A stretch of 55,893 bases of DNA from Bacteroidia bacterium (lineage in GTDB: Bacteria > Bacteroidota > Bacteroidia > Chitinophagales > Saprospiraceae), in the NCBI GenBank assembly GCA_030433135.1, contig JAUILF010000003.1, positions 1-55,893 of the forward strand, written 5' to 3'. The translations under genes and the position numbers were made by a program. Positions 1-55,893 of the stretch are shown here, piece after piece. The number at the start of each line of letters is the position of its first letter. The stretch's first letter is position 1. A model generated the notes under the pieces. That model was not told where the DNA came from and made no database searches. It saw nothing but the letters and a program-made list of their open reading frames with translations.

Positions 1-515
1 AAAGTCGAGGACTTCTATCAACACGTCATCATAGGTGGGGTTGTCTTGCATTTCAGGGGGCAGACCCTGCATGTGCATTAACACATATGGCACCTGATGC
101 CGGGCTACCACTTCGATCAATTCAGGATCATGGTTCCAGGCCGAAATATCATTGATTATATGCACACCTTCATCCAGGACGGCGCTGGCAACTTGACTGT
201 GAACCGTGTCAACAGAAATGATGCATTCAGGAAATTCCCGGATGATACTTTTGATATTGGGAAGAATTCTTTTGATCTCCTCTGATGACTCAATGATGGT
301 TGCACCGGGCCTGGAAGACATCCCTCCAACATCTATGATCCCTGCACCTTCACTGAGCATCTGTTCCACCTGTGATAACACTTCACCTTCATTTCGATAT
401 TGACCACCGTCATAGAAGGAATCTGGTGTCAGGTTGAGGATGCCCATAACTCCTGGTTCTGACAGGTCGAGGATGGTGCCCCTGCAATTGATAGTTGTGG
501 TATCCCAAAACATAT
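1..515 (-). CDS. folP: Dihydropteroate synthase, N-terminal part (cut by window edge)
   Basis: Cytoplasmic folate-pathway enzyme that condenses a dihydropterin pyrophosphate with p-aminobenzoate to give dihydropteroate. Reading minus from the ATG at 513-515 gives 171 residues open to the window edge, so roughly the last third of a normal DHPS (about 270-280 residues) is missing. Visible family motifs in order are GVMGILNLTPDSFYDGG at about 21-37 (the classic NLTPDSF loop), DVGGMSSRPGA at 61-71 (usually DIGGESTRPGA), SVDT near 100-103, NDIS at 121-124 and LMHMQG near 145-150. The start fits because the NLTPDSF loop normally lies 20-30 residues in. It is divergent from the M23 peptidase across about 295 bp. 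Identification is firm; the truncation is an artefact of the window. Confidence 0.93.
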
Positions 516-810
516 GCTAAAAAACAAAAATCAGGTGGTTTGTTGCAGTGTGATAGAAGAATGAGCCTGGCAAATGATATAGTATGTATAGTGAGTCCAT
601 CAATCAATGTATAACTTTTTCTTTTATAAGACTTTTTTCTAATATATTAGTGCTGGTTTAATTGACTTCCCTTCGGGATCAAAAACCAGTAGGGTGATGG
701 CACACTTTATGCAGTTTGGTGTTAAAGGCCTTTCCAAATATCGTGGGAGCATATTACATTTGCAAAAAATGCCGGCACACTACATATTGAGTGAGGTAAA
801 AAAATAAAGA

Positions 811-2076
811 ATGCTGCGTTACGGTCTCCTTATCATTTCCATTGGTCTCCTTTCCGTCTTCATATCGTTCACCAACAGTTCGCGGGTTGATTTAGCTAAA
901 CTATCTGAACTTCCGGTACCGTTGAGCAATGAGCGGTTTGGTTTTAATATGAATGATTATCATCGAAGTGAAGGTGTAATCAAGAAGAATCAGTTTCTGG
1001 CCGATCTGCTATTGCCCCACCATGTCAGTTATCAAACCATAAGTGAGGTTGCCGAGGCTGCCAGGGGGGTATTCGATGTGCGTAATCTCAGGTCCGGAAA
1101 AAAGTATATGGTCTTAAGCCGGGATACAACTGCCCAGGCTGATTTCTTTGTATACGAACCAAATCTCTTGCGATATGTGATTTATGACCTGAATACGAAG
1201 GAAGTCAGCGTTGTTGAAAGAGAAGTGGAGCGCCGCATACAGACATCCAGTGGCCGGATCACTTCATCACTTTGGAAGACGATGATGGACCGGGATCTGG
1301 ACTATGAGTTGGCAGCCAAGATGGAAGATGCTTTGGCGTGGTCAGTAGACTTTTATCATATCCAAAATGGAGACCAATTTAAGGCCTATTATGAGGAGTT
1401 GTTCGTGGATGGTCAACGTGTTGGGGTTGGTGAACTATTTGCAGCACATTTCTACAACTCGGGCAATGACTATTATGCTATCAAGTATGCCAGTGAGAAA
1501 TATGATGGTTTTTATGACCTGGAAGGAAGACCCATGAAGAAAGTCTTTTTGAAGTCCCCTGTTAAGTATTCCAGGATATCATCCCATTTTAATCCACGTC
1601 GGTTTCATCCTATCCTCAAGCGTGTAAAACCACATCTTGGTACCGATTACGCCGCTCCTCACGGCACTCCTATCTACGCAGTGGCGAATGGAGTGGTCAA
1701 CAAAGCCAGCTACACCAAAGGTAATGGCAACTATGTGAAGATCCGTCATGATAAAAACATTGAAACTCAGTACTTGCATATGTCGCGTTTCGCCAGTGGA
1801 ATTACTCCCGGTGTCCAGGTCAAGCAAGGGCAAGTGATTGGATATGTAGGCTCAACCGGGTTGGCCACCGGACCTCACGTATGTTTCAGGTTTTGGAAAG
1901 ATGGTCGGCAGGTCAATCATTTAAGACTGAATCTGCCTGAGCCCGAACCAATGGAAGATGCCGAACTACCCAGTTACTATCAGGTGAGAGACGATATGGT
2001 GTCCATCCTGGATCAGATCATGATTGAGGGTGAGGAGGTTGCAGTAAGCCCTACGGACGAAGTGTTGGCTCCGTAG
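811..2076 (+). CDS. Secreted/membrane-anchored M23 family metallopeptidase
   Basis: Probable peptidoglycan endopeptidase acting in the periplasm. The 421-residue protein starts with a hydrophobic signal or anchor segment (about 4-22). A beta-rich middle region of about 240 residues resembles the LysM/opacity-type N-terminal domain that precedes many Bacteroidota M23 proteins. The C-terminal LytM/M23 domain spans about 255-385. Zinc-site motifs are visible: H275 and D279 (HLGTD), then LH at 322-323. The final motif reads GPHVCF, with H356 followed by C358 where the textbook motif is HxH, so the third metal ligand would be Cys. Similar HVC forms are known to me from other Bacteroidota M23 proteins, so activity is still plausible. 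A TACATTTG box at 755-762 resembles the Bacteroidota -7 element, but no convincing -33 partner is present. It faces the Asp-box protein tail to tail. Confidence 0.88.
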   Translation: MLRYGLLIISIGLLSVFISFTNSSRVDLAKLSELPVPLSNERFGFNMNDYHRSEGVIKKNQFLADLLLPHHVSYQTISEVAEAARGVFDVRNLRSGKKYMVLSRDTTAQADFFVYEPNLLRYVIYDLNTKEVSVVEREVERRIQTSSGRITSSLWKTMMDRDLDYELAAKMEDALAWSVDFYHIQNGDQFKAYYEELFVDGQRVGVGELFAAHFYNSGNDYYAIKYASEKYDGFYDLEGRPMKKVFLKSPVKYSRISSHFNPRRFHPILKRVKPHLGTDYAAPHGTPIYAVANGVVNKASYTKGNGNYVKIRHDKNIETQYLHMSRFASGITPGVQVKQGQVIGYVGSTGLATGPHVCFRFWKDGRQVNHLRLNLPEPEPMEDAELPSYYQVRDDMVSILDQIMIEGEEVAVSPTDEVLAP

Positions 2077-2122
2077 GACTTACAGAAGGGAAAAATAGAA
2101 GCTGTATCCAAATAAATTGGAG

Positions 2123-2229
2123 GAATTCCACCCCCTGCCCCCTCATAGGGGGACAACATCTTAGTACTGTTTAATGCGTTGATAATCAATAGAAAAAGGG
2201 CTATCCCCCTTGAGGGGGTAGAATTATCC
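2123..2229. repeat. Inverted-repeat element with C5/G5 arms between convergent genes
   Basis: The left end starts GAATTCCACCCCCT at 2123. The right end finishes AGGGGGTAGAATT at 2213-2225, so the ends are near-perfect inverted repeats. Each end also folds on itself: CCCCCTCATAGGGGG on the left, and CCCCC-TTGA-GGGGG at 2206-2219 on the right. A related single arm occurs at 27998-28032. It lies between the convergent M23 and Asp-box genes, where it could act as a bidirectional terminator. Its recurrence suggests a small dispersed repeat rather than a plain terminator. Confidence 0.55.
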
Positions 2230-2281
2230 AAATCTCTGATTTGGCAATAATTCTGGGAGTGGAACAGGTATTCTGGTCCAA

Positions 2282-5200
2282 CTAGTCATCTACCCCAATA
2301 TTATGACTTACAGCTTCATCCTTCAATTGATTAAACCTGCTCAATAATTCATCATATCGATCGTAGGCATCTTGACCGGGCTTCTGATCAGCACGATTGA
2401 GCATGTAGTACAGGTAGGAGATTTGATCCAGAAGCATAGGCTTTTGATATCTTCCTTCGGCTGTAATGAGGTCATCCTTGATTTTTGACACGGCATCCTG
2501 AGCACCACTCTCCATATCCTTCTCAATTTTTTGAGATAACTTTTGTGCTTCGTACATCAGCTTCTGTACGTTTAAAGCCAATTCTACCTGCGCTTCCATA
2601 TCAGCGATTTTTGTCCCTGATGCCAAAACGGCAGGGTCCGGCATCAATTCAGCTTGTACAACGTAAGTCTTCCTGGGAGTGACCAGATCAATGCGATATT
2701 GTCCGGGAACCACCATGGGACCAGGTAGGGTTCTCCCCGAGCCGGATTTCAATCCCTGGTGTCGCATATCCCACCTTACCTTGTGAGTACCCTGCTTATT
2801 ACTAAGAACTAAGTCCGAGGTCTGATATCCAAAACCAGTGGCCATGTCTGTTTCCTCGGTTTCACCTTTGACTGGCTCAGTACTGGAATACGACTGTACC
2901 AAAGTCCCGCTTGCATCGTAGATTTTAACTGATATGTCACCCTCGTGGTCCCCATCCAGGGTATAATAGATATTAACGCCAGGAGCCGGATAATAGGGAA
3001 TATTATTATCAGAATTGCCTCTGTACCTCAAGCGATAGGTTGGCTTGGGTTGGTACAGGGTAGTTTCATGTTGCAGCGGATCGAGATGATACAACATGGA
3101 AATGTCGTCAATAATCCAGAACCCCCGACCCATCGTGGAGATGATGAGGTCATTTTCATGTACTTTAATGTCTGTCACTGGTGTTACCGGCAGGTTTTGT
3201 TGAAAGGGTTGCCAGGATTCACCATCATTGAAGGAAAGATACATTCCAAATTCTGTTCCGGCATAGAGTAGACCAGGTCTACCCGGATCCTCGCGAATGA
3301 CACGTGTGGGATGATCAGCCGGAATGCCGTTTTGACCATCTGTCAACAAATCCCAGCTGCTGCCATAATCCACAGTCCGGTATATGTATGGCCTGAAATC
3401 TCCCAGTAAGTAACGGTAAATAGCAACATACGCTTTACCAGGTTCATGAGGACTCGCGGTAATAGTTTGCACCCTGCCGTATTCATCCATCTCAGGGGTA
3501 ACATCTTTCCAGGTCTTTCCCCCATCGCGAGTTACGTGTACAGGGCCATCATTGGCACCGACCCAGATCAGTCCTTTCTCCAGGGAAGACTCTTCCACAG
3601 CATAGATCGTGCTAAAGAATTCCTCACCTGTAATGTCCCGGGTGATTGGTGATCCCGATATGACCTGGGTCTCCGGTGTGAAAGCAGTCAGGTCCGGTGA
3701 GATGATTTCCCAGGTCTGCCCATCATTGGTTGATTTGTGCAAATATTGGGAAGCGTGGTAGATCACATCCGGATCATGGGGGGAAATGTGAATTGGGGAA
3801 ACGCGCTGAAATCTGAAAGTCAGTTCCCGGGGATTATGCCCGTACATATTGCCTGCGCCAACGTAGTATTGTCTCTCTTGTCCGGTCAGTTGATTGTACA
3901 CGCCAAACCGGCCTTTACAGTTTGAATAAATAATATTAGGATTACCAGGTTTTGGAATCGCAGGACCCGTTTCACACCCTCCTACAGCTTTCCACAGGGC
4001 ACTGTATCCACCTGGTGGGGTGATTCGGGGAAGACTGGGGAGAGCTATGGTCGTGTTATCCTGTTGACCTGCATAAAGCCAGTAGGGAGTCTGGTCATCC
4101 ACTGCGACCTGATAAAGCTCTGCAGTGGACTGATTTTCAATACTGGACCAGGTTTTTCCTCCATCCCTGGTCACTGTAGATCCACCATCGTTAGCCTGTA
4201 CCCAGGTATTGGTGTCCAGTGGATTAATCCACAGATCATGATTGTCACTGTGGGGAGTTCTGATTCTTTTCCAGGACTTTCCTGCATCGGCCGAGTGCCA
4301 GAACCTGGTCGAACTAACGTAGATGGAATTGGCATTCAGAGGGTTGGCATCAATATTACAATAGTAGAAGGGACGATCCAGCAGTTCTTTTTTGGTGGAT
4401 ACCAGCTCGAAACTTTCTCCCCGGTCATCAGAGCGGTATACTCCTCCCAGAGAATCGGGTGCTTCAATCAGTGCCCAAACGCGATTGGGGTCTGCCGGAC
4501 TGACTGCCAAATCTATCTTACCAATGATTCCTGAGGGTAAGCCTCTGGATAGTTTGTTCCAACTTTTTCCTCCGTCCTCTGATTTAAAAATGCCACCTTC
4601 ATTACCTCCACTGATAATGGTCCACGGTTTTCTCCTGGCTTCCCAGGCCGCAGCATATACGATTGAGGGGTCATCAGGAGCAAATTCCAGGTCTGCGACT
4701 CCGGTTTGGTCGGAGATGTAAAGTGTTTTTTCCCAGGAATCTCCTCCATCTGTGCTGCGATATACACCGCGCTCCTTGTTACTTGTAAAAGGGTTGCCAA
4801 TGGCTGCAACCAACACATGGTTAGTGTCGGTTGGATGGACCAATACGGCCCCAATCTGTCCGGCTTTCTCCAGGCCAATACTGTCCCAGGTATCTCCACC
4901 GTTTGTTGACCGGTACATTCCTTTTCCGATGATGACATTGCTCCTTATGCCGTCAGAACCCGTACCGACATAGATTATGTCTGGATGAGACGTCGACAAA
5001 GCAATACTTCCGATTGAGGAAGTGGTGAAATAGCCATCTGAAATGTTTTCCCAGCTATGACCGAAATTTTTTGTTTTCCATACTCCTCCTCCGGTAGCTC
5101 CCATGTAAAAGATACCTGGTAATTTTTCATGACCGGCTACTGTGGTAACTCTGCCACCCCTGTTTGGACCAATGTTTCGATATTGCAGTGCGGCTGTGAT

Positions 5201-5284
5201 ATCAGGTGCATGGGTTTTCTGAGCTTCCAGGAATTCAGCTAGCCCAAAAACTACCATAAGACTCAGTACGACGTTCAATCTCAT
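2282..5284 (-). CDS. Secreted VPS10/sortilin-like Asp-box (BNR) repeat protein
   Basis: Large secreted beta-propeller protein of the kind usually annotated glycosyl hydrolase or WD40/YVTN/BNR-like in Bacteroidota; the substrate is unknown. I use the ATG at 5284, which gives 1000 residues and a signal peptide starting MRLNVVLSLMVV; a TTG seven codons upstream is less likely. At least ten Asp boxes (S/T-x-D/N-x-G-x-x-W/F) are visible, among them STNGGDTW, STDGGDSW, SEDGGKSW, SADAGKSW, STNDGQTW, TRDGGKTW and SFNDGESW. They span roughly residues 80-720 and indicate two stacked propellers. The last 250 residues contain an Ig-like beta region and an alpha-helical tail. No T9SS sorting domain is visible. 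The gene stands alone, convergent with the M23 gene. A hydrolase function is not supported by any catalytic motif I can see. Confidence 0.85.
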   Translation of the reverse strand: MRLNVVLSLMVVFGLAEFLEAQKTHAPDITAALQYRNIGPNRGGRVTTVAGHEKLPGIFYMGATGGGVWKTKNFGHSWENISDGYFTTSSIGSIALSTSHPDIIYVGTGSDGIRSNVIIGKGMYRSTNGGDTWDSIGLEKAGQIGAVLVHPTDTNHVLVAAIGNPFTSNKERGVYRSTDGGDSWEKTLYISDQTGVADLEFAPDDPSIVYAAAWEARRKPWTIISGGNEGGIFKSEDGGKSWNKLSRGLPSGIIGKIDLAVSPADPNRVWALIEAPDSLGGVYRSDDRGESFELVSTKKELLDRPFYYCNIDANPLNANSIYVSSTRFWHSADAGKSWKRIRTPHSDNHDLWINPLDTNTWVQANDGGSTVTRDGGKTWSSIENQSTAELYQVAVDDQTPYWLYAGQQDNTTIALPSLPRITPPGGYSALWKAVGGCETGPAIPKPGNPNIIYSNCKGRFGVYNQLTGQERQYYVGAGNMYGHNPRELTFRFQRVSPIHISPHDPDVIYHASQYLHKSTNDGQTWEIISPDLTAFTPETQVISGSPITRDITGEEFFSTIYAVEESSLEKGLIWVGANDGPVHVTRDGGKTWKDVTPEMDEYGRVQTITASPHEPGKAYVAIYRYLLGDFRPYIYRTVDYGSSWDLLTDGQNGIPADHPTRVIREDPGRPGLLYAGTEFGMYLSFNDGESWQPFQQNLPVTPVTDIKVHENDLIISTMGRGFWIIDDISMLYHLDPLQHETTLYQPKPTYRLRYRGNSDNNIPYYPAPGVNIYYTLDGDHEGDISVKIYDASGTLVQSYSSTEPVKGETEETDMATGFGYQTSDLVLSNKQGTHKVRWDMRHQGLKSGSGRTLPGPMVVPGQYRIDLVTPRKTYVVQAELMPDPAVLASGTKIADMEAQVELALNVQKLMYEAQKLSQKIEKDMESGAQDAVSKIKDDLITAEGRYQKPMLLDQISYLYYMLNRADQKPGQDAYDRYDELLSRFNQLKDEAVSHNIGVDD

Positions 5285-5587
5285 TACAATCGTGTTTGAC
5301 CCCAAGGTATCATTTTGAGCAGACTTCGGATAGCGTTGTTTGAGGGCAAAATGTCAGGTCTGTCCAATTGATCACCACATCTTTTTCCCTTCAATGCTTC
5401 TGGGTTTGTATCCTCAAAGGCTAAAGACTTGCTGTGATCTTTCCCATCGGAAATTTTACTAAAATCTTTGTTTTACACTGAAAAACAATGAGTTTGGTAT
5501 TATTTTTGTTTGTAATATGTTTTGATGAGTGCAACTCAAGTTTTGCAAAAACCATCCGGATTTATATCCCGGATAACCTGATTGAAA
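5285..5587. other. Divergent intergenic region, 303 bp
   Basis: Lies between the Asp-box gene (minus) and the first giant T9SS gene (plus), so it should hold two promoters. A TATTTTTG at 5501-5508 matches the Bacteroidota -7 consensus TANNTTTG for the plus-strand gene, but a properly spaced -33 TTTG is not obvious. I see no RNA gene or repeat here. Confidence 0.3.
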
Positions 5588-8500
5588 ATGAAGCTATTAC
5601 CACTTTTTTGCATCATGTGTCTTTGCCTGGTTCTGACATTTCCCATCCATGCTCAATGCCCCTCCCTTGACTTAGATGAACAGATTCAGGTGGATTCCTA
5701 TGCCAATACGAACGCTAATTGTCATGTGATAAGCGGAGATGTGATCATCTCCGGAGCTGTGACTAATTTGCGACCCCTTTCGTTCATCAAGGAGATTCAT
5801 GGTGATCTCATTATTTCCAACACAGATATAACTTCTTTGTACCATGTTTTTCAGGATCTGCAAAGTATTGGTGGAGATTTAGTCATTGATAACAATCCTC
5901 AGTTAGGAAGTATTTCGTCAGGTTTTCCACTACTGGAGTCCATCGGAGGCTCCTTGTCGGTTGAAGGAAATGATGCTCTCTTTGTCGTAAATGGCTTGGA
6001 TCGATTGGAAAGTATTGCAGGTGGTCTCTATCTCTCATACAATAACCTGTTGTCCGAGATTCCTGCATTCAATACTCTGAAAACAACCTCGGAGATTGAG
6101 ATTTTAGGTAATGGTCTGTTGCACAAAATTGTTGGCTTTTCATACCTGGAAGATATCAATGGTGATTTGTATATAGAAGACAATCCTGTTCTTCAGCATA
6201 TCGAGGCATTTAAGGGACTAATGGAAGTAGAGAACCTGTCGATTGCATTGAACTCCAAATTGGAATCGCTGTCCGGGTTTGATAAACTTATAGAAACACA
6301 GGCTTTTTACATCGGCCAGAACGAAGGCCTTACAAGCCTCAGTGGATTCGATTATCTCGAGACTGCCAGCTCAGTGGGTGTGGTTGAGAACTTTTCTTTA
6401 CAGCAAATACAGGGTTTTGCCAGGTTGTACCAGATTACTGGACATCTGGACATTACAGATAATGCATCACTCATATATATCAACGCATTTGGTGCCCTGA
6501 AAAGAGTGGGAGGAAGACTGAGTATCTCCTCAAATGATCAACTTCCTTCTATTATTGGTTTTCAGCATCTCCACTTGATAGAAGGCAATCTGCTCATTGG
6601 AAATAACCCGATGCTGGAAAGAATTCAGGCCATGGGGAAACTGGTTGAAGTAGGTGGTGTACTTCAGCTCGAACGAAACACCTCCTTATACCAGGTGTCT
6701 CCGTTTACCACCCTTTCACAAATTGGAACACAACTGACCCTGGCATATAATGGGTTTAAGGTCCTGGGATTTCTGCCCTCCCTCCGGCAAATCGGCGGGA
6801 GTATGACTATTCGTAATGAGGTGCACCTCCAGGAAATACGGGATTTTGCCAATCTTCGTACGATTGGCGGGAGTCTAAACATAGAATTCAACCCGGTTTT
6901 GAAGTCTATCGGTGGATTTGGGAAACTGAACTCAGTTGGAGTATCCTTAAATATGAATTTCAATGAGGCACTGGTTTCGATTTCCGGATTCAACGCTTTG
7001 TCATCATTGGGACTTGATATATTCATCAATGATAATCCATCTCTCGTTTATATCAAGGGGTTTTCTCCATTGGAGGCTCTTGGAGATGATCTGCGCATAC
7101 TACGCAACGATCAACTGGCGTCCATCTTTGCTTTTGAAAACCTGGCTACACTGGACTTTTTGGAAGTCAGGTTAAATCCTGAGCTGCGGTATTGCTGTGG
7201 TTTGGCAACTCTGATTGGTCTTGGCGGATATAATACTGCCAGTATTTCGGGGAATGCAGAGGGCTGCAATTCGGTGATGGAAATAGAAGCAGCATGCAAC
7301 GCTACACTTTCGGATTGTGCCCCCAATTGCATTGGATCTATCAACGTTGCACTTGACCGGTTTGGTTTTGCTACCATGAGACCAGCTGACTTTATATCGG
7401 ATACCATGGCATGTGCAGGTGGAGTGGAGGTTACAATTGAGGATAGATTGGGCAGGATAGTATACGGTCCCAGGTTACTGGGGTTGGATGCAATCATAGC
7501 TGTTAAGGCATGCCACTTATTACGTCAACAACCTTTGAAAATTACCACGAGGGGAGGTGGAGGTGCCTGCTGGACCGATTTAACCTTTAAGAACACAGAT
7601 GGTCCGACATTGCAGGGTGAGCCGACTCAAACTGTTCTATGTGGTGATCCGCTTTCCGTTGCTCCCCTTCCCGGAACTAAAAAATATGCCTGGGTTCCCT
7701 GTCAGGCAGAACTGGAAGCAGACTGGATTACCGATTGGGTGACAACCTATGATTGTGACCCAGGTGTACAGGATACAGTGAAAGTTATATATCGAGAGTG
7801 GGAGGCTTTTGACAAAGATGGAAAGAGAGGAGTAGTCTTCGATACCATTGTGGTATTGCAATTACCCGAAATCTTACCCGAAAACATTTATTGTGAAGAA
7901 AAAGATACGGTCTACTGTGCTGACACGACTGCACAAATAGGTCCGTACATTACCTACCTCGATCCTTTGAGTAATACTTGTGTTCAAACGCCTCTTATTC
8001 GGGCCGGAGACAGGAATGATGATGGCATCCTGGAATTTTATCCCACCAGATTTGACAACAAATGTGGCATTTCAGTGCATGTAGATAGCCGCAGGTTCCC
8101 CGGAAGTTGCGAAACCAGCTATCGTGTAACTGTAGATGTAAAACAGCATTGCTATGGTATGGGGAGTCTGGCCTGCCAGGTAATACCACCGGCCGGAACA
8201 CCACCCAATATGGCTGAGATGATTGACACCGGATACTGGAGATGTGAATTTTGGGTGGTAGATCTCGATACTCTGGCACCAGAGCTGGTATGCAAGGGTG
8301 ATTCATTATTTAGTGGGCCCTTCGATATCAACAAGTTTAAACTTTATGATGACTTCTTTGGGATTGCTTCTACTGCTATTCCCGTGGCCCTGGTAAATCA
8401 GGGATTGGCAGAAAGTAAATCCAATTTCAATACAGACAACTTGCCCTACCAACTGTTGGTGGAGTCCCAACATATCCAACTGGATGATTTTGTGATAAAT

Positions 8501-11500
8501 ACTCTGGATGATATTGAAGCAGGCTTTAATGGCTTTAGTCCAGTTCCGTATTACGCTAATGCAGTGGCAGCTTACGAGGCTGAGCGTGATCAGGTGTTTA
8601 GTTTCAGCTGGGATTTTACCCTGGCACCGTTTATTAATCAAAATAACCCACAAAGCTTGCAAGCAACCCAGGACTATGCTTATGCCAGCGTATTTTACTC
8701 TGTGAATGGCTCCTCATACCGTCTGGTGCAGGGTGAAGAAATGCCCGGTTTTATCCCACCGGCAACCGCTTTTGATGCCCAAAGTCTTGTTGGGAACAAT
8801 AGTCTCAACATGGTGGCCCCGGTAGCAACCAGTCAGAGTCAGCATGGTTTTGCCCACATTCCATTGAAAGCAGGAGACAAACTACATATTGTGGCCATAT
8901 GGGATTCACCTGTGGAGACCACTTTCAGAATTATGGGCTTGAATCAGGTTTCAACCAACCCAGACGAATGTCTGGCAACGACCTACCTTCCACCATTGTG
9001 GGTTAATGATGACTGGAGTGGAGTGAAGCAGGCAAAGGCAAAGGTGGAAGACCTGGGTACATTTCAACTCGAGTACGATACGGCCAATAACTGCTGGCTA
9101 ACCCACAGTACCCTGGATTTACCGCATCGGGATGAAGCCTATAAGATCATTTTTGAGGCCTATGATAGTTGCCACAACATAGGTTACGATAGTTGTTATT
9201 TGTATGTGAAAGACCTGGTGAAACCGGTACCGGTGGTAGACAAGGGGTTTACCGTAAGCCTGAGTGACAAAAAGGTATGGATGGGAGTAAAAGCCTTCGA
9301 TGAAGGTAGCAAGGATAATTGTGCCATGAATCTCGTACTGATACGCCGACAGGACTGGCTGGAAAGCTGTATGGATTTATGCGATAGTATGGAGGTTTTG
9401 TGTGTGACGGACCACCATGACACAATATGGAAACCCTACCTGCAGCCGGATAAGAGAATAGATGAAGTCGAAGCTCACTATGCGCAGGCACTGGGTTGGA
9501 TAAAAAATGAAACGGAAGCCTGCGGTGAATTGCTATACAACGCCTGGATCTATGACTTGATCAAATACGGGACCACAGTTTGTCAGAAGGGGGAGTTTCA
9601 ATTGACCGATGAAGGATTTAACAACTTACTGGACAGCTGTGCCTATGAGATCGAACCATACTTTGAAGATGTGATGGTGGCCCCGGGAGATACCCGTTCG
9701 GTAGCCAGGTTGTCGCATGGGCTCCTCAATACTTATGCCCAACTCGGTGGTGGATGGAGTAAGGAAGTTCCCTTTAGCTGTGAGGATGCCTGCGGTCCGG
9801 TCACGGTGGAAGTGCTGACCATGGATTACTGGTGTAACTGGGCTATCGGATGGACAAAGGTATGGGTAGAGGATCAGTATCCTGTAGAGATCAGAGAGGA
9901 TATCGAGTCTGCTGTTTCAATTTCCTGCAAATCATTTCGGGATTCAAAATATATGCTTCCTGACAGCAGTCCACATTATAGCATTGAAGATTTGGTGGAC
10001 CTGGGGATGCAGGGCGATAGTGTTGCCTTTGAGGCCCTGGATAATATTTTTGGAGGCTTTGAAAAAGCCTGGGTTGATCCCTACGGTGAATATGTGGATA
10101 TCGATGGAAATCCCGTAGACCGGAAAATCCGCTTTTCTGATAGTATATGCTATTGTACAAGTTATTATAAGGAAGTCAGAGTGAGGGATGAATACGGATC
10201 TTATCACTGGGTTGATTCGCTGGTGACAGAATGTTATTACCTGGAAGATTCATTGGACCTGATTCATGGAATTGTGCAGGTTAATTGTGCCGGAAATGTT
10301 TACTGCTCACAGGAAGTCTGGTCAGACATTGACCATTGTGGAGAGGGCTATATTCAACGGAAGTTTAAGATATGGCAAAGCTGTCCGGATGAGTTTTATC
10401 ACAGCGACAAAGTGCCTGATTCACTCAAACATCCGGTGGACACTCTTATCAGACAGCAGAGAATATGGGTGGGTAATAATTGTCCACTGAGCAAATACAT
10501 GTTTGAGGTTCCTGAAGACACTACAATTATTTCCTGTGGTATAGTATATGATGATCACGGCAATGTCACCGGAGATGCAGATCCCGATCAAATCGGGGAA
10601 GCCATCTACAAGTTTGATGACGACTGCCGACTGGTAGGAATTACACACAACGACAGAGTGTTTCAGATAGTGGGAGGGGGCGAAAATGCCTGTTTCAAGA
10701 TCCAGCGGACATGGTATTTTGCCGATTGGTGTACCTATGGTGAATCAACCAATCCCAACTGGTGGAAAGACTATGACCTGGTATTGGATTCCTGTGTCCA
10801 GACTATCTTACTGGTGGATACCATTGCACCGCAATGTCAGATATATGGACCGGTGATGCATGGGGATACGCTGGAAGTGGGAACCTGCGACTATGATCTG
10901 GAAGTAGAAGTGGAGGCCGATGATATATGTGGAATCATGTCATACAGTTGGAAGTTATTTGCAACTGATGAAGGAGACTACAGCATGATTGCTTCATTTG
11001 ATGATCAAAAAAGTGGAAGTAATGCGTTTAGTATTTCTATCCCGGATCTGGATTTCGGGTCATATGAATTGAAAGTTACCGTCGAAGATGCCTGTGGCAA
11101 TGAGAGTAGCTGCAACTATGCTTTTACTCTCATTTCAGTAAAAAAACCAACGGCGATTTGTCTGACATCTATAACGGCCAGACTGGTGCCCTGGGACCTC
11201 GATTTTGATGGAACTGCTGACTCCAGTCTAGCTATCATATGGGCATCTGAATACAATCAGAGTAGTCAGCCAGCCTGTGGTGATGACTACCTGGAATATC
11301 GCATTGAATTTCTGGATGGAGTAGGTGATGAAACCTATGAAGATGATGCCGATAGCTTGGTGGTGAGTTGTGCCCATGTTGGTGCTCAGCTGGTGAGAAT
11401 GTGGATGATCAGTCAGCCCAGTGGTACGGCAGATTACTGCGATGTTGTTCTGGTAGTACAGTCGGATGGAAGTTGCAGTGATCCAGGTCAGGAAAATGAG

Positions 11501-11881
11501 TTGGAGTCCAATATAGTGGAGAGGCAAATTCAGGAACAGCCGGTCAGGTCTCATCATGATGACAGGGTTGTTGTCATACCAGCTGATGCAGCGTCAACTT
11601 CAGTTTATCCAAAAGATAGTGAAGGTTTTGTATTGGAGCAGAACAGACCTAACCCGTTCCAACACTCTACCACGATTGAGTTCAACTTACCATTCAAATC
11701 AGATGTGACGTTAACCCTCTTTGATCCATCTGGTAGGGAGTTGTATCGGGTAGAGGGAGATTTTGCTAAAGGTAGAAATCAGATATTACTTCCAGCCAGT
11801 CGACTTGTTCAGCAGGGTGTGATCTACTACAGACTCTCTGCGGGGTCCTACACTGCGGTTATGAAGATGGTAAAGCTGTAA
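5588..11881 (+). CDS. Giant secreted T9SS cargo protein with receptor-L-domain/LRR-like repeats
   Basis: Predicted cell-surface protein of 2097 residues, function unknown. The chosen ATG (5588) gives a signal peptide, MKLLPLFCIMCLCL to about residue 23; an in-frame TTG lies two codons upstream. Residues about 60-540 are some twenty repeats of roughly 23 residues of the pattern GF-x2-L-x2-IGG-x-L-x-I-x2-NP-x-L, typical of receptor-L-domain/leucine-rich solenoids. Residues about 578-2000 are Cys/Trp-rich modules with recurring motifs such as CEDACGPV, DYWCNW and TWYFADWC, probably Ig-like adhesive domains. The last 85 or so residues (from QNRPNPF near 2014) form a T9SS type A sorting domain. 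The region from about 578 onward is paralogous to the next gene. Most likely an adhesin or matrix protein; no enzymatic motif is seen. Confidence 0.85.
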   Translation: MKLLPLFCIMCLCLVLTFPIHAQCPSLDLDEQIQVDSYANTNANCHVISGDVIISGAVTNLRPLSFIKEIHGDLIISNTDITSLYHVFQDLQSIGGDLVIDNNPQLGSISSGFPLLESIGGSLSVEGNDALFVVNGLDRLESIAGGLYLSYNNLLSEIPAFNTLKTTSEIEILGNGLLHKIVGFSYLEDINGDLYIEDNPVLQHIEAFKGLMEVENLSIALNSKLESLSGFDKLIETQAFYIGQNEGLTSLSGFDYLETASSVGVVENFSLQQIQGFARLYQITGHLDITDNASLIYINAFGALKRVGGRLSISSNDQLPSIIGFQHLHLIEGNLLIGNNPMLERIQAMGKLVEVGGVLQLERNTSLYQVSPFTTLSQIGTQLTLAYNGFKVLGFLPSLRQIGGSMTIRNEVHLQEIRDFANLRTIGGSLNIEFNPVLKSIGGFGKLNSVGVSLNMNFNEALVSISGFNALSSLGLDIFINDNPSLVYIKGFSPLEALGDDLRILRNDQLASIFAFENLATLDFLEVRLNPELRYCCGLATLIGLGGYNTASISGNAEGCNSVMEIEAACNATLSDCAPNCIGSINVALDRFGFATMRPADFISDTMACAGGVEVTIEDRLGRIVYGPRLLGLDAIIAVKACHLLRQQPLKITTRGGGGACWTDLTFKNTDGPTLQGEPTQTVLCGDPLSVAPLPGTKKYAWVPCQAELEADWITDWVTTYDCDPGVQDTVKVIYREWEAFDKDGKRGVVFDTIVVLQLPEILPENIYCEEKDTVYCADTTAQIGPYITYLDPLSNTCVQTPLIRAGDRNDDGILEFYPTRFDNKCGISVHVDSRRFPGSCETSYRVTVDVKQHCYGMGSLACQVIPPAGTPPNMAEMIDTGYWRCEFWVVDLDTLAPELVCKGDSLFSGPFDINKFKLYDDFFGIASTAIPVALVNQGLAESKSNFNTDNLPYQLLVESQHIQLDDFVINTLDDIEAGFNGFSPVPYYANAVAAYEAERDQVFSFSWDFTLAPFINQNNPQSLQATQDYAYASVFYSVNGSSYRLVQGEEMPGFIPPATAFDAQSLVGNNSLNMVAPVATSQSQHGFAHIPLKAGDKLHIVAIWDSPVETTFRIMGLNQVSTNPDECLATTYLPPLWVNDDWSGVKQAKAKVEDLGTFQLEYDTANNCWLTHSTLDLPHRDEAYKIIFEAYDSCHNIGYDSCYLYVKDLVKPVPVVDKGFTVSLSDKKVWMGVKAFDEGSKDNCAMNLVLIRRQDWLESCMDLCDSMEVLCVTDHHDTIWKPYLQPDKRIDEVEAHYAQALGWIKNETEACGELLYNAWIYDLIKYGTTVCQKGEFQLTDEGFNNLLDSCAYEIEPYFEDVMVAPGDTRSVARLSHGLLNTYAQLGGGWSKEVPFSCEDACGPVTVEVLTMDYWCNWAIGWTKVWVEDQYPVEIREDIESAVSISCKSFRDSKYMLPDSSPHYSIEDLVDLGMQGDSVAFEALDNIFGGFEKAWVDPYGEYVDIDGNPVDRKIRFSDSICYCTSYYKEVRVRDEYGSYHWVDSLVTECYYLEDSLDLIHGIVQVNCAGNVYCSQEVWSDIDHCGEGYIQRKFKIWQSCPDEFYHSDKVPDSLKHPVDTLIRQQRIWVGNNCPLSKYMFEVPEDTTIISCGIVYDDHGNVTGDADPDQIGEAIYKFDDDCRLVGITHNDRVFQIVGGGENACFKIQRTWYFADWCTYGESTNPNWWKDYDLVLDSCVQTILLVDTIAPQCQIYGPVMHGDTLEVGTCDYDLEVEVEADDICGIMSYSWKLFATDEGDYSMIASFDDQKSGSNAFSISIPDLDFGSYELKVTVEDACGNESSCNYAFTLISVKKPTAICLTSITARLVPWDLDFDGTADSSLAIIWASEYNQSSQPACGDDYLEYRIEFLDGVGDETYEDDADSLVVSCAHVGAQLVRMWMISQPSGTADYCDVVLVVQSDGSCSDPGQENELESNIVERQIQEQPVRSHHDDRVVVIPADAASTSVYPKDSEGFVLEQNRPNPFQHSTTIEFNLPFKSDVTLTLFDPSGRELYRVEGDFAKGRNQILLPASRLVQQGVIYYRLSAGSYTAVMKMVKL

Positions 11882-11971
11882 TACCTAGAACAGCACGAAA
11901 GATATTAAATAGGAATATATTTCCTGGAATATTACAGAAAGTAGGTTGCAATACTTATTATTGTGTTGAAT

Positions 11972-12002
11972 ATATAGTTTGTTGATGATCAGCAAACTAT
12001 AT
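11972..12002. promoter_or_regulatory. 31-bp near-perfect palindrome upstream of second giant gene
   Basis: The arms are ATATAGTTTGTTGA and TCAGCAAACTATAT, complementary at 13 of 14 positions around a 3-base loop. It ends 31 bp before the ATG at 12034. It could be an operator, a 5'-UTR hairpin or the terminator stem of the preceding gene. The following bases (CTTATTTA) are not a convincing U-run, so regulation seems at least as likely as termination. Confidence 0.45.
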
Positions 12003-12033
12003 CTTATTTAACCGATTGAGATACCAACCTACC

Positions 12034-15000
12034 ATGCACCAGTTCACACAACTGATTAGCAGAGGGTTATGTGCCCTTGTACTTCTATTTTCCCTTTCGA
12101 TTTGTTCTACCGTATACGGCTTTCAACAGACACCGGTTCCTTCCATTCAACATGATGCCGTGGATGTTCCAAATGTCCCGATTTCATCAAACCTACTAAC
12201 AGCTCCTTGCTCCAGTCCGGGTAGTTTTGATCAAATGTTACCGTCTTCCGCTGCAATAGCCTCACAAGAATTTGAAGCAGCCAACAGTGATTTTGATTGT
12301 CAGGCAGCTGATGATTTTGACTTGCCGGTCGCAGCTAACCTGGTATCTATTCATGTAGAGGGTATGTTCAATTTTAATGGTGGCACTCCTCCTCCTTCTT
12401 TCAACGTATTTATCTATGAAGACGCCGGTGGATCACCCGGGAATCAGGTTTATACTGAGAATATAGCAAATGCTGGAAATACACTGAGTCCAACCCTGGA
12501 CTTAGGCAATTGTCCATTGTTACCTGCGGGGACGTACTGGGTGTCGGTACAGGCCCGGGCTGATTTTGGGACACATGGGCAATGGTTCTGGAGTACTTCA
12601 ACTACAGGGGTCTCGGGACCTTCCCTTTGGCAAAATCCAAGCAATGGCTTTGGAAATAATTGTCTTACGTGGATGGCATCGACAGGTTGTGTATCCCCTA
12701 ATCATGTTTCCAATCTGTTCTCCATTAACTATTGTCCTGCCACTCTTTCTGCTGGATCCATCAATTGCCGCGATGCCAACCTAAGTTTGGATACGGCAGG
12801 ACTGGTACATTTTACTCCGGCAGATTTCATACCCGGAGCTACCAACGCTGATGTGGTAGATGTCGTCGTGTCTACCTTCAGTGATCAAAGAATCTACACC
12901 CAGAATGGAGTAGCCGGGGATGCACTGGTTTCATTCAACGTATGTGCTTATCTCGACCGGTCTTTGAAGGTATCCTTCAGCAATGGTACATCGAACTGCT
13001 GGAGCACATTGACCTTTAAGCAATCCGGAGGAGGAAGTGGCCAGGGTAGAAGTAAAGATGTATGGTGTTTCGACGATCTGGTGGAGGGTGGTGACATCGA
13101 TGGAGAAGGACCAGTGGTGTCGATACCATGTGGGCCACAAATCGAACTGGAATTTGTATCCGACTGGATCGATGGATTTGATTGTACGGTGGCCACTCCG
13201 ATGAATACCCCTGAAAGCGATACCGCCAAGATCATCTATCGCGAATATGAAGGCTTTTACAAGGGAGAACGGTTTTCAATCGTCGATACCATAACCGTAT
13301 TTCGGTTGCCGGCGATCATTGCCGGGTTCTCGGGAGAAAACACCTATTGTGCTGCATCGGATACAACCTACTGTGGAGAGGGCTTTGCCGGACCTTTTAT
13401 GATCATCCCGGAGCGCTGTGATCCGGCTCTGTTTGGTATGGACCAGGATGGAGACGGGGTGCCCTGTGATACAATTTACTTCATGAAATACGATGAGGAG
13501 ACCGGTCAATGGGTAGCCAACGAACTGGCCTCCAAATGTGGGTTGAACATCCACCTGGATCAAACACCCTTTGCAGCTGGCAGCTGCGAGACAACCACCA
13601 AATTTCGGCTCGAGTTGAAGCAAAACTGTTACGGTGCTGAGACCGGATCGATTTGCAGCATGGCCACTTCCGACAATGCATTTGAATACATTTCCCCTAA
13701 CCCATTTACCGGCTTGGGTGAGCCCCTGTACCTGGCTTGTGAGTTCTGGCTGACGGATCTGGACACACTGGGGCCTGGACTGGATGTAGTCGAACCAGTA
13801 CTGACATTGAACAGTACTGATCATGGATGTGAGGCACACGGTTACGTATCAGCCCTGCAAGTGATGGATGAATGGAGTGGAGTGAAACAGGTAAAAGCCA
13901 CGATTCCTCTCATCGGATCAGTTGTAATGCAATTGGATGACGCTGATGGTTTGCACAAGGCTACTTCCGGCCTTAAACTGCCATTAAAGGAGGGGCCATA
14001 CAAGGTGATATATGAAGCAATTGATTCGTGCCATAATCTTTCGATTGATAGTTCATATATCTACGTGAAAGATAACATAGCTCCTATCGCAGTGTCGGAA
14101 AAAGGGGTGACCGTCAGCTTAAGTGATAAAAAGGTCTGGGTTGATGCGGAAACTTTTGATGAAGGAAGTTGGGATAACTGTGGATTTGAGATAATGTTGG
14201 CACGAAGGACAGACTGGTACACTGCCTGCGTAGATTTGTGTGATAGTTCTCAGGTGTGTTGGGTGACCGAACATCATGATACCTTATTTATTCCTGTTTT
14301 GGAATCCGATAAACACCAGGACGAGGTAGAAGCCCATTATGCAAAAACGTTGGATTGGTTATATCATGATGGCGGCGTGTGTTATGACATTCTTTATAAT
14401 GCCTGGATGTATGACCTTATGAAGTACACAACAATAGGTTGTCAAACAACTGATTATGATGAGCATTCGGATGCATTCAGAAAACTGGTGGAAGAAACCT
14501 GGAGCAAAGGCCTGTTTTCCAAGTTTAAGAACAATAGTTATGCACTGGCATCAGGCCCATTTAGTCAATTTTCTAAAATAGATCTTTATTCCAGGGAGAC
14601 AGAATCCATTGGTGATATTCCTGGGTTGATTACAGAGATTGAATTTGATGCTAAGTCAGGACGATTATTTGGTACGCAGGGAGGTGGTGCTTCACAGGTT
14701 TTTGAGCTGGATCCCATGACTGGTGCTGTTCTCAGTGTTATGAGCCATCGATTTGGAGCTATCAATGGACTTGAGTTTATTAATGGAGTGCTGTATGGCA
14801 CCCACATTCCTTTCGGAGGCGAACCTAGTATCCTGGTTGCTTTGGACGCAGATACAGGTGAATTTATTGAAATAGGCCCAACAGGATACGGTCCAATCAC
14901 TGGTCTGGCCTTTGACGAGTGCGAGGGAGTGCTCTATGGTATGTCGAATGGAGATCGATATGATGAAGATGGAAACTATTTTTTCGACGATCAGCAATTG

Positions 15001-17403
15001 TTGAAGATTGATCTGAAGACCGGTTTGGCCACCGCTGTAGGCTATACAGGAGTTGATAAGATGGGAAGCATAGAGTTTGGAGCAGATGGAAAACTTTATG
15101 GAGGTACTACTGATATCAGTGTTGATCCATTTGGATTGTTTGAACTGAATCTTGAAAGCGGAGAAGCTGTAAATATTGGAAGTACTGGATTAACTCTTAC
15201 CGGACTGACCTCTACCACTTTCAGTACCTGTCCGGACACTCAGCTTGACCTCTACGAAGCCATCGGTGGCGGCTGGAGCGATGCGGTGCCCTTTAGTTGT
15301 GAAGACGCTTGTGGTCCTGTAACGGTAGAGATCCTGGTGATGGACTACTGGTGCAATTGGAGCAAGAGCTGGACCGAGGTATGGGTGGAAGACAAGACCC
15401 CGGTGAAAGTGGAGAAAGATGTATTGGCTGAGGAAGACATTACCTGCAAGACGTATAAAGATGCGCGCTATAGTTACCCGGGAGAAGACCATGCGGTGAG
15501 CCTGGAATATCTGGTAGCTCAGGGCGAAGCCGGTGATAGCACCGCGCTGGCTACCCTGGATGGCATCTGGGGTGGTTACTGCAAAGCCTGGGTAGACCCC
15601 TATGGCAACTATGTGGATATCGACGGCAACCTGATTGACTGTGACCTGCCGTTTTCTGATAGTATTTGCCAATGCAGTACGGAGAAGAAACAGGTTAGGG
15701 TTTACGACGATCACCTGGGATACATCTGGAAAGATTCGGTGGTGACCGAATGCTACTATGAGCAAGACTCACTGACCTTCCAAAAAGGAATTATTGCTGT
15801 GAACTGTGCCGAGAATGTGTATTGCGAGCAAACGGTATGGAGCGACTTTGATGCTTGTGGCCAGGGTTATGTATTCCGTAAATGGAAGATCTGGCAGGGT
15901 TGTCCGAGCTATCCAGCCGATAGTCTGGCCCATGTACCGGATACGATCATCCGTACCCAGCGCATCTGGGTGGGTAACGAATGCGATCTGAGCAAATACA
16001 TGTTCGATGTACCCGCAGATACGACCATCGTGAGTTGTGCGGTTGAATATGATCCGGCAGGCAGTGGTAAAATAATAGGAGCAGCCGGACCGGAGAGTAC
16101 CGGATATGCGACCTATAAGTTTGATGATGACTGTCGCCTGGTAGGTATCGGATATGAAGACAAGGTATTCAAGGTGGTGGGAGGTGACCTGGGTTGCTAT
16201 AAGATCCAGCGTACCTGGTACTTTGCCGACTGGTGTGAAAATGGAAAGTCAACACAGAAACGCTGGTGGCACCAAAGTGGATATCTGGATAAATGTGTAC
16301 AGACCATCGTGGTTCAGGATACCACGGCACCGGTATGCCTGATTACCGGCCCGGTAGAGGATGGGGGAGAAGTAACCTCTTTCAGCTGTGATTATGACCT
16401 TAGTGTGGAGGTGAGTGCAGGAGATGCCTGTGGAGTAAACAGTTATCAATGGGACTTGAGTGAATGGGTGGACGGAAGTCTGGTAATTTATACCAGTGAT
16501 GCAGGGAGCCTGGAGTCAGATACCACGGAGCAGTTTGAGATTACAGTGGAAGGATTGTTGCCGGGTGACTATCAACTCAGAGTGGTCACCACCGATGACT
16601 GCAATAATGAAAATGCCTGTGAGTATAATATCACCATTAGGGGAGGGAAGAAACCCACACCGGTATGTATCAGCAGTATGACAGCGACTCTGACGCCATG
16701 GGACAGTGATGGAGATGGAGAAATTGATACAGCCAGTACAGTGATCTGGGCTGAGGAGTTTAATAGCAGCAGCCTGGCAGCTTGTGCTGATGACAGCCTG
16801 GCTTACCGTTTGGAGTTTGTGGATGGGGTAGGAGATACTACCTGGGTGGATGATGCAGATTCACTTAATCTGGGATGCGAAGACCTGGGAGCACATTTTG
16901 TGCGGATGTGGGTCATCAGCTATCCGAGTGGTACGGCAGATTACTGTGATGTGGTGATGGTGGTTCAGGGAGACTTTATCGGATGTGCTGATATTAGCAG
17001 TAATGTAGAAGCGGGAGATATGAGTCAGACAAGAGGTGCAGGACAAACTGCCGGTGATCATAGCAAGGAATTGGTGGATGGAGATGCATCAGATGGAGAA
17101 ATACCGGCAGATGCATCCATAGCCGCTCGGGGATATGAGACAGGATTTATGCTAAAGCAAAATCAACCGAATCCGTTTTCCACAGAGACTACTATCGGAT
17201 TCATTCTACCTGACCCAACACAAGCTACACTTACTTTTTATGATGTGACCGGAAGAGTGTTAAAACAAATCGAGGGTTACTATGTGAAAGGACTCAATGA
17301 AATCAAAGTAGAAGGGTTTGATCTTGACCACATTGGCATTCTCTACTATCAGTTAGATACGGACCGACACACAGCTACCAGGAAGATGCTGATTGTCCGG
17401 TGA
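12034..17403 (+). CDS. Giant secreted T9SS cargo protein, paralogue with inserted propeller-like module
   Basis: Predicted surface protein of 1789 residues. The ATG at 12034 gives a signal peptide (MHQFTQLISRGLCALVLLFS, cleaved near VYG); a TTG six codons upstream is an alternative. Residues about 50-240 form an N-terminal beta-sandwich-like domain with the motif DCQAADDFDLP, unlike the solenoid of the neighbour. From about 244 to the end the protein is paralogous to the preceding gene, sharing CEDACGPVTVE, YWCNW, TWYFADWC and the T9SS tail (QNQPNPF near 1706). Between about residues 838 and 1069 it has an extra segment with repeats such as SGRLFGTQGG, NGVLYGT, EGVLYGM and DGKLYGGTT, which looks like a beta-propeller; the paralogue has a short unrelated segment there. 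Shared peptides use different synonymous codons in the two genes, so the duplication is old. Function unknown. Confidence 0.85.
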   Translation: MHQFTQLISRGLCALVLLFSLSICSTVYGFQQTPVPSIQHDAVDVPNVPISSNLLTAPCSSPGSFDQMLPSSAAIASQEFEAANSDFDCQAADDFDLPVAANLVSIHVEGMFNFNGGTPPPSFNVFIYEDAGGSPGNQVYTENIANAGNTLSPTLDLGNCPLLPAGTYWVSVQARADFGTHGQWFWSTSTTGVSGPSLWQNPSNGFGNNCLTWMASTGCVSPNHVSNLFSINYCPATLSAGSINCRDANLSLDTAGLVHFTPADFIPGATNADVVDVVVSTFSDQRIYTQNGVAGDALVSFNVCAYLDRSLKVSFSNGTSNCWSTLTFKQSGGGSGQGRSKDVWCFDDLVEGGDIDGEGPVVSIPCGPQIELEFVSDWIDGFDCTVATPMNTPESDTAKIIYREYEGFYKGERFSIVDTITVFRLPAIIAGFSGENTYCAASDTTYCGEGFAGPFMIIPERCDPALFGMDQDGDGVPCDTIYFMKYDEETGQWVANELASKCGLNIHLDQTPFAAGSCETTTKFRLELKQNCYGAETGSICSMATSDNAFEYISPNPFTGLGEPLYLACEFWLTDLDTLGPGLDVVEPVLTLNSTDHGCEAHGYVSALQVMDEWSGVKQVKATIPLIGSVVMQLDDADGLHKATSGLKLPLKEGPYKVIYEAIDSCHNLSIDSSYIYVKDNIAPIAVSEKGVTVSLSDKKVWVDAETFDEGSWDNCGFEIMLARRTDWYTACVDLCDSSQVCWVTEHHDTLFIPVLESDKHQDEVEAHYAKTLDWLYHDGGVCYDILYNAWMYDLMKYTTIGCQTTDYDEHSDAFRKLVEETWSKGLFSKFKNNSYALASGPFSQFSKIDLYSRETESIGDIPGLITEIEFDAKSGRLFGTQGGGASQVFELDPMTGAVLSVMSHRFGAINGLEFINGVLYGTHIPFGGEPSILVALDADTGEFIEIGPTGYGPITGLAFDECEGVLYGMSNGDRYDEDGNYFFDDQQLLKIDLKTGLATAVGYTGVDKMGSIEFGADGKLYGGTTDISVDPFGLFELNLESGEAVNIGSTGLTLTGLTSTTFSTCPDTQLDLYEAIGGGWSDAVPFSCEDACGPVTVEILVMDYWCNWSKSWTEVWVEDKTPVKVEKDVLAEEDITCKTYKDARYSYPGEDHAVSLEYLVAQGEAGDSTALATLDGIWGGYCKAWVDPYGNYVDIDGNLIDCDLPFSDSICQCSTEKKQVRVYDDHLGYIWKDSVVTECYYEQDSLTFQKGIIAVNCAENVYCEQTVWSDFDACGQGYVFRKWKIWQGCPSYPADSLAHVPDTIIRTQRIWVGNECDLSKYMFDVPADTTIVSCAVEYDPAGSGKIIGAAGPESTGYATYKFDDDCRLVGIGYEDKVFKVVGGDLGCYKIQRTWYFADWCENGKSTQKRWWHQSGYLDKCVQTIVVQDTTAPVCLITGPVEDGGEVTSFSCDYDLSVEVSAGDACGVNSYQWDLSEWVDGSLVIYTSDAGSLESDTTEQFEITVEGLLPGDYQLRVVTTDDCNNENACEYNITIRGGKKPTPVCISSMTATLTPWDSDGDGEIDTASTVIWAEEFNSSSLAACADDSLAYRLEFVDGVGDTTWVDDADSLNLGCEDLGAHFVRMWVISYPSGTADYCDVVMVVQGDFIGCADISSNVEAGDMSQTRGAGQTAGDHSKELVDGDASDGEIPADASIAARGYETGFMLKQNQPNPFSTETTIGFILPDPTQATLTFYDVTGRVLKQIEGYYVKGLNEIKVEGFDLDHIGILYYQLDTDRHTATRKMLIVR

Positions 17404-17449
17404 CTTTTCCGGAACCAGGCAAACCATATGCACCAGCCAGGAAGAAAGG

Positions 17450-17480
17450 TTGCACAATACCTATTTGCCGTGCAATTTTT
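17450..17480 (+). terminator. Possible intrinsic terminator after second giant gene
   Basis: A 6-bp stem, TTGCAC (17450-17455) with GTGCAA (17470-17475), is followed by TTTTT. The stem is short and the loop long (14 nt), so this is only a weak candidate. A second small hairpin, GAGGG/CCCTC, lies near 17507-17521. Confidence 0.35.
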
Positions 17481-17547
17481 ATCCTATATTAACTGGTGAG
17501 ATGAGAGAGGGGTCATCCCTCATTAAGCCATTTTAAGATTTGTTAGT

Positions 17548-18915
17548 ATGAGAAATCTCAATGTAAGCCGTCGACGATTCCTGAAAACAGCCTCGACTAC
17601 ACTTGCGCTATCCAGCCTGGGAACTGCCGGATTTGCCGCACTTAATCAAGATCAGCCCCGGAGAGTTGCTCTGATTGGTACCGGTTGGTATGGTAAAAGT
17701 GACCTTTTCCGGCTAATCCAGGTAGCAAATATCGAAGTGATTGCCTTGTGCGATGTTGATCAGAATCTCTTGGATGGAGCTGTGGAACTTGTTAGTCAAA
17801 GACAGGAATCGGGAAATGTTCCAAAGAAATACAGTGATTACCGTCAAATGCTGGAGGAGAACGACTTGGACATTGTATTGATCGGTACTCCGGATCACTG
17901 GCATGCCTTACAGACCATCGATGCACTTGAGGCCGGCTGTCATGTTTATTGTCAGAAGCCTATCAGTAAGGATGTACTTGAAGGAGAAGCCATGTTAGCT
18001 GCCGCCAGGAAGTCCGGAAAGGTAGTGCAGATCGGCACCCAGCGAAAAAGTACCCCTCACCTTATCGAGGCAAAGAAAGAAATTGTAGACAAAGGGCTTC
18101 TTGGCAAGGTCAATCACGTTGAATTGTGCTGTTATTTTCATATGCGAGCTAATGGCAATCCACCAGTTGAGCCTGTTCCGGATTTCCTCGATTATGAGAT
18201 GTGGACCGGGCCAGCACCACTACGACCTTATGATGGTTTACCTCATATAAGATGGTGGAGGACTTTTATGGAATATGGAAACGGCATCATGGGGGATATG
18301 TGTGTACATATGCTTGACACGGCCCGATGGATGCTCGACCTGGGATGGCCCAGTAAGATCTCATCCTATGGAGGGATATTTGTGCAGAAAGATGGCAAAT
18401 CAAACATCGCTGATACACAGTCTGCCTGGTTTGAATATGATGAACTCAATGTCGTTTGGCAGCATCGGAGTTGGGGTAATCCTGCTGATGAAGATTATCC
18501 ATGGTCAATGATCCTCTATGGAGACAAGGGTAAGCTGAAGGCCAGTACGATGCAGTATGATTTTGTGCCTTATGGTGATGAAGGGGAACCTATTCACAAG
18601 GATGTGGTATACGAAAAAGAGCAATACCCGGAAGACCTGACGGAAGAAAGAATCGAATTGAATGCCGCACCGGCAACCCGATTGCACATGATTGATTTCT
18701 TGCATGCTATCGATAATAACTCCCGTCCAGTGGCAGATGTTGAGGATGGGCATATTTCAACTGCCAGTTGTATTCTGGCCAATATTTCCATGGAACTGGG
18801 TCGACCTGTTGTGTATGATCCCAAACGGAAGGAAGTGGTAGGTGATGAATACGCGACGAAAATGCTAAGAGGCGAATACAGATCACCCTGGAAGCATCCA
18901 TATAAGGATAGCTAA
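17548..18915 (+). CDS. Tat-exported Gfo/Idh/MocA family oxidoreductase
   Basis: NAD(P)-dependent sugar or cyclitol oxidoreductase predicted to act in the periplasm. The 455-residue protein begins with a twin-arginine signal (SRRRFLK at about 7-13, then a hydrophobic stretch to about 30). The Rossmann motif GTGWYGK lies near 43-49 and the acidic ribose-binding strand ALCDVD near 66-71. TPDHWHA (near 113-119) and the catalytic-lysine motif CQKP (near 134-137) follow; the family consensus is EKP, so Glu is replaced by Gln. The GDMCVHMLD motif near 250 supplies the usual His/Asp pair. It stands alone between the giant genes and a non-coding stretch. It is distantly related to the oxidoreductase at 44999-46327. 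The substrate cannot be read from the sequence. Confidence 0.88.
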   Translation: MRNLNVSRRRFLKTASTTLALSSLGTAGFAALNQDQPRRVALIGTGWYGKSDLFRLIQVANIEVIALCDVDQNLLDGAVELVSQRQESGNVPKKYSDYRQMLEENDLDIVLIGTPDHWHALQTIDALEAGCHVYCQKPISKDVLEGEAMLAAARKSGKVVQIGTQRKSTPHLIEAKKEIVDKGLLGKVNHVELCCYFHMRANGNPPVEPVPDFLDYEMWTGPAPLRPYDGLPHIRWWRTFMEYGNGIMGDMCVHMLDTARWMLDLGWPSKISSYGGIFVQKDGKSNIADTQSAWFEYDELNVVWQHRSWGNPADEDYPWSMILYGDKGKLKASTMQYDFVPYGDEGEPIHKDVVYEKEQYPEDLTEERIELNAAPATRLHMIDFLHAIDNNSRPVADVEDGHISTASCILANISMELGRPVVYDPKRKEVVGDEYATKMLRGEYRSPWKHPYKDS

Positions 18916-19090
18916 ATTGGCTGGTTTGACTGGATAAAGTTGACTTGCCTGGTACATTTTAACGTAGTTCATAGAGAATTTTAACATATATATTATCTCT
19001 ATGACCTGATACTTTCGGAAAAAAGATCTAAATTCATAGCACGTAAGTGTTCGGTTCAACATCCTAAGATCGATTTTGTAAGTTTGGTTG

Positions 19091-19128
19091 ATCCCTCTTG
19101 CATCCCCCGTAAGAGGGATTTTCTTTTT
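19091..19128 (+). terminator. Strong intrinsic terminator
   Basis: A 9-bp perfect stem, ATCCCTCTT (19091-19099) with AAGAGGGAT (19111-19119), is followed by TTTTCTTTTT. It lies 175 bp downstream of the oxidoreductase stop codon, so that gene would have a long 3' UTR, or a small RNA could end here. Confidence 0.75.
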
Positions 19129-19263
19129 CCTCATCCAGGTAAGGCTTGATATATAGAAGCCTTGATCCAGGTTCAATTAGAGTTTATTTTATGCAGCCAG
19201 TAACTGCTTTGGCAATTACAGTGTAATTCCTGGGCCGATCTTCCGTCAAGACCTTTCAAGTGT

Positions 19264-19477
19264 TTGACAATCAATAGGGTACCTCTATTTACTTCTGACA
19301 GAGGAAAATTTTGATCAAAAGCGAGCAAGACGAAGCTGGATGAAGGAGGATAGCCAAAGCTATCTGACTGAGGATCAAAGAAGTATTGTGAAGCTTTTCA
19401 TCAAACCAATCCGCTGGCAGGCGGATTATTTTACCTGGAGGGGGTTAATAGAGGTGCCCAATAGACTATTTTATCAA
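19264..19477. repeat. MITE-like element with nested inverted repeats
   Basis: The outer ends are inverted repeats: ATAGGGTACCTCTATT at 19274-19289 against AATAGAGGTGCCCAATAG at 19447-19464 (about 14 of 16 pair), with weaker complementarity outward. Inside lies a second pair, TTTTGATCAAAAGC near 19309 and GCTTTTCATCAAA near 19394. At the centre is a hairpin, GATAGCCAAAGCTATC near 19349. A further hairpin, TCCGC-TGGCA-GGCGGA, lies near the right end. No ORF of significance is inside. Together with the terminator at 19091 it accounts for most of the 686 bp between the oxidoreductase and the 2H gene. Confidence 0.5.
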
Positions 19478-19601
19478 GGTGTCGATCGTAGCAAGAAATA
19501 ATGATTTCATAATGTTATGATTTACAGGAAAATATAAATAGTACTTATTCTTAAGTTAACAGGAAATCGTTACTTTAGGTGATGTATTCAAAGGTCTGTT
19601 G

Positions 19602-20177
19602 ATGACTGAGAGTTTGTACTTCCTGGCCATATTGCCACCTGACGATCTTGCAGAGAAAATAACGCTGTTGAAAAAAGAGGCTGCCCTGAAGTATAAGAGT
19701 CGGCACGCGCTCAAGTCACCTCCTCACATTACCCTGATAGCTCCATTTTGGTTTGAAGAGGCAAAAATACATCAGCTTTACACTGATCTGGGGGATTTTG
19801 TTGATACCATGCCTCCTTTTAACCTGGTTCTTAATGGATTTGGATCTTTTCGGCCCCGGGTGATCTTCATCAAGGTGGAAGAATCAGGAATGCTCAACAT
19901 GGTGCAACGCGATCTCCGTGAAAAGCTTCAATCCACCTGGAAGATCAGAGGAGGTCGATATGATAAGTACCATCCCCATCTGACCATTGCATTCAAGGAT
20001 CTTTCCCGGACACATTTTTACCGGGCTTGGGATGACTTTAAGGACCGTCGCTTCAAGGCAGCATTCACAGCCGGTGAATTAATACTATTGAAGCACTTTG
20101 ATCGCAGGTGGCACATCGATCATCGCATGACATTCAACGGCAGTGGTCTTGTGAAAGATGCCGGGTCAGGTAGTTGA
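19602..20177 (+). CDS. 2H phosphoesterase superfamily protein (2'-5' RNA ligase-like)
   Basis: Small cytoplasmic protein of 191 residues of the 2H family (2'-5' RNA ligase / cyclic phosphodiesterase fold). The two signature histidine motifs are present and well spaced: HITL at 42-45 and HLTI at 126-129. The length fits single-domain members. The ATG at 19602 is preferred over the TTG directly before it. Substrates of this family include 2',3'-cyclic phosphates and 2'-5' linkages; which applies here is not known. Its last 12 bp overlap the end of the convergent MBL-fold gene. Confidence 0.85.
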   Translation: MTESLYFLAILPPDDLAEKITLLKKEAALKYKSRHALKSPPHITLIAPFWFEEAKIHQLYTDLGDFVDTMPPFNLVLNGFGSFRPRVIFIKVEESGMLNMVQRDLREKLQSTWKIRGGRYDKYHPHLTIAFKDLSRTHFYRAWDDFKDRRFKAAFTAGELILLKHFDRRWHIDHRMTFNGSGLVKDAGSGS

Positions 20178-21020
20178 TTCTTTGCTGTTTTCTCCAAGTT
20201 TATATCGACCGCTTTCAGACTTCTCTACGTATCCGGAAATGGTGACTGGGTCATGCTCGAAAAAGAGTTGGCTATGGTTTGCAATAGCCTCATCTAACAC
20301 TCTTTTCTTTTCTTCCATGGTGAGTATAGGTTGCATATCATACGCCATAATATAGGGCATTCGAATATGCCATGAAGAAGGTATCAGGTCAGCGCAATAG
20401 ATATAAGTGTCTGTACCGGTATCGATCATCAGCAACATTTGAGCGGCAGTATGTCCATCTACAAACCGAACCTTGATTCCCGGAAGCCAGTCTATATCAT
20501 CTTTCTGATAATCAATAAACTGCAGGACGTTCTGTTCTCTCAGGGGCACAAAGTTCTCCTTTAGAAAAGAAGCTTTCTCTCTTGGGTTTGGATCCATGGC
20601 GTAGGCATAGTGCACTTCGTTTGACCAATAAACAGCCTCTGGGAAAGTCTGAACGATCTTTTTCTCGTCGTCGAATTTCAGTGCTCCTCCCACGTGGTCA
20701 AAGTGAAAGTGAGTCAGAAATACATCAGTAACTTCCTCCGGTGCTACTCCGGTGTTAGCCAAAGATTCTTCGATTTCAGATCCGTGAGGATAAAAATGAG
20801 AACGAAATTTTTCACCCTGCTTAAATCCAATTCCTGTGTCTACCAGAATTTTGCGATCACCGGTTTCTATCAACATGCTCCTCATAGTCCATGGACACAT
20901 GTTTTCATCATCAGCGGGGTTTAGTCTTTGCCACATTCGTTTGGGAACAACGCCAAACATCGCACCTCCATCTAACTTGAATCTGCCGGCTTCCAATGCG
21001 GTAATTTTCATCAGGTCCAT
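20166..21020 (-). CDS. MBL-fold metallo-hydrolase
   Basis: Cytoplasmic metallo-beta-lactamase-fold hydrolase of the type related to quorum-quenching lactonases and methyl parathion hydrolase-like proteins; the natural substrate is unknown. With the ATG at 21020 it has 284 residues. The family opening KLDGGAMFGVVPK lies at about 15-27, the metal motif HFHFDH at 104-109, a further His in DGHTAAQ, an Asp in CADLIP and the last His in FFEHDP. An alternative ATG three codons downstream (21011, MKITALEAG) matches how relatives usually start; the GTG at 21044 is unlikely. It overlaps the convergent 2H gene by 12 bp. Confidence 0.87.
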   Translation of the reverse strand: MDLMKITALEAGRFKLDGGAMFGVVPKRMWQRLNPADDENMCPWTMRSMLIETGDRKILVDTGIGFKQGEKFRSHFYPHGSEIEESLANTGVAPEEVTDVFLTHFHFDHVGGALKFDDEKKIVQTFPEAVYWSNEVHYAYAMDPNPREKASFLKENFVPLREQNVLQFIDYQKDDIDWLPGIKVRFVDGHTAAQMLLMIDTGTDTYIYCADLIPSSWHIRMPYIMAYDMQPILTMEEKKRVLDEAIANHSQLFFEHDPVTISGYVEKSESGRYKLGENSKESTT

Positions 21021-21080
21021 TATTTTTTGTGATACCGGGATCACTACGCATAATCACAGTACAAATGAATTGTACACAAA

Positions 21081-21116
21081 ATAAAAAACCCAACCACCTT
21101 AAAGTGATTGGGTTCC
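21081..21116 (-). terminator. Intrinsic terminator of the TPR membrane-protein gene
   Basis: Read on minus: AACCCAATCACTTT, short loop, AGGTGGTTGGGTT, then TTTTATTTT. It is a stem of about 12 bp with one or two mismatches, about 40 bp after the stop codon at 21158, and also lies just upstream of the MBL-fold gene, separating the two. Confidence 0.75.
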
Positions 21117-21157
21117 TATACTTTTTATCTATTTGCCTGATGGAGCAGGGAAGGGTA

Positions 21158-21856
21158 CTAGTTAATCGCAGCCTGAGCTCGATTGATGAATTTATCGATG
21201 TTAAATCCATCCTGGCTTTGACTATAGTCCTCCTTGATTTGCTTGAATACTTCAAGAGCTGCTGCGTAATCGCCCTGCTGCTCATACAGTAGTCCCAGTT
21301 TCTTGAGATAGTACGGAGTCAGAAAGTTGTTGTCAGCGGCTCGCCCTGCTTTGCGATAAGCATCTTCAGCTTCGCTGAATTGTTCCATTTCGGAATAGGC
21401 ATCTCCCATAGCTCCAAACTTCATGATGGGAGTAATCTGTCCATGTGGTTTGAAGTCTTTCAGGTAACTCACAGCCGCCTCAAACTTACCCAGGTGTAAA
21501 TAGCAGATTCCTGCATAGTATTTGGCCAGATTGGCAGTCTTGGTACCACCATAGTTATCAATGATATCAAGAAAACCGGAGTATCCACCACCGGGATTCA
21601 AGAGTGCCAATTCGAAGGAATCGCGTTGGAACTGTAGTTCAGCCTGAAATATTTGCTCAGAGGCCTCACGATCCCTGGGTATTTTATAGAAAGTATGGTA
21701 GGCAAAATAGCCACCTATGATCAGGGCAATGACACCCAGGATCCCCAGAATTAGCTTCTGATTTCTTTCAAAAAAATCTTCCGCTTGTTCTTTAGCATCA
21801 ACTATATCGATCAGCGTTTCTTCCTCAGCTCGCCGCGTCTTTTTTCTCCTTGCCAT
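21158..21856 (-). CDS. Single-pass membrane TPR protein (YfgM-like TPR_21 type)
   Basis: The 232-residue protein has a basic start (MARRKKTRR), one transmembrane helix at about 35-57 and a C-terminal TPR region. This is the architecture of YfgM/TPR_21 proteins, which have periplasmic TPRs and, in Escherichia coli, associate with the SecYEG/PpiD translocon. Visible repeats include NLAKYYAGICYLHLGKFEAA, KFGAMGDAYSEMEQFSEAE and YYLKKLGLLYEQQGDYAAA. The start is an ATG at 21854-21856. A strong terminator follows. Upstream is pdhA on the same strand, 171 bp away. The molecular role here is inferred from architecture only. Confidence 0.78.
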   Translation of the reverse strand: MARRKKTRRAEEETLIDIVDAKEQAEDFFERNQKLILGILGVIALIIGGYFAYHTFYKIPRDREASEQIFQAELQFQRDSFELALLNPGGGYSGFLDIIDNYGGTKTANLAKYYAGICYLHLGKFEAAVSYLKDFKPHGQITPIMKFGAMGDAYSEMEQFSEAEDAYRKAGRAADNNFLTPYYLKKLGLLYEQQGDYAAALEVFKQIKEDYSQSQDGFNIDKFINRAQAAIN

Positions 21857-22027
21857 AATAGAATTTCGAAAATTTGTGCAAAGATAGTTTTTATAGTATA
21901 ATACAGTCTATCCTAAACCAGAAAAATTAACAGATAGCTGACACTGATCCCCTCCTGATGTTGTTGAGCTTATGCATGAAGATAATTTCTATAACAACCT
22001 GCAACAGTAGAGGTCACCAAACCTGGA

Positions 22028-23041
22028 TCAATCCCTGATAAAGGGGAAATCCTTCTGCACGTAATTGTCTGTATAGAGTTCAGAAGGATCCGGGAAATCA
22101 GACTGTTCAGCAAATTCCACGGATTCGGCCACGATTTGCTTGACCTTATCCTTGATGGCTTTGATCTCATCCTCGGTAGCGATGTCCTGTTCCAGAATTT
22201 TTTTCTCCAGTGACTTGACCGGATCTCTTTCCTGATACTCCTTCAGTTCATCCTTACTCCTGTACCTGGCAGGATCAGATACCGAATGTCCTTTATAACG
22301 ATAGGTCTTAAGTTCGAGAAAGTAGGGGCCATTTCCCGCCCGAATGTGCTCACTGGCTTTAAGTAAGGCCTCATGTACGGATTCGGGTACCATGGCGTCC
22401 ACGGCCTCAGAAGGCATGTCAAAAGCCGACCCAATCTTATAGATATCGGTTACATTACTGGTACGCTTGACCGAGGTACCCATAGCATAGTGATTATTCT
22501 CACAGATATAAAGTACCGGAAGCTTCCAGGTTGCAGCCATATTAAATGACTCGAATACAGCCCCTTGCCTTGCCGCTCCATCACCAAACATGGTTACGCA
22601 CAGATTATCGGTTCCCTTATATTTCTCGGCAAATCCAATACCGGTTCCGATGGGGATTTGAGCTCCGACGATACCATTACCACCAAAATACCGGTGTTCC
22701 TTACTGAAGAAATGCATTGATCCTCCCTTCCCCTTCACAATTCCGGTTTCCTTGCCAAAGAGCTCAGCCATACAGGCCTTGGGATCAAGTCCCCGGCTTA
22801 AGGCAATGCCATGTTGACGATAAGCGGTTACGATAGCATCTTCCGGGCGAATGGCACTCACCAGCCCTGCCGCAATCGCCTCCTGGCCTATGTAGACGTG
22901 GCAGAATCCCCGCACTTTATTTTGACCGTATGCCATCAATGTCCGCTCCTCAAAGCGGCGTATCAATAGCATAATATCGTACCACTTCAAATAAGTTTCC
23001 TTGTCATATTTTACTTGCGGCTTTTCTGCTACTTTTCCCAT
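22028..23041 (-). CDS. pdhA: Pyruvate dehydrogenase E1 component subunit alpha
   Basis: Thiamine-diphosphate-dependent subunit that decarboxylates pyruvate and passes the acyl group to the E2 lipoyl domain. The length of 337 residues is typical. The N-terminal helix WYDIMLLIRRFEERT, the family block GKGGSMHFF (105-113) and the ThDP/Mg motif from GDG at 153-155 to NN at 182-183 are all present. So is the phosphorylation-loop-like stretch YRYKGHSVSDPARYR in the C-terminal part. No E1 beta or E2 gene lies in this window, so the complex genes are split or lie elsewhere. A CAAATTTA at 23076-23083 (TAAATTTG on the coding strand) matches the Bacteroidota -7 box about 35 bp before the ATG, without a clear -33 element. 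Confidence 0.95.
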   Translation of the reverse strand: MGKVAEKPQVKYDKETYLKWYDIMLLIRRFEERTLMAYGQNKVRGFCHVYIGQEAIAAGLVSAIRPEDAIVTAYRQHGIALSRGLDPKACMAELFGKETGIVKGKGGSMHFFSKEHRYFGGNGIVGAQIPIGTGIGFAEKYKGTDNLCVTMFGDGAARQGAVFESFNMAATWKLPVLYICENNHYAMGTSVKRTSNVTDIYKIGSAFDMPSEAVDAMVPESVHEALLKASEHIRAGNGPYFLELKTYRYKGHSVSDPARYRSKDELKEYQERDPVKSLEKKILEQDIATEDEIKAIKDKVKQIVAESVEFAEQSDFPDPSELYTDNYVQKDFPFIRD

Positions 23042-23383
23042 AGTGTACGTGATTTTTCTAGTTCTTTTTCCATTGCAAATTTAATCATTTAAATGTATCG
23101 GTAGATATATGTTAAGGAGGCAAATGGGTGTTCTGCAAACTTATATATTACTTTTTTTCTTTATATAAGTGCTTGTGAGGCAATATTACCCCTGATAATC
23201 AGTTAGTAAAACTAAGTACTTTGGCGCAATGAAGGATTGAGTATTCATTAGGGAATACTTTGAGTCAAAGTGCTAAGTACCAATCTTATCTGACAGTCTT
23301 ACTGCAAACCTGACTGTTATACCAACCAAGTATTAGGCAGACTTCATTTATCAGGATTTTTAACCCTTTCAAAATTTGATATA
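23042..23383. other. Divergent intergenic region, 342 bp, with AT-rich inverted repeats
   Basis: Promoter region between pdhA (minus) and the FN3 protein (plus). It contains an inverted repeat, ACTTATATA at 23139-23147 against TATATAAGT at 23162-23170, around a T-rich loop. A second, AGTATTC / GAATACT, lies at 23240-23259. ACTTTG-containing segments recur near 23216 and 23256. I see no ORF or RNA gene. Confidence 0.4.
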
Positions 23384-26300
23384 ATGAATTCTACTTTATT
23401 TTACTGTAGACCGCCTTCCTGGCGTTGTCTACTACTGACCATGGGAATGTGCCTTCTATATTTGACAGGTGCTGCCAATTGTGAGAAACCTACGGGGCTT
23501 TCAGTATCCGGGGTTTCTGATTCTACCGCTGTCCTTCATTGGGAAGGAACAGAAATGCATGTGGCTTATGAAATTGAGGTCCGCAGTAAAGGACGAACCG
23601 AAAAATTCAGGTGGTCAGATGAAACCACAGACGAAAGCATATTGGTATCCGGACTTGAACCCGGAAGCACCTACCGTTTTCGTGTCCGGGCTTTTTGCGA
23701 CAACGAGGGATGGAGTGGTTCGACCTCCTGGATGAACTTTGAGACTTTCGGTATGGCGAACTTTGAGTCGTGTCCCAAGGCGGAAGATCTGCAGGTGATG
23801 AACCTTACTCATGAGTCAGCTATTTTGGCCTGGGACGGAGATTCCTATGCCGACTATTTTGAAGTTGAGGTACGTAGTAAGGGGAAGACCCCCATTTTTT
23901 TCCTGGAAAAAAGCCTACGTGATGCAATGATACCTGTTGCAGGCTTGAGCCCCGGAGGCAAGTATCAGTTCAGGGTAAAAACTATTTGTGTAAATGGTGC
24001 TTCCAGTGGTTCTACCAGTTGGTCATCGTTCATAACCCCGGAAGACTCGATCATGGACGATAGTTGTCCTGCTCCATACGATCTGGAGCTGGATAGTATT
24101 GATGCCCATTCAGTTTACGCCAGTTGGTCCGGAAGTCAGGAGGTAAATGGCTACGAAGTCGCCTTGTCTTCTAGGGATAGCTTGGGGAGTGATACCACAT
24201 TCCTGACTACTGATACTGAAATCAAAATAGATCAACTCCAGCCGTCACACCCGTATTTGCTACTGGTGAGATCATTGTGTAGTGAAAGTGCATCTGACCC
24301 GGTCATGGTTTCATTTGAAATTCCTGAGGTTGTCATGTATTCTGACTCATGTATGGCTTTGGATAGTTCAGGTCTGGTACCTACTCTGGTAACTGATTCG
24401 TCAGCAATAGTAAACTGGGATACACTGGCCGCTTCAGAAGGGTATCAATTGAAGCTCTATCTGGGGTCTGGTGAAGGGGTATTGGATACTGTGGTGGAGT
24501 CCTTTGACAATACTTTTCATTTCACTGACCTTGAGCCTGAAACGATGTACACCGTGTCTATATCAAATATTTGTATTGATGGTATTTCGTTTCCCACGGC
24601 AGTGTCTTTCGAGACCAATGAAGCACCCGTTGACAGTTGTCTGGTACCTCAATCCCTTGGTGCCAATCCCGTTGACACCAACTATTTGCTTACCTGGGAG
24701 GTTGGAACAGGATCGGATTCAGTGACGATCGAGATCAGATATCTTGACTCTTCGGATCTATATCTCAGTTTTACCACAGAACTAGATCAGTACCTGTTTG
24801 TGCCACCGGATATCAATGCGTTCTACGAATTTCGCGTAACCTCATTCTGCGGTCAGGAGCCTGATTTAACCAGTGACTGGTTTGGTGTGCCACCGGTCTC
24901 TGCTAATATTTTTGTCTGCCCTATACCTTCTGATCTTTCGTCTGCACCGGTGGATAGTGCCACCGCGGAATTAGCCTGGCAAGGAGATGACACTGCCCAG
25001 TTTTTAGTTGAGATAGAAGAGTTTGATGATACTCCCGGACCAACTCTTGATTTGTCAAGTGTTACCCCATCCATTTCGGTTTCAGGACTGGATCCCGGGC
25101 TCAGTTACAAATTCAGGGTCAGAACGTTGTGTGACATCGGAGATACCAGTGAATACAGTTCCTGGAAAGTATTCCAGTTGTTCGAAGATTCTGTGTATTG
25201 TACCAGGGCTACTACTTTGGAGATTGATTCGGTCACCAGTGATCAGGTGTGGATATCCTGGCTGGGTCATGATAGTCTGCGATATGCTTATCAGCTTGTA
25301 CCTGATACCACCATGGACATGCTAAATCTGGACACGGTGGCAGGAACTGCGTCGATGATCGGAGATCTAGATGAAGAGTCAACTTATTACGTTAGGGTCG
25401 TATCTCTTTGCTCAGATAGCCTGGCAACAGACTGGCTTGAGTTTGCCACTTTGCCTGTGGAGATATGCCCGATGCCGGAGGATCTGAGGGTTGATTCAGT
25501 CTCTGCAACGATGGCTACTATTTCATGGACGGGATCATCATCAGGAGAGTACCTTGTAGAGTTGTGGGATGGTGCCAGGGCATTAGCCCAGTCGGCCACT
25601 TCGGGTGAATCGTATCTGACTTTTCAACAGTTGGAGCCCGGTTCTGAGTATACCGTCATGGTGAAGCAAATCTGTGCGGTGGGAGATACCAGCGCGTATG
25701 CCGAAAGTCTGTCCTTCATGACAGAAACGTACATTGACAGTTGTGTTACACCAATAGCGAGATTGGACACGGTTGATATGCATTCAGCAATGTTGACCTG
25801 GACTCCTGCTTCGAATGATGCTCTGTATCTGATTGAAGTGGAACATTTGGGACTAACCCCGGAATTCACCTTGATAACCACAACCTATGATACCAGCTAT
25901 CTGGTTGAGGGACTTGATCCCGGAGGTGTATATCAATGGAAGATAGCTGCATTCTGTTCGGTTGATTCATATAGCGACTGTACCGAATGGATGACTTTTA
26001 CTACCGAGGAAGATACATCCGAAAGTGTCTGTCCTGTGCCAACAGGTTTACAGGCAACCATGCTCGGCACAGAAGCTACACTGTCCTGGGATAGCTCAAG
26101 TCAGTATTTCGATTTTGAGGTGGAAGTAGAAAGTCTGGACACGACGCCTTTCTATAGTCACCTTGATCTAACCGGCGACAATTATCTGGAGATATCCGGC
26201 CTGTCGGAAAACGGAGTATACCAGTTTAAGGTCAATGCACTTTGTGAGTCGGGAGAATTAAGTGAAGATAGTGATTGGGTGGTATTTACTGCCGATTCAA

Positions 26301-26590
26301 TGATGGTAGACAGTGCATCCGGACCGGTTGTCCAGGCTCCTGGCCTTGCGTTTCCCAATCCTGCCCTGGACAATGTCACCGTTCGGATTCCGGAGACTGT
26401 GGAGGATGGAAAGACCATTATTACCCTGACAGATCTTTCAGGGAGAATCATGATGTCCCAGGTGAGGAATCAAGTCTACCTCGATGATCAAATAAACCTT
26501 GATGTTTCCAGTCTGAGAGATGGAGTTTATCAATTGATGGTTACATCACCTACACGTCAGTATATGCAATTGCTGGTTGTCTCTGAATAG
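23384..26590 (+). CDS. Secreted protein with ten fibronectin type III domains and T9SS sorting domain
   Basis: Predicted surface or extracellular protein of 1068 residues with no visible enzyme domain. A signal peptide (hydrophobic core about 14-31) is followed by about ten FN3 modules of roughly 90-95 residues. Each opens with a Cys-Pro-like start (CEKPTGL, CPKAEDL, CPAPYDL, CLVPQSL, CPIPSDL, CPMPEDL, CPVPTGL and so on). Each closes with a YxFRVRxxC-like strand, so most domains have one Cys pair placed for an internal disulfide. From about 982 to the end is a T9SS type A sorting domain (AFPNPALDN, TLTDLSGRIM, LRDGVYQLMV). Probably an adhesin or scaffold. It is flanked by its own promoter region and a strong terminator, so it is monocistronic. 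Confidence 0.88.
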   Translation: MNSTLFYCRPPSWRCLLLTMGMCLLYLTGAANCEKPTGLSVSGVSDSTAVLHWEGTEMHVAYEIEVRSKGRTEKFRWSDETTDESILVSGLEPGSTYRFRVRAFCDNEGWSGSTSWMNFETFGMANFESCPKAEDLQVMNLTHESAILAWDGDSYADYFEVEVRSKGKTPIFFLEKSLRDAMIPVAGLSPGGKYQFRVKTICVNGASSGSTSWSSFITPEDSIMDDSCPAPYDLELDSIDAHSVYASWSGSQEVNGYEVALSSRDSLGSDTTFLTTDTEIKIDQLQPSHPYLLLVRSLCSESASDPVMVSFEIPEVVMYSDSCMALDSSGLVPTLVTDSSAIVNWDTLAASEGYQLKLYLGSGEGVLDTVVESFDNTFHFTDLEPETMYTVSISNICIDGISFPTAVSFETNEAPVDSCLVPQSLGANPVDTNYLLTWEVGTGSDSVTIEIRYLDSSDLYLSFTTELDQYLFVPPDINAFYEFRVTSFCGQEPDLTSDWFGVPPVSANIFVCPIPSDLSSAPVDSATAELAWQGDDTAQFLVEIEEFDDTPGPTLDLSSVTPSISVSGLDPGLSYKFRVRTLCDIGDTSEYSSWKVFQLFEDSVYCTRATTLEIDSVTSDQVWISWLGHDSLRYAYQLVPDTTMDMLNLDTVAGTASMIGDLDEESTYYVRVVSLCSDSLATDWLEFATLPVEICPMPEDLRVDSVSATMATISWTGSSSGEYLVELWDGARALAQSATSGESYLTFQQLEPGSEYTVMVKQICAVGDTSAYAESLSFMTETYIDSCVTPIARLDTVDMHSAMLTWTPASNDALYLIEVEHLGLTPEFTLITTTYDTSYLVEGLDPGGVYQWKIAAFCSVDSYSDCTEWMTFTTEEDTSESVCPVPTGLQATMLGTEATLSWDSSSQYFDFEVEVESLDTTPFYSHLDLTGDNYLEISGLSENGVYQFKVNALCESGELSEDSDWVVFTADSMMVDSASGPVVQAPGLAFPNPALDNVTVRIPETVEDGKTIITLTDLSGRIMMSQVRNQVYLDDQINLDVSSLRDGVYQLMVTSPTRQYMQLLVVSE

Positions 26591-26646
26591 CCTCACATGA
26601 TACCCTTGATATCAGATCATAAGTAGTTAGATGGGTTTCTTTGTTA

Positions 26647-26686
26647 AGTGCCGGATCGCCATATGGTGTGATCCGGCACTTTTTGT
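26647..26686 (+). terminator. Strong intrinsic terminator of the FN3 protein gene
   Basis: An 11-bp perfect stem, AGTGCCGGATC (26647-26657) with GATCCGGCACT (26670-26680), is followed by TTTTTGTTT, 57 bp after the stop codon. Confidence 0.9.
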
Positions 26687-26851
26687 TTGCATGCAAGAGG
26701 TAACCTAAGGAGATGAAAGAAGCATCGTGAAACCTGTGTGGAATCTACATAATCCAGTATCTTTATCGTGGTCCGATGCGGATAGAAATTCTGAATTTCG
26801 CTGGACGGCACTTAAATTCGCGGCTTGCCATTGAGTCGAAAAGGTGAAGAG

Positions 26852-27811
26852 ATGAAACATATTGCGATTCTGACAGGTGGTCCTTCAGCGGAGAGGAGTA
26901 TCTCACTGAAGAGTGCTGATTTGGTGGTCAAATATCTTGATCCATTGAAGTATTCGCACAGGTTGATCGTTGTGAATGAGAAGCAGTGGTTGCATGAAGA
27001 ATCCGGTGAGGCGGTTGACCTGAATGACTTTAGCCTGACGGTGGGAGGTGTAAAAGAATGGTTTGATTTTGTCTTCATTATGATCCATGGTACACCTGCC
27101 GAAGATGGCAAAATACAGGGTTATTTTGAGTTTCTTGGGATACCACACAGTACTTGCCATACTTTGGTTGCTTCACTGACTTTCAACAAGCAAATGTGTA
27201 AGGATTTCCTTCGCACCCATGGAATTCCTCTAGCAAAATCACTGGTTATCAGGAAAGGAGAGGAGGTTCCAAACAATACGGTGGAGAACCTGGGGTTGCC
27301 GCTTTTTGTCAAGCCGAATAGCAATGGATCTAGTTATGGCATCACCAAAGTGAAGACAGCTGCTACTCTCACCGGTGCCGTTGAAGAGGCTTTTCAGTAC
27401 GATACAGAAGTAATAATTGAATACTTTCTTGAAGGAACGGAATATGGTTGTGGTGTAGTCAGAGAAGGAACTCAGATTCATGCTTTTCCGGTAACCGAAA
27501 TCATACCTAAAGCTGAATTCTTCACCTTTGAAGCCAAGTATGAGGGTGCGAGTGAAGAGATCACTCCGGCCCGGTTGTCAAATGAAATGATGAAAAAGTG
27601 TCAGGACCTTTCCTCAAAGATTTATCATGTCCTTGGTTGCAGAGGTATGGTACGTTTCGATTACATTCTCGTTGATGATGAATTTTACCTCCTGGAGGCC
27701 AACACAATCCCTGGATTGAGTGAAGCCAGTATTATCCCCCAACAGGCTAAAGCATATGGATGGACCATTGGCCATTTACTGGATGTGGTGATTGAGAATT
27801 GCTCTGAGTAG
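26852..27811 (+). CDS. ddl: D-alanine--D-alanine ligase
   Basis: ATP-grasp ligase that makes the D-Ala-D-Ala dipeptide of peptidoglycan precursors. It has 319 residues from the ATG at 26852; a TTG nine codons upstream is not needed. Visible: the N-terminal GGPSAERSISL (9-19); HGTPAEDG near 79-86, where the usual motif is HGxxGEDG with Gly; the ATP-grasp loop KPNSNGSSYG (154-163); and the metal ligands D270 (RFDY), E282 and N284 in the LLEANTIPGLSE block. The stop is followed immediately by an 8-bp tandem repeat, with no terminator hairpin visible. Confidence 0.93.
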   Translation: MKHIAILTGGPSAERSISLKSADLVVKYLDPLKYSHRLIVVNEKQWLHEESGEAVDLNDFSLTVGGVKEWFDFVFIMIHGTPAEDGKIQGYFEFLGIPHSTCHTLVASLTFNKQMCKDFLRTHGIPLAKSLVIRKGEEVPNNTVENLGLPLFVKPNSNGSSYGITKVKTAATLTGAVEEAFQYDTEVIIEYFLEGTEYGCGVVREGTQIHAFPVTEIIPKAEFFTFEAKYEGASEEITPARLSNEMMKKCQDLSSKIYHVLGCRGMVRFDYILVDDEFYLLEANTIPGLSEASIIPQQAKAYGWTIGHLLDVVIENCSE

Positions 27812-28800
27812 CTTGTTGGCTGGTTGGCTGGTTGGCTGGTTGGCCGGTTAGCTCGTTGGCCAGTTAGCTCGTTGGACTGACACACTTAATTGAATACTTC
27901 CGGTTGACAACAGATTTTCTCGCAGAGGCCGCAAAGTTCGCAGAGGATTGCCAAACTATGTTGAACAACTGCCAAACCCCAAGAACTATAATGGTTCAAT
28001 TCCACCCCCTAACCCCCTCAAGGGAGACAACTGTATGTTAACCAACGGTATACATATGGGTAATTTACTAAAGTGATGTTCTGGCATCTCTTATCTGTAA
28101 ATCTGCTCCGACTGGGCATCGGGCAGCTAGGTGTACTCAGTCTTCAGCCACCAGATATGACCACTAAGGTCACAAAGAATCTTTTGAAAGAGGCCACTAA
28201 GAGCGGCAATTCACTTATAGATGAGAAACCACCCAGAAACCAGCAGAAACCAAGAACAGCCGGCAGCCGGCAGTCTGCAGTCTGCAGTCCTCAGCCCAAA
28301 GTCTGCAGTCCTTAGCCCAAAGCCTGCAGTCCTTAGCCCAAAGTCTGCAGTCCTTAGTTGCCAGTCTGTAGGTCCAGTCCAACAAGAGTATATCGAATCA
28401 ATCGATTATCAAACCCACCTACCCAATGCCCAGCGCCCAATGCCTTGTTCACAACCGCCAAACCACCCAGAAACCACCCAGAAACCATGATCAGCTCCGC
28501 TCACCCCTGACCCCTAAAGGGGAACGCTACCCGCTGTTCAGTCAGCAGATCCGGCCAACACAACTGCCAAACCATGCCAAACCATGTTGAACCATGTCAA
28601 ACCATGTCAAACTATTGCCAAACCACCATTCAGTATGCAGCCGGCAGTCTTCAGTCCTCAGGGATTTCTCCAGAACTAACAACAGCAAACCAGGTTAACC
28701 ACTGTCAAACAAGCGCCAAACCACCAGAAACCACCAGAAACCACCAAGAAACCACCAAGAAACCACCAGAAAACCACCAAGAAAACCACCAAGAAACCAC
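27812..28800. repeat. Non-coding island of short tandem repeats, about 1 kb
   Basis: Several unrelated short-period arrays sit side by side. An 8-bp family, GTTGGCTG/GTTAGCTC, spans about 27814-27875. A palindromic arm lies at 27998-28032. A 21-bp unit starting GTCTGCAGTCCTTAG occurs four times at 28280-28363. A roughly 10-bp unit, CCAAACCATG, spans about 28566-28625. An 11-bp unit, AGAAACCACCA, fills about 28720-28800 right up to the stop codon of the WYL gene. The open frames crossing it (for example 28221-28490 and 28574-28942) only translate these repeats and are not supported as genes. No RNA gene is recognisable. Confidence 0.8.
27998..28032. repeat. Second copy of the C5-rich palindromic arm
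   Basis: The sequence beginning AATTCCACCCCCTAACCCCC and continuing TCAAGGGAGACAAC closely matches the left arm of the element at 2123-2155. A shorter relative, CCCCTGACCCCTAAAGGGG, lies near 28505-28523. This supports a dispersed family. Confidence 0.6.
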
Positions 28801-29814
28801 CTATACAGAGTACATCTCATTCCACGCTGCTAGTCGATCACTGATCTTGGCACGTAATGACTCTGGCTGCAAGACCTCCATCTTTTCACCAAAGGAAAGG
28901 AGAACACTTTCCAATTCAAAATTGGGAATCACTTCAATCTGAAAAATGGCATGAGTTTCCGTTTCCTGCAAGGTGACCTGAGAGCTGTGGATAGGTTTGG
29001 TGATGATGTACTTGGCATCATCAGCGGATACTTTGAAGACTACATGCTCTGTCTTTTTACCCTTGGGGAGCGTGATACCTATAATGTGTTCAAAATAATG
29101 CCGGGGATCAAAGTCTTCCATCTTATGATACCTGACAGCGACTTTTTGTACTCCCAGGAGCCGATCAAGGGCAAAGTTTCGAATACCGGATCGGTTGTGG
29201 TCGTAGCAGACCAAAAACCAACGATTGTCATACTCCTTCAGAAGGTAGGGGCTTATGGTACGCTGGTAGGCCTGGTCCAGGTGAAAAGGCTGATAGGTTA
29301 TTTCAATGACACTTTCCTGCTGAATATAGTCGTAGAGTTCGTGCAGCCACTTCTGACCCGGTTCGTTGAGGCTGTGATCAAAATGAATGATTTCCCGATC
29401 GCTTGATTCCTGTAGGGTCACCGTATGCTCCAGTTTGGTGATGATGTTTTCGATACCGGATGTGTTTTGAAAGCCCCTGAAGTTTTTTAGGATGGAGAGG
29501 GCATACTGTAGCTCGAACAAATCATCCTTGCCCAATGGAAATTTCTGTATTGAGAAATCCGGATCTTCATAGGAGTAACTGCGATTAGCCCGGTCATAAA
29601 CAATGGGAGCGAAATAACCCAACTTACCATCCCTCATGGCCTTGATGTCGTACATGATGGTTCGGCGGGATGGGATGGCGTCGATTCCCTCGTACTCATA
29701 GATCTTGTCGGCACAGGCTTCAGCCAAATCTTCCCAGGTCCAGTGGCGGTTCCTTTTGGATAGGCATTCATCAATGGTGCGGTATCTCACCAGGGCATGT
29801 AAGTTAGTAGGCAT
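28801..29814 (-). CDS. WYL-domain transcriptional regulator (YafY type)
   Basis: Cytoplasmic regulator of 337 residues. The N-terminal 80 residues include a winged-helix-like region (IPSRRTIMYDIKAMR at about 47-61). The WYL domain spans about 165-225: EITYQPF, then ISPYLLKEYDNRWFLVCYD and IRNFALDRL, with the Trp/Tyr/Leu landmarks. A C-terminal WCX-like extension covers about 235-337. WYL proteins often sense nucleic-acid ligands or nucleotides and control stress, DNA-repair or defence genes, but the target here is unknown. Its stop codon abuts an AGAAACCACCA tandem array. A 58-bp imperfect palindrome lies 78 bp upstream of its ATG, in the interval shared with the divergent rmuC unit. Confidence 0.88.
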   Translation of the reverse strand: MPTNLHALVRYRTIDECLSKRNRHWTWEDLAEACADKIYEYEGIDAIPSRRTIMYDIKAMRDGKLGYFAPIVYDRANRSYSYEDPDFSIQKFPLGKDDLFELQYALSILKNFRGFQNTSGIENIITKLEHTVTLQESSDREIIHFDHSLNEPGQKWLHELYDYIQQESVIEITYQPFHLDQAYQRTISPYLLKEYDNRWFLVCYDHNRSGIRNFALDRLLGVQKVAVRYHKMEDFDPRHYFEHIIGITLPKGKKTEHVVFKVSADDAKYIITKPIHSSQVTLQETETHAIFQIEVIPNFELESVLLSFGEKMEVLQPESLRAKISDRLAAWNEMYSV

Positions 29815-29891
29815 CGATCCATTTATTTTAACCCGGACTATGCATTAGGCCTTTCTATTACGAGCCAAATATGCTGCAAATACGGGCACAT

Positions 29892-29949
29892 AAGCACTTT
29901 TTGATTCTCACCATAATAGTCAATTATGTTTGCGAGTCAAAAAGCACTT
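29892..29949. promoter_or_regulatory. 58-bp imperfect palindrome between WYL gene and rmuC unit
   Basis: The outer arms AAGCACTTTTTGATTCTC and GAGTCAAAAAGCACTT pair at about 14 of 18 positions. An inner stem, CATAAT/ATTATG, is centred near 29920. A smaller perfect repeat, GTGCAA-N5-TTGCAC, lies at 30054-30070. These account for the visible structure in the 309 bp between the WYL start and the small ORF. They could be operator sites for the WYL regulator or a bidirectional terminator-like hairpin. Confidence 0.45.
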
Positions 29950-30123
29950 GGAGCACCCGTCTTTATTGCCTATTTGACTCTCATGACGAAATCCCAATAA
30001 ATAATCCGGGTTTATACATATAAGAAATTAAAAATATGAATATTTTCATCGCAGTGCAAAAACATTGCACGGTAACGATTTACACTTGTATCATATTGAT
30101 TAACTCACGTAACTAACAACAAC

Positions 30124-30216
30124 ATGGTACATTTCCTATTATTAGCCATCATCGCACTTGGTCTTCTCACCTTTCTCAACATAGCAGGTAGTTTTCTGCA
30201 TCGTCGACCTGAATAA
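30124..30216 (+). CDS. Possible 30-residue membrane microprotein upstream of rmuC
   Basis: An ATG-to-TAA frame encodes 30 residues, MVHFLLLAIIALGLLTFLNI followed by AGSFLHRRPE. This is one hydrophobic helix with a short basic tail, a typical small membrane protein shape. It starts after an A-rich stretch (CTAACAACAAC) typical of Bacteroidota translation starts and ends 61 bp before rmuC on the same strand, so the two may be co-transcribed. I do not recognise it, and a chance ORF cannot be excluded. Confidence 0.45.
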   Translation: MVHFLLLAIIALGLLTFLNIAGSFLHRRPE

Positions 30217-30277
30217 GCTTAATGACTGCGATCGCTGAAATACATCCGATTCATTTTAATAACCAAACTAAACAGCT

Positions 30278-31603
30278 ATGGAAACTACATACCTTCTTAT
30301 ACTGACTTCTCTGATACTTGTTATTTCATTGGTAAACCTGCTTCGTCGCAGAAATATCAGTGACCAGATCAAGCCCTTATGGCAAGCCGACATGGAAAAA
30401 TTGCAGCAGAATTTCTCACAGATGCTGAGTGGTGAAATCAGTGCCAATCGTAGAGAGCAGCACGAGATATCTCGTCAAAACCGGGTTGAGATGACGGATT
30501 CTTTGGAGAAATTTGGCCACAAGCAAATGAAGATATTTGATATGATCGATACCCGGGTGGAAAGAGCCATGAAGGATACAGAAGGTCGATCCGAAAAGCT
30601 GGAGAAAAACGTACTACAAACCCTGAATCGTATCTCTGATCAGGTCGATAAAAGACTGCAGGTGTTGCAGAAAGACAACGCGGAACAGCTCGAAAAAATG
30701 AGGGAAACTGTGGACGAGAAGCTACATCAGACACTCGAAGAACGTTTGGGTAGGTCCTTTAAGCGTGTGAGTGACCATCTGGAAAAAGTACAGATGGGAT
30801 TGGGAGAAATGAAATCACTGGCTGCCGGGGTAGGTGACTTGAAGAAAGTGCTATCCAATGTCAAGACTCGTGGTATCATGGGGGAGATCCAGCTATTAAA
30901 TATTATCGAGCAGGTCATGACCCCTGATCAGTACGAGCTTAATGTGCCAACCATTCCGGGAAGAGACACCCGGGTGGAGGTGGCCATTAAGTTGCCTGGA
31001 AAAGCCAACGCAGATAATGCCACCAATGGCAAAGGATTGCGCTTACCGATCGACGCCAAATTTCCCATGGATCGCTACCAGGCACTTTCAGATGCTTATG
31101 AAGTCGGCTGTCAGGATCAGATTAAAACTGCATCCACCAATATGCAACGGGCGATCCTGTCGGCCGCAAAAGATATCAGAGAAAAGTACGTCGCACCTCC
31201 CTATACCACTGATTTTGGAATTATGTTTTTGCCGGTTGAAGGACTTTATGCCGAAGTCTGCCGGCAACCGGACCTCATTTTCAAATTAAAGAGTGAATAT
31301 CAGATCATTGTCGCAGGTCCCAATAACCTTAGCGCTTTCCTGAGTTCTCTGCAGATGGGGTTCAGGACGCTTGCCATCGAAAAGCGATCGAGTGAGGTTT
31401 GGTCCCTTTTGGCAGAGATCAAAACCGAGTTTGGCAAATTTGGGATGGCGCTGGATAAAGTGCAAAAGAAACTGACGGAGGCCAATAACGTTATCGATCA
31501 GGCTGGTGTCAGGAGGCGGGCTGTGGAGCGTCGCCTGAATAAAGTAGAGGAACTACCGGTGGGAGAGCAATTGAGTATTAAAGGTGCCTCCATCTATTCC
31601 TGA
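30278..31603 (+). CDS. rmuC: DNA recombination protein RmuC
   Basis: RmuC-family protein, linked in Escherichia coli to suppression of inversions at short inverted repeats and carrying a nuclease-like core. The 441 residues show an N-terminal membrane helix (about 4-22), a long coiled coil (about 30-200) and the RmuC core with landmarks such as TRGIMGEIQLLNIIEQV, LPIDAKFPMDRY and FGIMFLPVEGLYAEV, then LAAF-type LSAFLSSLQMGF. The start is the ATG at 30278. It is followed by a strong terminator. The proximity of a WYL regulator and many short inverted repeats is suggestive but not evidence of function. Confidence 0.93.
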   Translation: METTYLLILTSLILVISLVNLLRRRNISDQIKPLWQADMEKLQQNFSQMLSGEISANRREQHEISRQNRVEMTDSLEKFGHKQMKIFDMIDTRVERAMKDTEGRSEKLEKNVLQTLNRISDQVDKRLQVLQKDNAEQLEKMRETVDEKLHQTLEERLGRSFKRVSDHLEKVQMGLGEMKSLAAGVGDLKKVLSNVKTRGIMGEIQLLNIIEQVMTPDQYELNVPTIPGRDTRVEVAIKLPGKANADNATNGKGLRLPIDAKFPMDRYQALSDAYEVGCQDQIKTASTNMQRAILSAAKDIREKYVAPPYTTDFGIMFLPVEGLYAEVCRQPDLIFKLKSEYQIIVAGPNNLSAFLSSLQMGFRTLAIEKRSSEVWSLLAEIKTEFGKFGMALDKVQKKLTEANNVIDQAGVRRRAVERRLNKVEELPVGEQLSIKGASIYS

Positions 31604-31637
31604 TAAAAGAGACATGTTGTAGATTTTCTTAGCCGTT

Positions 31638-31687
31638 GGTACCGGGCTTGCTTCTATCACCCTTGAAGCAGGCCCGTACCTTTTTTT
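31638..31687 (+). terminator. Strong intrinsic terminator of rmuC
   Basis: A long stem, GGTACCGGGCTTGCTTC with GAAGCAGGCCCGTACC (one bulge), ends at 31680 and is followed by seven T. The remaining 236 bp to the next gene show no ORF, repeat or clear promoter. Confidence 0.9.
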
Positions 31688-31923
31688 GGGGAATCTGATT
31701 TTTCATAAATTATCGTTGATATAAAGAAATGGGTGAGTTTTTTTGGTAATTCACTTGATCACCATAACATTACTGGGAGCAAAGTGACTTTAGTTCTTTA
31801 AGAGAACCTTGATTCTCAATGACCTCTGTGAGAAGGACTTAGTAGCAGGACCGCATCAGGATTATGAAGAGTCTAGTAAAAGTAGGTTTCTTCTCAAATG
31901 AGCCCATGTAGTAGCACATTGAA

Positions 31924-32385
31924 ATGAAACCAATCGGAACATATCAAGCTCGACAAGTATTTTGGTTCGACTATGACCAATTTCAGCTTGACCAGTTGCC
32001 AAAAAAAGATTGGTTATGTCTTGCAACTTCTGACATTGATCCAAATGACCAGAAATTTGAAGAACTCGTTCGACACTCAATTGAAAACGGAATTCTGGAA
32101 TTTAAAGGACATGGAAAGTTCGGAGAAAAAATTCACGACCTATTCGATGAAACTATGACTCAAATGGAAGTTGTCGAAAATCATGAGCCGATTTCAGTAT
32201 TAACGACTTGGCACAATGACGAAACTCTCGCAGACGCATTTTGGGACTGTTTTTTCGCATCTTGTATACCGGAGACAGCTGACTTTGACAATCTTTCAAT
32301 AGTCTGTACTGACCTTAAAGGAAATGACAGAAGTGATGAACTGAAAGAAATACTTGAACGATTTGACAAAGGATGGATACCTTAA
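31924..32385 (+). CDS. Unrecognised cytoplasmic protein, 153 residues
   Basis: A clean ATG-to-TAA frame with coding-like composition. There is no signal peptide or membrane helix, and the protein is acidic. Landmarks are YQARQVFWFDYDQF near the start, SIVCTDLKG near 125-133 and a central stretch, VLTTWHNDETLADAFWDCFF, which may be a conserved core (WHxDE). I do not recognise the family; it could be one of the small DUF families found scattered in environmental bacteria. Codons are more A/T-rich than in neighbouring genes (many AAA, GAA, TTT, ATT), hinting at recent transfer. It is followed by 257 bp with nothing recognisable before the convergent TPR lipoprotein gene. Confidence 0.6.
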   Translation: MKPIGTYQARQVFWFDYDQFQLDQLPKKDWLCLATSDIDPNDQKFEELVRHSIENGILEFKGHGKFGEKIHDLFDETMTQMEVVENHEPISVLTTWHNDETLADAFWDCFFASCIPETADFDNLSIVCTDLKGNDRSDELKEILERFDKGWIP

Positions 32386-32642
32386 TGAAAAGGATAAAAA
32401 ACGTGCTCCAATAACATCCATACGCACTGTGGTGCTGAAAACAATCGAAAGGTCAGTGCTTCTATTCCGCCAGAGCCCCGCTTTGATTAGGAGGGTTTGA
32501 CATATTGTTGATGGAGCCAACTCTTACTCCAGTGGTTAGATCCTTCCTTGCAAGCCTAAAGGCTAAAAAAAGAACCCCACCGATTCAACACTGCCATTGC
32601 AATGCCTTCCGGTAGGATTCTGTTACCCTGACATACTTCTTT

Positions 32643-33869
32643 TCAGATGGCTTGTTTTTTCAGGTTTAGTTGCTCTTGAACGGCTACCAGATCCGGGTCC
32701 TGTGATTTGGTCCTTTGCGCTTTTTCCAGATGCCAGGCAGACTTTTCAAGATCGCCCATTTGTAGATAAAGACATGCCAGTTCCTTGTTGACATCAATAT
32801 TGTCCGGCCTTTTCTTGTACTCACCCTCCAGATAGGGTAATGCTTTTTCTGGCTCATCCAATAGATCAGCATAAATATGAGCGTATTCGAGGTCCATCAT
32901 GTGGCCACTTTTTACGTCATCTTCGAGCATCACAAAGACTTCATCCAACATTTGTCTCATTTGATCTTTCTGGTTGGTGACCTTGTAGATCCGTGCCTTT
33001 GCGACATAGAATGAAACTTCAGGAATGATCTCACACGCCCGGTCTAATTCCGCAATAGCCTCCGTGTAATTTCCATTCTCTGCTTCCATTTGAGCCAAAG
33101 CTGCTATGGCAAAGGGATAATCTTCCCTTTGTTGGAGTATTTGATGGTAGGTGCCGGCAGCCTTCTCTGGCCGGTTATATCTTTCATACAATTCTCCCAG
33201 GGTCAGATTGGCCCATGCCGTTTCTTCATACGGAGGAAATCCGGCCTCTACAGCCATCTGCATGGCTTCAATAGCCCCCTCGATATCCCCATGAATTTCC
33301 CGGAGATAGGATATCCTGGCATAGGATCTGAGGTCAGGTCGGATAGAAACCATTCGGTCAGCCATGACAACAGCCTGATCATAATATCCCAACTCTACGT
33401 AGGCATCTACCATCACGCCGTAAATCTGAGCATTGTAAGGATTGAGGGTAAGGGCCTGTTTACCCGCATCCAGGGCTTCACTGAATTTGTGTAGAGACAG
33501 TAGAACTATGGCGCGTGTACTGAGCATGGCAAACCGTTGATCGTTAGTAAGTTCTGCCCCATTGACTTGATCAAGAACCTGGAGAGCAGCCGGATAATAA
33601 TGTCCATGTTCACCCGTGACCCTGGCTTCCTGAATGTACAGTTGAGCCAGTTTGATTCCTGCCTTTACATTTTGAGGATCGGATTTCAACTCGTCCCTCA
33701 AAGACACATAAGTGTTTTGAATTTGCGACCACTCGCCATTTACACGAAGCTTTTCATGTCGGGGCAGAAGGTCTGCTATTTCAGGTTCTGGTTCTGATTG
33801 ATCGTAACCACACCCCAGTGTGACTAGGATTAAGGTGAACGGGATCAAATAGATTTTTAGATTTTTCAT
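32643..33869 (-). CDS. TPR repeat lipoprotein
   Basis: Predicted exported lipoprotein of 408 residues built of tetratricopeptide repeats. The ATG at 33869 gives a signal (MKNLKIYLIPFTLILVTLGC) ending in a lipobox-like TLGC, with Cys as acylation site; an in-frame ATG at 33890 would extend the basic region by seven residues. TPR-like helices run from about 50 to the end, for example NVKAGIKLAQLYIQEAR, RPEKAAGTYHQIL and NVDVNKELACLYLQMGDLEKS-like segments. It is last in the minus-strand series after two DUF4331 genes and 139 bp from the nearer one, so it probably serves the same system. Function beyond protein-protein interaction is not evident. Confidence 0.75.
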   Translation of the reverse strand: MKNLKIYLIPFTLILVTLGCGYDQSEPEPEIADLLPRHEKLRVNGEWSQIQNTYVSLRDELKSDPQNVKAGIKLAQLYIQEARVTGEHGHYYPAALQVLDQVNGAELTNDQRFAMLSTRAIVLLSLHKFSEALDAGKQALTLNPYNAQIYGVMVDAYVELGYYDQAVVMADRMVSIRPDLRSYARISYLREIHGDIEGAIEAMQMAVEAGFPPYEETAWANLTLGELYERYNRPEKAAGTYHQILQQREDYPFAIAALAQMEAENGNYTEAIAELDRACEIIPEVSFYVAKARIYKVTNQKDQMRQMLDEVFVMLEDDVKSGHMMDLEYAHIYADLLDEPEKALPYLEGEYKKRPDNIDVNKELACLYLQMGDLEKSAWHLEKAQRTKSQDPDLVAVQEQLNLKKQAI

Positions 33870-33909
33870 AAGTACTGATTTGTATGTCATTAAGTATTAG
33901 GGACAATGT

Positions 33910-33931
33910 GCTCCCGGTCTTTACCGGGAGC
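33910..33931 (-). other. Perfect intercistronic hairpin
   Basis: GCTCCCGGT (33910-33918) and ACCGGGAGC (33923-33931) form a perfect 9-bp stem with a 4-base loop between the DUF4331 gene and the TPR gene. No T-run follows on either strand, so it is more likely an RNA-processing or stability hairpin, or a Rho-associated structure, than an intrinsic terminator. Confidence 0.5.
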
Positions 33932-34008
33932 GACTACCTTATCACCATCCTTTTCCCGGGTTGAGTGTGTTTAGAACTTGAGAAAATGTGATGATAACCC
34001 GGCTGTCC

Positions 34009-36060
34009 CTATTGTTTAAGTATTTTCACAGTTTGGCTAATCCCAGAGTCGCTGTTGATTCTGGCAAAATACCAACCCGCCGGAAGGTCGCCTGAATTCC
34101 AGGAGATTTCGTTGACACCCTGTGAATACAGCTGGGGCTCGAAGTCGGTTACCAATTGTCCCTGGGCGTTGAAGACGTCGATATTGACCTGGGATGCTTT
34201 TTCCAGCGTAAGGGTGATTGTCGCCTGATCAAAAAACGGGTTTGGATAGGCAGTCATGGCTATCTCACCCTTTATCTCTACAGGTGGAGCGATATTCAAT
34301 CCGGCAACTGGCAAACTTTGAGCCGGTCCTTCTCGGGGAATCAGACCACCACATGCTCCATCTCCTGCCCACGGCGGTGCCAGGTAGGGAAACTTCCTTT
34401 GAAAGTCAGCATCATTTTGCTCAACTCCTGTACTGTAGGTCAATACATCAAGCAGATCCTGTGTAACCGGATTGGCATCACCGGCCTGGTAGTCATCATA
34501 CCACAAACCGATCGCAGCCAGAACGGCTCCTGATACTGCCTGTAATTCAATACGGGTGACATCGTCTTCTAGTCTCCGACCGTTGGGAAATCCATCCATA
34601 TTGGGAATAAATTGAGCTCGGGTGGATTTATTATATCTGGGATCCGTCAGTCCCAGTACTGCTGCCTGTATAAGTCCAAGACTGCTGAAATCGGGATGGT
34701 TACGTGGGGTTGTAGGTACGGCTATATTCAATCTTAACATATCTCCTCCGTTAGGCAGAAAATTATTCACCAAAGGTTTTCCGGCTGCCAGTGGGTTGCC
34801 ATTTTTGCCGGTTGCCAATTGATAGGGTGGGACGTTTGGCACTCCGGTGTGGAAGATGGGCCATAGATCTACGGAACGCGGCATGCCCGGACCGGGTAAT
34901 AGCAAGCTGCCAAATACATTATCATCCAGGGCAGTCCCTTCTACAGCCTCACTTCCTTTGAGCCCGAACAATCCGTCATTACCATTACCAAAGTCAAAAG
35001 CCTGAAGGGCATTGCGCTGAATACGTAGTTGAGAAAAGGCGGGAACGGCTCCTCCGAAAAGGCTGTCATCCATATATAGGGCGAGCTCGGGGTTATAAAA
35101 GAATGGGTCTAGCAAAGTGTCGGCCAACTCATCGTAAGGACTCAGGGCATTCCAATAATCCTTCATGCCGATCGGAATCACGGCTTCATTGGTCAGGGGC
35201 ATACCTAGTCGGGATACCTGGACCCAGGGACCTTCGTGCTTTTCTTTTCCCGCAGAAAGGGTTCTGATTTGTCGCCGGCTGGCAGAAGCCCATACACCGA
35301 TAACGAAATCAGAATCAAACATGTCCTTACGCTGAGGATACTGTCCGGTTCGTGAGAGATAGGTAATAGGAATTTCTAAAGCGATAGCACTGACGTTTTT
35401 ACATGCCAGGCCATCCCGTGGTTCACCACCTTGCCGGGGACTATCTCCCAGATCAAAGATTCCGCCAAGGTCAACGAAGAATGGATCGTCCATGGGTCCA
35501 CAGTAGGCTCTTTCACCCAAAGGACTCGCAAAAATGGCGCTCTTCATGATCTTATCATAAGTGGTATTCAGACCGACGGCCGACTCGATTGATCGGTCTC
35601 CAATGTTGTTCGGAGGGACCTCACCATTTATGATAAGCGGGATAAACCTTCTACCACCATCGGTACTGCGTTCCATGGTGTAGGTAGTTTTGAGGTTTTG
35701 CCTACCCAGTCTGATGTTAAAGAAGGTACCCGGATCTTCATTCTTGATGTTGAAAGTAAACCGGTATATGATGTCATCACCCGGATTGTTAACATCATTA
35801 TCTATATGAATTTCGTAGCGGATGTTCTCACCAAAAGTGTAGTAATTAGGGCCACCGTGCGGTAGCTGGAGCGGAACATAAGTTGCTATGATCGTAACCG
35901 TGTTTTTGTTGTTGGGACTTCGGAAAGCATAAAGGTCAACATTGTCCGCCAATGGATCATCAGCTACCAGGGGTGCTTCCCGGTGACTGGAACTCCAGAG
36001 GAAAACGGGCCCCAGACAGATGAGAAGGATGGTCGTAATTATGAATTTTTTGCAATACAT
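34009..36060 (-). CDS. DUF4331 secreted protein with T9SS sorting domain
   Basis: Predicted surface protein of 683 residues. The signal peptide (about 1-23) is followed directly by the DUF4331 hallmark SSHREAPLVADDPLADN-type opening (24-40), which is also where the mature chain should begin. The DUF4331 region runs to about 580 with landmarks such as YEIHIDND, GPMDDPFFVDLGGIFDLG and LPNGGDMLRLN. Residues about 600-683 form a T9SS type A sorting domain (AYPNPFFDQATITLTL, ending in SQTVKILKQ). DUF4331 has no established biochemical function that I know of. The neighbour 38 bp upstream is a close paralogue lacking this tail. Both follow an ECF sigma/anti-sigma pair on the same strand. Confidence 0.88.
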   Translation of the reverse strand: MYCKKFIITTILLICLGPVFLWSSSHREAPLVADDPLADNVDLYAFRSPNNKNTVTIIATYVPLQLPHGGPNYYTFGENIRYEIHIDNDVNNPGDDIIYRFTFNIKNEDPGTFFNIRLGRQNLKTTYTMERSTDGGRRFIPLIINGEVPPNNIGDRSIESAVGLNTTYDKIMKSAIFASPLGERAYCGPMDDPFFVDLGGIFDLGDSPRQGGEPRDGLACKNVSAIALEIPITYLSRTGQYPQRKDMFDSDFVIGVWASASRRQIRTLSAGKEKHEGPWVQVSRLGMPLTNEAVIPIGMKDYWNALSPYDELADTLLDPFFYNPELALYMDDSLFGGAVPAFSQLRIQRNALQAFDFGNGNDGLFGLKGSEAVEGTALDDNVFGSLLLPGPGMPRSVDLWPIFHTGVPNVPPYQLATGKNGNPLAAGKPLVNNFLPNGGDMLRLNIAVPTTPRNHPDFSSLGLIQAAVLGLTDPRYNKSTRAQFIPNMDGFPNGRRLEDDVTRIELQAVSGAVLAAIGLWYDDYQAGDANPVTQDLLDVLTYSTGVEQNDADFQRKFPYLAPPWAGDGACGGLIPREGPAQSLPVAGLNIAPPVEIKGEIAMTAYPNPFFDQATITLTLEKASQVNIDVFNAQGQLVTDFEPQLYSQGVNEISWNSGDLPAGWYFARINSDSGISQTVKILKQ

Positions 36061-36098
36061 TTTCTGCTATTTATGGTTTGAGAGAAAGTTTACCGGAT

Positions 36099-37835
36099 TC
36101 ATTCGACTTCTGTTCCCTGCCATGGTGTGGCCACGTAAGGGAAGGTCGTTTTGAATTCCTTGTCATTAACCGACACACCTGTATCGTAAGACAGCACATC
36201 GATCAGATCCTGTGTCACCGGATTGGGATCACCGGCGGTATAGTCATCGTACCAGAGTCCAATCGCCGCCAGGGCAACACCTGCTACAGCCTGGAGTTCT
36301 ATCCTGGTGACATCATCTTCCAGCCTTCGTCCATTGGGGAATCCATCCATATTCGGGATGAACTGAATGTCAGTATTGTCATTGTAGTTTGGATCGGTCA
36401 GACCCAAGACAGCTGCCTGGATAATCCCCAGGGGACTAAAGGCGGGATCCGTTCGGTCAGTGACCGGCACCGCCATGTTAAGTCTTAGCATATCCCCACC
36501 ATTTGGTAAAAAATTGTGGATGAATGGCTTACCTGCAGCCAGTGGATTACCTTCTTTGCCGGTAGCCAGTTGGTAGGGTATGACATTGGGCACCCCAGTC
36601 TGAAAAATGGGCCACAGGTCCACAGAGCGTGCCTTTCCGGGGCCTGGTAAGAGTAGTGTTCCAAACACCGCGTCATCGAGGGCAGTTCCTGCCACCGCGG
36701 GATTTCCCTTCAGAGCAAATAACCCATCCTGTCCATATCCAAAGTCAAACGACTGAAGTGAATTTCTTTGAATGCGCAGTTGCTCGAGCGCAGGAACAGC
36801 ATCTCCAAACAAATCATCGTCCATATAGAGTGCTAACTCAGGGTTGTAAAAGTTGTTGTCCAGACTGGTCTCAGATATTTCATCATATGGCGTCAGTGAA
36901 TTCCAGTAATCTTTTTGCCCAATCGGGATAACTACCTCGTTAGTCAAGGGCATCCCAAGTCTGGATACCTGTATCCATTCACCATCTTCGCTTGCGGCGC
37001 TGCCATCTGTAGACAGGGTTCGGGTAGTCTTGCGGCTGGCTGATGCCCATACTCCGATGACGTAATCGGGATCCAGAATTGAGGTAGGTTGCGATGGAGC
37101 ACCATCTTTGAGTAAAGTGGAAATCGGCACCTGGATGGCAATGGAATGGACATTGAATCGAGCCAGACCATCCCGTGGGTCACCATTCTGACGGGGCATA
37201 TTTCCCAGGTCAAAAACACCCCCGAGGTCAACGAAGAACGGATCATCAGCAGGGCCGCAATACACTTTTTCTCCGGATACTGCTGTTGCAATAGCTTGAT
37301 TTATCAGGCTTTCGTAGTTGGAGTTGAGTCCGACAGCAGACTCAATAGATCGTGGGCCAATATTGGCAGGAGGAACTGTGCCTCCTGACACCATTACCTC
37401 GAAACTTTGCCCACCATCGGTACTGCGTTCCATCGTGTAGGTGTTTTTGATGTTTTCAGCACCCAGGCGTATGTTGAAGAACGTGGTGGGATCTTCGTTT
37501 TCACGTTCAAATGTAAACCGGTAGATGATTTCATCGCCGGGTACACTGGCGTCATTATCAATGTGGATTTCATATCTGATATTCTCTCCAAAAGAGTAGT
37601 AGTTTGGACCACCAAAGGCCGCCTGCGCGGGTATATAATTAGCGATAATGGTTACTGTGTTGGGGTCATCAGGGCTCCTGAATGCATACACATCAGTGTT
37701 GTCAGCAAGAGGGTCGTTGGCGATTAGCGGTGCTTCCCGGTGGCTCGAAGCCAGGAGATTAAAGGTCCAGAGCAACGCTACTAACGGGAGTAACTTCCTT
37801 CCAACCGTCGAAGTACAGAATAGATTTATGTACAT
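36099..37835 (-). CDS. DUF4331 secreted protein, paralogue without sorting domain
   Basis: Predicted exported protein of 578 residues from the ATG at 37835; an ATG at 37868 would add 11 residues and make a less usual signal. After a hydrophobic segment (LLPLVALLWTFNLLA) comes SSHREAPLIANDPLADNT, the same start as in the downstream paralogue. The two proteins align over nearly their full DUF4331 length, with GPADDPFFVDLGGVFDLG and LPNGGDMLRLNMAVP landmarks. It ends at VATPWQGTEVE without the T9SS tail, so it would stay periplasmic or leave by another route. The stop lies 38 bp before the next gene, so the two are co-transcribed. Confidence 0.86.
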   Translation of the reverse strand: MYINLFCTSTVGRKLLPLVALLWTFNLLASSHREAPLIANDPLADNTDVYAFRSPDDPNTVTIIANYIPAQAAFGGPNYYSFGENIRYEIHIDNDASVPGDEIIYRFTFERENEDPTTFFNIRLGAENIKNTYTMERSTDGGQSFEVMVSGGTVPPANIGPRSIESAVGLNSNYESLINQAIATAVSGEKVYCGPADDPFFVDLGGVFDLGNMPRQNGDPRDGLARFNVHSIAIQVPISTLLKDGAPSQPTSILDPDYVIGVWASASRKTTRTLSTDGSAASEDGEWIQVSRLGMPLTNEVVIPIGQKDYWNSLTPYDEISETSLDNNFYNPELALYMDDDLFGDAVPALEQLRIQRNSLQSFDFGYGQDGLFALKGNPAVAGTALDDAVFGTLLLPGPGKARSVDLWPIFQTGVPNVIPYQLATGKEGNPLAAGKPFIHNFLPNGGDMLRLNMAVPVTDRTDPAFSPLGIIQAAVLGLTDPNYNDNTDIQFIPNMDGFPNGRRLEDDVTRIELQAVAGVALAAIGLWYDDYTAGDPNPVTQDLIDVLSYDTGVSVNDKEFKTTFPYVATPWQGTEVE

Positions 37836-38358
37836 AGCATAAATGATTTTATGGTTAGAAAATGCCATACTTTCTCAGGCGTTCTGGCATACAGAACACG
37901 ATCAGATCATTGATCAGGTTGCCATCAATTGGCCCTTGAAAAAGTATTCTAGTAAATTAAAGCCGGTTGTAATCACCGGTTTTTGACGTCTTTGATTCTA
38001 TATACGAGGTGATCGGAGATGTGGATTCAGGAAAGGTGAAATTTATTTTCGGTCACTGTTCTAATCGACATGGGGAGAGCTTCATATATGAATATGGTCA
38101 AAAAGTATTTCGGCATAAAACCAATTTCAAGTCTGGACTGTAGAGATTGTCAGGCACAATACTGGGTTTAGAAGTTATCTTGGTCTGAATGGATTTTTTC
38201 GGAGTGATGAAGGTGTCGACCCTGGGGCATGTTTTATTTGTATAGGCGGGGCTACTAAGGTTTGGTCTTCCGGAGCCATAGTTTGCCAGCTTCAATGATG
38301 CTATCGAAACTACAGCCATAACACCACAAAACCATAACACCACAAAACCAATAAATCA
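37836..38358. other. Intergenic region between anti-sigma gene and DUF4331 genes, about 520 bp
   Basis: Likely promoter region for the DUF4331 operon, perhaps recognised by the ECF sigma encoded just upstream. It contains a 16-bp unit, CCATAACACCACAAAA, twice in tandem at 38316-38347, and a small CCGG-N9-CCGG hairpin near 37963-37979. One 81-codon minus frame (38098-38343) is listed separately. I cannot assign a -10/-35-like ECF box with confidence. Confidence 0.4.
38098..38343 (-). CDS. Doubtful small ORF after anti-sigma gene, 81 residues
   Basis: This minus-strand frame starts within a 16-bp tandem duplication, 15 bp after the anti-sigma stop. It encodes a short hydrophobic start (VLWFCGVMAVVSIASLKLA) and a polar remainder containing TCPRVDTFITPKKS and IVPDNLYSPDLKLVL. 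It could be a small secreted third gene of the sigma/anti-sigma unit, but no family is recognised and the start lies in repetitive DNA. It may equally be a chance frame. Confidence 0.22.
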   Translation of the reverse strand: MVLWFCGVMAVVSIASLKLANYGSGRPNLSSPAYTNKTCPRVDTFITPKKSIQTKITSKPSIVPDNLYSPDLKLVLCRNTF

Positions 38359-39180
38359 TCACACCTCACCAATCACATGCATCTGGTCCAGGGTAGGGGA
38401 TTCCACACCACCAAGTGGTTCGAGGGTGATGGCAAAAGCAGCAGCGTTATCTATAGACTGCATTTGTATTAGTGAATCAGGAGTCAGATCAAATACACCC
38501 ATACTGACCGGATTTCCATCGACTATAGCCCATAGCTGGTATTGGCGATCCGATGCGGGTGTCGGTAGATTGGTGGTACGCAGAAACGCTTCCTGCGAAT
38601 CCGGATTCCAGTAGACCTGAGCGTAGGAGTTGGGTGATAAGGGCAGTCCTTGCAGATCTACCTTTATATAATCTTCACTGGACATGATGCGCAAATTTTC
38701 CAGGGCCTGATCCAGTCTGTCAGTTAGCTCAGTATTGTCCTGTGATATCTGATCCTGCGTGAGTGCCATCTGGTCGATCTGACCTTGCAATGTGGCAGCA
38801 TTTTGCTTGCAATAGTAGAGTATTCCCGCAACCACAATAAAACCCACCAAAGCAAGCAGCAGACCACCCAGGAGGAAGTTTCTTTCGTTAAAATTGAATG
38901 AGGCAGGTGGCTTTTTTCTACCGGTTTGACCACTTGAAGAACCTCTGACCCTTTCCTTGGGCTTGATCTGATGCATGATCTTTCGCTTCAGACCGATGGG
39001 TGGTGGAGCAGCAGTCCTTACTGCCAGGGCTTCAAAGGTGGCAGCAATTTTGTCCAGCTCTTCACGGATCTCGGGATGTTCTTTGGCCATCGCCAACACT
39101 TCCTCTTCCTCTGCCGGACTCAGCTGGCCGAGGAGGAAAGATTCCAAAACTCCTGACGATATGTACTCCTGAATATTCAT
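38359..39180 (-). CDS. Anti-sigma factor, RskA-like
   Basis: Membrane anti-sigma factor of 273 residues expected to hold the adjacent ECF sigma inactive. The N-terminal about 60 residues form the cytoplasmic helical domain (SFLLGQLSPAEEEEV), without the HxxxCxxC zinc motif. A transmembrane helix lies at about 101-123 and a coiled coil at about 125-165. The extracytoplasmic RskA C-terminal domain spans about 175-273, with landmarks QVYWNPDSQEAFLRTTNLP, YQLWAIVDG and FAITLEPLGGVESPT. Its ATG overlaps the sigma stop as ATGA (39177-39180), a sign of translational coupling. Such factors are usually released by regulated proteolysis; no dedicated protease gene is seen nearby. Confidence 0.9.
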   Translation of the reverse strand: MNIQEYISSGVLESFLLGQLSPAEEEEVLAMAKEHPEIREELDKIAATFEALAVRTAAPPPIGLKRKIMHQIKPKERVRGSSSGQTGRKKPPASFNFNERNFLLGGLLLALVGFIVVAGILYYCKQNAATLQGQIDQMALTQDQISQDNTELTDRLDQALENLRIMSSEDYIKVDLQGLPLSPNSYAQVYWNPDSQEAFLRTTNLPTPASDRQYQLWAIVDGNPVSMGVFDLTPDSLIQMQSIDNAAAFAITLEPLGGVESPTLDQMHVIGEV

Positions 39181-39659
39181 TCTTTCACCAACACTGAACG
39201 TAACTTAATTAGTGCTCTTCTTACTTTCGTTTTTACGGTGCCTAGTGGTTTTCCGGTTTCATCTGCCACCTCCCGGTGGGTATATCCCTGAAAATAAACC
39301 ATATCCAGCACAACTTTGGATTCATCATCCAATGAGTTTAACAAGTTTTTGACACCAATGTCATCCACTTTGGTCTCAGTATATGATCCGGGTACATCCT
39401 TATATACGGTAGTATCCAGTGAATTGGTTTTATCTCTGTACCGATTTTCTCTGGATCTCTTTTTGTCGATAGCTTCGTTGCGGGTGATGTTATACATCCA
39501 GGTGAAGAACCGGCCTTTGTCAGAATCATACCGATCGATGTTCTTCCATATTTTAACAAAAGCATCCTGTACCACCTCTTCCGCAAATACCTGCCGCTTG
39601 ACAATTCGCAGGGCCACTCCGTATAAGGCCGCACCATACCGGTCATAAAGATCCTCCAT
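39177..39659 (-). CDS. ECF-type RNA polymerase sigma factor with uncertain start
   Basis: Sigma-70 family ECF factor with region 2 (DAFVKIWKNIDRYDS, FFTWMYNITRNEAIDKKR) and region 4 (SLDDESKVVLDMVYFQGYTH to GTVKTKVRRALIKLR). The ATG at 39657-39659 gives 160 residues but starts inside the first helix of region 2. In frame upstream to the stop at 39738-39740 are 26 more codons, reading LISRIASGDRSA just before MEDLYDRY. That is exactly the usual ECF N-terminus, yet there is no ATG, GTG or TTG among them. Initiation at ATT (39705-39707) or CTG (39726-39728) is possible; otherwise the gene has lost its start or the base call is wrong. It overlaps the anti-sigma gene by 4 bp. Confidence 0.88.
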   Translation of the reverse strand: MEDLYDRYGAALYGVALRIVKRQVFAEEVVQDAFVKIWKNIDRYDSDKGRFFTWMYNITRNEAIDKKRSRENRYRDKTNSLDTTVYKDVPGSYTETKVDDIGVKNLLNSLDDESKVVLDMVYFQGYTHREVADETGKPLGTVKTKVRRALIKLRSVLVKE

Positions 39660-39820
39660 AGCCGAACGGTCACCCGAAGCGATTCGGCTGATCAGTTGAT
39701 TGGCAATATGCTCTTGATCCTTTTCCAGAGGCTGAGGTTATGCAGTGAAACTAATAAAAGTTTGCAAACAGAAGTAATGCTGCTTTGTTGAGCGCAGGTT
39801 GTAGGTCATGAAAACAATCT

Positions 39821-40702
39821 TTATTCCGGGAAGAGGTCGGAACTGAGGTACCGATCTCCGCGATCACATACAATATACACGATAACTCCCTCATCCAGTT
39901 CATTAGCGAGTCTTATTGCGGCACTTAAAGCGCCTCCACTGCTCATTCCTGCCAATATACTTTCTTCCCGGGCCATCCGTCTCGACATCTCAGTAGCCTG
40001 TTCCTTACTCACATCGATAATTCGGTCCACTCGATCTCTTTCAAATATTTTGGGCAAAAACTCGGGAGACCATCTTCTGATACCCGGAATACTGCTACCA
40101 TCAGTTGGTTGTGTTCCCACAATTTGCACATCGGGATCCTTCTCTTTCAAAAAACGCGATACCCCCATTATCGTACCTGTTGTACCCATCGCAGAGACAA
40201 AATGGGTTATTTGGCCTTCGGTGTCTTTCCATATCTCGGGTCCGGTAGTCCGGTAATGGGCACCATAATTATCTTCGTTGGCAAACTGATTTAACGAAAA
40301 GTACCCCTCCTCTGCCACCATCTTGTCAGCCAGCTCCCGGCTATATTCGATCGTTTTATCTTCCGGAGTCAAAATCAGGTTTGCTCCGTATGCTTTCATA
40401 GTCTTAATCCGCTCTGCTGTGGCATTATCCGGCATGATCAGGGTCATGGAGATTTCCATCATTTGCGCAATCATGGCTAAAGCAATTCCTGTGTTGCCAC
40501 TGGTAGCTTCCACCAACCGTGAATCTCTGTCAATTTCTCCACGATCCATTGCTCCTTTGATCATGCCATAAGCAGCACGGTCTTTGACACTACCACCCGG
40601 ATTTTGACCTTCCAGTTTGGCGTAAACAGTCACTTTGGGGTTGGTGGGTATGGATGATAGTTGTACCAGTGGAGTGTTCCCAATCAGGTCCAGTATATTC
40701 AT
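39821..40702 (-). CDS. cysM: Cysteine synthase B
   Basis: PLP-dependent O-acetylserine sulfhydrylase forming cysteine in the cytoplasm. The 293 residues include the PLP-lysine motif GGSVKDRAA (K40), the substrate loop TSGNTG (67-72) and the glycine-rich phosphate loop GTTGTIMG. The block TQPTDGSSIPGIRRWSPEF is typical of the CysM rather than the CysK branch. The final SSGGA motif (near 253) is also present. It lies 113 bp downstream of cysE on the same strand, and together they make the two-step serine-to-cysteine pathway. Confidence 0.93.
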   Translation of the reverse strand: MNILDLIGNTPLVQLSSIPTNPKVTVYAKLEGQNPGGSVKDRAAYGMIKGAMDRGEIDRDSRLVEATSGNTGIALAMIAQMMEISMTLIMPDNATAERIKTMKAYGANLILTPEDKTIEYSRELADKMVAEEGYFSLNQFANEDNYGAHYRTTGPEIWKDTEGQITHFVSAMGTTGTIMGVSRFLKEKDPDVQIVGTQPTDGSSIPGIRRWSPEFLPKIFERDRVDRIIDVSKEQATEMSRRMAREESILAGMSSGGALSAAIRLANELDEGVIVYIVCDRGDRYLSSDLFPE

Positions 40703-40815
40703 TTTACAATTTCTGTTAAGCTATTGCCATTTCCAACCTGAATGTAAAGAATTCGCAACTGTGGGAGGAATAGTTGGCCTTCATTAATGAAAGAAATGGT
40801 AGGAAGATCAATGGA

Positions 40816-41652
40816 TTAATACTCGGTCTTGTAAATAAACCGGTCCATTTCCTCATCCTTACCATCATTCATCTTGGCCTGGTAATAAACCTTGGAGTTT
40901 GGCTCCACACTTTTCGTGATCCATACATTGCCACCAACTATGCTGTGGTGCCCAATCACCGTCTCACCACCTAAAATGGTAGCCCCGGAATAAATCACCA
41001 CATGATCCCGGATAGTGGGATGTCGCTTGGTCTTGGCATCTTCTTTTCTCACACTAAGTGCACCCAGGGTTACTCCCTGGTATATTTTTACATGATTGCC
41101 TATATCTGAAGTTTCTCCGATGACGATTCCGGTACCGTGATCTATGCAAAAATATTCACCGATGGTTGCACCCGGATGTATATCAATGCCTGTATGACTG
41201 TGAGCGTGCTCCGACAGCATTCGGGGTAGAAGTGAAATATTCATCAACTGTAATTCATGAGCAAAGCGATGCGCAGCGATGGCATAAAAACCGGGATAGG
41301 TCCTGATAACTTCACGAGGACTTGTTGCAGCGGGGTCACCTGCGACCATAGCGGCAATGTCCTTCTCCAATTCGTGGTGGATTGTATCCAATCGTTGAAA
41401 GAAGGAGTCTACATTCTTCCGTGCTTCTTTTACACCTGCAACATCTTCCGAACAAACCATTTCCAACAGTTCTGCTTTTAAAGTTCCCAGGTGAGCTTCC
41501 AGGGCTTCAATAGAATTGAATTTCTTTCCACCAAAGTCGGGAAAAACAGTACCCAGTAGTTCTTTAAAAAAGGCCGCAACCCGTTCCGGTGAATTGCAAT
41601 TGGGACTGTTTTGATGGTCCTGATACAGCTTGTCGATGAACGATTGTTTCAT
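40816..41652 (-). CDS. cysE: Serine O-acetyltransferase
   Basis: Transfers acetyl from acetyl-CoA to serine, the first step of cysteine synthesis. The 278 residues include a helical N-terminal region of about 145 residues and a left-handed beta-helix of hexapeptide repeats. Active-site landmarks are [11 protein letters not shown] (D157) and [12 protein letters not shown] (H172). The longer N-terminal part matches the SatA/EpsC-type enzymes of Bacteroidota. It precedes cysM at 113 bp. The C-terminal tail is short; I cannot judge whether it retains the feedback or CysK-binding tail. Confidence 0.92.
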
Positions 41653-41792
41653 ATCCTGATAGTTTCAGATAACACAATATATTATATATTTTGATAATAT
41701 GAGTGCTAGCCGGGCATCGGAGTGTAGGTATTCAGCTGTATTAACGTCAATTGGTGGTGGTATGTTACGATGAAACCGGGAAGAGATGTCTG

Positions 41793-42962
41793 CTACCCGA
41801 CCCTTGGTGTTGTTTTGGTCGCCGGTTTTTCCAGTGTAATGCATCTCAGACCACCGCCTTTCTTATTGAGCTCCATCGCATTCATGGATTTGATTTTCCG
41901 GGTAGGGAAAGCTGATTGTAGAATCGTCCGTGCTTCATGATCCTTGTCCAGGACAAAGTCGGGATCGCCAGTTTGAAAGTAGGTAGGGTAAATGATGCTG
42001 TTGTTGGTGATCACAAAATTGAGGTAGCTGGTCACCGGTGTCAGGACCACCGGTCTGTCACCAGCTCTTCCCGCTGCATAAATCACCGGAGCTGACGGCA
42101 ATCTGATAATGTCAAAGGGTTGTCCATGCTGATCAACGGCTTTAGATAAAATAGCGTAGTTCTCATCCAGCCTGTCCTTGATCAGCGAATAAAAGGTATC
42201 TCTTTCGATATCTTCCATAGTGACATCTGTCAGTAGAATGGTGCGGGGTCCGGCAAAGCGGCAAAATTCGTCTAGATGCCAGTTGGCCCCTGTACCATAA
42301 ATGTTTTCGATGATAGGGCCGTATTGCGCAAAGTCATCCTGAGGAATACCCTTCTTTAACCAGATGAAATGATGCACATTGAAGTGCTCTCGATACTCCT
42401 CTTCAATTTGTGCTTTCGTAAGTCCCGGGTTAATCTCCTTTTCATATCCTTCCGTAAGTATCATGGTCCCCTGGCCATTCACCAGTCTGCCACCACCGGT
42501 ACCTTTCACTCCCGTTTTGAGAAACGGGATTTGCATTTTGCCCGATACCTGGTCGGTGAAATTGATGTAATCTGGATATTCCTGATGCGGATAATTGAAA
42601 TCCCTCAAATGCAGTTCACCCCTCGTGTCCAAAACGAATCCCGGGCCATAATCCCGGATCCAAATATTTTCGTGTTCGAGTCGAAAAGGGATGAATTTGA
42701 CATGTTCAAACCTGGCTCCACTGAGGAATAAATGGTTTCGGATGTCTGCGGGGGTGTGGTAGTTTTCATTGTAGAATAGCTCAACCCGGTCTTCCTCGGA
42801 AATCAGCGTGATTAACCGGGACAGCAGATCAGTGTGCGCCCTGTTCCAGCAGAGCAGGATTGCCTCCTGTTCTTCAAATTCAGCCGGTGCCCTTACATCG
42901 GTCAATACGCTTGTGCAGCACAGGGCAATGAGTAGAAGCAGCCAGAATAGAAGTCTTCTCAT
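41793..42962 (-). CDS. Secreted agmatine deiminase / peptidylarginine deiminase family protein
   Basis: Guanidino-group-modifying enzyme of the PAD_porph family, predicted to be exported (signal MRRLLFWLLLLIALCC; the Cys pair at 15-16 could also allow lipidation). The 389 residues carry the expected catalytic set: D104 in WIRDYGPGF, H229 and D231 in ANWHLDEF, and C374 in GGGLRCITL near the C-terminus. Cytoplasmic agmatine deiminases (AguA) lack a signal peptide, so free arginine, peptidyl-arginine or external agmatine are all possible substrates. It sits 132 bp downstream of the YiaK-like gene and 140 bp upstream of cysE. Membership in either unit is unclear. Confidence 0.85.
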   Translation of the reverse strand: MRRLLFWLLLLIALCCTSVLTDVRAPAEFEEQEAILLCWNRAHTDLLSRLITLISEEDRVELFYNENYHTPADIRNHLFLSGARFEHVKFIPFRLEHENIWIRDYGPGFVLDTRGELHLRDFNYPHQEYPDYINFTDQVSGKMQIPFLKTGVKGTGGGRLVNGQGTMILTEGYEKEINPGLTKAQIEEEYREHFNVHHFIWLKKGIPQDDFAQYGPIIENIYGTGANWHLDEFCRFAGPRTILLTDVTMEDIERDTFYSLIKDRLDENYAILSKAVDQHGQPFDIIRLPSAPVIYAAGRAGDRPVVLTPVTSYLNFVITNNSIIYPTYFQTGDPDFVLDKDHEARTILQSAFPTRKIKSMNAMELNKKGGGLRCITLEKPATKTTPRVG

Positions 42963-43094
42963 GGGGTGTGTAGTTATTATAAAAACTGGGGCAAGTTATT
43001 ATGCAAGTACCATAGTTGCTTGAATATCTGCAACCTTGAGTCGTAGATGTTGATTATGATATAAATGGTGATGCCGTTTGTCTGTAGCTTGCAA

Positions 43095-44090
43095 TTACAA
43101 ACCGACGACCTTTTCCCAAATCTCGTCGGCAACTTCAATCCCATTTTGAAGTGCTTGCTGCCTTCTGGCCCTGGTTTGCTCACCCGGGTAGTGGACCGAT
43201 TTTCCGTTTTCCGGTACCGATCCGGTAAAATGCTCAATAACACGATTTACCATGTCCTGATGATCATCGGACGAATTGAGTTGCTCCTGGTCAAAGCAAA
43301 GGAAAACCTGTGACAGGCCTGTTTCAGCCTCTTCTTTTCCGATATCAGCAGTGGTTTGGCCGGCACTGAGTAAGGAGGCTAGCAGGTCAATCATTACTGA
43401 CAGTCCGGATCCCTTCCAATATCCGGTCTGAAGTATACGACGCGTTGCAATGATCTCAGCCGGATCAGTGGTGAGGTTTCCATCAGCATCGTAGCCACCG
43501 GGAAAGGGTAGGGGCTTCTCCTGCAATTTGTGTTGCCATAATTTGCCATAGGAAAACTGCGACAGAGAAATATCCATCACAACATGACCATCCTTCCTGG
43601 GGACCGCCATAATCAGCGGGTTGTTGCCTGTGGTGGGGGTAGTTCCTCCCCAGGGAGGCATGTTGGGCATGGTGTTGGTGAAACAGATCGCCATGCAATT
43701 GCCTTCTGCGGCTTGCCAACCATATGAACCTCCTCTCATCCAATGGTTGGTGTTTCTCAGTGCTAGACAACCAATGGTGTATTTGCGTGCCAGTGCCATC
43801 GCCCTATCCATACAGATCCACGCATTGGATGGACCAGCACCCCGGTGACCATCCCACCGTTCAATAGCACCAAAGGACTGCTCTTTTTGGGGTAAAGCCC
43901 TGGGATTGATGACACCTTTGTCAACATTTTTTATGAACTCGGCAAATCGGTTCACTCCATGAGAATGGTATCCATCCAGGCTGGACTCAGAGAATAGATT
44001 AGCAATCAATTCCGATGATTCCTCTGCGAAATCTCGGCTATCTAAAACAGCTTTCAAGGTCTGTTTTAACTTATCAAATGGTATGGTCAT
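43095..44090 (-). CDS. yiaK: YiaK-like 3-dehydro-L-gulonate 2-dehydrogenase (malate/L-lactate dehydrogenase-like family)
   Basis: NAD(P)H-dependent oxidoreductase of the LDH2/MDG family. It strongly resembles Escherichia coli YiaK, which reduces 2,3-diketo-L-gulonate. The ATG at 44090 gives 331 residues; the longer frame begins at a GTG 13 codons earlier, inside the spacer. Landmarks: YHSHGVNRF (41-49, with the conserved His), LRNTNHWMRGGSYGWQAAE (111-129), VMDISLSQFSYGKL and GYWKGSGLSVMIDLLA. Its ATG lies 10 bp after the stop of the DUF1080 gene, so they form one unit. Context with Gfo/Idh/MocA and DUF1080 proteins suggests that it handles a keto-sugar or keto-acid released by that system. 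The exact substrate is inference. Confidence 0.85.
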   Translation of the reverse strand: MTIPFDKLKQTLKAVLDSRDFAEESSELIANLFSESSLDGYHSHGVNRFAEFIKNVDKGVINPRALPQKEQSFGAIERWDGHRGAGPSNAWICMDRAMALARKYTIGCLALRNTNHWMRGGSYGWQAAEGNCMAICFTNTMPNMPPWGGTTPTTGNNPLIMAVPRKDGHVVMDISLSQFSYGKLWQHKLQEKPLPFPGGYDADGNLTTDPAEIIATRRILQTGYWKGSGLSVMIDLLASLLSAGQTTADIGKEEAETGLSQVFLCFDQEQLNSSDDHQDMVNRVIEHFTGSVPENGKSVHYPGEQTRARRQQALQNGIEVADEIWEKVVGL

Positions 44091-44100
44091 CAGTGATTTT

Positions 44101-44940
44101 CTAATTATAAATACACCGGGAGTTGTCACCTTTTACAAAATACGATTTGTAATTACTGGCATCCTTATCCATACAACCACAGAGATCCAGTAATTCTACT
44201 GATCTGAACTCCACCGGATGGCTTTCACTTTGTAATGAGATATAACCTTCCTTTAGCAGGCTGCCGTCAACCTTGGCTTCTGGATTAAAATCATTGACTA
44301 CTTCTCCCCCGACTTGAGGCCGGGTATACCGTATGACTTCCTCTCCCTCCACGTAGTGGACGATGAGTGAGTCACCCAGTACCAGTGCTTGTACTTCAAC
44401 CCATTGGTCCCCATGGTAGGTGTCAGACTGAGATGTAATACAATGAGTGGTGTGCAAGGTGTCGTGCAAATGCACATGCGTCCCCGGGGTGCAAAGATTC
44501 ATGGTGCTACGTGGATCCTCTCCGTTACCTCCTAACAATTGTGCTTCAATCGAAATAGGAAAGTCCTGGGCCAGGGCCATCGTATTGGGATCCTGACAGT
44601 GCAGCATCAAGCCACTGTTACGCCAGGCCCATCCCGGACCGTCATTTGCCTGCTCACCCACAAAGCGGTATTGCACACGGAGCCGATAATACGAAAAAGG
44701 ATCCTTGTAAAAGATATGTCCAAACCGTTGATCGAAACTCTGATAGGAAGTGTAGTCGGTGGCTATTACGCCATCGCGGATAAGAAAGGTATTACCATAG
44801 TTGTCACCCAGTTCATAACCCCGGATTTTCACATGCCAGTCATCCAGGGATCTACCATCGAATAAATCCAACCATTCTTCCTCATCCTGTTGCGCGCCAT
44901 CAGTGAGAAACATCAATAAGAGAATGAAGAGAATGAACAT
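44101..44940 (-). CDS. DUF1080 (3-keto-disaccharide hydrolase-like) secreted protein
   Basis: Predicted exported lectin-fold protein of 279 residues in the DUF1080 / 3-keto-disaccharide hydrolase family. It has a very short signal (MFILFILLLMFL), then DWHVKIRG and WRNSGLMLHCQDP, the latter matching the family's NSGI-type motif. Its closing strand is VEFRSVELLDL. The last 25 or so residues add a CGCMDKDASNYKSYF-type tail ending in SRCIYN. This is a degenerate form of the GCxDxxAxNYxxxAxxDDGSC motif frequent in secreted Bacteroidota proteins. It follows a terminator and is coupled at 10 bp to the YiaK-like gene. Confidence 0.82.
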   Translation of the reverse strand: MFILFILLLMFLTDGAQQDEEEWLDLFDGRSLDDWHVKIRGYELGDNYGNTFLIRDGVIATDYTSYQSFDQRFGHIFYKDPFSYYRLRVQYRFVGEQANDGPGWAWRNSGLMLHCQDPNTMALAQDFPISIEAQLLGGNGEDPRSTMNLCTPGTHVHLHDTLHTTHCITSQSDTYHGDQWVEVQALVLGDSLIVHYVEGEEVIRYTRPQVGGEVVNDFNPEAKVDGSLLKEGYISLQSESHPVEFRSVELLDLCGCMDKDASNYKSYFVKGDNSRCIYN

Positions 44941-44949
44941 AAGGTGTAT

Positions 44950-44982
44950 AAAAAAAACTCTCCGATTGCTTCAACCGGAGAG
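44950..44982 (-). terminator. Strong intrinsic terminator of the oxidoreductase unit
   Basis: Read on minus, a stem CTCTCCG (44976-44982) with CGGAGAG (44958-44964) is followed by eight U. It lies between the Gfo/Idh/MocA gene and the next DUF1080 gene, separating two transcription units or allowing partial read-through. Confidence 0.85.
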
Positions 44983-44998
44983 CCTGTATTTGATTCCT

Positions 44999-46327
44999 TT
45001 AAATCGTGGGCTTCCAGCCATCTTCGTAGTCCCTGGACCACATGCCGGATGCCTCAGCATCACCGATGATATGACCATTAGTGGGATCAATATCAAGGGT
45101 TCTATTCAGATGTTGAGATATGTTACCGAGATGTGGCATCAGGTTGCTGATATAGCCATCACTTACTGGTGCAGCCAACTCTTCTCCCTTCCAGATGCCA
45201 TTACAGAAGTTGAGCATATGGAGCGTAGTAAGTCCACCGCCACCCTGAAGATCCATGGTGCCGGAATCAGTAGTTTCTTCCATCTCTTTGATGACATTGC
45301 CTTTCAGGTCATAGGCAGTAAAACCACCTCTGTCCATCATGACGGTTCCTTCGGTTCCGTGAATAGTTACTCCACGACCCCTATCAAAGAACCGGAAGCC
45401 GTTACAACTCCGGCCTTCCCAGGTGATCATCTTGTCGTCTTCAAACTCATAACTGGCGACCTGTGTATCATAAAATTCCCAGTCATCATCAAAGTGGAAC
45501 CTGCCACCGGATGAAGTGACCTTAGTGGGGTAATCCACACCCAATGCCCATCGGCAGATATCCAGTTCATGAGTACCGTTGTTATTTATTTCCCCTGTGC
45601 CCCAGTTCCAGAACCAGTGCCAATCATAGTGCACAAAGTTGTCTTTGTATGTCTCTCTTGGTGCCGGGCCTTGCCATAGCTCCCAGTCCAGCCATTCAGG
45701 CACCGGTACTTCCTTTCCAGTACCAATAGATCCACGGTTGCTGGCATACCAGGCTTTACCGAAGTAGGCTTTGCCGATTAAGCCGTCCCTGATATGTTGG
45801 ATGGCCTGCTTGGAAGCTTCTCCCGACCGCTGTTGATTACCCATCTGGATTACACGGTCATACTTTTTCTGTGCTGCTACCAATACCTCTCCCTCACCGG
45901 GATTGTGACAACAGGGTTTTTCTACATATACATGCTTCCCCGCCTTGGCACCCATGATGGCCATGGGAGCATGCCAGTGGTCAGGTGTGGCTATAGCAAT
46001 GGCGTCAATGCTATCATCATCGAGGATGTTACGAAAATCCTTAACTCCGACTGGTTGTTTATTGAATCGCTTTTTTACGTTGGCTTGTGAGGCTTCCACT
46101 ACTCTGCTGTCTACATCGCAGACAGAAGAAATCATGGTGTTCTTAATGTCACTGATCGAACTGATCAGCGCTTTTCCCCGGCTGTTGATACCTATGACTG
46201 CAAAATTGATTTGCTCATTGGATCCTATGATGCGCGCGTAGCTGCTGGCATTCCATCCCACCGTCAGGCCAGCTGTACCCAGGGCTGTTTTTTTGATGAA
46301 ACTTCTGCGTGATTTTTCTTTTGACAT
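44999..46327 (-). CDS. Tat-exported Gfo/Idh/MocA family oxidoreductase (PUL member)
   Basis: Periplasmic NAD(P)-dependent oxidoreductase of 442 residues. The N-terminus carries a twin-arginine signal (KSRRSFIKKTALG). The Rossmann region reads FAVIGINSRG, the strand SSVCDVD follows, then ATPDHWHAP and the catalytic motif YVEKPCCHN with an intact EKP. NNNGTHELDICRW supplies the conserved His/Asp pair. Its start lies 11 bp after the double-DUF1080 stop, so they are co-transcribed. Established members paired with DUF1080 enzymes oxidise C3 of a glycoside; I infer the same here. A terminator follows at once. Confidence 0.88.
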   Translation of the reverse strand: MSKEKSRRSFIKKTALGTAGLTVGWNASSYARIIGSNEQINFAVIGINSRGKALISSISDIKNTMISSVCDVDSRVVEASQANVKKRFNKQPVGVKDFRNILDDDSIDAIAIATPDHWHAPMAIMGAKAGKHVYVEKPCCHNPGEGEVLVAAQKKYDRVIQMGNQQRSGEASKQAIQHIRDGLIGKAYFGKAWYASNRGSIGTGKEVPVPEWLDWELWQGPAPRETYKDNFVHYDWHWFWNWGTGEINNNGTHELDICRWALGVDYPTKVTSSGGRFHFDDDWEFYDTQVASYEFEDDKMITWEGRSCNGFRFFDRGRGVTIHGTEGTVMMDRGGFTAYDLKGNVIKEMEETTDSGTMDLQGGGGLTTLHMLNFCNGIWKGEELAAPVSDGYISNLMPHLGNISQHLNRTLDIDPTNGHIIGDAEASGMWSRDYEDGWKPTI

Positions 46328-46338
46328 ACTCTTACTTT

Positions 46339-47715
46339 TTAAAATTCTCTGATCTTGATATTTTTAAATGAGACTGTATTACCGTGATCCTGGAGCAGGA
46401 TGTGACCGCGAGGTAATCGTCCGAAGTTTTCCCATTTTTCGTATTTACTCTTCTCTACCAGGGAGGCAAACATTTGGGAGAAACGATCAAACTCTACAAC
46501 TTTGATGTTGTTGAGCCAGTGCTCTACATGGCCGCCTTTTACCACAATTCTGGCACGGTTCCAGCCGGTACCTGAAACACGTTTTCGAGATCCTCCCGGT
46601 TCGGACAGGTTGTCTGCCCGGATCAAATCATATAATGAACCTACGGTTCTGTTACCATTAACACCCTGCTTGGCATCGGGATGCTTTTCATCATCCAATA
46701 CCTGAAATTCCAGACCGATTGCAGAACCTGATCCCTTATTGAGCTCGGGATCCACAAAATACTTGATTCCACTATTAGCACCCTCGGTCATCTTAAAGTC
46801 TACAATCAATTCAAAATCACTATAGGTATCAATAGTGACAATGTCACCTCCGTTTCTGGACTCGCCTCCGCCGGATTCTTCCACAGTAAGTACTGCATCT
46901 GACATGTTCCAGCCATTTTCGGGAACATGATCGAGTTTGGCGCCACGCCAACCATTGGTGGTTTTGCCATCCCAAAGCATGCGCCATCCGGTTCTTTTTT
47001 CATGCTCAGTCAACATGCCTGAGTAGTTGAACTCTGGAACATCCGGATCGGGGTCCATGCGATATTTCTCGACATCTTCAGTGATAATCCGGATATTTTT
47101 CCACTGTATGCTTTTACCCACCTGATCCTCATTGCGGATGCTGTGAACTTGCAATCCAATGAAACCACTATCGGTAAGATCGTCGACCAGGTTGGCACAT
47201 TGTATACCATTGACCCAGGTCCTGATATAGGGACCGATGGCTTCTATCCGGATATGGTTCCATGTACCTACCATAAAAGCATCAGCTCCTTTGGGGTTTC
47301 GGGTCATGGGATATAGCCATCCTCTACGGGCTTCGTCATAAACTCCCGCTGTCCAGCGGCGGTCAGATGGATCGAGTTCGATCTGATAGCCATGAACTCT
47401 TCCATCACGATAGTCAGGCTTGCTAAGGCTCCGGATTTGAATACCCGAGTTGAGCCCGTATTCCAGCAGGACCTCCAGTTCGAGGATGAAATCTCCATAG
47501 TCCTCTTCGGTACACAGAAAGGTATTAGGAGTGTTGAGCTCGGAGATACCTACGATAGCTCCGTCCTTGATCTCATATTTGGCTGTACCATTTTTCTTGG
47601 TCCATCCGTCAAAGTCCTTTCCGTTAAATAATGTTTTCCAGGGAGCATCAGCCTGGCTGTATGACACTAAGGGTATGATTAACAATAATAGTAGTAAGGG
47701 ATAATTCCTTTTCAT
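46339..47715 (-). CDS. Tandem double-DUF1080 secreted protein
   Basis: 458 residues from the ATG at 47715 with signal MKRNYPLLLLLLIIPLVSYS; the much longer open frame upstream starts in spacer DNA and is rejected. Two DUF1080 lectin-fold domains follow one another. The first (about 25-230) has TLFNGKDFDGW, LNSGIQIRS and a strand with KNIRIITED. The second (about 250-458) has LWDGKTTNGWRG, ANSGIKYFVDPE and a closing FKNIKIREF. Single-domain members are usual, so this is a fusion or internal duplication. The family (3-keto-disaccharide hydrolase) is known to cleave C3-oxidised glycosides or act as lectin-like partners. It is co-transcribed with the oxidoreductase. Confidence 0.87.
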   Translation of the reverse strand: MKRNYPLLLLLLIIPLVSYSQADAPWKTLFNGKDFDGWTKKNGTAKYEIKDGAIVGISELNTPNTFLCTEEDYGDFILELEVLLEYGLNSGIQIRSLSKPDYRDGRVHGYQIELDPSDRRWTAGVYDEARRGWLYPMTRNPKGADAFMVGTWNHIRIEAIGPYIRTWVNGIQCANLVDDLTDSGFIGLQVHSIRNEDQVGKSIQWKNIRIITEDVEKYRMDPDPDVPEFNYSGMLTEHEKRTGWRMLWDGKTTNGWRGAKLDHVPENGWNMSDAVLTVEESGGGESRNGGDIVTIDTYSDFELIVDFKMTEGANSGIKYFVDPELNKGSGSAIGLEFQVLDDEKHPDAKQGVNGNRTVGSLYDLIRADNLSEPGGSRKRVSGTGWNRARIVVKGGHVEHWLNNIKVVEFDRFSQMFASLVEKSKYEKWENFGRLPRGHILLQDHGNTVSFKNIKIREF

Positions 47716-47784
47716 TCTTAAGCAGTTAGATTTAGAGTAATGGCAGTAAAATGTACTATAAGCACTAAAGTTACTAAAAGGCTG

Positions 47785-47824
47785 CAAAAAAAGATACGCA
47801 CCAAAGATCATTTGATGCGTATCT
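47785..47824 (-). terminator. Strong intrinsic terminator of susCD
   Basis: Read on minus, AGATACGCA (47816-47824) pairs perfectly with TGCGTATCT (47792-47800) and is followed by a run of U. It lies about 30 bp after the susD stop, separating the transporter genes from the DUF1080/oxidoreductase genes. Confidence 0.88.
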
Positions 47825-47854
47825 GAAGAATCTAATATTTGATCAAACAGAATC

Positions 47855-49600
47855 CTAGTTGTAACCGGGATTTTGTGGATAATCATTCAAAGTACGGTCG
47901 ATCTGATCTTGTGGTATAGGTCTGACCGTATGGAAATCCTGAATGTTCAGTCCTCCCACCGGATTGTACTCACGTACCCTTTCCACCAAGGTTTGAGTTC
48001 GGGTAAGGTCCATCCATCGATGCCCTTCTCCGATTAGCTCTCTGGCTCTTTCGTCCAGGATGAAGTCAAGATCAACATCTGCAGCTGAAATTTCCATGGC
48101 AGATTCCATACCCGGCCATGCTCCTCTTCTCCTTATCATGTTGATATCTTCAGCAGCACCATCAGTATTACCTTGCTGAAATCTGGCTTCAGCTCTCAAA
48201 AGGAAAGCCTCTCCCAATCTCATCAGGACAAAGTCACGCTGCCCCTGCGTCTTTTGACGATCCGGACGGGTATCATCGATCCATTTGTTCATGGATGGAA
48301 AAATACGCAGATGATTGACCGCGTCAAAATTGTAGTCGTGCCGTTTAGTATAAACGGTGTAACGAGTGCTGGCAATTTTATCATCTGTCCAATACTCATC
48401 TTCCGTGCCCAGACCTTTACCCGGACCCTGGATAATGCCAGGACCTGGAATAAACAAGGCAGTGTCACCCAATTCAAACTTACGTTGTCCCACCAGAGAT
48501 GGATCTACATAACCTGCACTGGCTTCTTCGGCAGTCCAAAGTGGAATACCACCCTCGTTGTTGGCTATCCAGGCATGCTTATAGGTCTTGTCATATCGCG
48601 CATCAACCTCCCGGTCCCAGAGACCCAGCGTATAGTCGGTGGGTCTGAATCGTTTCCAGGGACGACCGTTGTTGATATCACGGGTCATACCCGGACGTAC
48701 ATCATATTCAAAGAGGAAGTAAAGGTGTCCACGGTGTCCTTCAGGGTCAATACCCTCATCCACTTGTGACTTACTGTTTTGTACGGTCCATACAATCTCC
48801 GAATGCTGTTCATTTCCAATGACCCATAGATCAGAGAATTCGTCCAGCAAGGCAAAGCCATAGTTGTTGATTACATTACTAAACAGTGCCTCTGCCTGTG
48901 ACAGATCATTGCCCTGGGCATCGGACCGGTAACTCCTGCGTAAGAGTACTTTACCCAGCAGGAATTCTGCTGCAGGCTTGGTTGCTCGTCCAAAATCACT
49001 CTGAGTTTCAGGAAGATTGGCAATGGCAAACTCAAGATCAGGAATAATGGCCTGCGTGTACACATCGGCAATGGGAGTTCGATTGGCTTCTACTTCGATT
49101 CCAACGGTTTCTTCCAGTGTCAGGTGCACATCTCCATAGTGTGATGTCAACATAAAGTAAAATAGACCCCGCAAAAAGCGCACCTCTGCAATAGCCTGGG
49201 TCTTGATTGCCTCATCGATCTCCAAATCTGCAGATCTTGCGATGACGGCATTGGCCTGGTTGATACCACGGTAGAAATCTCTCCAGGTATCACGCACAAA
49301 ACCTTGTTGAGGGTTTAGAGCACCATCATAGCGGTTTAATGTTTTATGACCGCCATCGGCACCTTCCGTATAGGTGTCGGTCCCAAAAACGGACATGGTG
49401 AAGCCCCTTTCCGGGCCAAAAAATGGTTTGTTCCACCAGTAGGTGGCTTTAACGGCATCTTCGAATCCCTGCTGAGTCGTATAGTAGGAAGAGGCTGATA
49501 CATCGGACACCAGCTCTTCCTCCAGGTATTCCTCACAGGATGTCGTCAGGAAGACGACACTTACGATCGCCACTAGATATTTTAAATTTTTCATTTTCAT
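47855..49600 (-). CDS. susD: SusD/RagB family outer-membrane lipoprotein
   Basis: Surface glycan-binding lid lipoprotein that works with SusC. The 581 residues begin with a lipoprotein signal ending in LTTSC (acylated Cys at about 22) and an acidic post-Cys stretch (EEYLEEEL) typical of surface-exposed lipoproteins. SusD-like landmarks: YWWNKPFFGP, IARSADLEIDEAIKTQAIAE with RFLRGLFYFML, and near the C-terminus FILDERARELIGEGHRWMDL. It follows susC by 5 bp. The substrate cannot be read from this sequence. Confidence 0.95.
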   Translation of the reverse strand: MKMKNLKYLVAIVSVVFLTTSCEEYLEEELVSDVSASSYYTTQQGFEDAVKATYWWNKPFFGPERGFTMSVFGTDTYTEGADGGHKTLNRYDGALNPQQGFVRDTWRDFYRGINQANAVIARSADLEIDEAIKTQAIAEVRFLRGLFYFMLTSHYGDVHLTLEETVGIEVEANRTPIADVYTQAIIPDLEFAIANLPETQSDFGRATKPAAEFLLGKVLLRRSYRSDAQGNDLSQAEALFSNVINNYGFALLDEFSDLWVIGNEQHSEIVWTVQNSKSQVDEGIDPEGHRGHLYFLFEYDVRPGMTRDINNGRPWKRFRPTDYTLGLWDREVDARYDKTYKHAWIANNEGGIPLWTAEEASAGYVDPSLVGQRKFELGDTALFIPGPGIIQGPGKGLGTEDEYWTDDKIASTRYTVYTKRHDYNFDAVNHLRIFPSMNKWIDDTRPDRQKTQGQRDFVLMRLGEAFLLRAEARFQQGNTDGAAEDINMIRRRGAWPGMESAMEISAADVDLDFILDERARELIGEGHRWMDLTRTQTLVERVREYNPVGGLNIQDFHTVRPIPQDQIDRTLNDYPQNPGYN

Positions 49601-49605
49601 TAGTT

Positions 49606-52600
49606 TTAGAATTGTGCTTTAACTCCAAATAGAACCAGTCTGGAACTTGGTGTTGTACCAGCTCCCAGAGATGGAAGATCCTCTGTGTCCTCGTCATCCA
49701 CTTCAGGATCAAAAGTGTCATACTTGGCTGCAAACCAGAGGTTTTGACCAGACACATAGAAGCGTAGTCCACCAATCCCCCAATCGTCAGTAATGGAACT
49801 TGGTATCGTATAACCCAGAGTCAGGTTTCGCAGTTTGATGAAACTTCCATCAAAGTATCCCATCGTGGTATTGTTACGTGGTCTTTCCTGATTTTGATTA
49901 GGTCGAGGATACTGGGCATCTTGATTATCGATGGTCCAATAATCCACATTCAGATTCTGATAGCGGAAAAACAAGGAGTTGTTTCCAACGTGGAAGTTGG
50001 AATAAACTGTTTGTCCCTGACGATAGTAAAAGAAAGCACTCAGATCAAAGTTGAAGAAATTGAAATTTGTGGTCAAACCACCGTAGTAGTCAGGTACATC
50101 GCTACCGATGATTATCCGGTCATCTCCCGTGATGACGCCATCTCCATCCTGATCCCTTAATTTGATCTCTCCCGGTAATTTGGCTTCTGCTGTGTTGGCC
50201 AATTCGACCTCATCCGTGCCATAGATTCCGATGTTTTCGTAATCATACCATACCCGGATAGGCTGTCCAATAAACCATCCGTTTCCTACGTCATCCGTGG
50301 GATTTCCGTTTTCATCCGTAAGGGCCAGCTCAGTAATTTCTTCCTTGTACCCCGCAATGTTAAAGTCGATGGACCAGCTAAAGTTTTGGGTCTCAACTAA
50401 TGTGGCAAACAAACCAAGTTCAACACCAGTGGTTCGGGTTGACCCGATATTCTGGAGGATGTTGGTATATCCTGAAGTAGGAGGCAACTGACGCTCAAGA
50501 AGGATATCTTCGGTGTTGGTGAGATACCAGTCCAGAGAACCGGAAAAACGGCCATTGATAATATCGAAATCTAATCCGATATCGATCGTTTTCGAAACCT
50601 CCCAATTCAATTCATCGTTAGGAATTTCATTCAATCCAAATCCAAAAGCATTGGATCCACCAAAGGAGTATACCCTTCTAGTCAATCGACCGGCAGTTTG
50701 GTATGGAGCTACCGAAGTGTTACCCACTTCTCCGTATGAAGCCCTTAATTTCAGAGAGTTTAACCAGGCGACATCACTGAAGAGGTCATCTCCGATCTGC
50801 CATCCGGCAGAAAGACCGGGGAAGTAGTTCCACTTATCACCGGACAGACGAGATGAACCATCCGCCCTAAGGGTTGCTTGTAACATATATTTACCGGCAA
50901 TCTCATAACTCACCCGACCCATGAAAGAAGCCAGGCTCCATTCGGTCAAACGTGAGGCCAGATTACCTTTCACTGAAGCAGTTCCCAAGTTGTAAAACAA
51001 CTGAGACTCATAGGGCAGATTGGCCACTGCGGTATAATGATTTTCCTGACGGAAGCTTTGGATACTCTGAAGTAAACTTACACCCAGGTTACTATTTCCG
51101 ATTGGACGATTGTAGTTTATCAGGTTTTCCAGAGTATATCCATAATCGGTGACATTTTGAATCTCTGCATCAGCTGGTCCACCTCTATTATCATTGGTAT
51201 ACATTCCTCGGAATTCACCTCTTTGGTAGAATCGAATATCGGGACCAAAAGTAGAAGTAAAGGTCAATCCTTCCATAATATTGGCACGCAGATAGACCGG
51301 AGAAAAGATCCGGGTTACCTTACGTTCATCTACAAATGCATTGGGCAGGATTTCATTCAAAGGGTTAGTCCGGATTCCATCATTGGTAGGTAGGAACCTG
51401 GGTGTTACACCATCTTCCTGGTAAGGAATCGCCAGTGGCACGTTACCCAGGGCTTCACCCATGGTAGCACTCGATCCCCAATTCTGAATCGAATTCGATA
51501 CTGTAAATGAAATACCAGCCGTAAAAATGTCATTGATGGAATGATCAATATTGGCCCTACCGGTAATTCTGCGGTAATCCATATTGTCTATAATACCATC
51601 CTCGTCATAGTAACCCAATGAGATGTTGAACTGCGTCTTGGCAGATCCACCTCGCATACTTAACTGATGGTTGGTTTGCCATCCATCTTTTAATACCAGA
51701 TCCAGCCAGTCTACATCATTACCCATAGTCTGCAAATGAATTTCATCAAAAACATCTTCATCGGCAGGAATGGCACCATCGTAGCCGTTGCGATAGGCTT
51801 CGCGACGACCGTTGGCCCACTGCTCGCCATTCATCATATCGAGGTTGGTTATTGCACTGGTGGCTCCATAGTAGCCATCATAAGATACAATGGTTTTACC
51901 CTCCGATCCTCTTTTGGTAGTAATGATGACGACACCATTTGCACCCCTGGATCCATAGATGGCTGTCGCTGCAGCATCCTTCAAGACCTCCATGGAGGCA
52001 ATATCTTGTGGGTTGATATCGGTGATAGCAGCAGTACCGGATGTCTGGGGGATACCATCAATCACAAATAATGGGTCGTTTCCGGCAGAGATGGATCTTC
52101 TACCCCGAATGCGGATGGTAGGGGCTTGTCCGGGACGTCCCCCGGTGTTGACGATGTCCACACCGGCTACCTGGCCCTGCATGGCCTGTACACCGGATGC
52201 CACTGGGATTTTCTCCAGTTTTTCACCATCCACGGTGGCAATGGCACCGGTCACATCTCTTTTCTTTTGAATACCATAACCGACAACAACGACCTCATCG
52301 AGAAGCTCTGAAGCTTCAGTGAGCTCAATATTAATCGTTGTTCGTCCATCAACGGCGATTTCCTGACGGCCATATCCGGTGTATGACACCTCCAGGATTG
52401 CTCCATCCTGGACCGTCAGCGAATAAGTACCGTCAAAATCAGTGGTAGTACCATTCGTGGTACCTTTTTCCAGGATGGTCGCACCAACCAGCGGTGTACC
52501 CTCCGTGTCCGTGATCGTACCAGATACAGTTACCTCCATATCGGAGACTGTTTCTGATGCAGTTGCATGGTTGATCGGAATCACAACCATACCAAGTAAT

Positions 52601-52653
52601 CCCAGGCATGCCAGGAGTACCAGACGTAATCTTCGTTTCATAGGTTTTAACAT
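49606..52653 (-). CDS. susC: SusC/RagA family TonB-linked outer-membrane transporter
   Basis: TonB-dependent channel of 1015 residues. A signal peptide (about 1-32; an ATG at 52641 would start it four residues later) is followed by a carboxypeptidase-regulatory-like domain at about 40-120 (VSGTITDTEGTPLVGATI, TGYGRQEI). The SusC-specific hinge ELLDEVVVVGYG and the plug (RDVTGAI, IRIRGRRSI, PLFVIDGIP, DAAATAIYGSRGANGVVIITTK) come next. The beta barrel covers the rest, with conserved YASYGEVGNTS-like and GLRFYVSGQNLW segments and a terminal aromatic F. It is first in its operon with susD. No regulator (HTCS, SusR, ECF) is adjacent. Confidence 0.95.
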   Translation of the reverse strand: MLKPMKRRLRLVLLACLGLLGMVVIPINHATASETVSDMEVTVSGTITDTEGTPLVGATILEKGTTNGTTTDFDGTYSLTVQDGAILEVSYTGYGRQEIAVDGRTTINIELTEASELLDEVVVVGYGIQKKRDVTGAIATVDGEKLEKIPVASGVQAMQGQVAGVDIVNTGGRPGQAPTIRIRGRRSISAGNDPLFVIDGIPQTSGTAAITDINPQDIASMEVLKDAAATAIYGSRGANGVVIITTKRGSEGKTIVSYDGYYGATSAITNLDMMNGEQWANGRREAYRNGYDGAIPADEDVFDEIHLQTMGNDVDWLDLVLKDGWQTNHQLSMRGGSAKTQFNISLGYYDEDGIIDNMDYRRITGRANIDHSINDIFTAGISFTVSNSIQNWGSSATMGEALGNVPLAIPYQEDGVTPRFLPTNDGIRTNPLNEILPNAFVDERKVTRIFSPVYLRANIMEGLTFTSTFGPDIRFYQRGEFRGMYTNDNRGGPADAEIQNVTDYGYTLENLINYNRPIGNSNLGVSLLQSIQSFRQENHYTAVANLPYESQLFYNLGTASVKGNLASRLTEWSLASFMGRVSYEIAGKYMLQATLRADGSSRLSGDKWNYFPGLSAGWQIGDDLFSDVAWLNSLKLRASYGEVGNTSVAPYQTAGRLTRRVYSFGGSNAFGFGLNEIPNDELNWEVSKTIDIGLDFDIINGRFSGSLDWYLTNTEDILLERQLPPTSGYTNILQNIGSTRTTGVELGLFATLVETQNFSWSIDFNIAGYKEEITELALTDENGNPTDDVGNGWFIGQPIRVWYDYENIGIYGTDEVELANTAEAKLPGEIKLRDQDGDGVITGDDRIIIGSDVPDYYGGLTTNFNFFNFDLSAFFYYRQGQTVYSNFHVGNNSLFFRYQNLNVDYWTIDNQDAQYPRPNQNQERPRNNTTMGYFDGSFIKLRNLTLGYTIPSSITDDWGIGGLRFYVSGQNLWFAAKYDTFDPEVDDEDTEDLPSLGAGTTPSSRLVLFGVKAQF

Positions 52654-53041
52654 ATTTAATTAAAAATCAAATTCATACCAGACCATAACCAGGTGAGTGG
52701 CTAAAGTCTCTCGCTCTCTATTTTTGTAATAGTTTCCTTAAAGATGGCAGTAGGGCATCAGGTGTTGGAATGACAGCCTTTTATTGACGTGCCTAATATC
52801 TAGTATTATCTCAACAAAAAGAAGGATTCTTTGGAAAAGACTTCATTTTCCCAAAAAATCTTCCCTTTCCTAAAAAAATAGCTGTGTTTATTTGTCAAAA
52901 TGGCAATCAAGTTTGGCACCCGATGGTGCTATTCACTCAACGTTTGGTCATAGCCTGATGCTGTCCAGTTGAGTGAAATTTGGCAAGAAAAATCGAAAAA
53001 AGATGAAGATTAGGGCTAAAAAAGGCAATCGATTGCGAAAA
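52654..53041. other. Upstream region of the susC operon, 388 bp
   Basis: Promoter and leader region of susC on minus; on the other side is the end of the TRAP-binding-protein gene. The stretch near 52800-52880 is A/T-rich with AAAAAATC/CCAAAA runs. I find no confident TANNTTTG/TTTG pair for susC, no ORF and no strong hairpin; dctP has no visible terminator here. Confidence 0.35.
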
Positions 53042-54157
53042 TCAGGAAATTTCGTTGTAAAAAACCTTTTCGGTGAGATCGCTCCAGGGCTTGTCAAGTT
53101 CTTTAAATGACTTGAAAGAAGAGTATACTTTGGCACTTTTTGGATCTTCGGCCACTAACTCCGAAATAACTTCATCTGTTTTATCCTTTAAAAAAGAAAG
53201 GACTTCAGACGGAAATTGGCGAATATCCACACCTTCGTCCTTCATGATCTGCAGATATTCCGCATTCTTGACTTCAGATTCGGTGATCATATACTGGTTC
53301 AGTCGGGCACAAGCCGTCTCCAGGATGACCTGCAGGTCCCTGGGTAAGGAATCATAGTTAGTCTTGTTTACTACGAGTTCCAGGGCGGTGCCAGCTTCAT
53401 GCCAGCCGGGGCTGTAGTAGTACTTTGCTATCTTATGAAATCCCATTTTATAGTCATGAAACGGCCCCAGCCACTCGGTGGCATCTATGATTCCCCGTTC
53501 CAGGTTAGTGTATATTTCGCTGCCGGCTGAAAGGATGGCACTTCCCCCGGATCTTTCAAAGACACGGCCTCCCAGGCCGGGTATCCGCATTTTTAGTCCT
53601 TTGAGATCGTCAATACTGTTGATCTCACGGTTAAACCATCCACCCATTTGGGCATTACTGTTGCCGGCCAAAAAAGGAACCATATCAAATGGCTCATACA
53701 TTTCACGCCACAACTCTATGCCCCCACCACTACAGATCCAGCTGGTCACCTGGTGGGCATTCATGCCAAATGGTACTGCAGCAAAGAACTGGGCAGCCGG
53801 AATTTTTCCTGCCCAATAGTAGGCAGCTCCGTGACCCAGTTGTGCGGTACCACTGCTTACCGCATCAAAAGTTTCCAAAGGGGGTATTAGTTCACCACCA
53901 CCATATACTCTGATCTTCAGCCTACCGCCTGACATCTGATCCACCCACTCGGCAAAGAGTTCACAGCCTTCGCCGATGATAGGGAAGTTGGGTGGCCAGG
54001 TAGTAACCATGTTCCACTTATAGGTCCGATTTGGATCAAATTCCGGGGTTTTAGCCTGATCATTCCTATCGGGAGCGCAACCGGTTGCGAGTAAAGCTCC
54101 GGTGGCCAGGCCGGCACCAGATGTTTTCAAAAATTGATGGCGTGTAAGTTTTTTCAT
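53042..54157 (-). CDS. TRAP-type (DctP) substrate-binding lipoprotein, orphan
   Basis: Periplasmic solute-binding protein of the DctP/TakP family, which captures carboxylates such as 2-keto acids. The 371 residues start with a Tat-like signal in which the second Arg is His (LTRHQFLK) and a lipobox-like LLATGC at about 22-27. The binding domain shows YKWNMVTTWPP, FAEWVDQMSGGRL, the family block GGWFNREINSIDDLKGLKMR and EWLGPFHDYKMGFHK. No DctQ or DctM permease gene is within the window. Its ATG lies 2 bp after the tyrS stop, so it is co-transcribed with a housekeeping gene. Confidence 0.86.
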   Translation of the reverse strand: MKKLTRHQFLKTSGAGLATGALLATGCAPDRNDQAKTPEFDPNRTYKWNMVTTWPPNFPIIGEGCELFAEWVDQMSGGRLKIRVYGGGELIPPLETFDAVSSGTAQLGHGAAYYWAGKIPAAQFFAAVPFGMNAHQVTSWICSGGGIELWREMYEPFDMVPFLAGNSNAQMGGWFNREINSIDDLKGLKMRIPGLGGRVFERSGGSAILSAGSEIYTNLERGIIDATEWLGPFHDYKMGFHKIAKYYYSPGWHEAGTALELVVNKTNYDSLPRDLQVILETACARLNQYMITESEVKNAEYLQIMKDEGVDIRQFPSEVLSFLKDKTDEVISELVAEDPKSAKVYSSFKSFKELDKPWSDLTEKVFYNEIS

Positions 54158-54159
54158 GT

Positions 54160-55431
54160 TTATCCGGCTGTTACCAGGAATTTATTCTTTTTTCCGTTTT
54201 CGACCATCATATAAGTATCATGCAACAGCCAGGATTGATCAATTTCCTGCTCCAGGTCCCGGATTTTGTGTTTATTGATGCTTACCGCATTTCCCTTGAT
54301 GGCTCGACGGGCATCCCCCTTCGACTGGACTATGCGGGTAAGATCAGCCAGAAAATCAATAACACTGACCCTGCCCAGGAGTGTTTCCCTGGAGATGGTA
54401 AAGTTGGGAATCTCTTCTCCCACAGCTATCCATTCATCTGACGAGATCTTCTCGACAAAGCTGCTGTCTGCCTTCTTATTAAAGAGCAATTCGGACACAT
54501 TCATTACCGACTTGTACTGTTCCTCTCCGTGAATTCGAATCGTCATTTCCTCTGCAAGTACTTTCTTCAAACCCTGGAGATTGTCCCTGTACTCCAGCTC
54601 CAGTCCCTCAATCTCCTCTTTTCCCCGAAAACTGAAGTACCGGAGGAATTTTGGCAGGTCGTCGTCCGCTGTGTTGATCCAGAACTGATAAAACTTGTAA
54701 GGGGTGGTCAGGTTGGGATCCAGCCAGATGTTTCCCTCGGCAGATTTTCCGAACTTGGATCCATCAGCCTTGGTAAGCAGTGGAGTGGTGATGGCATATG
54801 CTTTTTCGCCAAGGTTGCGCCGGATAAATTCAGTACCGGAGGTAATATTTCCCCACTGATCCGAACCACCCATCTGGATAAGGCAATCATATTGCTGGTA
54901 AAGACATTGAAAATCGTAGGCCTGCAAAAGTTGATAACTAAACTCGGTGAAGGACATGCCTTTTTCCAGGCGATTTTTAACCGAGTCCTTGGCCAACATA
55001 TAACTTATATTAATAGACTTACCTACATCTCGTAAAAAATGCAGCACATTCATCTCCTGGTAAAAATCGAGATTGTTAACCATGGTGGCTGCGTTGTCAC
55101 CACTAAAATCAAGGAACCGCTTGAATTGGTTAACCTGGTGTTGCAGGTTTTGATCGAGAACTTCCGTCGATAATAACTCGCGTTCCTTGTCTTTCCCGGA
55201 AGGATCTCCGACACGACCGGTCGCACCACCCATCAGTACAATTGGTTTGTGTCCTGCCTGCTGAAAGAAATGCAGGATCATAATCTGGATGTAGTTTCCG
55301 ATGGTCAGTGAGGGAGCTGTAGGATCAAATCCGATATACCCGCAAATATCACCCTTTTCCAGGATCTCGTCAGCACCTTCAGACATATTGTGAAGCATGC
55401 CACGCCAACGAAGTTCTTCAATGAAATTCAT
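54160..55431 (-). CDS. tyrS: Tyrosyl-tRNA synthetase
   Basis: Class I aminoacyl-tRNA synthetase charging tRNA-Tyr. It has 423 residues from the ATG at 55431 (MNFIEELRWRGMLH, as in homologues); the TTG seven codons upstream is not needed. The Rossmann fold carries GFDPTAPSLTIGNY (HIGH-equivalent at about 41-47), GGATGRVGDPSG, the tyrosine-binding YQLLQAYDF and GGSDQWGN, and the second signature KFGKS (KMSKS-equivalent). A C-terminal S4-like region closes the protein (RAIKGNAVSINKHKI). A CAAAAATA at 55450-55457 (TATTTTTG on the coding strand) may be its -7 box. Confidence 0.95.
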   Translation of the reverse strand: MNFIEELRWRGMLHNMSEGADEILEKGDICGYIGFDPTAPSLTIGNYIQIMILHFFQQAGHKPIVLMGGATGRVGDPSGKDKERELLSTEVLDQNLQHQVNQFKRFLDFSGDNAATMVNNLDFYQEMNVLHFLRDVGKSINISYMLAKDSVKNRLEKGMSFTEFSYQLLQAYDFQCLYQQYDCLIQMGGSDQWGNITSGTEFIRRNLGEKAYAITTPLLTKADGSKFGKSAEGNIWLDPNLTTPYKFYQFWINTADDDLPKFLRYFSFRGKEEIEGLELEYRDNLQGLKKVLAEEMTIRIHGEEQYKSVMNVSELLFNKKADSSFVEKISSDEWIAVGEEIPNFTISRETLLGRVSVIDFLADLTRIVQSKGDARRAIKGNAVSINKHKIRDLEQEIDQSWLLHDTYMMVENGKKNKFLVTAG

Positions 55432-55601
55432 GCAACTGATTTTGGAAATCAAAAATAAGAAGGATTTTTCAGTCGGCAGTGCTCAGTCCGCAGTCTTCCG
55501 CCCGCTATAGCTCTACTCGGTTTAAAGGTTTAGTGCTGACGCGCGGCAGCTCGGCTGGGTTTAGATGTTGAAGTTTTGAGAGGTTGTGAAGACTGATAAA
55601 A
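55432..55601. other. Low-complexity spacer upstream of tyrS
   Basis: Contains a CAGTGCTCAGTCCGCAGTC stretch near 55476-55494 that resembles the CTGCAGTCC-type array at 28280-28363. No ORF or RNA gene is visible. It leads into the 82-bp tandem repeat. Confidence 0.45.
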
Positions 55602-55893
55602 CGATCAGCTAGTTGGCCGGTTGGCCTGTTAGCGGGTTGGCTTAGTACTGCAGTCAAATTATTTGGTATAGAAAGATAAACCACGATCAGCTAGTTGGCC
55701 GGTTGGCCTGTTAGCGGGTTGGCTCAGTACTACAGTCAAATTATTTGGTATAGAAAGATAAACCACGATCAGCTTGTTGGCCGGTTGGCCTGTTAGCGGG
55801 TTGGCTTAGTACTGCAGTCAAATTATTTGGTAGAAAGATAAACCACGATCAGCTAGTTGGCCGGTTGGCCTGTTAGCGGGTTGGCTTAGTACT
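55602..55893. repeat. 82-bp tandem repeat, about 3.6 copies, open at window end
   Basis: Units begin CGATCAGCTAGTTGGCC at 55602, 55684, 55766 (CAGCTTG variant) and 55846. The spacings are 82, 82 and 80 bp. Copies differ by a few substitutions and a 2-bp deletion. The first third of the unit is built of GTTGGCC/GTTAGCG octamer-like repeats, as in the array after ddl at 27814-27875. The whole unit is conserved, with no variable spacers, so this is not a CRISPR array. The array continues beyond the window. Confidence 0.9.

What the first reader, a model, noticed from the sequence alone, without database searches (positions are those of the whole stretch)
5588..17403. Adjacent giant paralogues that exchanged their N-terminal modules
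From about residue 578 of the first and 244 of the second, the two proteins share a Cys/Trp-rich architecture and the same T9SS tail. Their N-termini are unrelated: an L-domain solenoid versus a DCQAADDF beta-sandwich. This looks like a conserved stalk with exchangeable tips, perhaps for different surfaces or partners.
Basis: seen in the sequence. Interest (0 to 1): 0.6.

Follow-up and report, generated by a model that had tools for sequence, protein, structure and literature searches.

The report
Surface stalk proteins with swappable heads
A bacterium of the Saprospiraceae carries a large family of giant surface proteins built on one shared stalk, and one of the two neighbours in this window is a patchwork of pieces related to different family members, so these bacteria seem to diversify their surface by changing heads and inserts on a fixed scaffold.

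Summary
The two proteins share three colinear stalk blocks (31%, 49%, 51% identity; best 721 bits) and a T9SS tail, and their N-termini are unrelated.

The pair did not swap heads with each other; they are not sisters in any stalk block. Protein 1 is sister to one gene of another genome in all three blocks. Protein 2 is a mosaic: head, first block, second block plus propeller, and third block have different nearest relatives. Two blocks are 97% identical to two paralogues whose other comparable blocks are 43-54% identical. At a syntenic locus in another genome, protein 2's place is held by a head-less member.

An S1 profile finds 14 matches in the own genome (10 full length) and 12 in a relative (8 full length). 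Best reading: T9SS-anchored fibrillar adhesins on a stalk without a Pfam family, diversified by module gain and ectopic recombination. Main caveats: fragmented metagenome assembly (19 of 23 sibling ORFs run off contig ends); adhesion is untested.

The parts
5588..11881 (+). P1, giant T9SS-tailed protein (2097 aa from the ATG; 2099 aa from the TTG at 5582)
5654..7294 (+). P1 head: L-domain solenoid (P1 residues 25-571)
   Evidence: Recep_L_domain 65.1 bits, cut-off 21.8; shared with L081_4539 (42%) and L082_6099 (36%)
7295..8287 (+). P1 stalk block S1 (572-902)
8288..8968 (+). P1 insert at port 1 (903-1129), no Pfam match; in a cluster of 15 module sequences (port-1 inserts or sequence before S2)
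8969..9634 (+). P1 stalk block S2 (1130-1351)
9725..11476 (+). P1 stalk block S3 (1382-1965)
   Evidence: model of P1 895-2094
11633..11872 (+). P1 T9SS type A sorting tail (2018-2097), below the curated cut-off
   Evidence: TIGR04183 20.4 bits, cut-off 23; own tail profile
12034..17403 (+). P2, giant T9SS-tailed protein (1789 aa from the ATG; 1795 aa from the TTG at 12016)
12193..12738 (+). P2 head (60-241), choice_anch_R-like below cut-off; shared with L083 (45% over 163 aa)
12739..13776 (+). P2 stalk block S1 (242-587)
12761..13771 (+). tract 90.8% identical in DNA to own contig C559
13807..14493 (+). P2 stalk block S2 (598-826)
14512..15228 (+). P2 insert at port 2: beta-propeller (833-1071)
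   Evidence: DUF6923 26.4 bits, cut-off 27; Z 18.2, rmsd 2.6 over 186 residues to 2iwa; shared with L079 (50%)
15244..17010 (+). P2 stalk block S3 (1077-1665)
15258..16110 (+). tract 90.0% identical in DNA to own contig C399, up to that contig's end
16231..16334 (+). 104 nt identical to the end of own contig C96: a possible misassembly point
17137..17400 (+). P2 T9SS type A sorting tail (1708-1795)
   Evidence: TIGR04183 25.2 bits, cut-off 23
2282..5305 (-). neighbour: Sortilin-Vps10/BNR protein, the synteny marker shared with G005 (60%)

Best explanation
The two genes belong to a multigene family of very large cell-surface proteins exported by the type IX secretion system. A three-block, cysteine-rich, mostly beta stalk (S1-S2-S3) ends in a T9SS sorting tail that fixes the C-terminus to the outer membrane, so the N-terminal head points outwards. 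Extra domains occur at four places: the N-terminus, between S1 and S2, between S2 and S3, and before the tail. Heads and inserts are binding or spacer folds, so the proteins most likely work as fibrillar adhesins of different specificity. The family diversifies by gaining and losing modules and by ectopic recombination or gene conversion between copies that share stalk blocks. P1 is an old unit inherited whole; P2 is a patchwork. Shown by computation: shared stalk, variable ports, unrelated heads, multicopy family, incongruent ancestry of P2's blocks, a different occupant at one syntenic locus. Inferred: export and anchoring, outward orientation, adhesion, and recombination rather than assembly error as the cause of the two 97% blocks.
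For: Stalk homology. Multicopy family: 14 S1 matches in the own genome, 12 in G005. Variable ports over 80 genus ORFs. Nearest relative differs by module in P2 but not in P1. P2's S1 is 97% identical to C559 while S2 is 54%; with C399 it is 43%, 51% and 97% for S1, S2, S3. AU rejections. Silent matches clustered in both tracts: longest run reached in 13 and 12 of 5000 shuffles. Head-less gene at P2's place in syntenic G005. A propeller at the same port in another assembly, L079. T9SS present: SprA in two pieces over the cut-off and 109 sorting-tail matches at E <= 0.001. Heads with L-domain, malectin, Big_9/cadherin, SdrD_B or DUF7933/DUF11 domains.
Against: Metagenome assembly with possible chimeras: 19 of 23 sibling ORFs run off contig ends, and P2 contains 104 nt of the end of C96. 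P2's grouping with L079 in S2 has support 94, not starred, and P2 is in no starred set in that tree. P2's S1 and that of the positional orthologue L081_11585 fall in one 8-row clade (96*), so S1 is not wholly foreign to the locus. Block discordance is rare: 13 of 345 within-genome pairs, 4 of them due to a mis-cut S3 of L095, leaving 9. No head has a known ligand, and 29 of 49 measurable heads are under 100 aa.
Confidence: 0.65

Rival explanations
1. P2 is an assembly chimera: a short-read assembler joined pieces of different stalk genes at repeats, so the mosaic is not biological.
For: 19 of 23 sibling ORFs end at contig ends. P2 holds 104 nt identical to the end of C96, and 112 nt identical to C559 inside S1. 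Contamination 4.97%.
Against: The tracts are 90-91%, not 100%, identical to the putative sources. The tandem arrangement beside P1 and the sortilin gene recurs in G005, and P2's S3 falls with that positional orthologue in a 5-row clade (97*). The propeller sits at the same port in L079. No reads were available, so this is not excluded.
Confidence: 0.18
2. P1 and P2 are a tandem duplicate pair that later exchanged or replaced their N-terminal heads.
For: Adjacent, same strand, same stalk plan.
Against: Not sisters in S1, S2 or S3 (AU p 5e-5, 1.6e-4, 2e-49). P1's head is shared with its stalk sister in another genome. P2's head is shared with L083, not with a P1-type gene.
Confidence: 0.04
3. 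The proteins are structural matrix or coat proteins (biofilm matrix, sheath, S-layer-like) rather than adhesins; head changes reflect drift or protein-protein assembly.
For: No head has a proven ligand; many members have no head. 10 of 30 scanned members match Dockerin_1 and 5 of 30 Cohesin at E <= 0.01, modules that could link subunits.
Against: Sibling heads contain malectin, L-domain and Big_9/cadherin domains, usual in binding or adhesion proteins (general knowledge). Diversity per genome fits variable ligands better than a uniform coat (inference).
Confidence: 0.2

Closest known systems
Porphyromonas gingivalis gingipain/HagA adhesin regions (PMC5266723; abstract and the section on haemagglutinin-like adhesins read)
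   Same: T9SS-exported surface proteins with a common C-terminal domain, combinatorial adhesin modules, recombination between copies; repeats that automated assembly could not resolve.
   Different: There the modules are CAD and DUF2436 domains behind a protease or alone; here a different three-block stalk with four ports and unrelated heads. The paper compares strains of one species; here the comparison is between copies and species.
Fibrillar adhesins (PMC8286594, passages read; PMC10952558, abstract and section 3.9 read)
   Same: Adhesive domain projected by stalk domains from a C-terminal surface anchor; shuffling of adhesive domains over stalks.
   Different: The stalk here is not a tandem array of a listed stalk Pfam family; P1 and P2 have no Pfam match over its cut-off in the stalk.
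Aureispira grappling hook protein A, GhpA (PDB title; ixotrophy recalled, no paper read)
   Same: Giant surface protein of a Saprospiraceae relative (taxonomy recalled); Foldseek match to 9flw_A, E 3.2e-10.
   Different: TM-scores only 0.09/0.16, and no sequence match of the stalk profiles to it (up to E 10; up to E 1).
SprB-type gliding adhesins (recalled; PMC9870892 seen only as a search listing)
   Same: T9SS-exported giant surface filaments of Bacteroidota.
   Different: No SprB-repeat family among the Pfam matches listed; tail is type A; CHU_C (type B) matched only 1 of 30 members.

Membership tests
T9SS type A cargo | C-terminal type A sorting domain over the curated cut-off | tested here: met
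   P2 25.2 bits, cut-off 23; but P1 20.4, below it; 29 of 30 members match at E <= 0.01
T9SS type A cargo | T9SS machinery in the genome | tested here: met
   SprA in two pieces over the cut-off of 200 bits (1869 and 446); other components not searched
T9SS type A cargo | Exported and anchored at the outer membrane | not testable with these tools
   needs proteomics or microscopy
Fibrillar adhesin | At least one known adhesive domain | tested here: inconclusive
   P1 has Recep_L_domain and two siblings malectin; whether these are on the published list of adhesive families was not checked
Fibrillar adhesin | At least one listed stalk Pfam domain, commonly in tandem | tested here: inconclusive
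   no stalk match over cut-off in P1 or P2; siblings have SdrD_B, DUF11 or Big_9 arrays in their heads; the published list was not checked
Fibrillar adhesin | Binds a surface or ligand | not testable with these tools
   needs binding assays
GhpA grappling hook | Sequence homology to GhpA | tested here: not met
   no GhpA chain with profile A3 up to E 10 or A2 up to E 1, at that sensitivity
GhpA grappling hook | Same fold | tested here: inconclusive
   Foldseek E 3.2e-10 but TM 0.09/0.16
SprB-type adhesin | SprB repeats and a type B (CHU_C) tail | tested here: not met
   Pfam scans of P1, P2 and 30 members list no SprB repeat; CHU_C in 1 of 30
Surface-variation gene family | Recombination between copies creates mosaic expressed genes | tested here: inconclusive
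   incongruent trees and clustered silent matches in P2; assembly error not excluded
Surface-variation gene family | Variants arise within a population or during growth | not testable with these tools
   needs isolates or long reads

The most novel reading that the evidence does not exclude
The stalk blocks act as shared homology cassettes: ectopic gene conversion between a dozen or so loci lets heads and inserts be re-mounted on a homogenised scaffold. This would give a Saprospiraceae lineage a renewable repertoire of surface binders, close in logic to antigenic-variation gene families, but in what seem to be environmental bacteria and with whole unrelated folds as the exchanged unit.
Probability: 0.3. 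Interest if true: 0.75.

Novelty: new variant of a known kind. Interest (0 to 1): 0.5.

Why it matters
Modular adhesins are known, and so is recombination in T9SS surface proteins. Less usual is one scaffold without a Pfam family, restricted to a small lineage in the genomes sampled, present in about a dozen copies, with four fixed insertion points and traces of block-wise exchange between copies. If long reads confirm it, the same stalk at the same locus carries different heads in two species. What the head binds and what the stalk contributes could then be separated by experiment. It also warns that such genes break, and may mislead, short-read metagenome assemblies.

Tried and rejected
Rejected: recent tandem duplication of the pair; motif-only similarity. 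By sequence the stalk profiles matched only azurins (E 0.5-0.8) and a TATA-binding protein (E 4.2) among solved chains, taken as chance.

Led nowhere: paper searches for this family or its setting. One search gave 4 papers with Saprospir* + type IX secretion + adhesin (listing only); two searches gave 0; one search gave 1 paper with Saprospiraceae + cohesin + dockerin (listing only); some searches were seen as listings apart from the three papers named in Closest known systems. Structure comparison: the whole-model Foldseek lists are Ig-, cadherin- and propeller-type chains with low TM. The second looks mostly cover P1 1746-2094 and the P2 propeller. S1, S2, the P1 insert and the P2 head were barely tested, so no claim is made that their folds are new. 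The first segmentation read only part of the loci and was replaced.

Limits of the counts: Family-level genomes, Membranihabitans and JAHQVP rows were left out of trees and port table (80 of 103 distinct ORFs kept); heads that run off a contig are lower bounds. S3 AU tests used 26 of 64 rows; the last S2 tests 32 of 65. All trees are 'quick' trees, and several AU groups were named after a tree had been seen. The S3 of L095 was mis-cut onto S2-like sequence, which spoils 4 of the 13 discordant pairs; other cut-off genes in the 345 pairs may be affected too. One search does not show cut-offs for all members; besides tail, dockerin and cohesin, the families it lists match one or two of 30 members each. 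In one search, three T9SS-protease or sortase models match 10-21 of 30 members at E <= 0.01, probably through the tail (inference). Multi-genome searches scored at most 12 or 7 candidates a genome, so copy numbers are taken only.

They are replaced here, the copy-number wording is narrowed to the two genomes counted, and 13 discordant pairs are now told as 9 usable ones.

Full report
WHAT IS THERE. The window (contig C371 of a 577-contig, 6.3-Mb assembly; completeness 91.18, contamination 4.97) carries two giant genes in a row: P1, 5588-11881, and P2, 12034-17403 (TTG starts at 5582 and 12016 are also possible). Residue numbers below count from the TTG. BLASTP finds three colinear homologous blocks of 31%, 49% and 51% identity, the last with 721 bits. 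I call them S1 (P2 242-587), S2 (598-826) and S3 (1077-1665); a T9SS tail follows. The N-termini have no match to each other.

Each protein has an unlike insert inside the stalk: P1 903-1129 between S1 and S2, and P2 about 827-1076 between S2 and S3. The P2 insert is a beta-propeller: DUF6923 at 26.4 bits (cut-off 27), and the model matches propellers at Z 18.2, rmsd 2.6 over 186 residues (2iwa) and about Z 16 for YWTD propellers of LRP6. The P1 insert has no Pfam match at E <= 0.1. P1's head is an L-domain solenoid (65.1 bits). P2's head resembles choice_anch_R below the cut-off, with a low-confidence model.

THE FAMILY. A P2 search of the own genome returned 57 matches. Six-frame translation of the fetched contigs gave 23 stalk or tail ORFs besides P1 and P2, and an S1 profile gives 14 matches, 10 of them full length. 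G005, a 99% complete genome of the same genus, has 12, of which 8 are full length. All 5 same-genus relatives have matches (21-34 each). In an even sample of the phylum, 5 of 296 genomes (own included) have S1, all in the same family, and only one outside the genus has a nearly complete S1. Named records with relatives are Saprospiraceae, Lewinellaceae or 'Bacteroidia' MAGs and the strains Membranihabitans marinus CZ-AZ5 and M. maritimus C281. That the window is itself from the Saprospiraceae is inferred from these. Profile segmentation of all loci then held gave 103 distinct ORFs. In the 80 genus ORFs the head ranges over 29-3975 aa (49 measured), port 1 over 14-245 (50), port 2 over 18-267 (59) and port 3 over 24-560 (55). 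Other heads hold DUF7933/DUF11 arrays (C559, L079), SdrD_B/DUF11 (C80) and Big_9/cadherin (L084), and two members without an S1 hit carry malectin plus SdrD_B (C209, C187). A DUF6923 propeller stands at port 2 in P2 but in the head of L119 of Membranihabitans (70.7 bits).

WHO SWAPPED WITH WHOM. P1's closest relative is one and the same gene, L081_4539 of G005: head 42%, S1 69%, insert 47%, S2 67%, S3 59%; they are sisters in S1 (99*), S2 (95*) and S3 (97*). P1 is therefore an old unit. P2 is not. Its head is nearest to L083 (45% over 163 aa), S1 to own C559 (97%), S2 and propeller to L079 (63%, 50%), S3 to own C155 over its length (70%) and to C399 over the 283 residues held (97%). P2 and C559 are 97% identical in S1 but 54% in S2; P2 and C399 are 43%, 51% and 97% identical in S1, S2 and S3. 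AU tests reject P2+L079 in S1 (p 1.9e-4), P2+C399 in S1 (0.0022), P2 with the C559 group in S2 (0.0027), P2+C399 in S2 (3e-6) and P2+L079 in S3 (1e-60, 26 of 64 rows). P1 and P2 as sisters are rejected in all three blocks. Weaker points: P2's place beside L079 in S2 has support 94, not starred, and some groups were chosen after seeing the trees.

TRACTS. The shared DNA covers window 12761-13771 (90.8%, C559) and 15258-16110 (90.0%, C399, to that contig's end). In each, silent matches are clustered: the longest run is reached in 13 and 12 of 5000 shuffles. Identical fourfold sites vary from 14 of 28 to 27 of 34 between sub-blocks of the first tract, and from 14 of 31 to 31 of 33 in the second. 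This suggests several exchanges of different age (inference). Tract edges coincide with the edges of the homologous block, as expected if exchange needs homology, so they do not prove designed cassettes. In the Ww617 assembly two genes share 1640 identical nucleotides over most of S3, while S1 is 84% and the tail 29% identical; assembly collapse cannot be excluded there. Over all within-genome pairs with at least two comparable blocks, 13 of 345 differ by 25 points or more; 4 of the 13 rest on a mis-cut S3 of L095, leaving 9. Exchange is thus visible but not common.

THE SAME LOCUS ELSEWHERE. In G005 (L081, contig JABDMH010000075.1) the sortilin-type neighbour (60%), a P1 orthologue and a second stalk gene stand in the same order. 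The second gene, L081_11585, has S1 from residue 35, hence no head, and ports 1 and 2 of 58 and 84 aa. Its S3 is in the same five-row clade as P2's (97*) and its S1 in the same eight-row clade (96*), but P2+L081_11585 is rejected for S2 (p 3.4e-4). At one chromosomal place, head, S2 and port-2 insert differ between two species. The other P1 relative, L082 of Ww617, showed no sortilin-type neighbour in its 20.7-kb locus, so one syntenic comparison is all there is.

HOW IT PROBABLY WORKS. Type A T9SS cargo is anchored by its C-terminus after export (established knowledge, recalled), so the head would point outwards. The genome has SprA and 109 sorting-tail matches at E <= 0.001. The models show chains of mostly beta domains with good local and weak global confidence (pLDDT 78.9 and 76.0, pTM 0.45 and 0.50). 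One part, P1 1747-1852, matches small beta-sandwich domains (9kvu, Z 10.9, rmsd 2.4 over 91 residues), and a longer range matches PECAM-1 Ig domains (Z 10.5, rmsd 3.4 over 168). Many cysteines are invariant in the alignments, so a stiff disulphide-stapled stalk is plausible but not shown. The most economical function is adhesion with different specificities; a matrix or coat role is the main functional rival.

CAVEATS. 19 of the 23 sibling ORFs run off a contig end, and P2 contains 104 nucleotides identical to the end of contig C96. The P. gingivalis study reports adhesin regions that automated assembly could not resolve (PMC5266723, section read). The 90-91% identity of the tracts, the tandem pair in G005 and the propeller at the same port in another assembly argue against a chimera but do not exclude it.

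COMPARISON AND VERDICT. Closest in kind are the recombining gingipain/HagA adhesins (PMC5266723) and fibrillar adhesins (PMC8286594, PMC10952558). In P1 and P2 the stalk has no Pfam or NCBIfam match over its cut-off apart from the P2 tail, and the stalk profiles have no convincing sequence match among solved chains. My searches for a printed description of this family found none in the held library, which lacks most subscription journals. I file it as a new variant of a known kind.

Noticed in passing
L102:11229-12449, L103:10944-12152, L090:4689-5927, L119:11736-12935 and related members: Many family members, but not P1 or P2, have a module of about 320 aa before the tail (a cluster of 38). 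Pieces match Dockerin_1 (26.9 and 25.3 bits in L102 and L090, cut-off 22.9) and Cohesin (28.1 in L119, cut-off 24.1; 23.5, below it, in L103). A dockerin and a cohesin in one module could let subunits link up.
   Followed up: partly
28 complete genus genes: Heads and the port-3 dockerin/cohesin-type module look nearly exclusive: 0 of 10 genes with a head of 100 aa or more have port 3 over 300 aa, against 12 of 18 without such a head. Exceptions outside this set: L102 and the malectin class L103, L104, L136. Not corrected for relatedness.
   Followed up: partly
L086:2370-7730 and L089:3495-8825: Two stalk genes of the Ww617 assembly share 1640 identical nucleotides over most of S3, with tails only 29% identical: gene conversion or assembly collapse.
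   Followed up: partly
S2 (window 13807-14493) and S3 (window 15244-17010): The S2 and S3 profiles cross-match (S3 profile positions about 423-503 hit S2), so the stalk seems to contain internal duplications.
   Followed up: no
window 34009-37868, - strand: Two adjacent DUF4331 proteins; in the Pfam scan only the one at 34009-36060 has a T9SS tail match.
   Followed up: no
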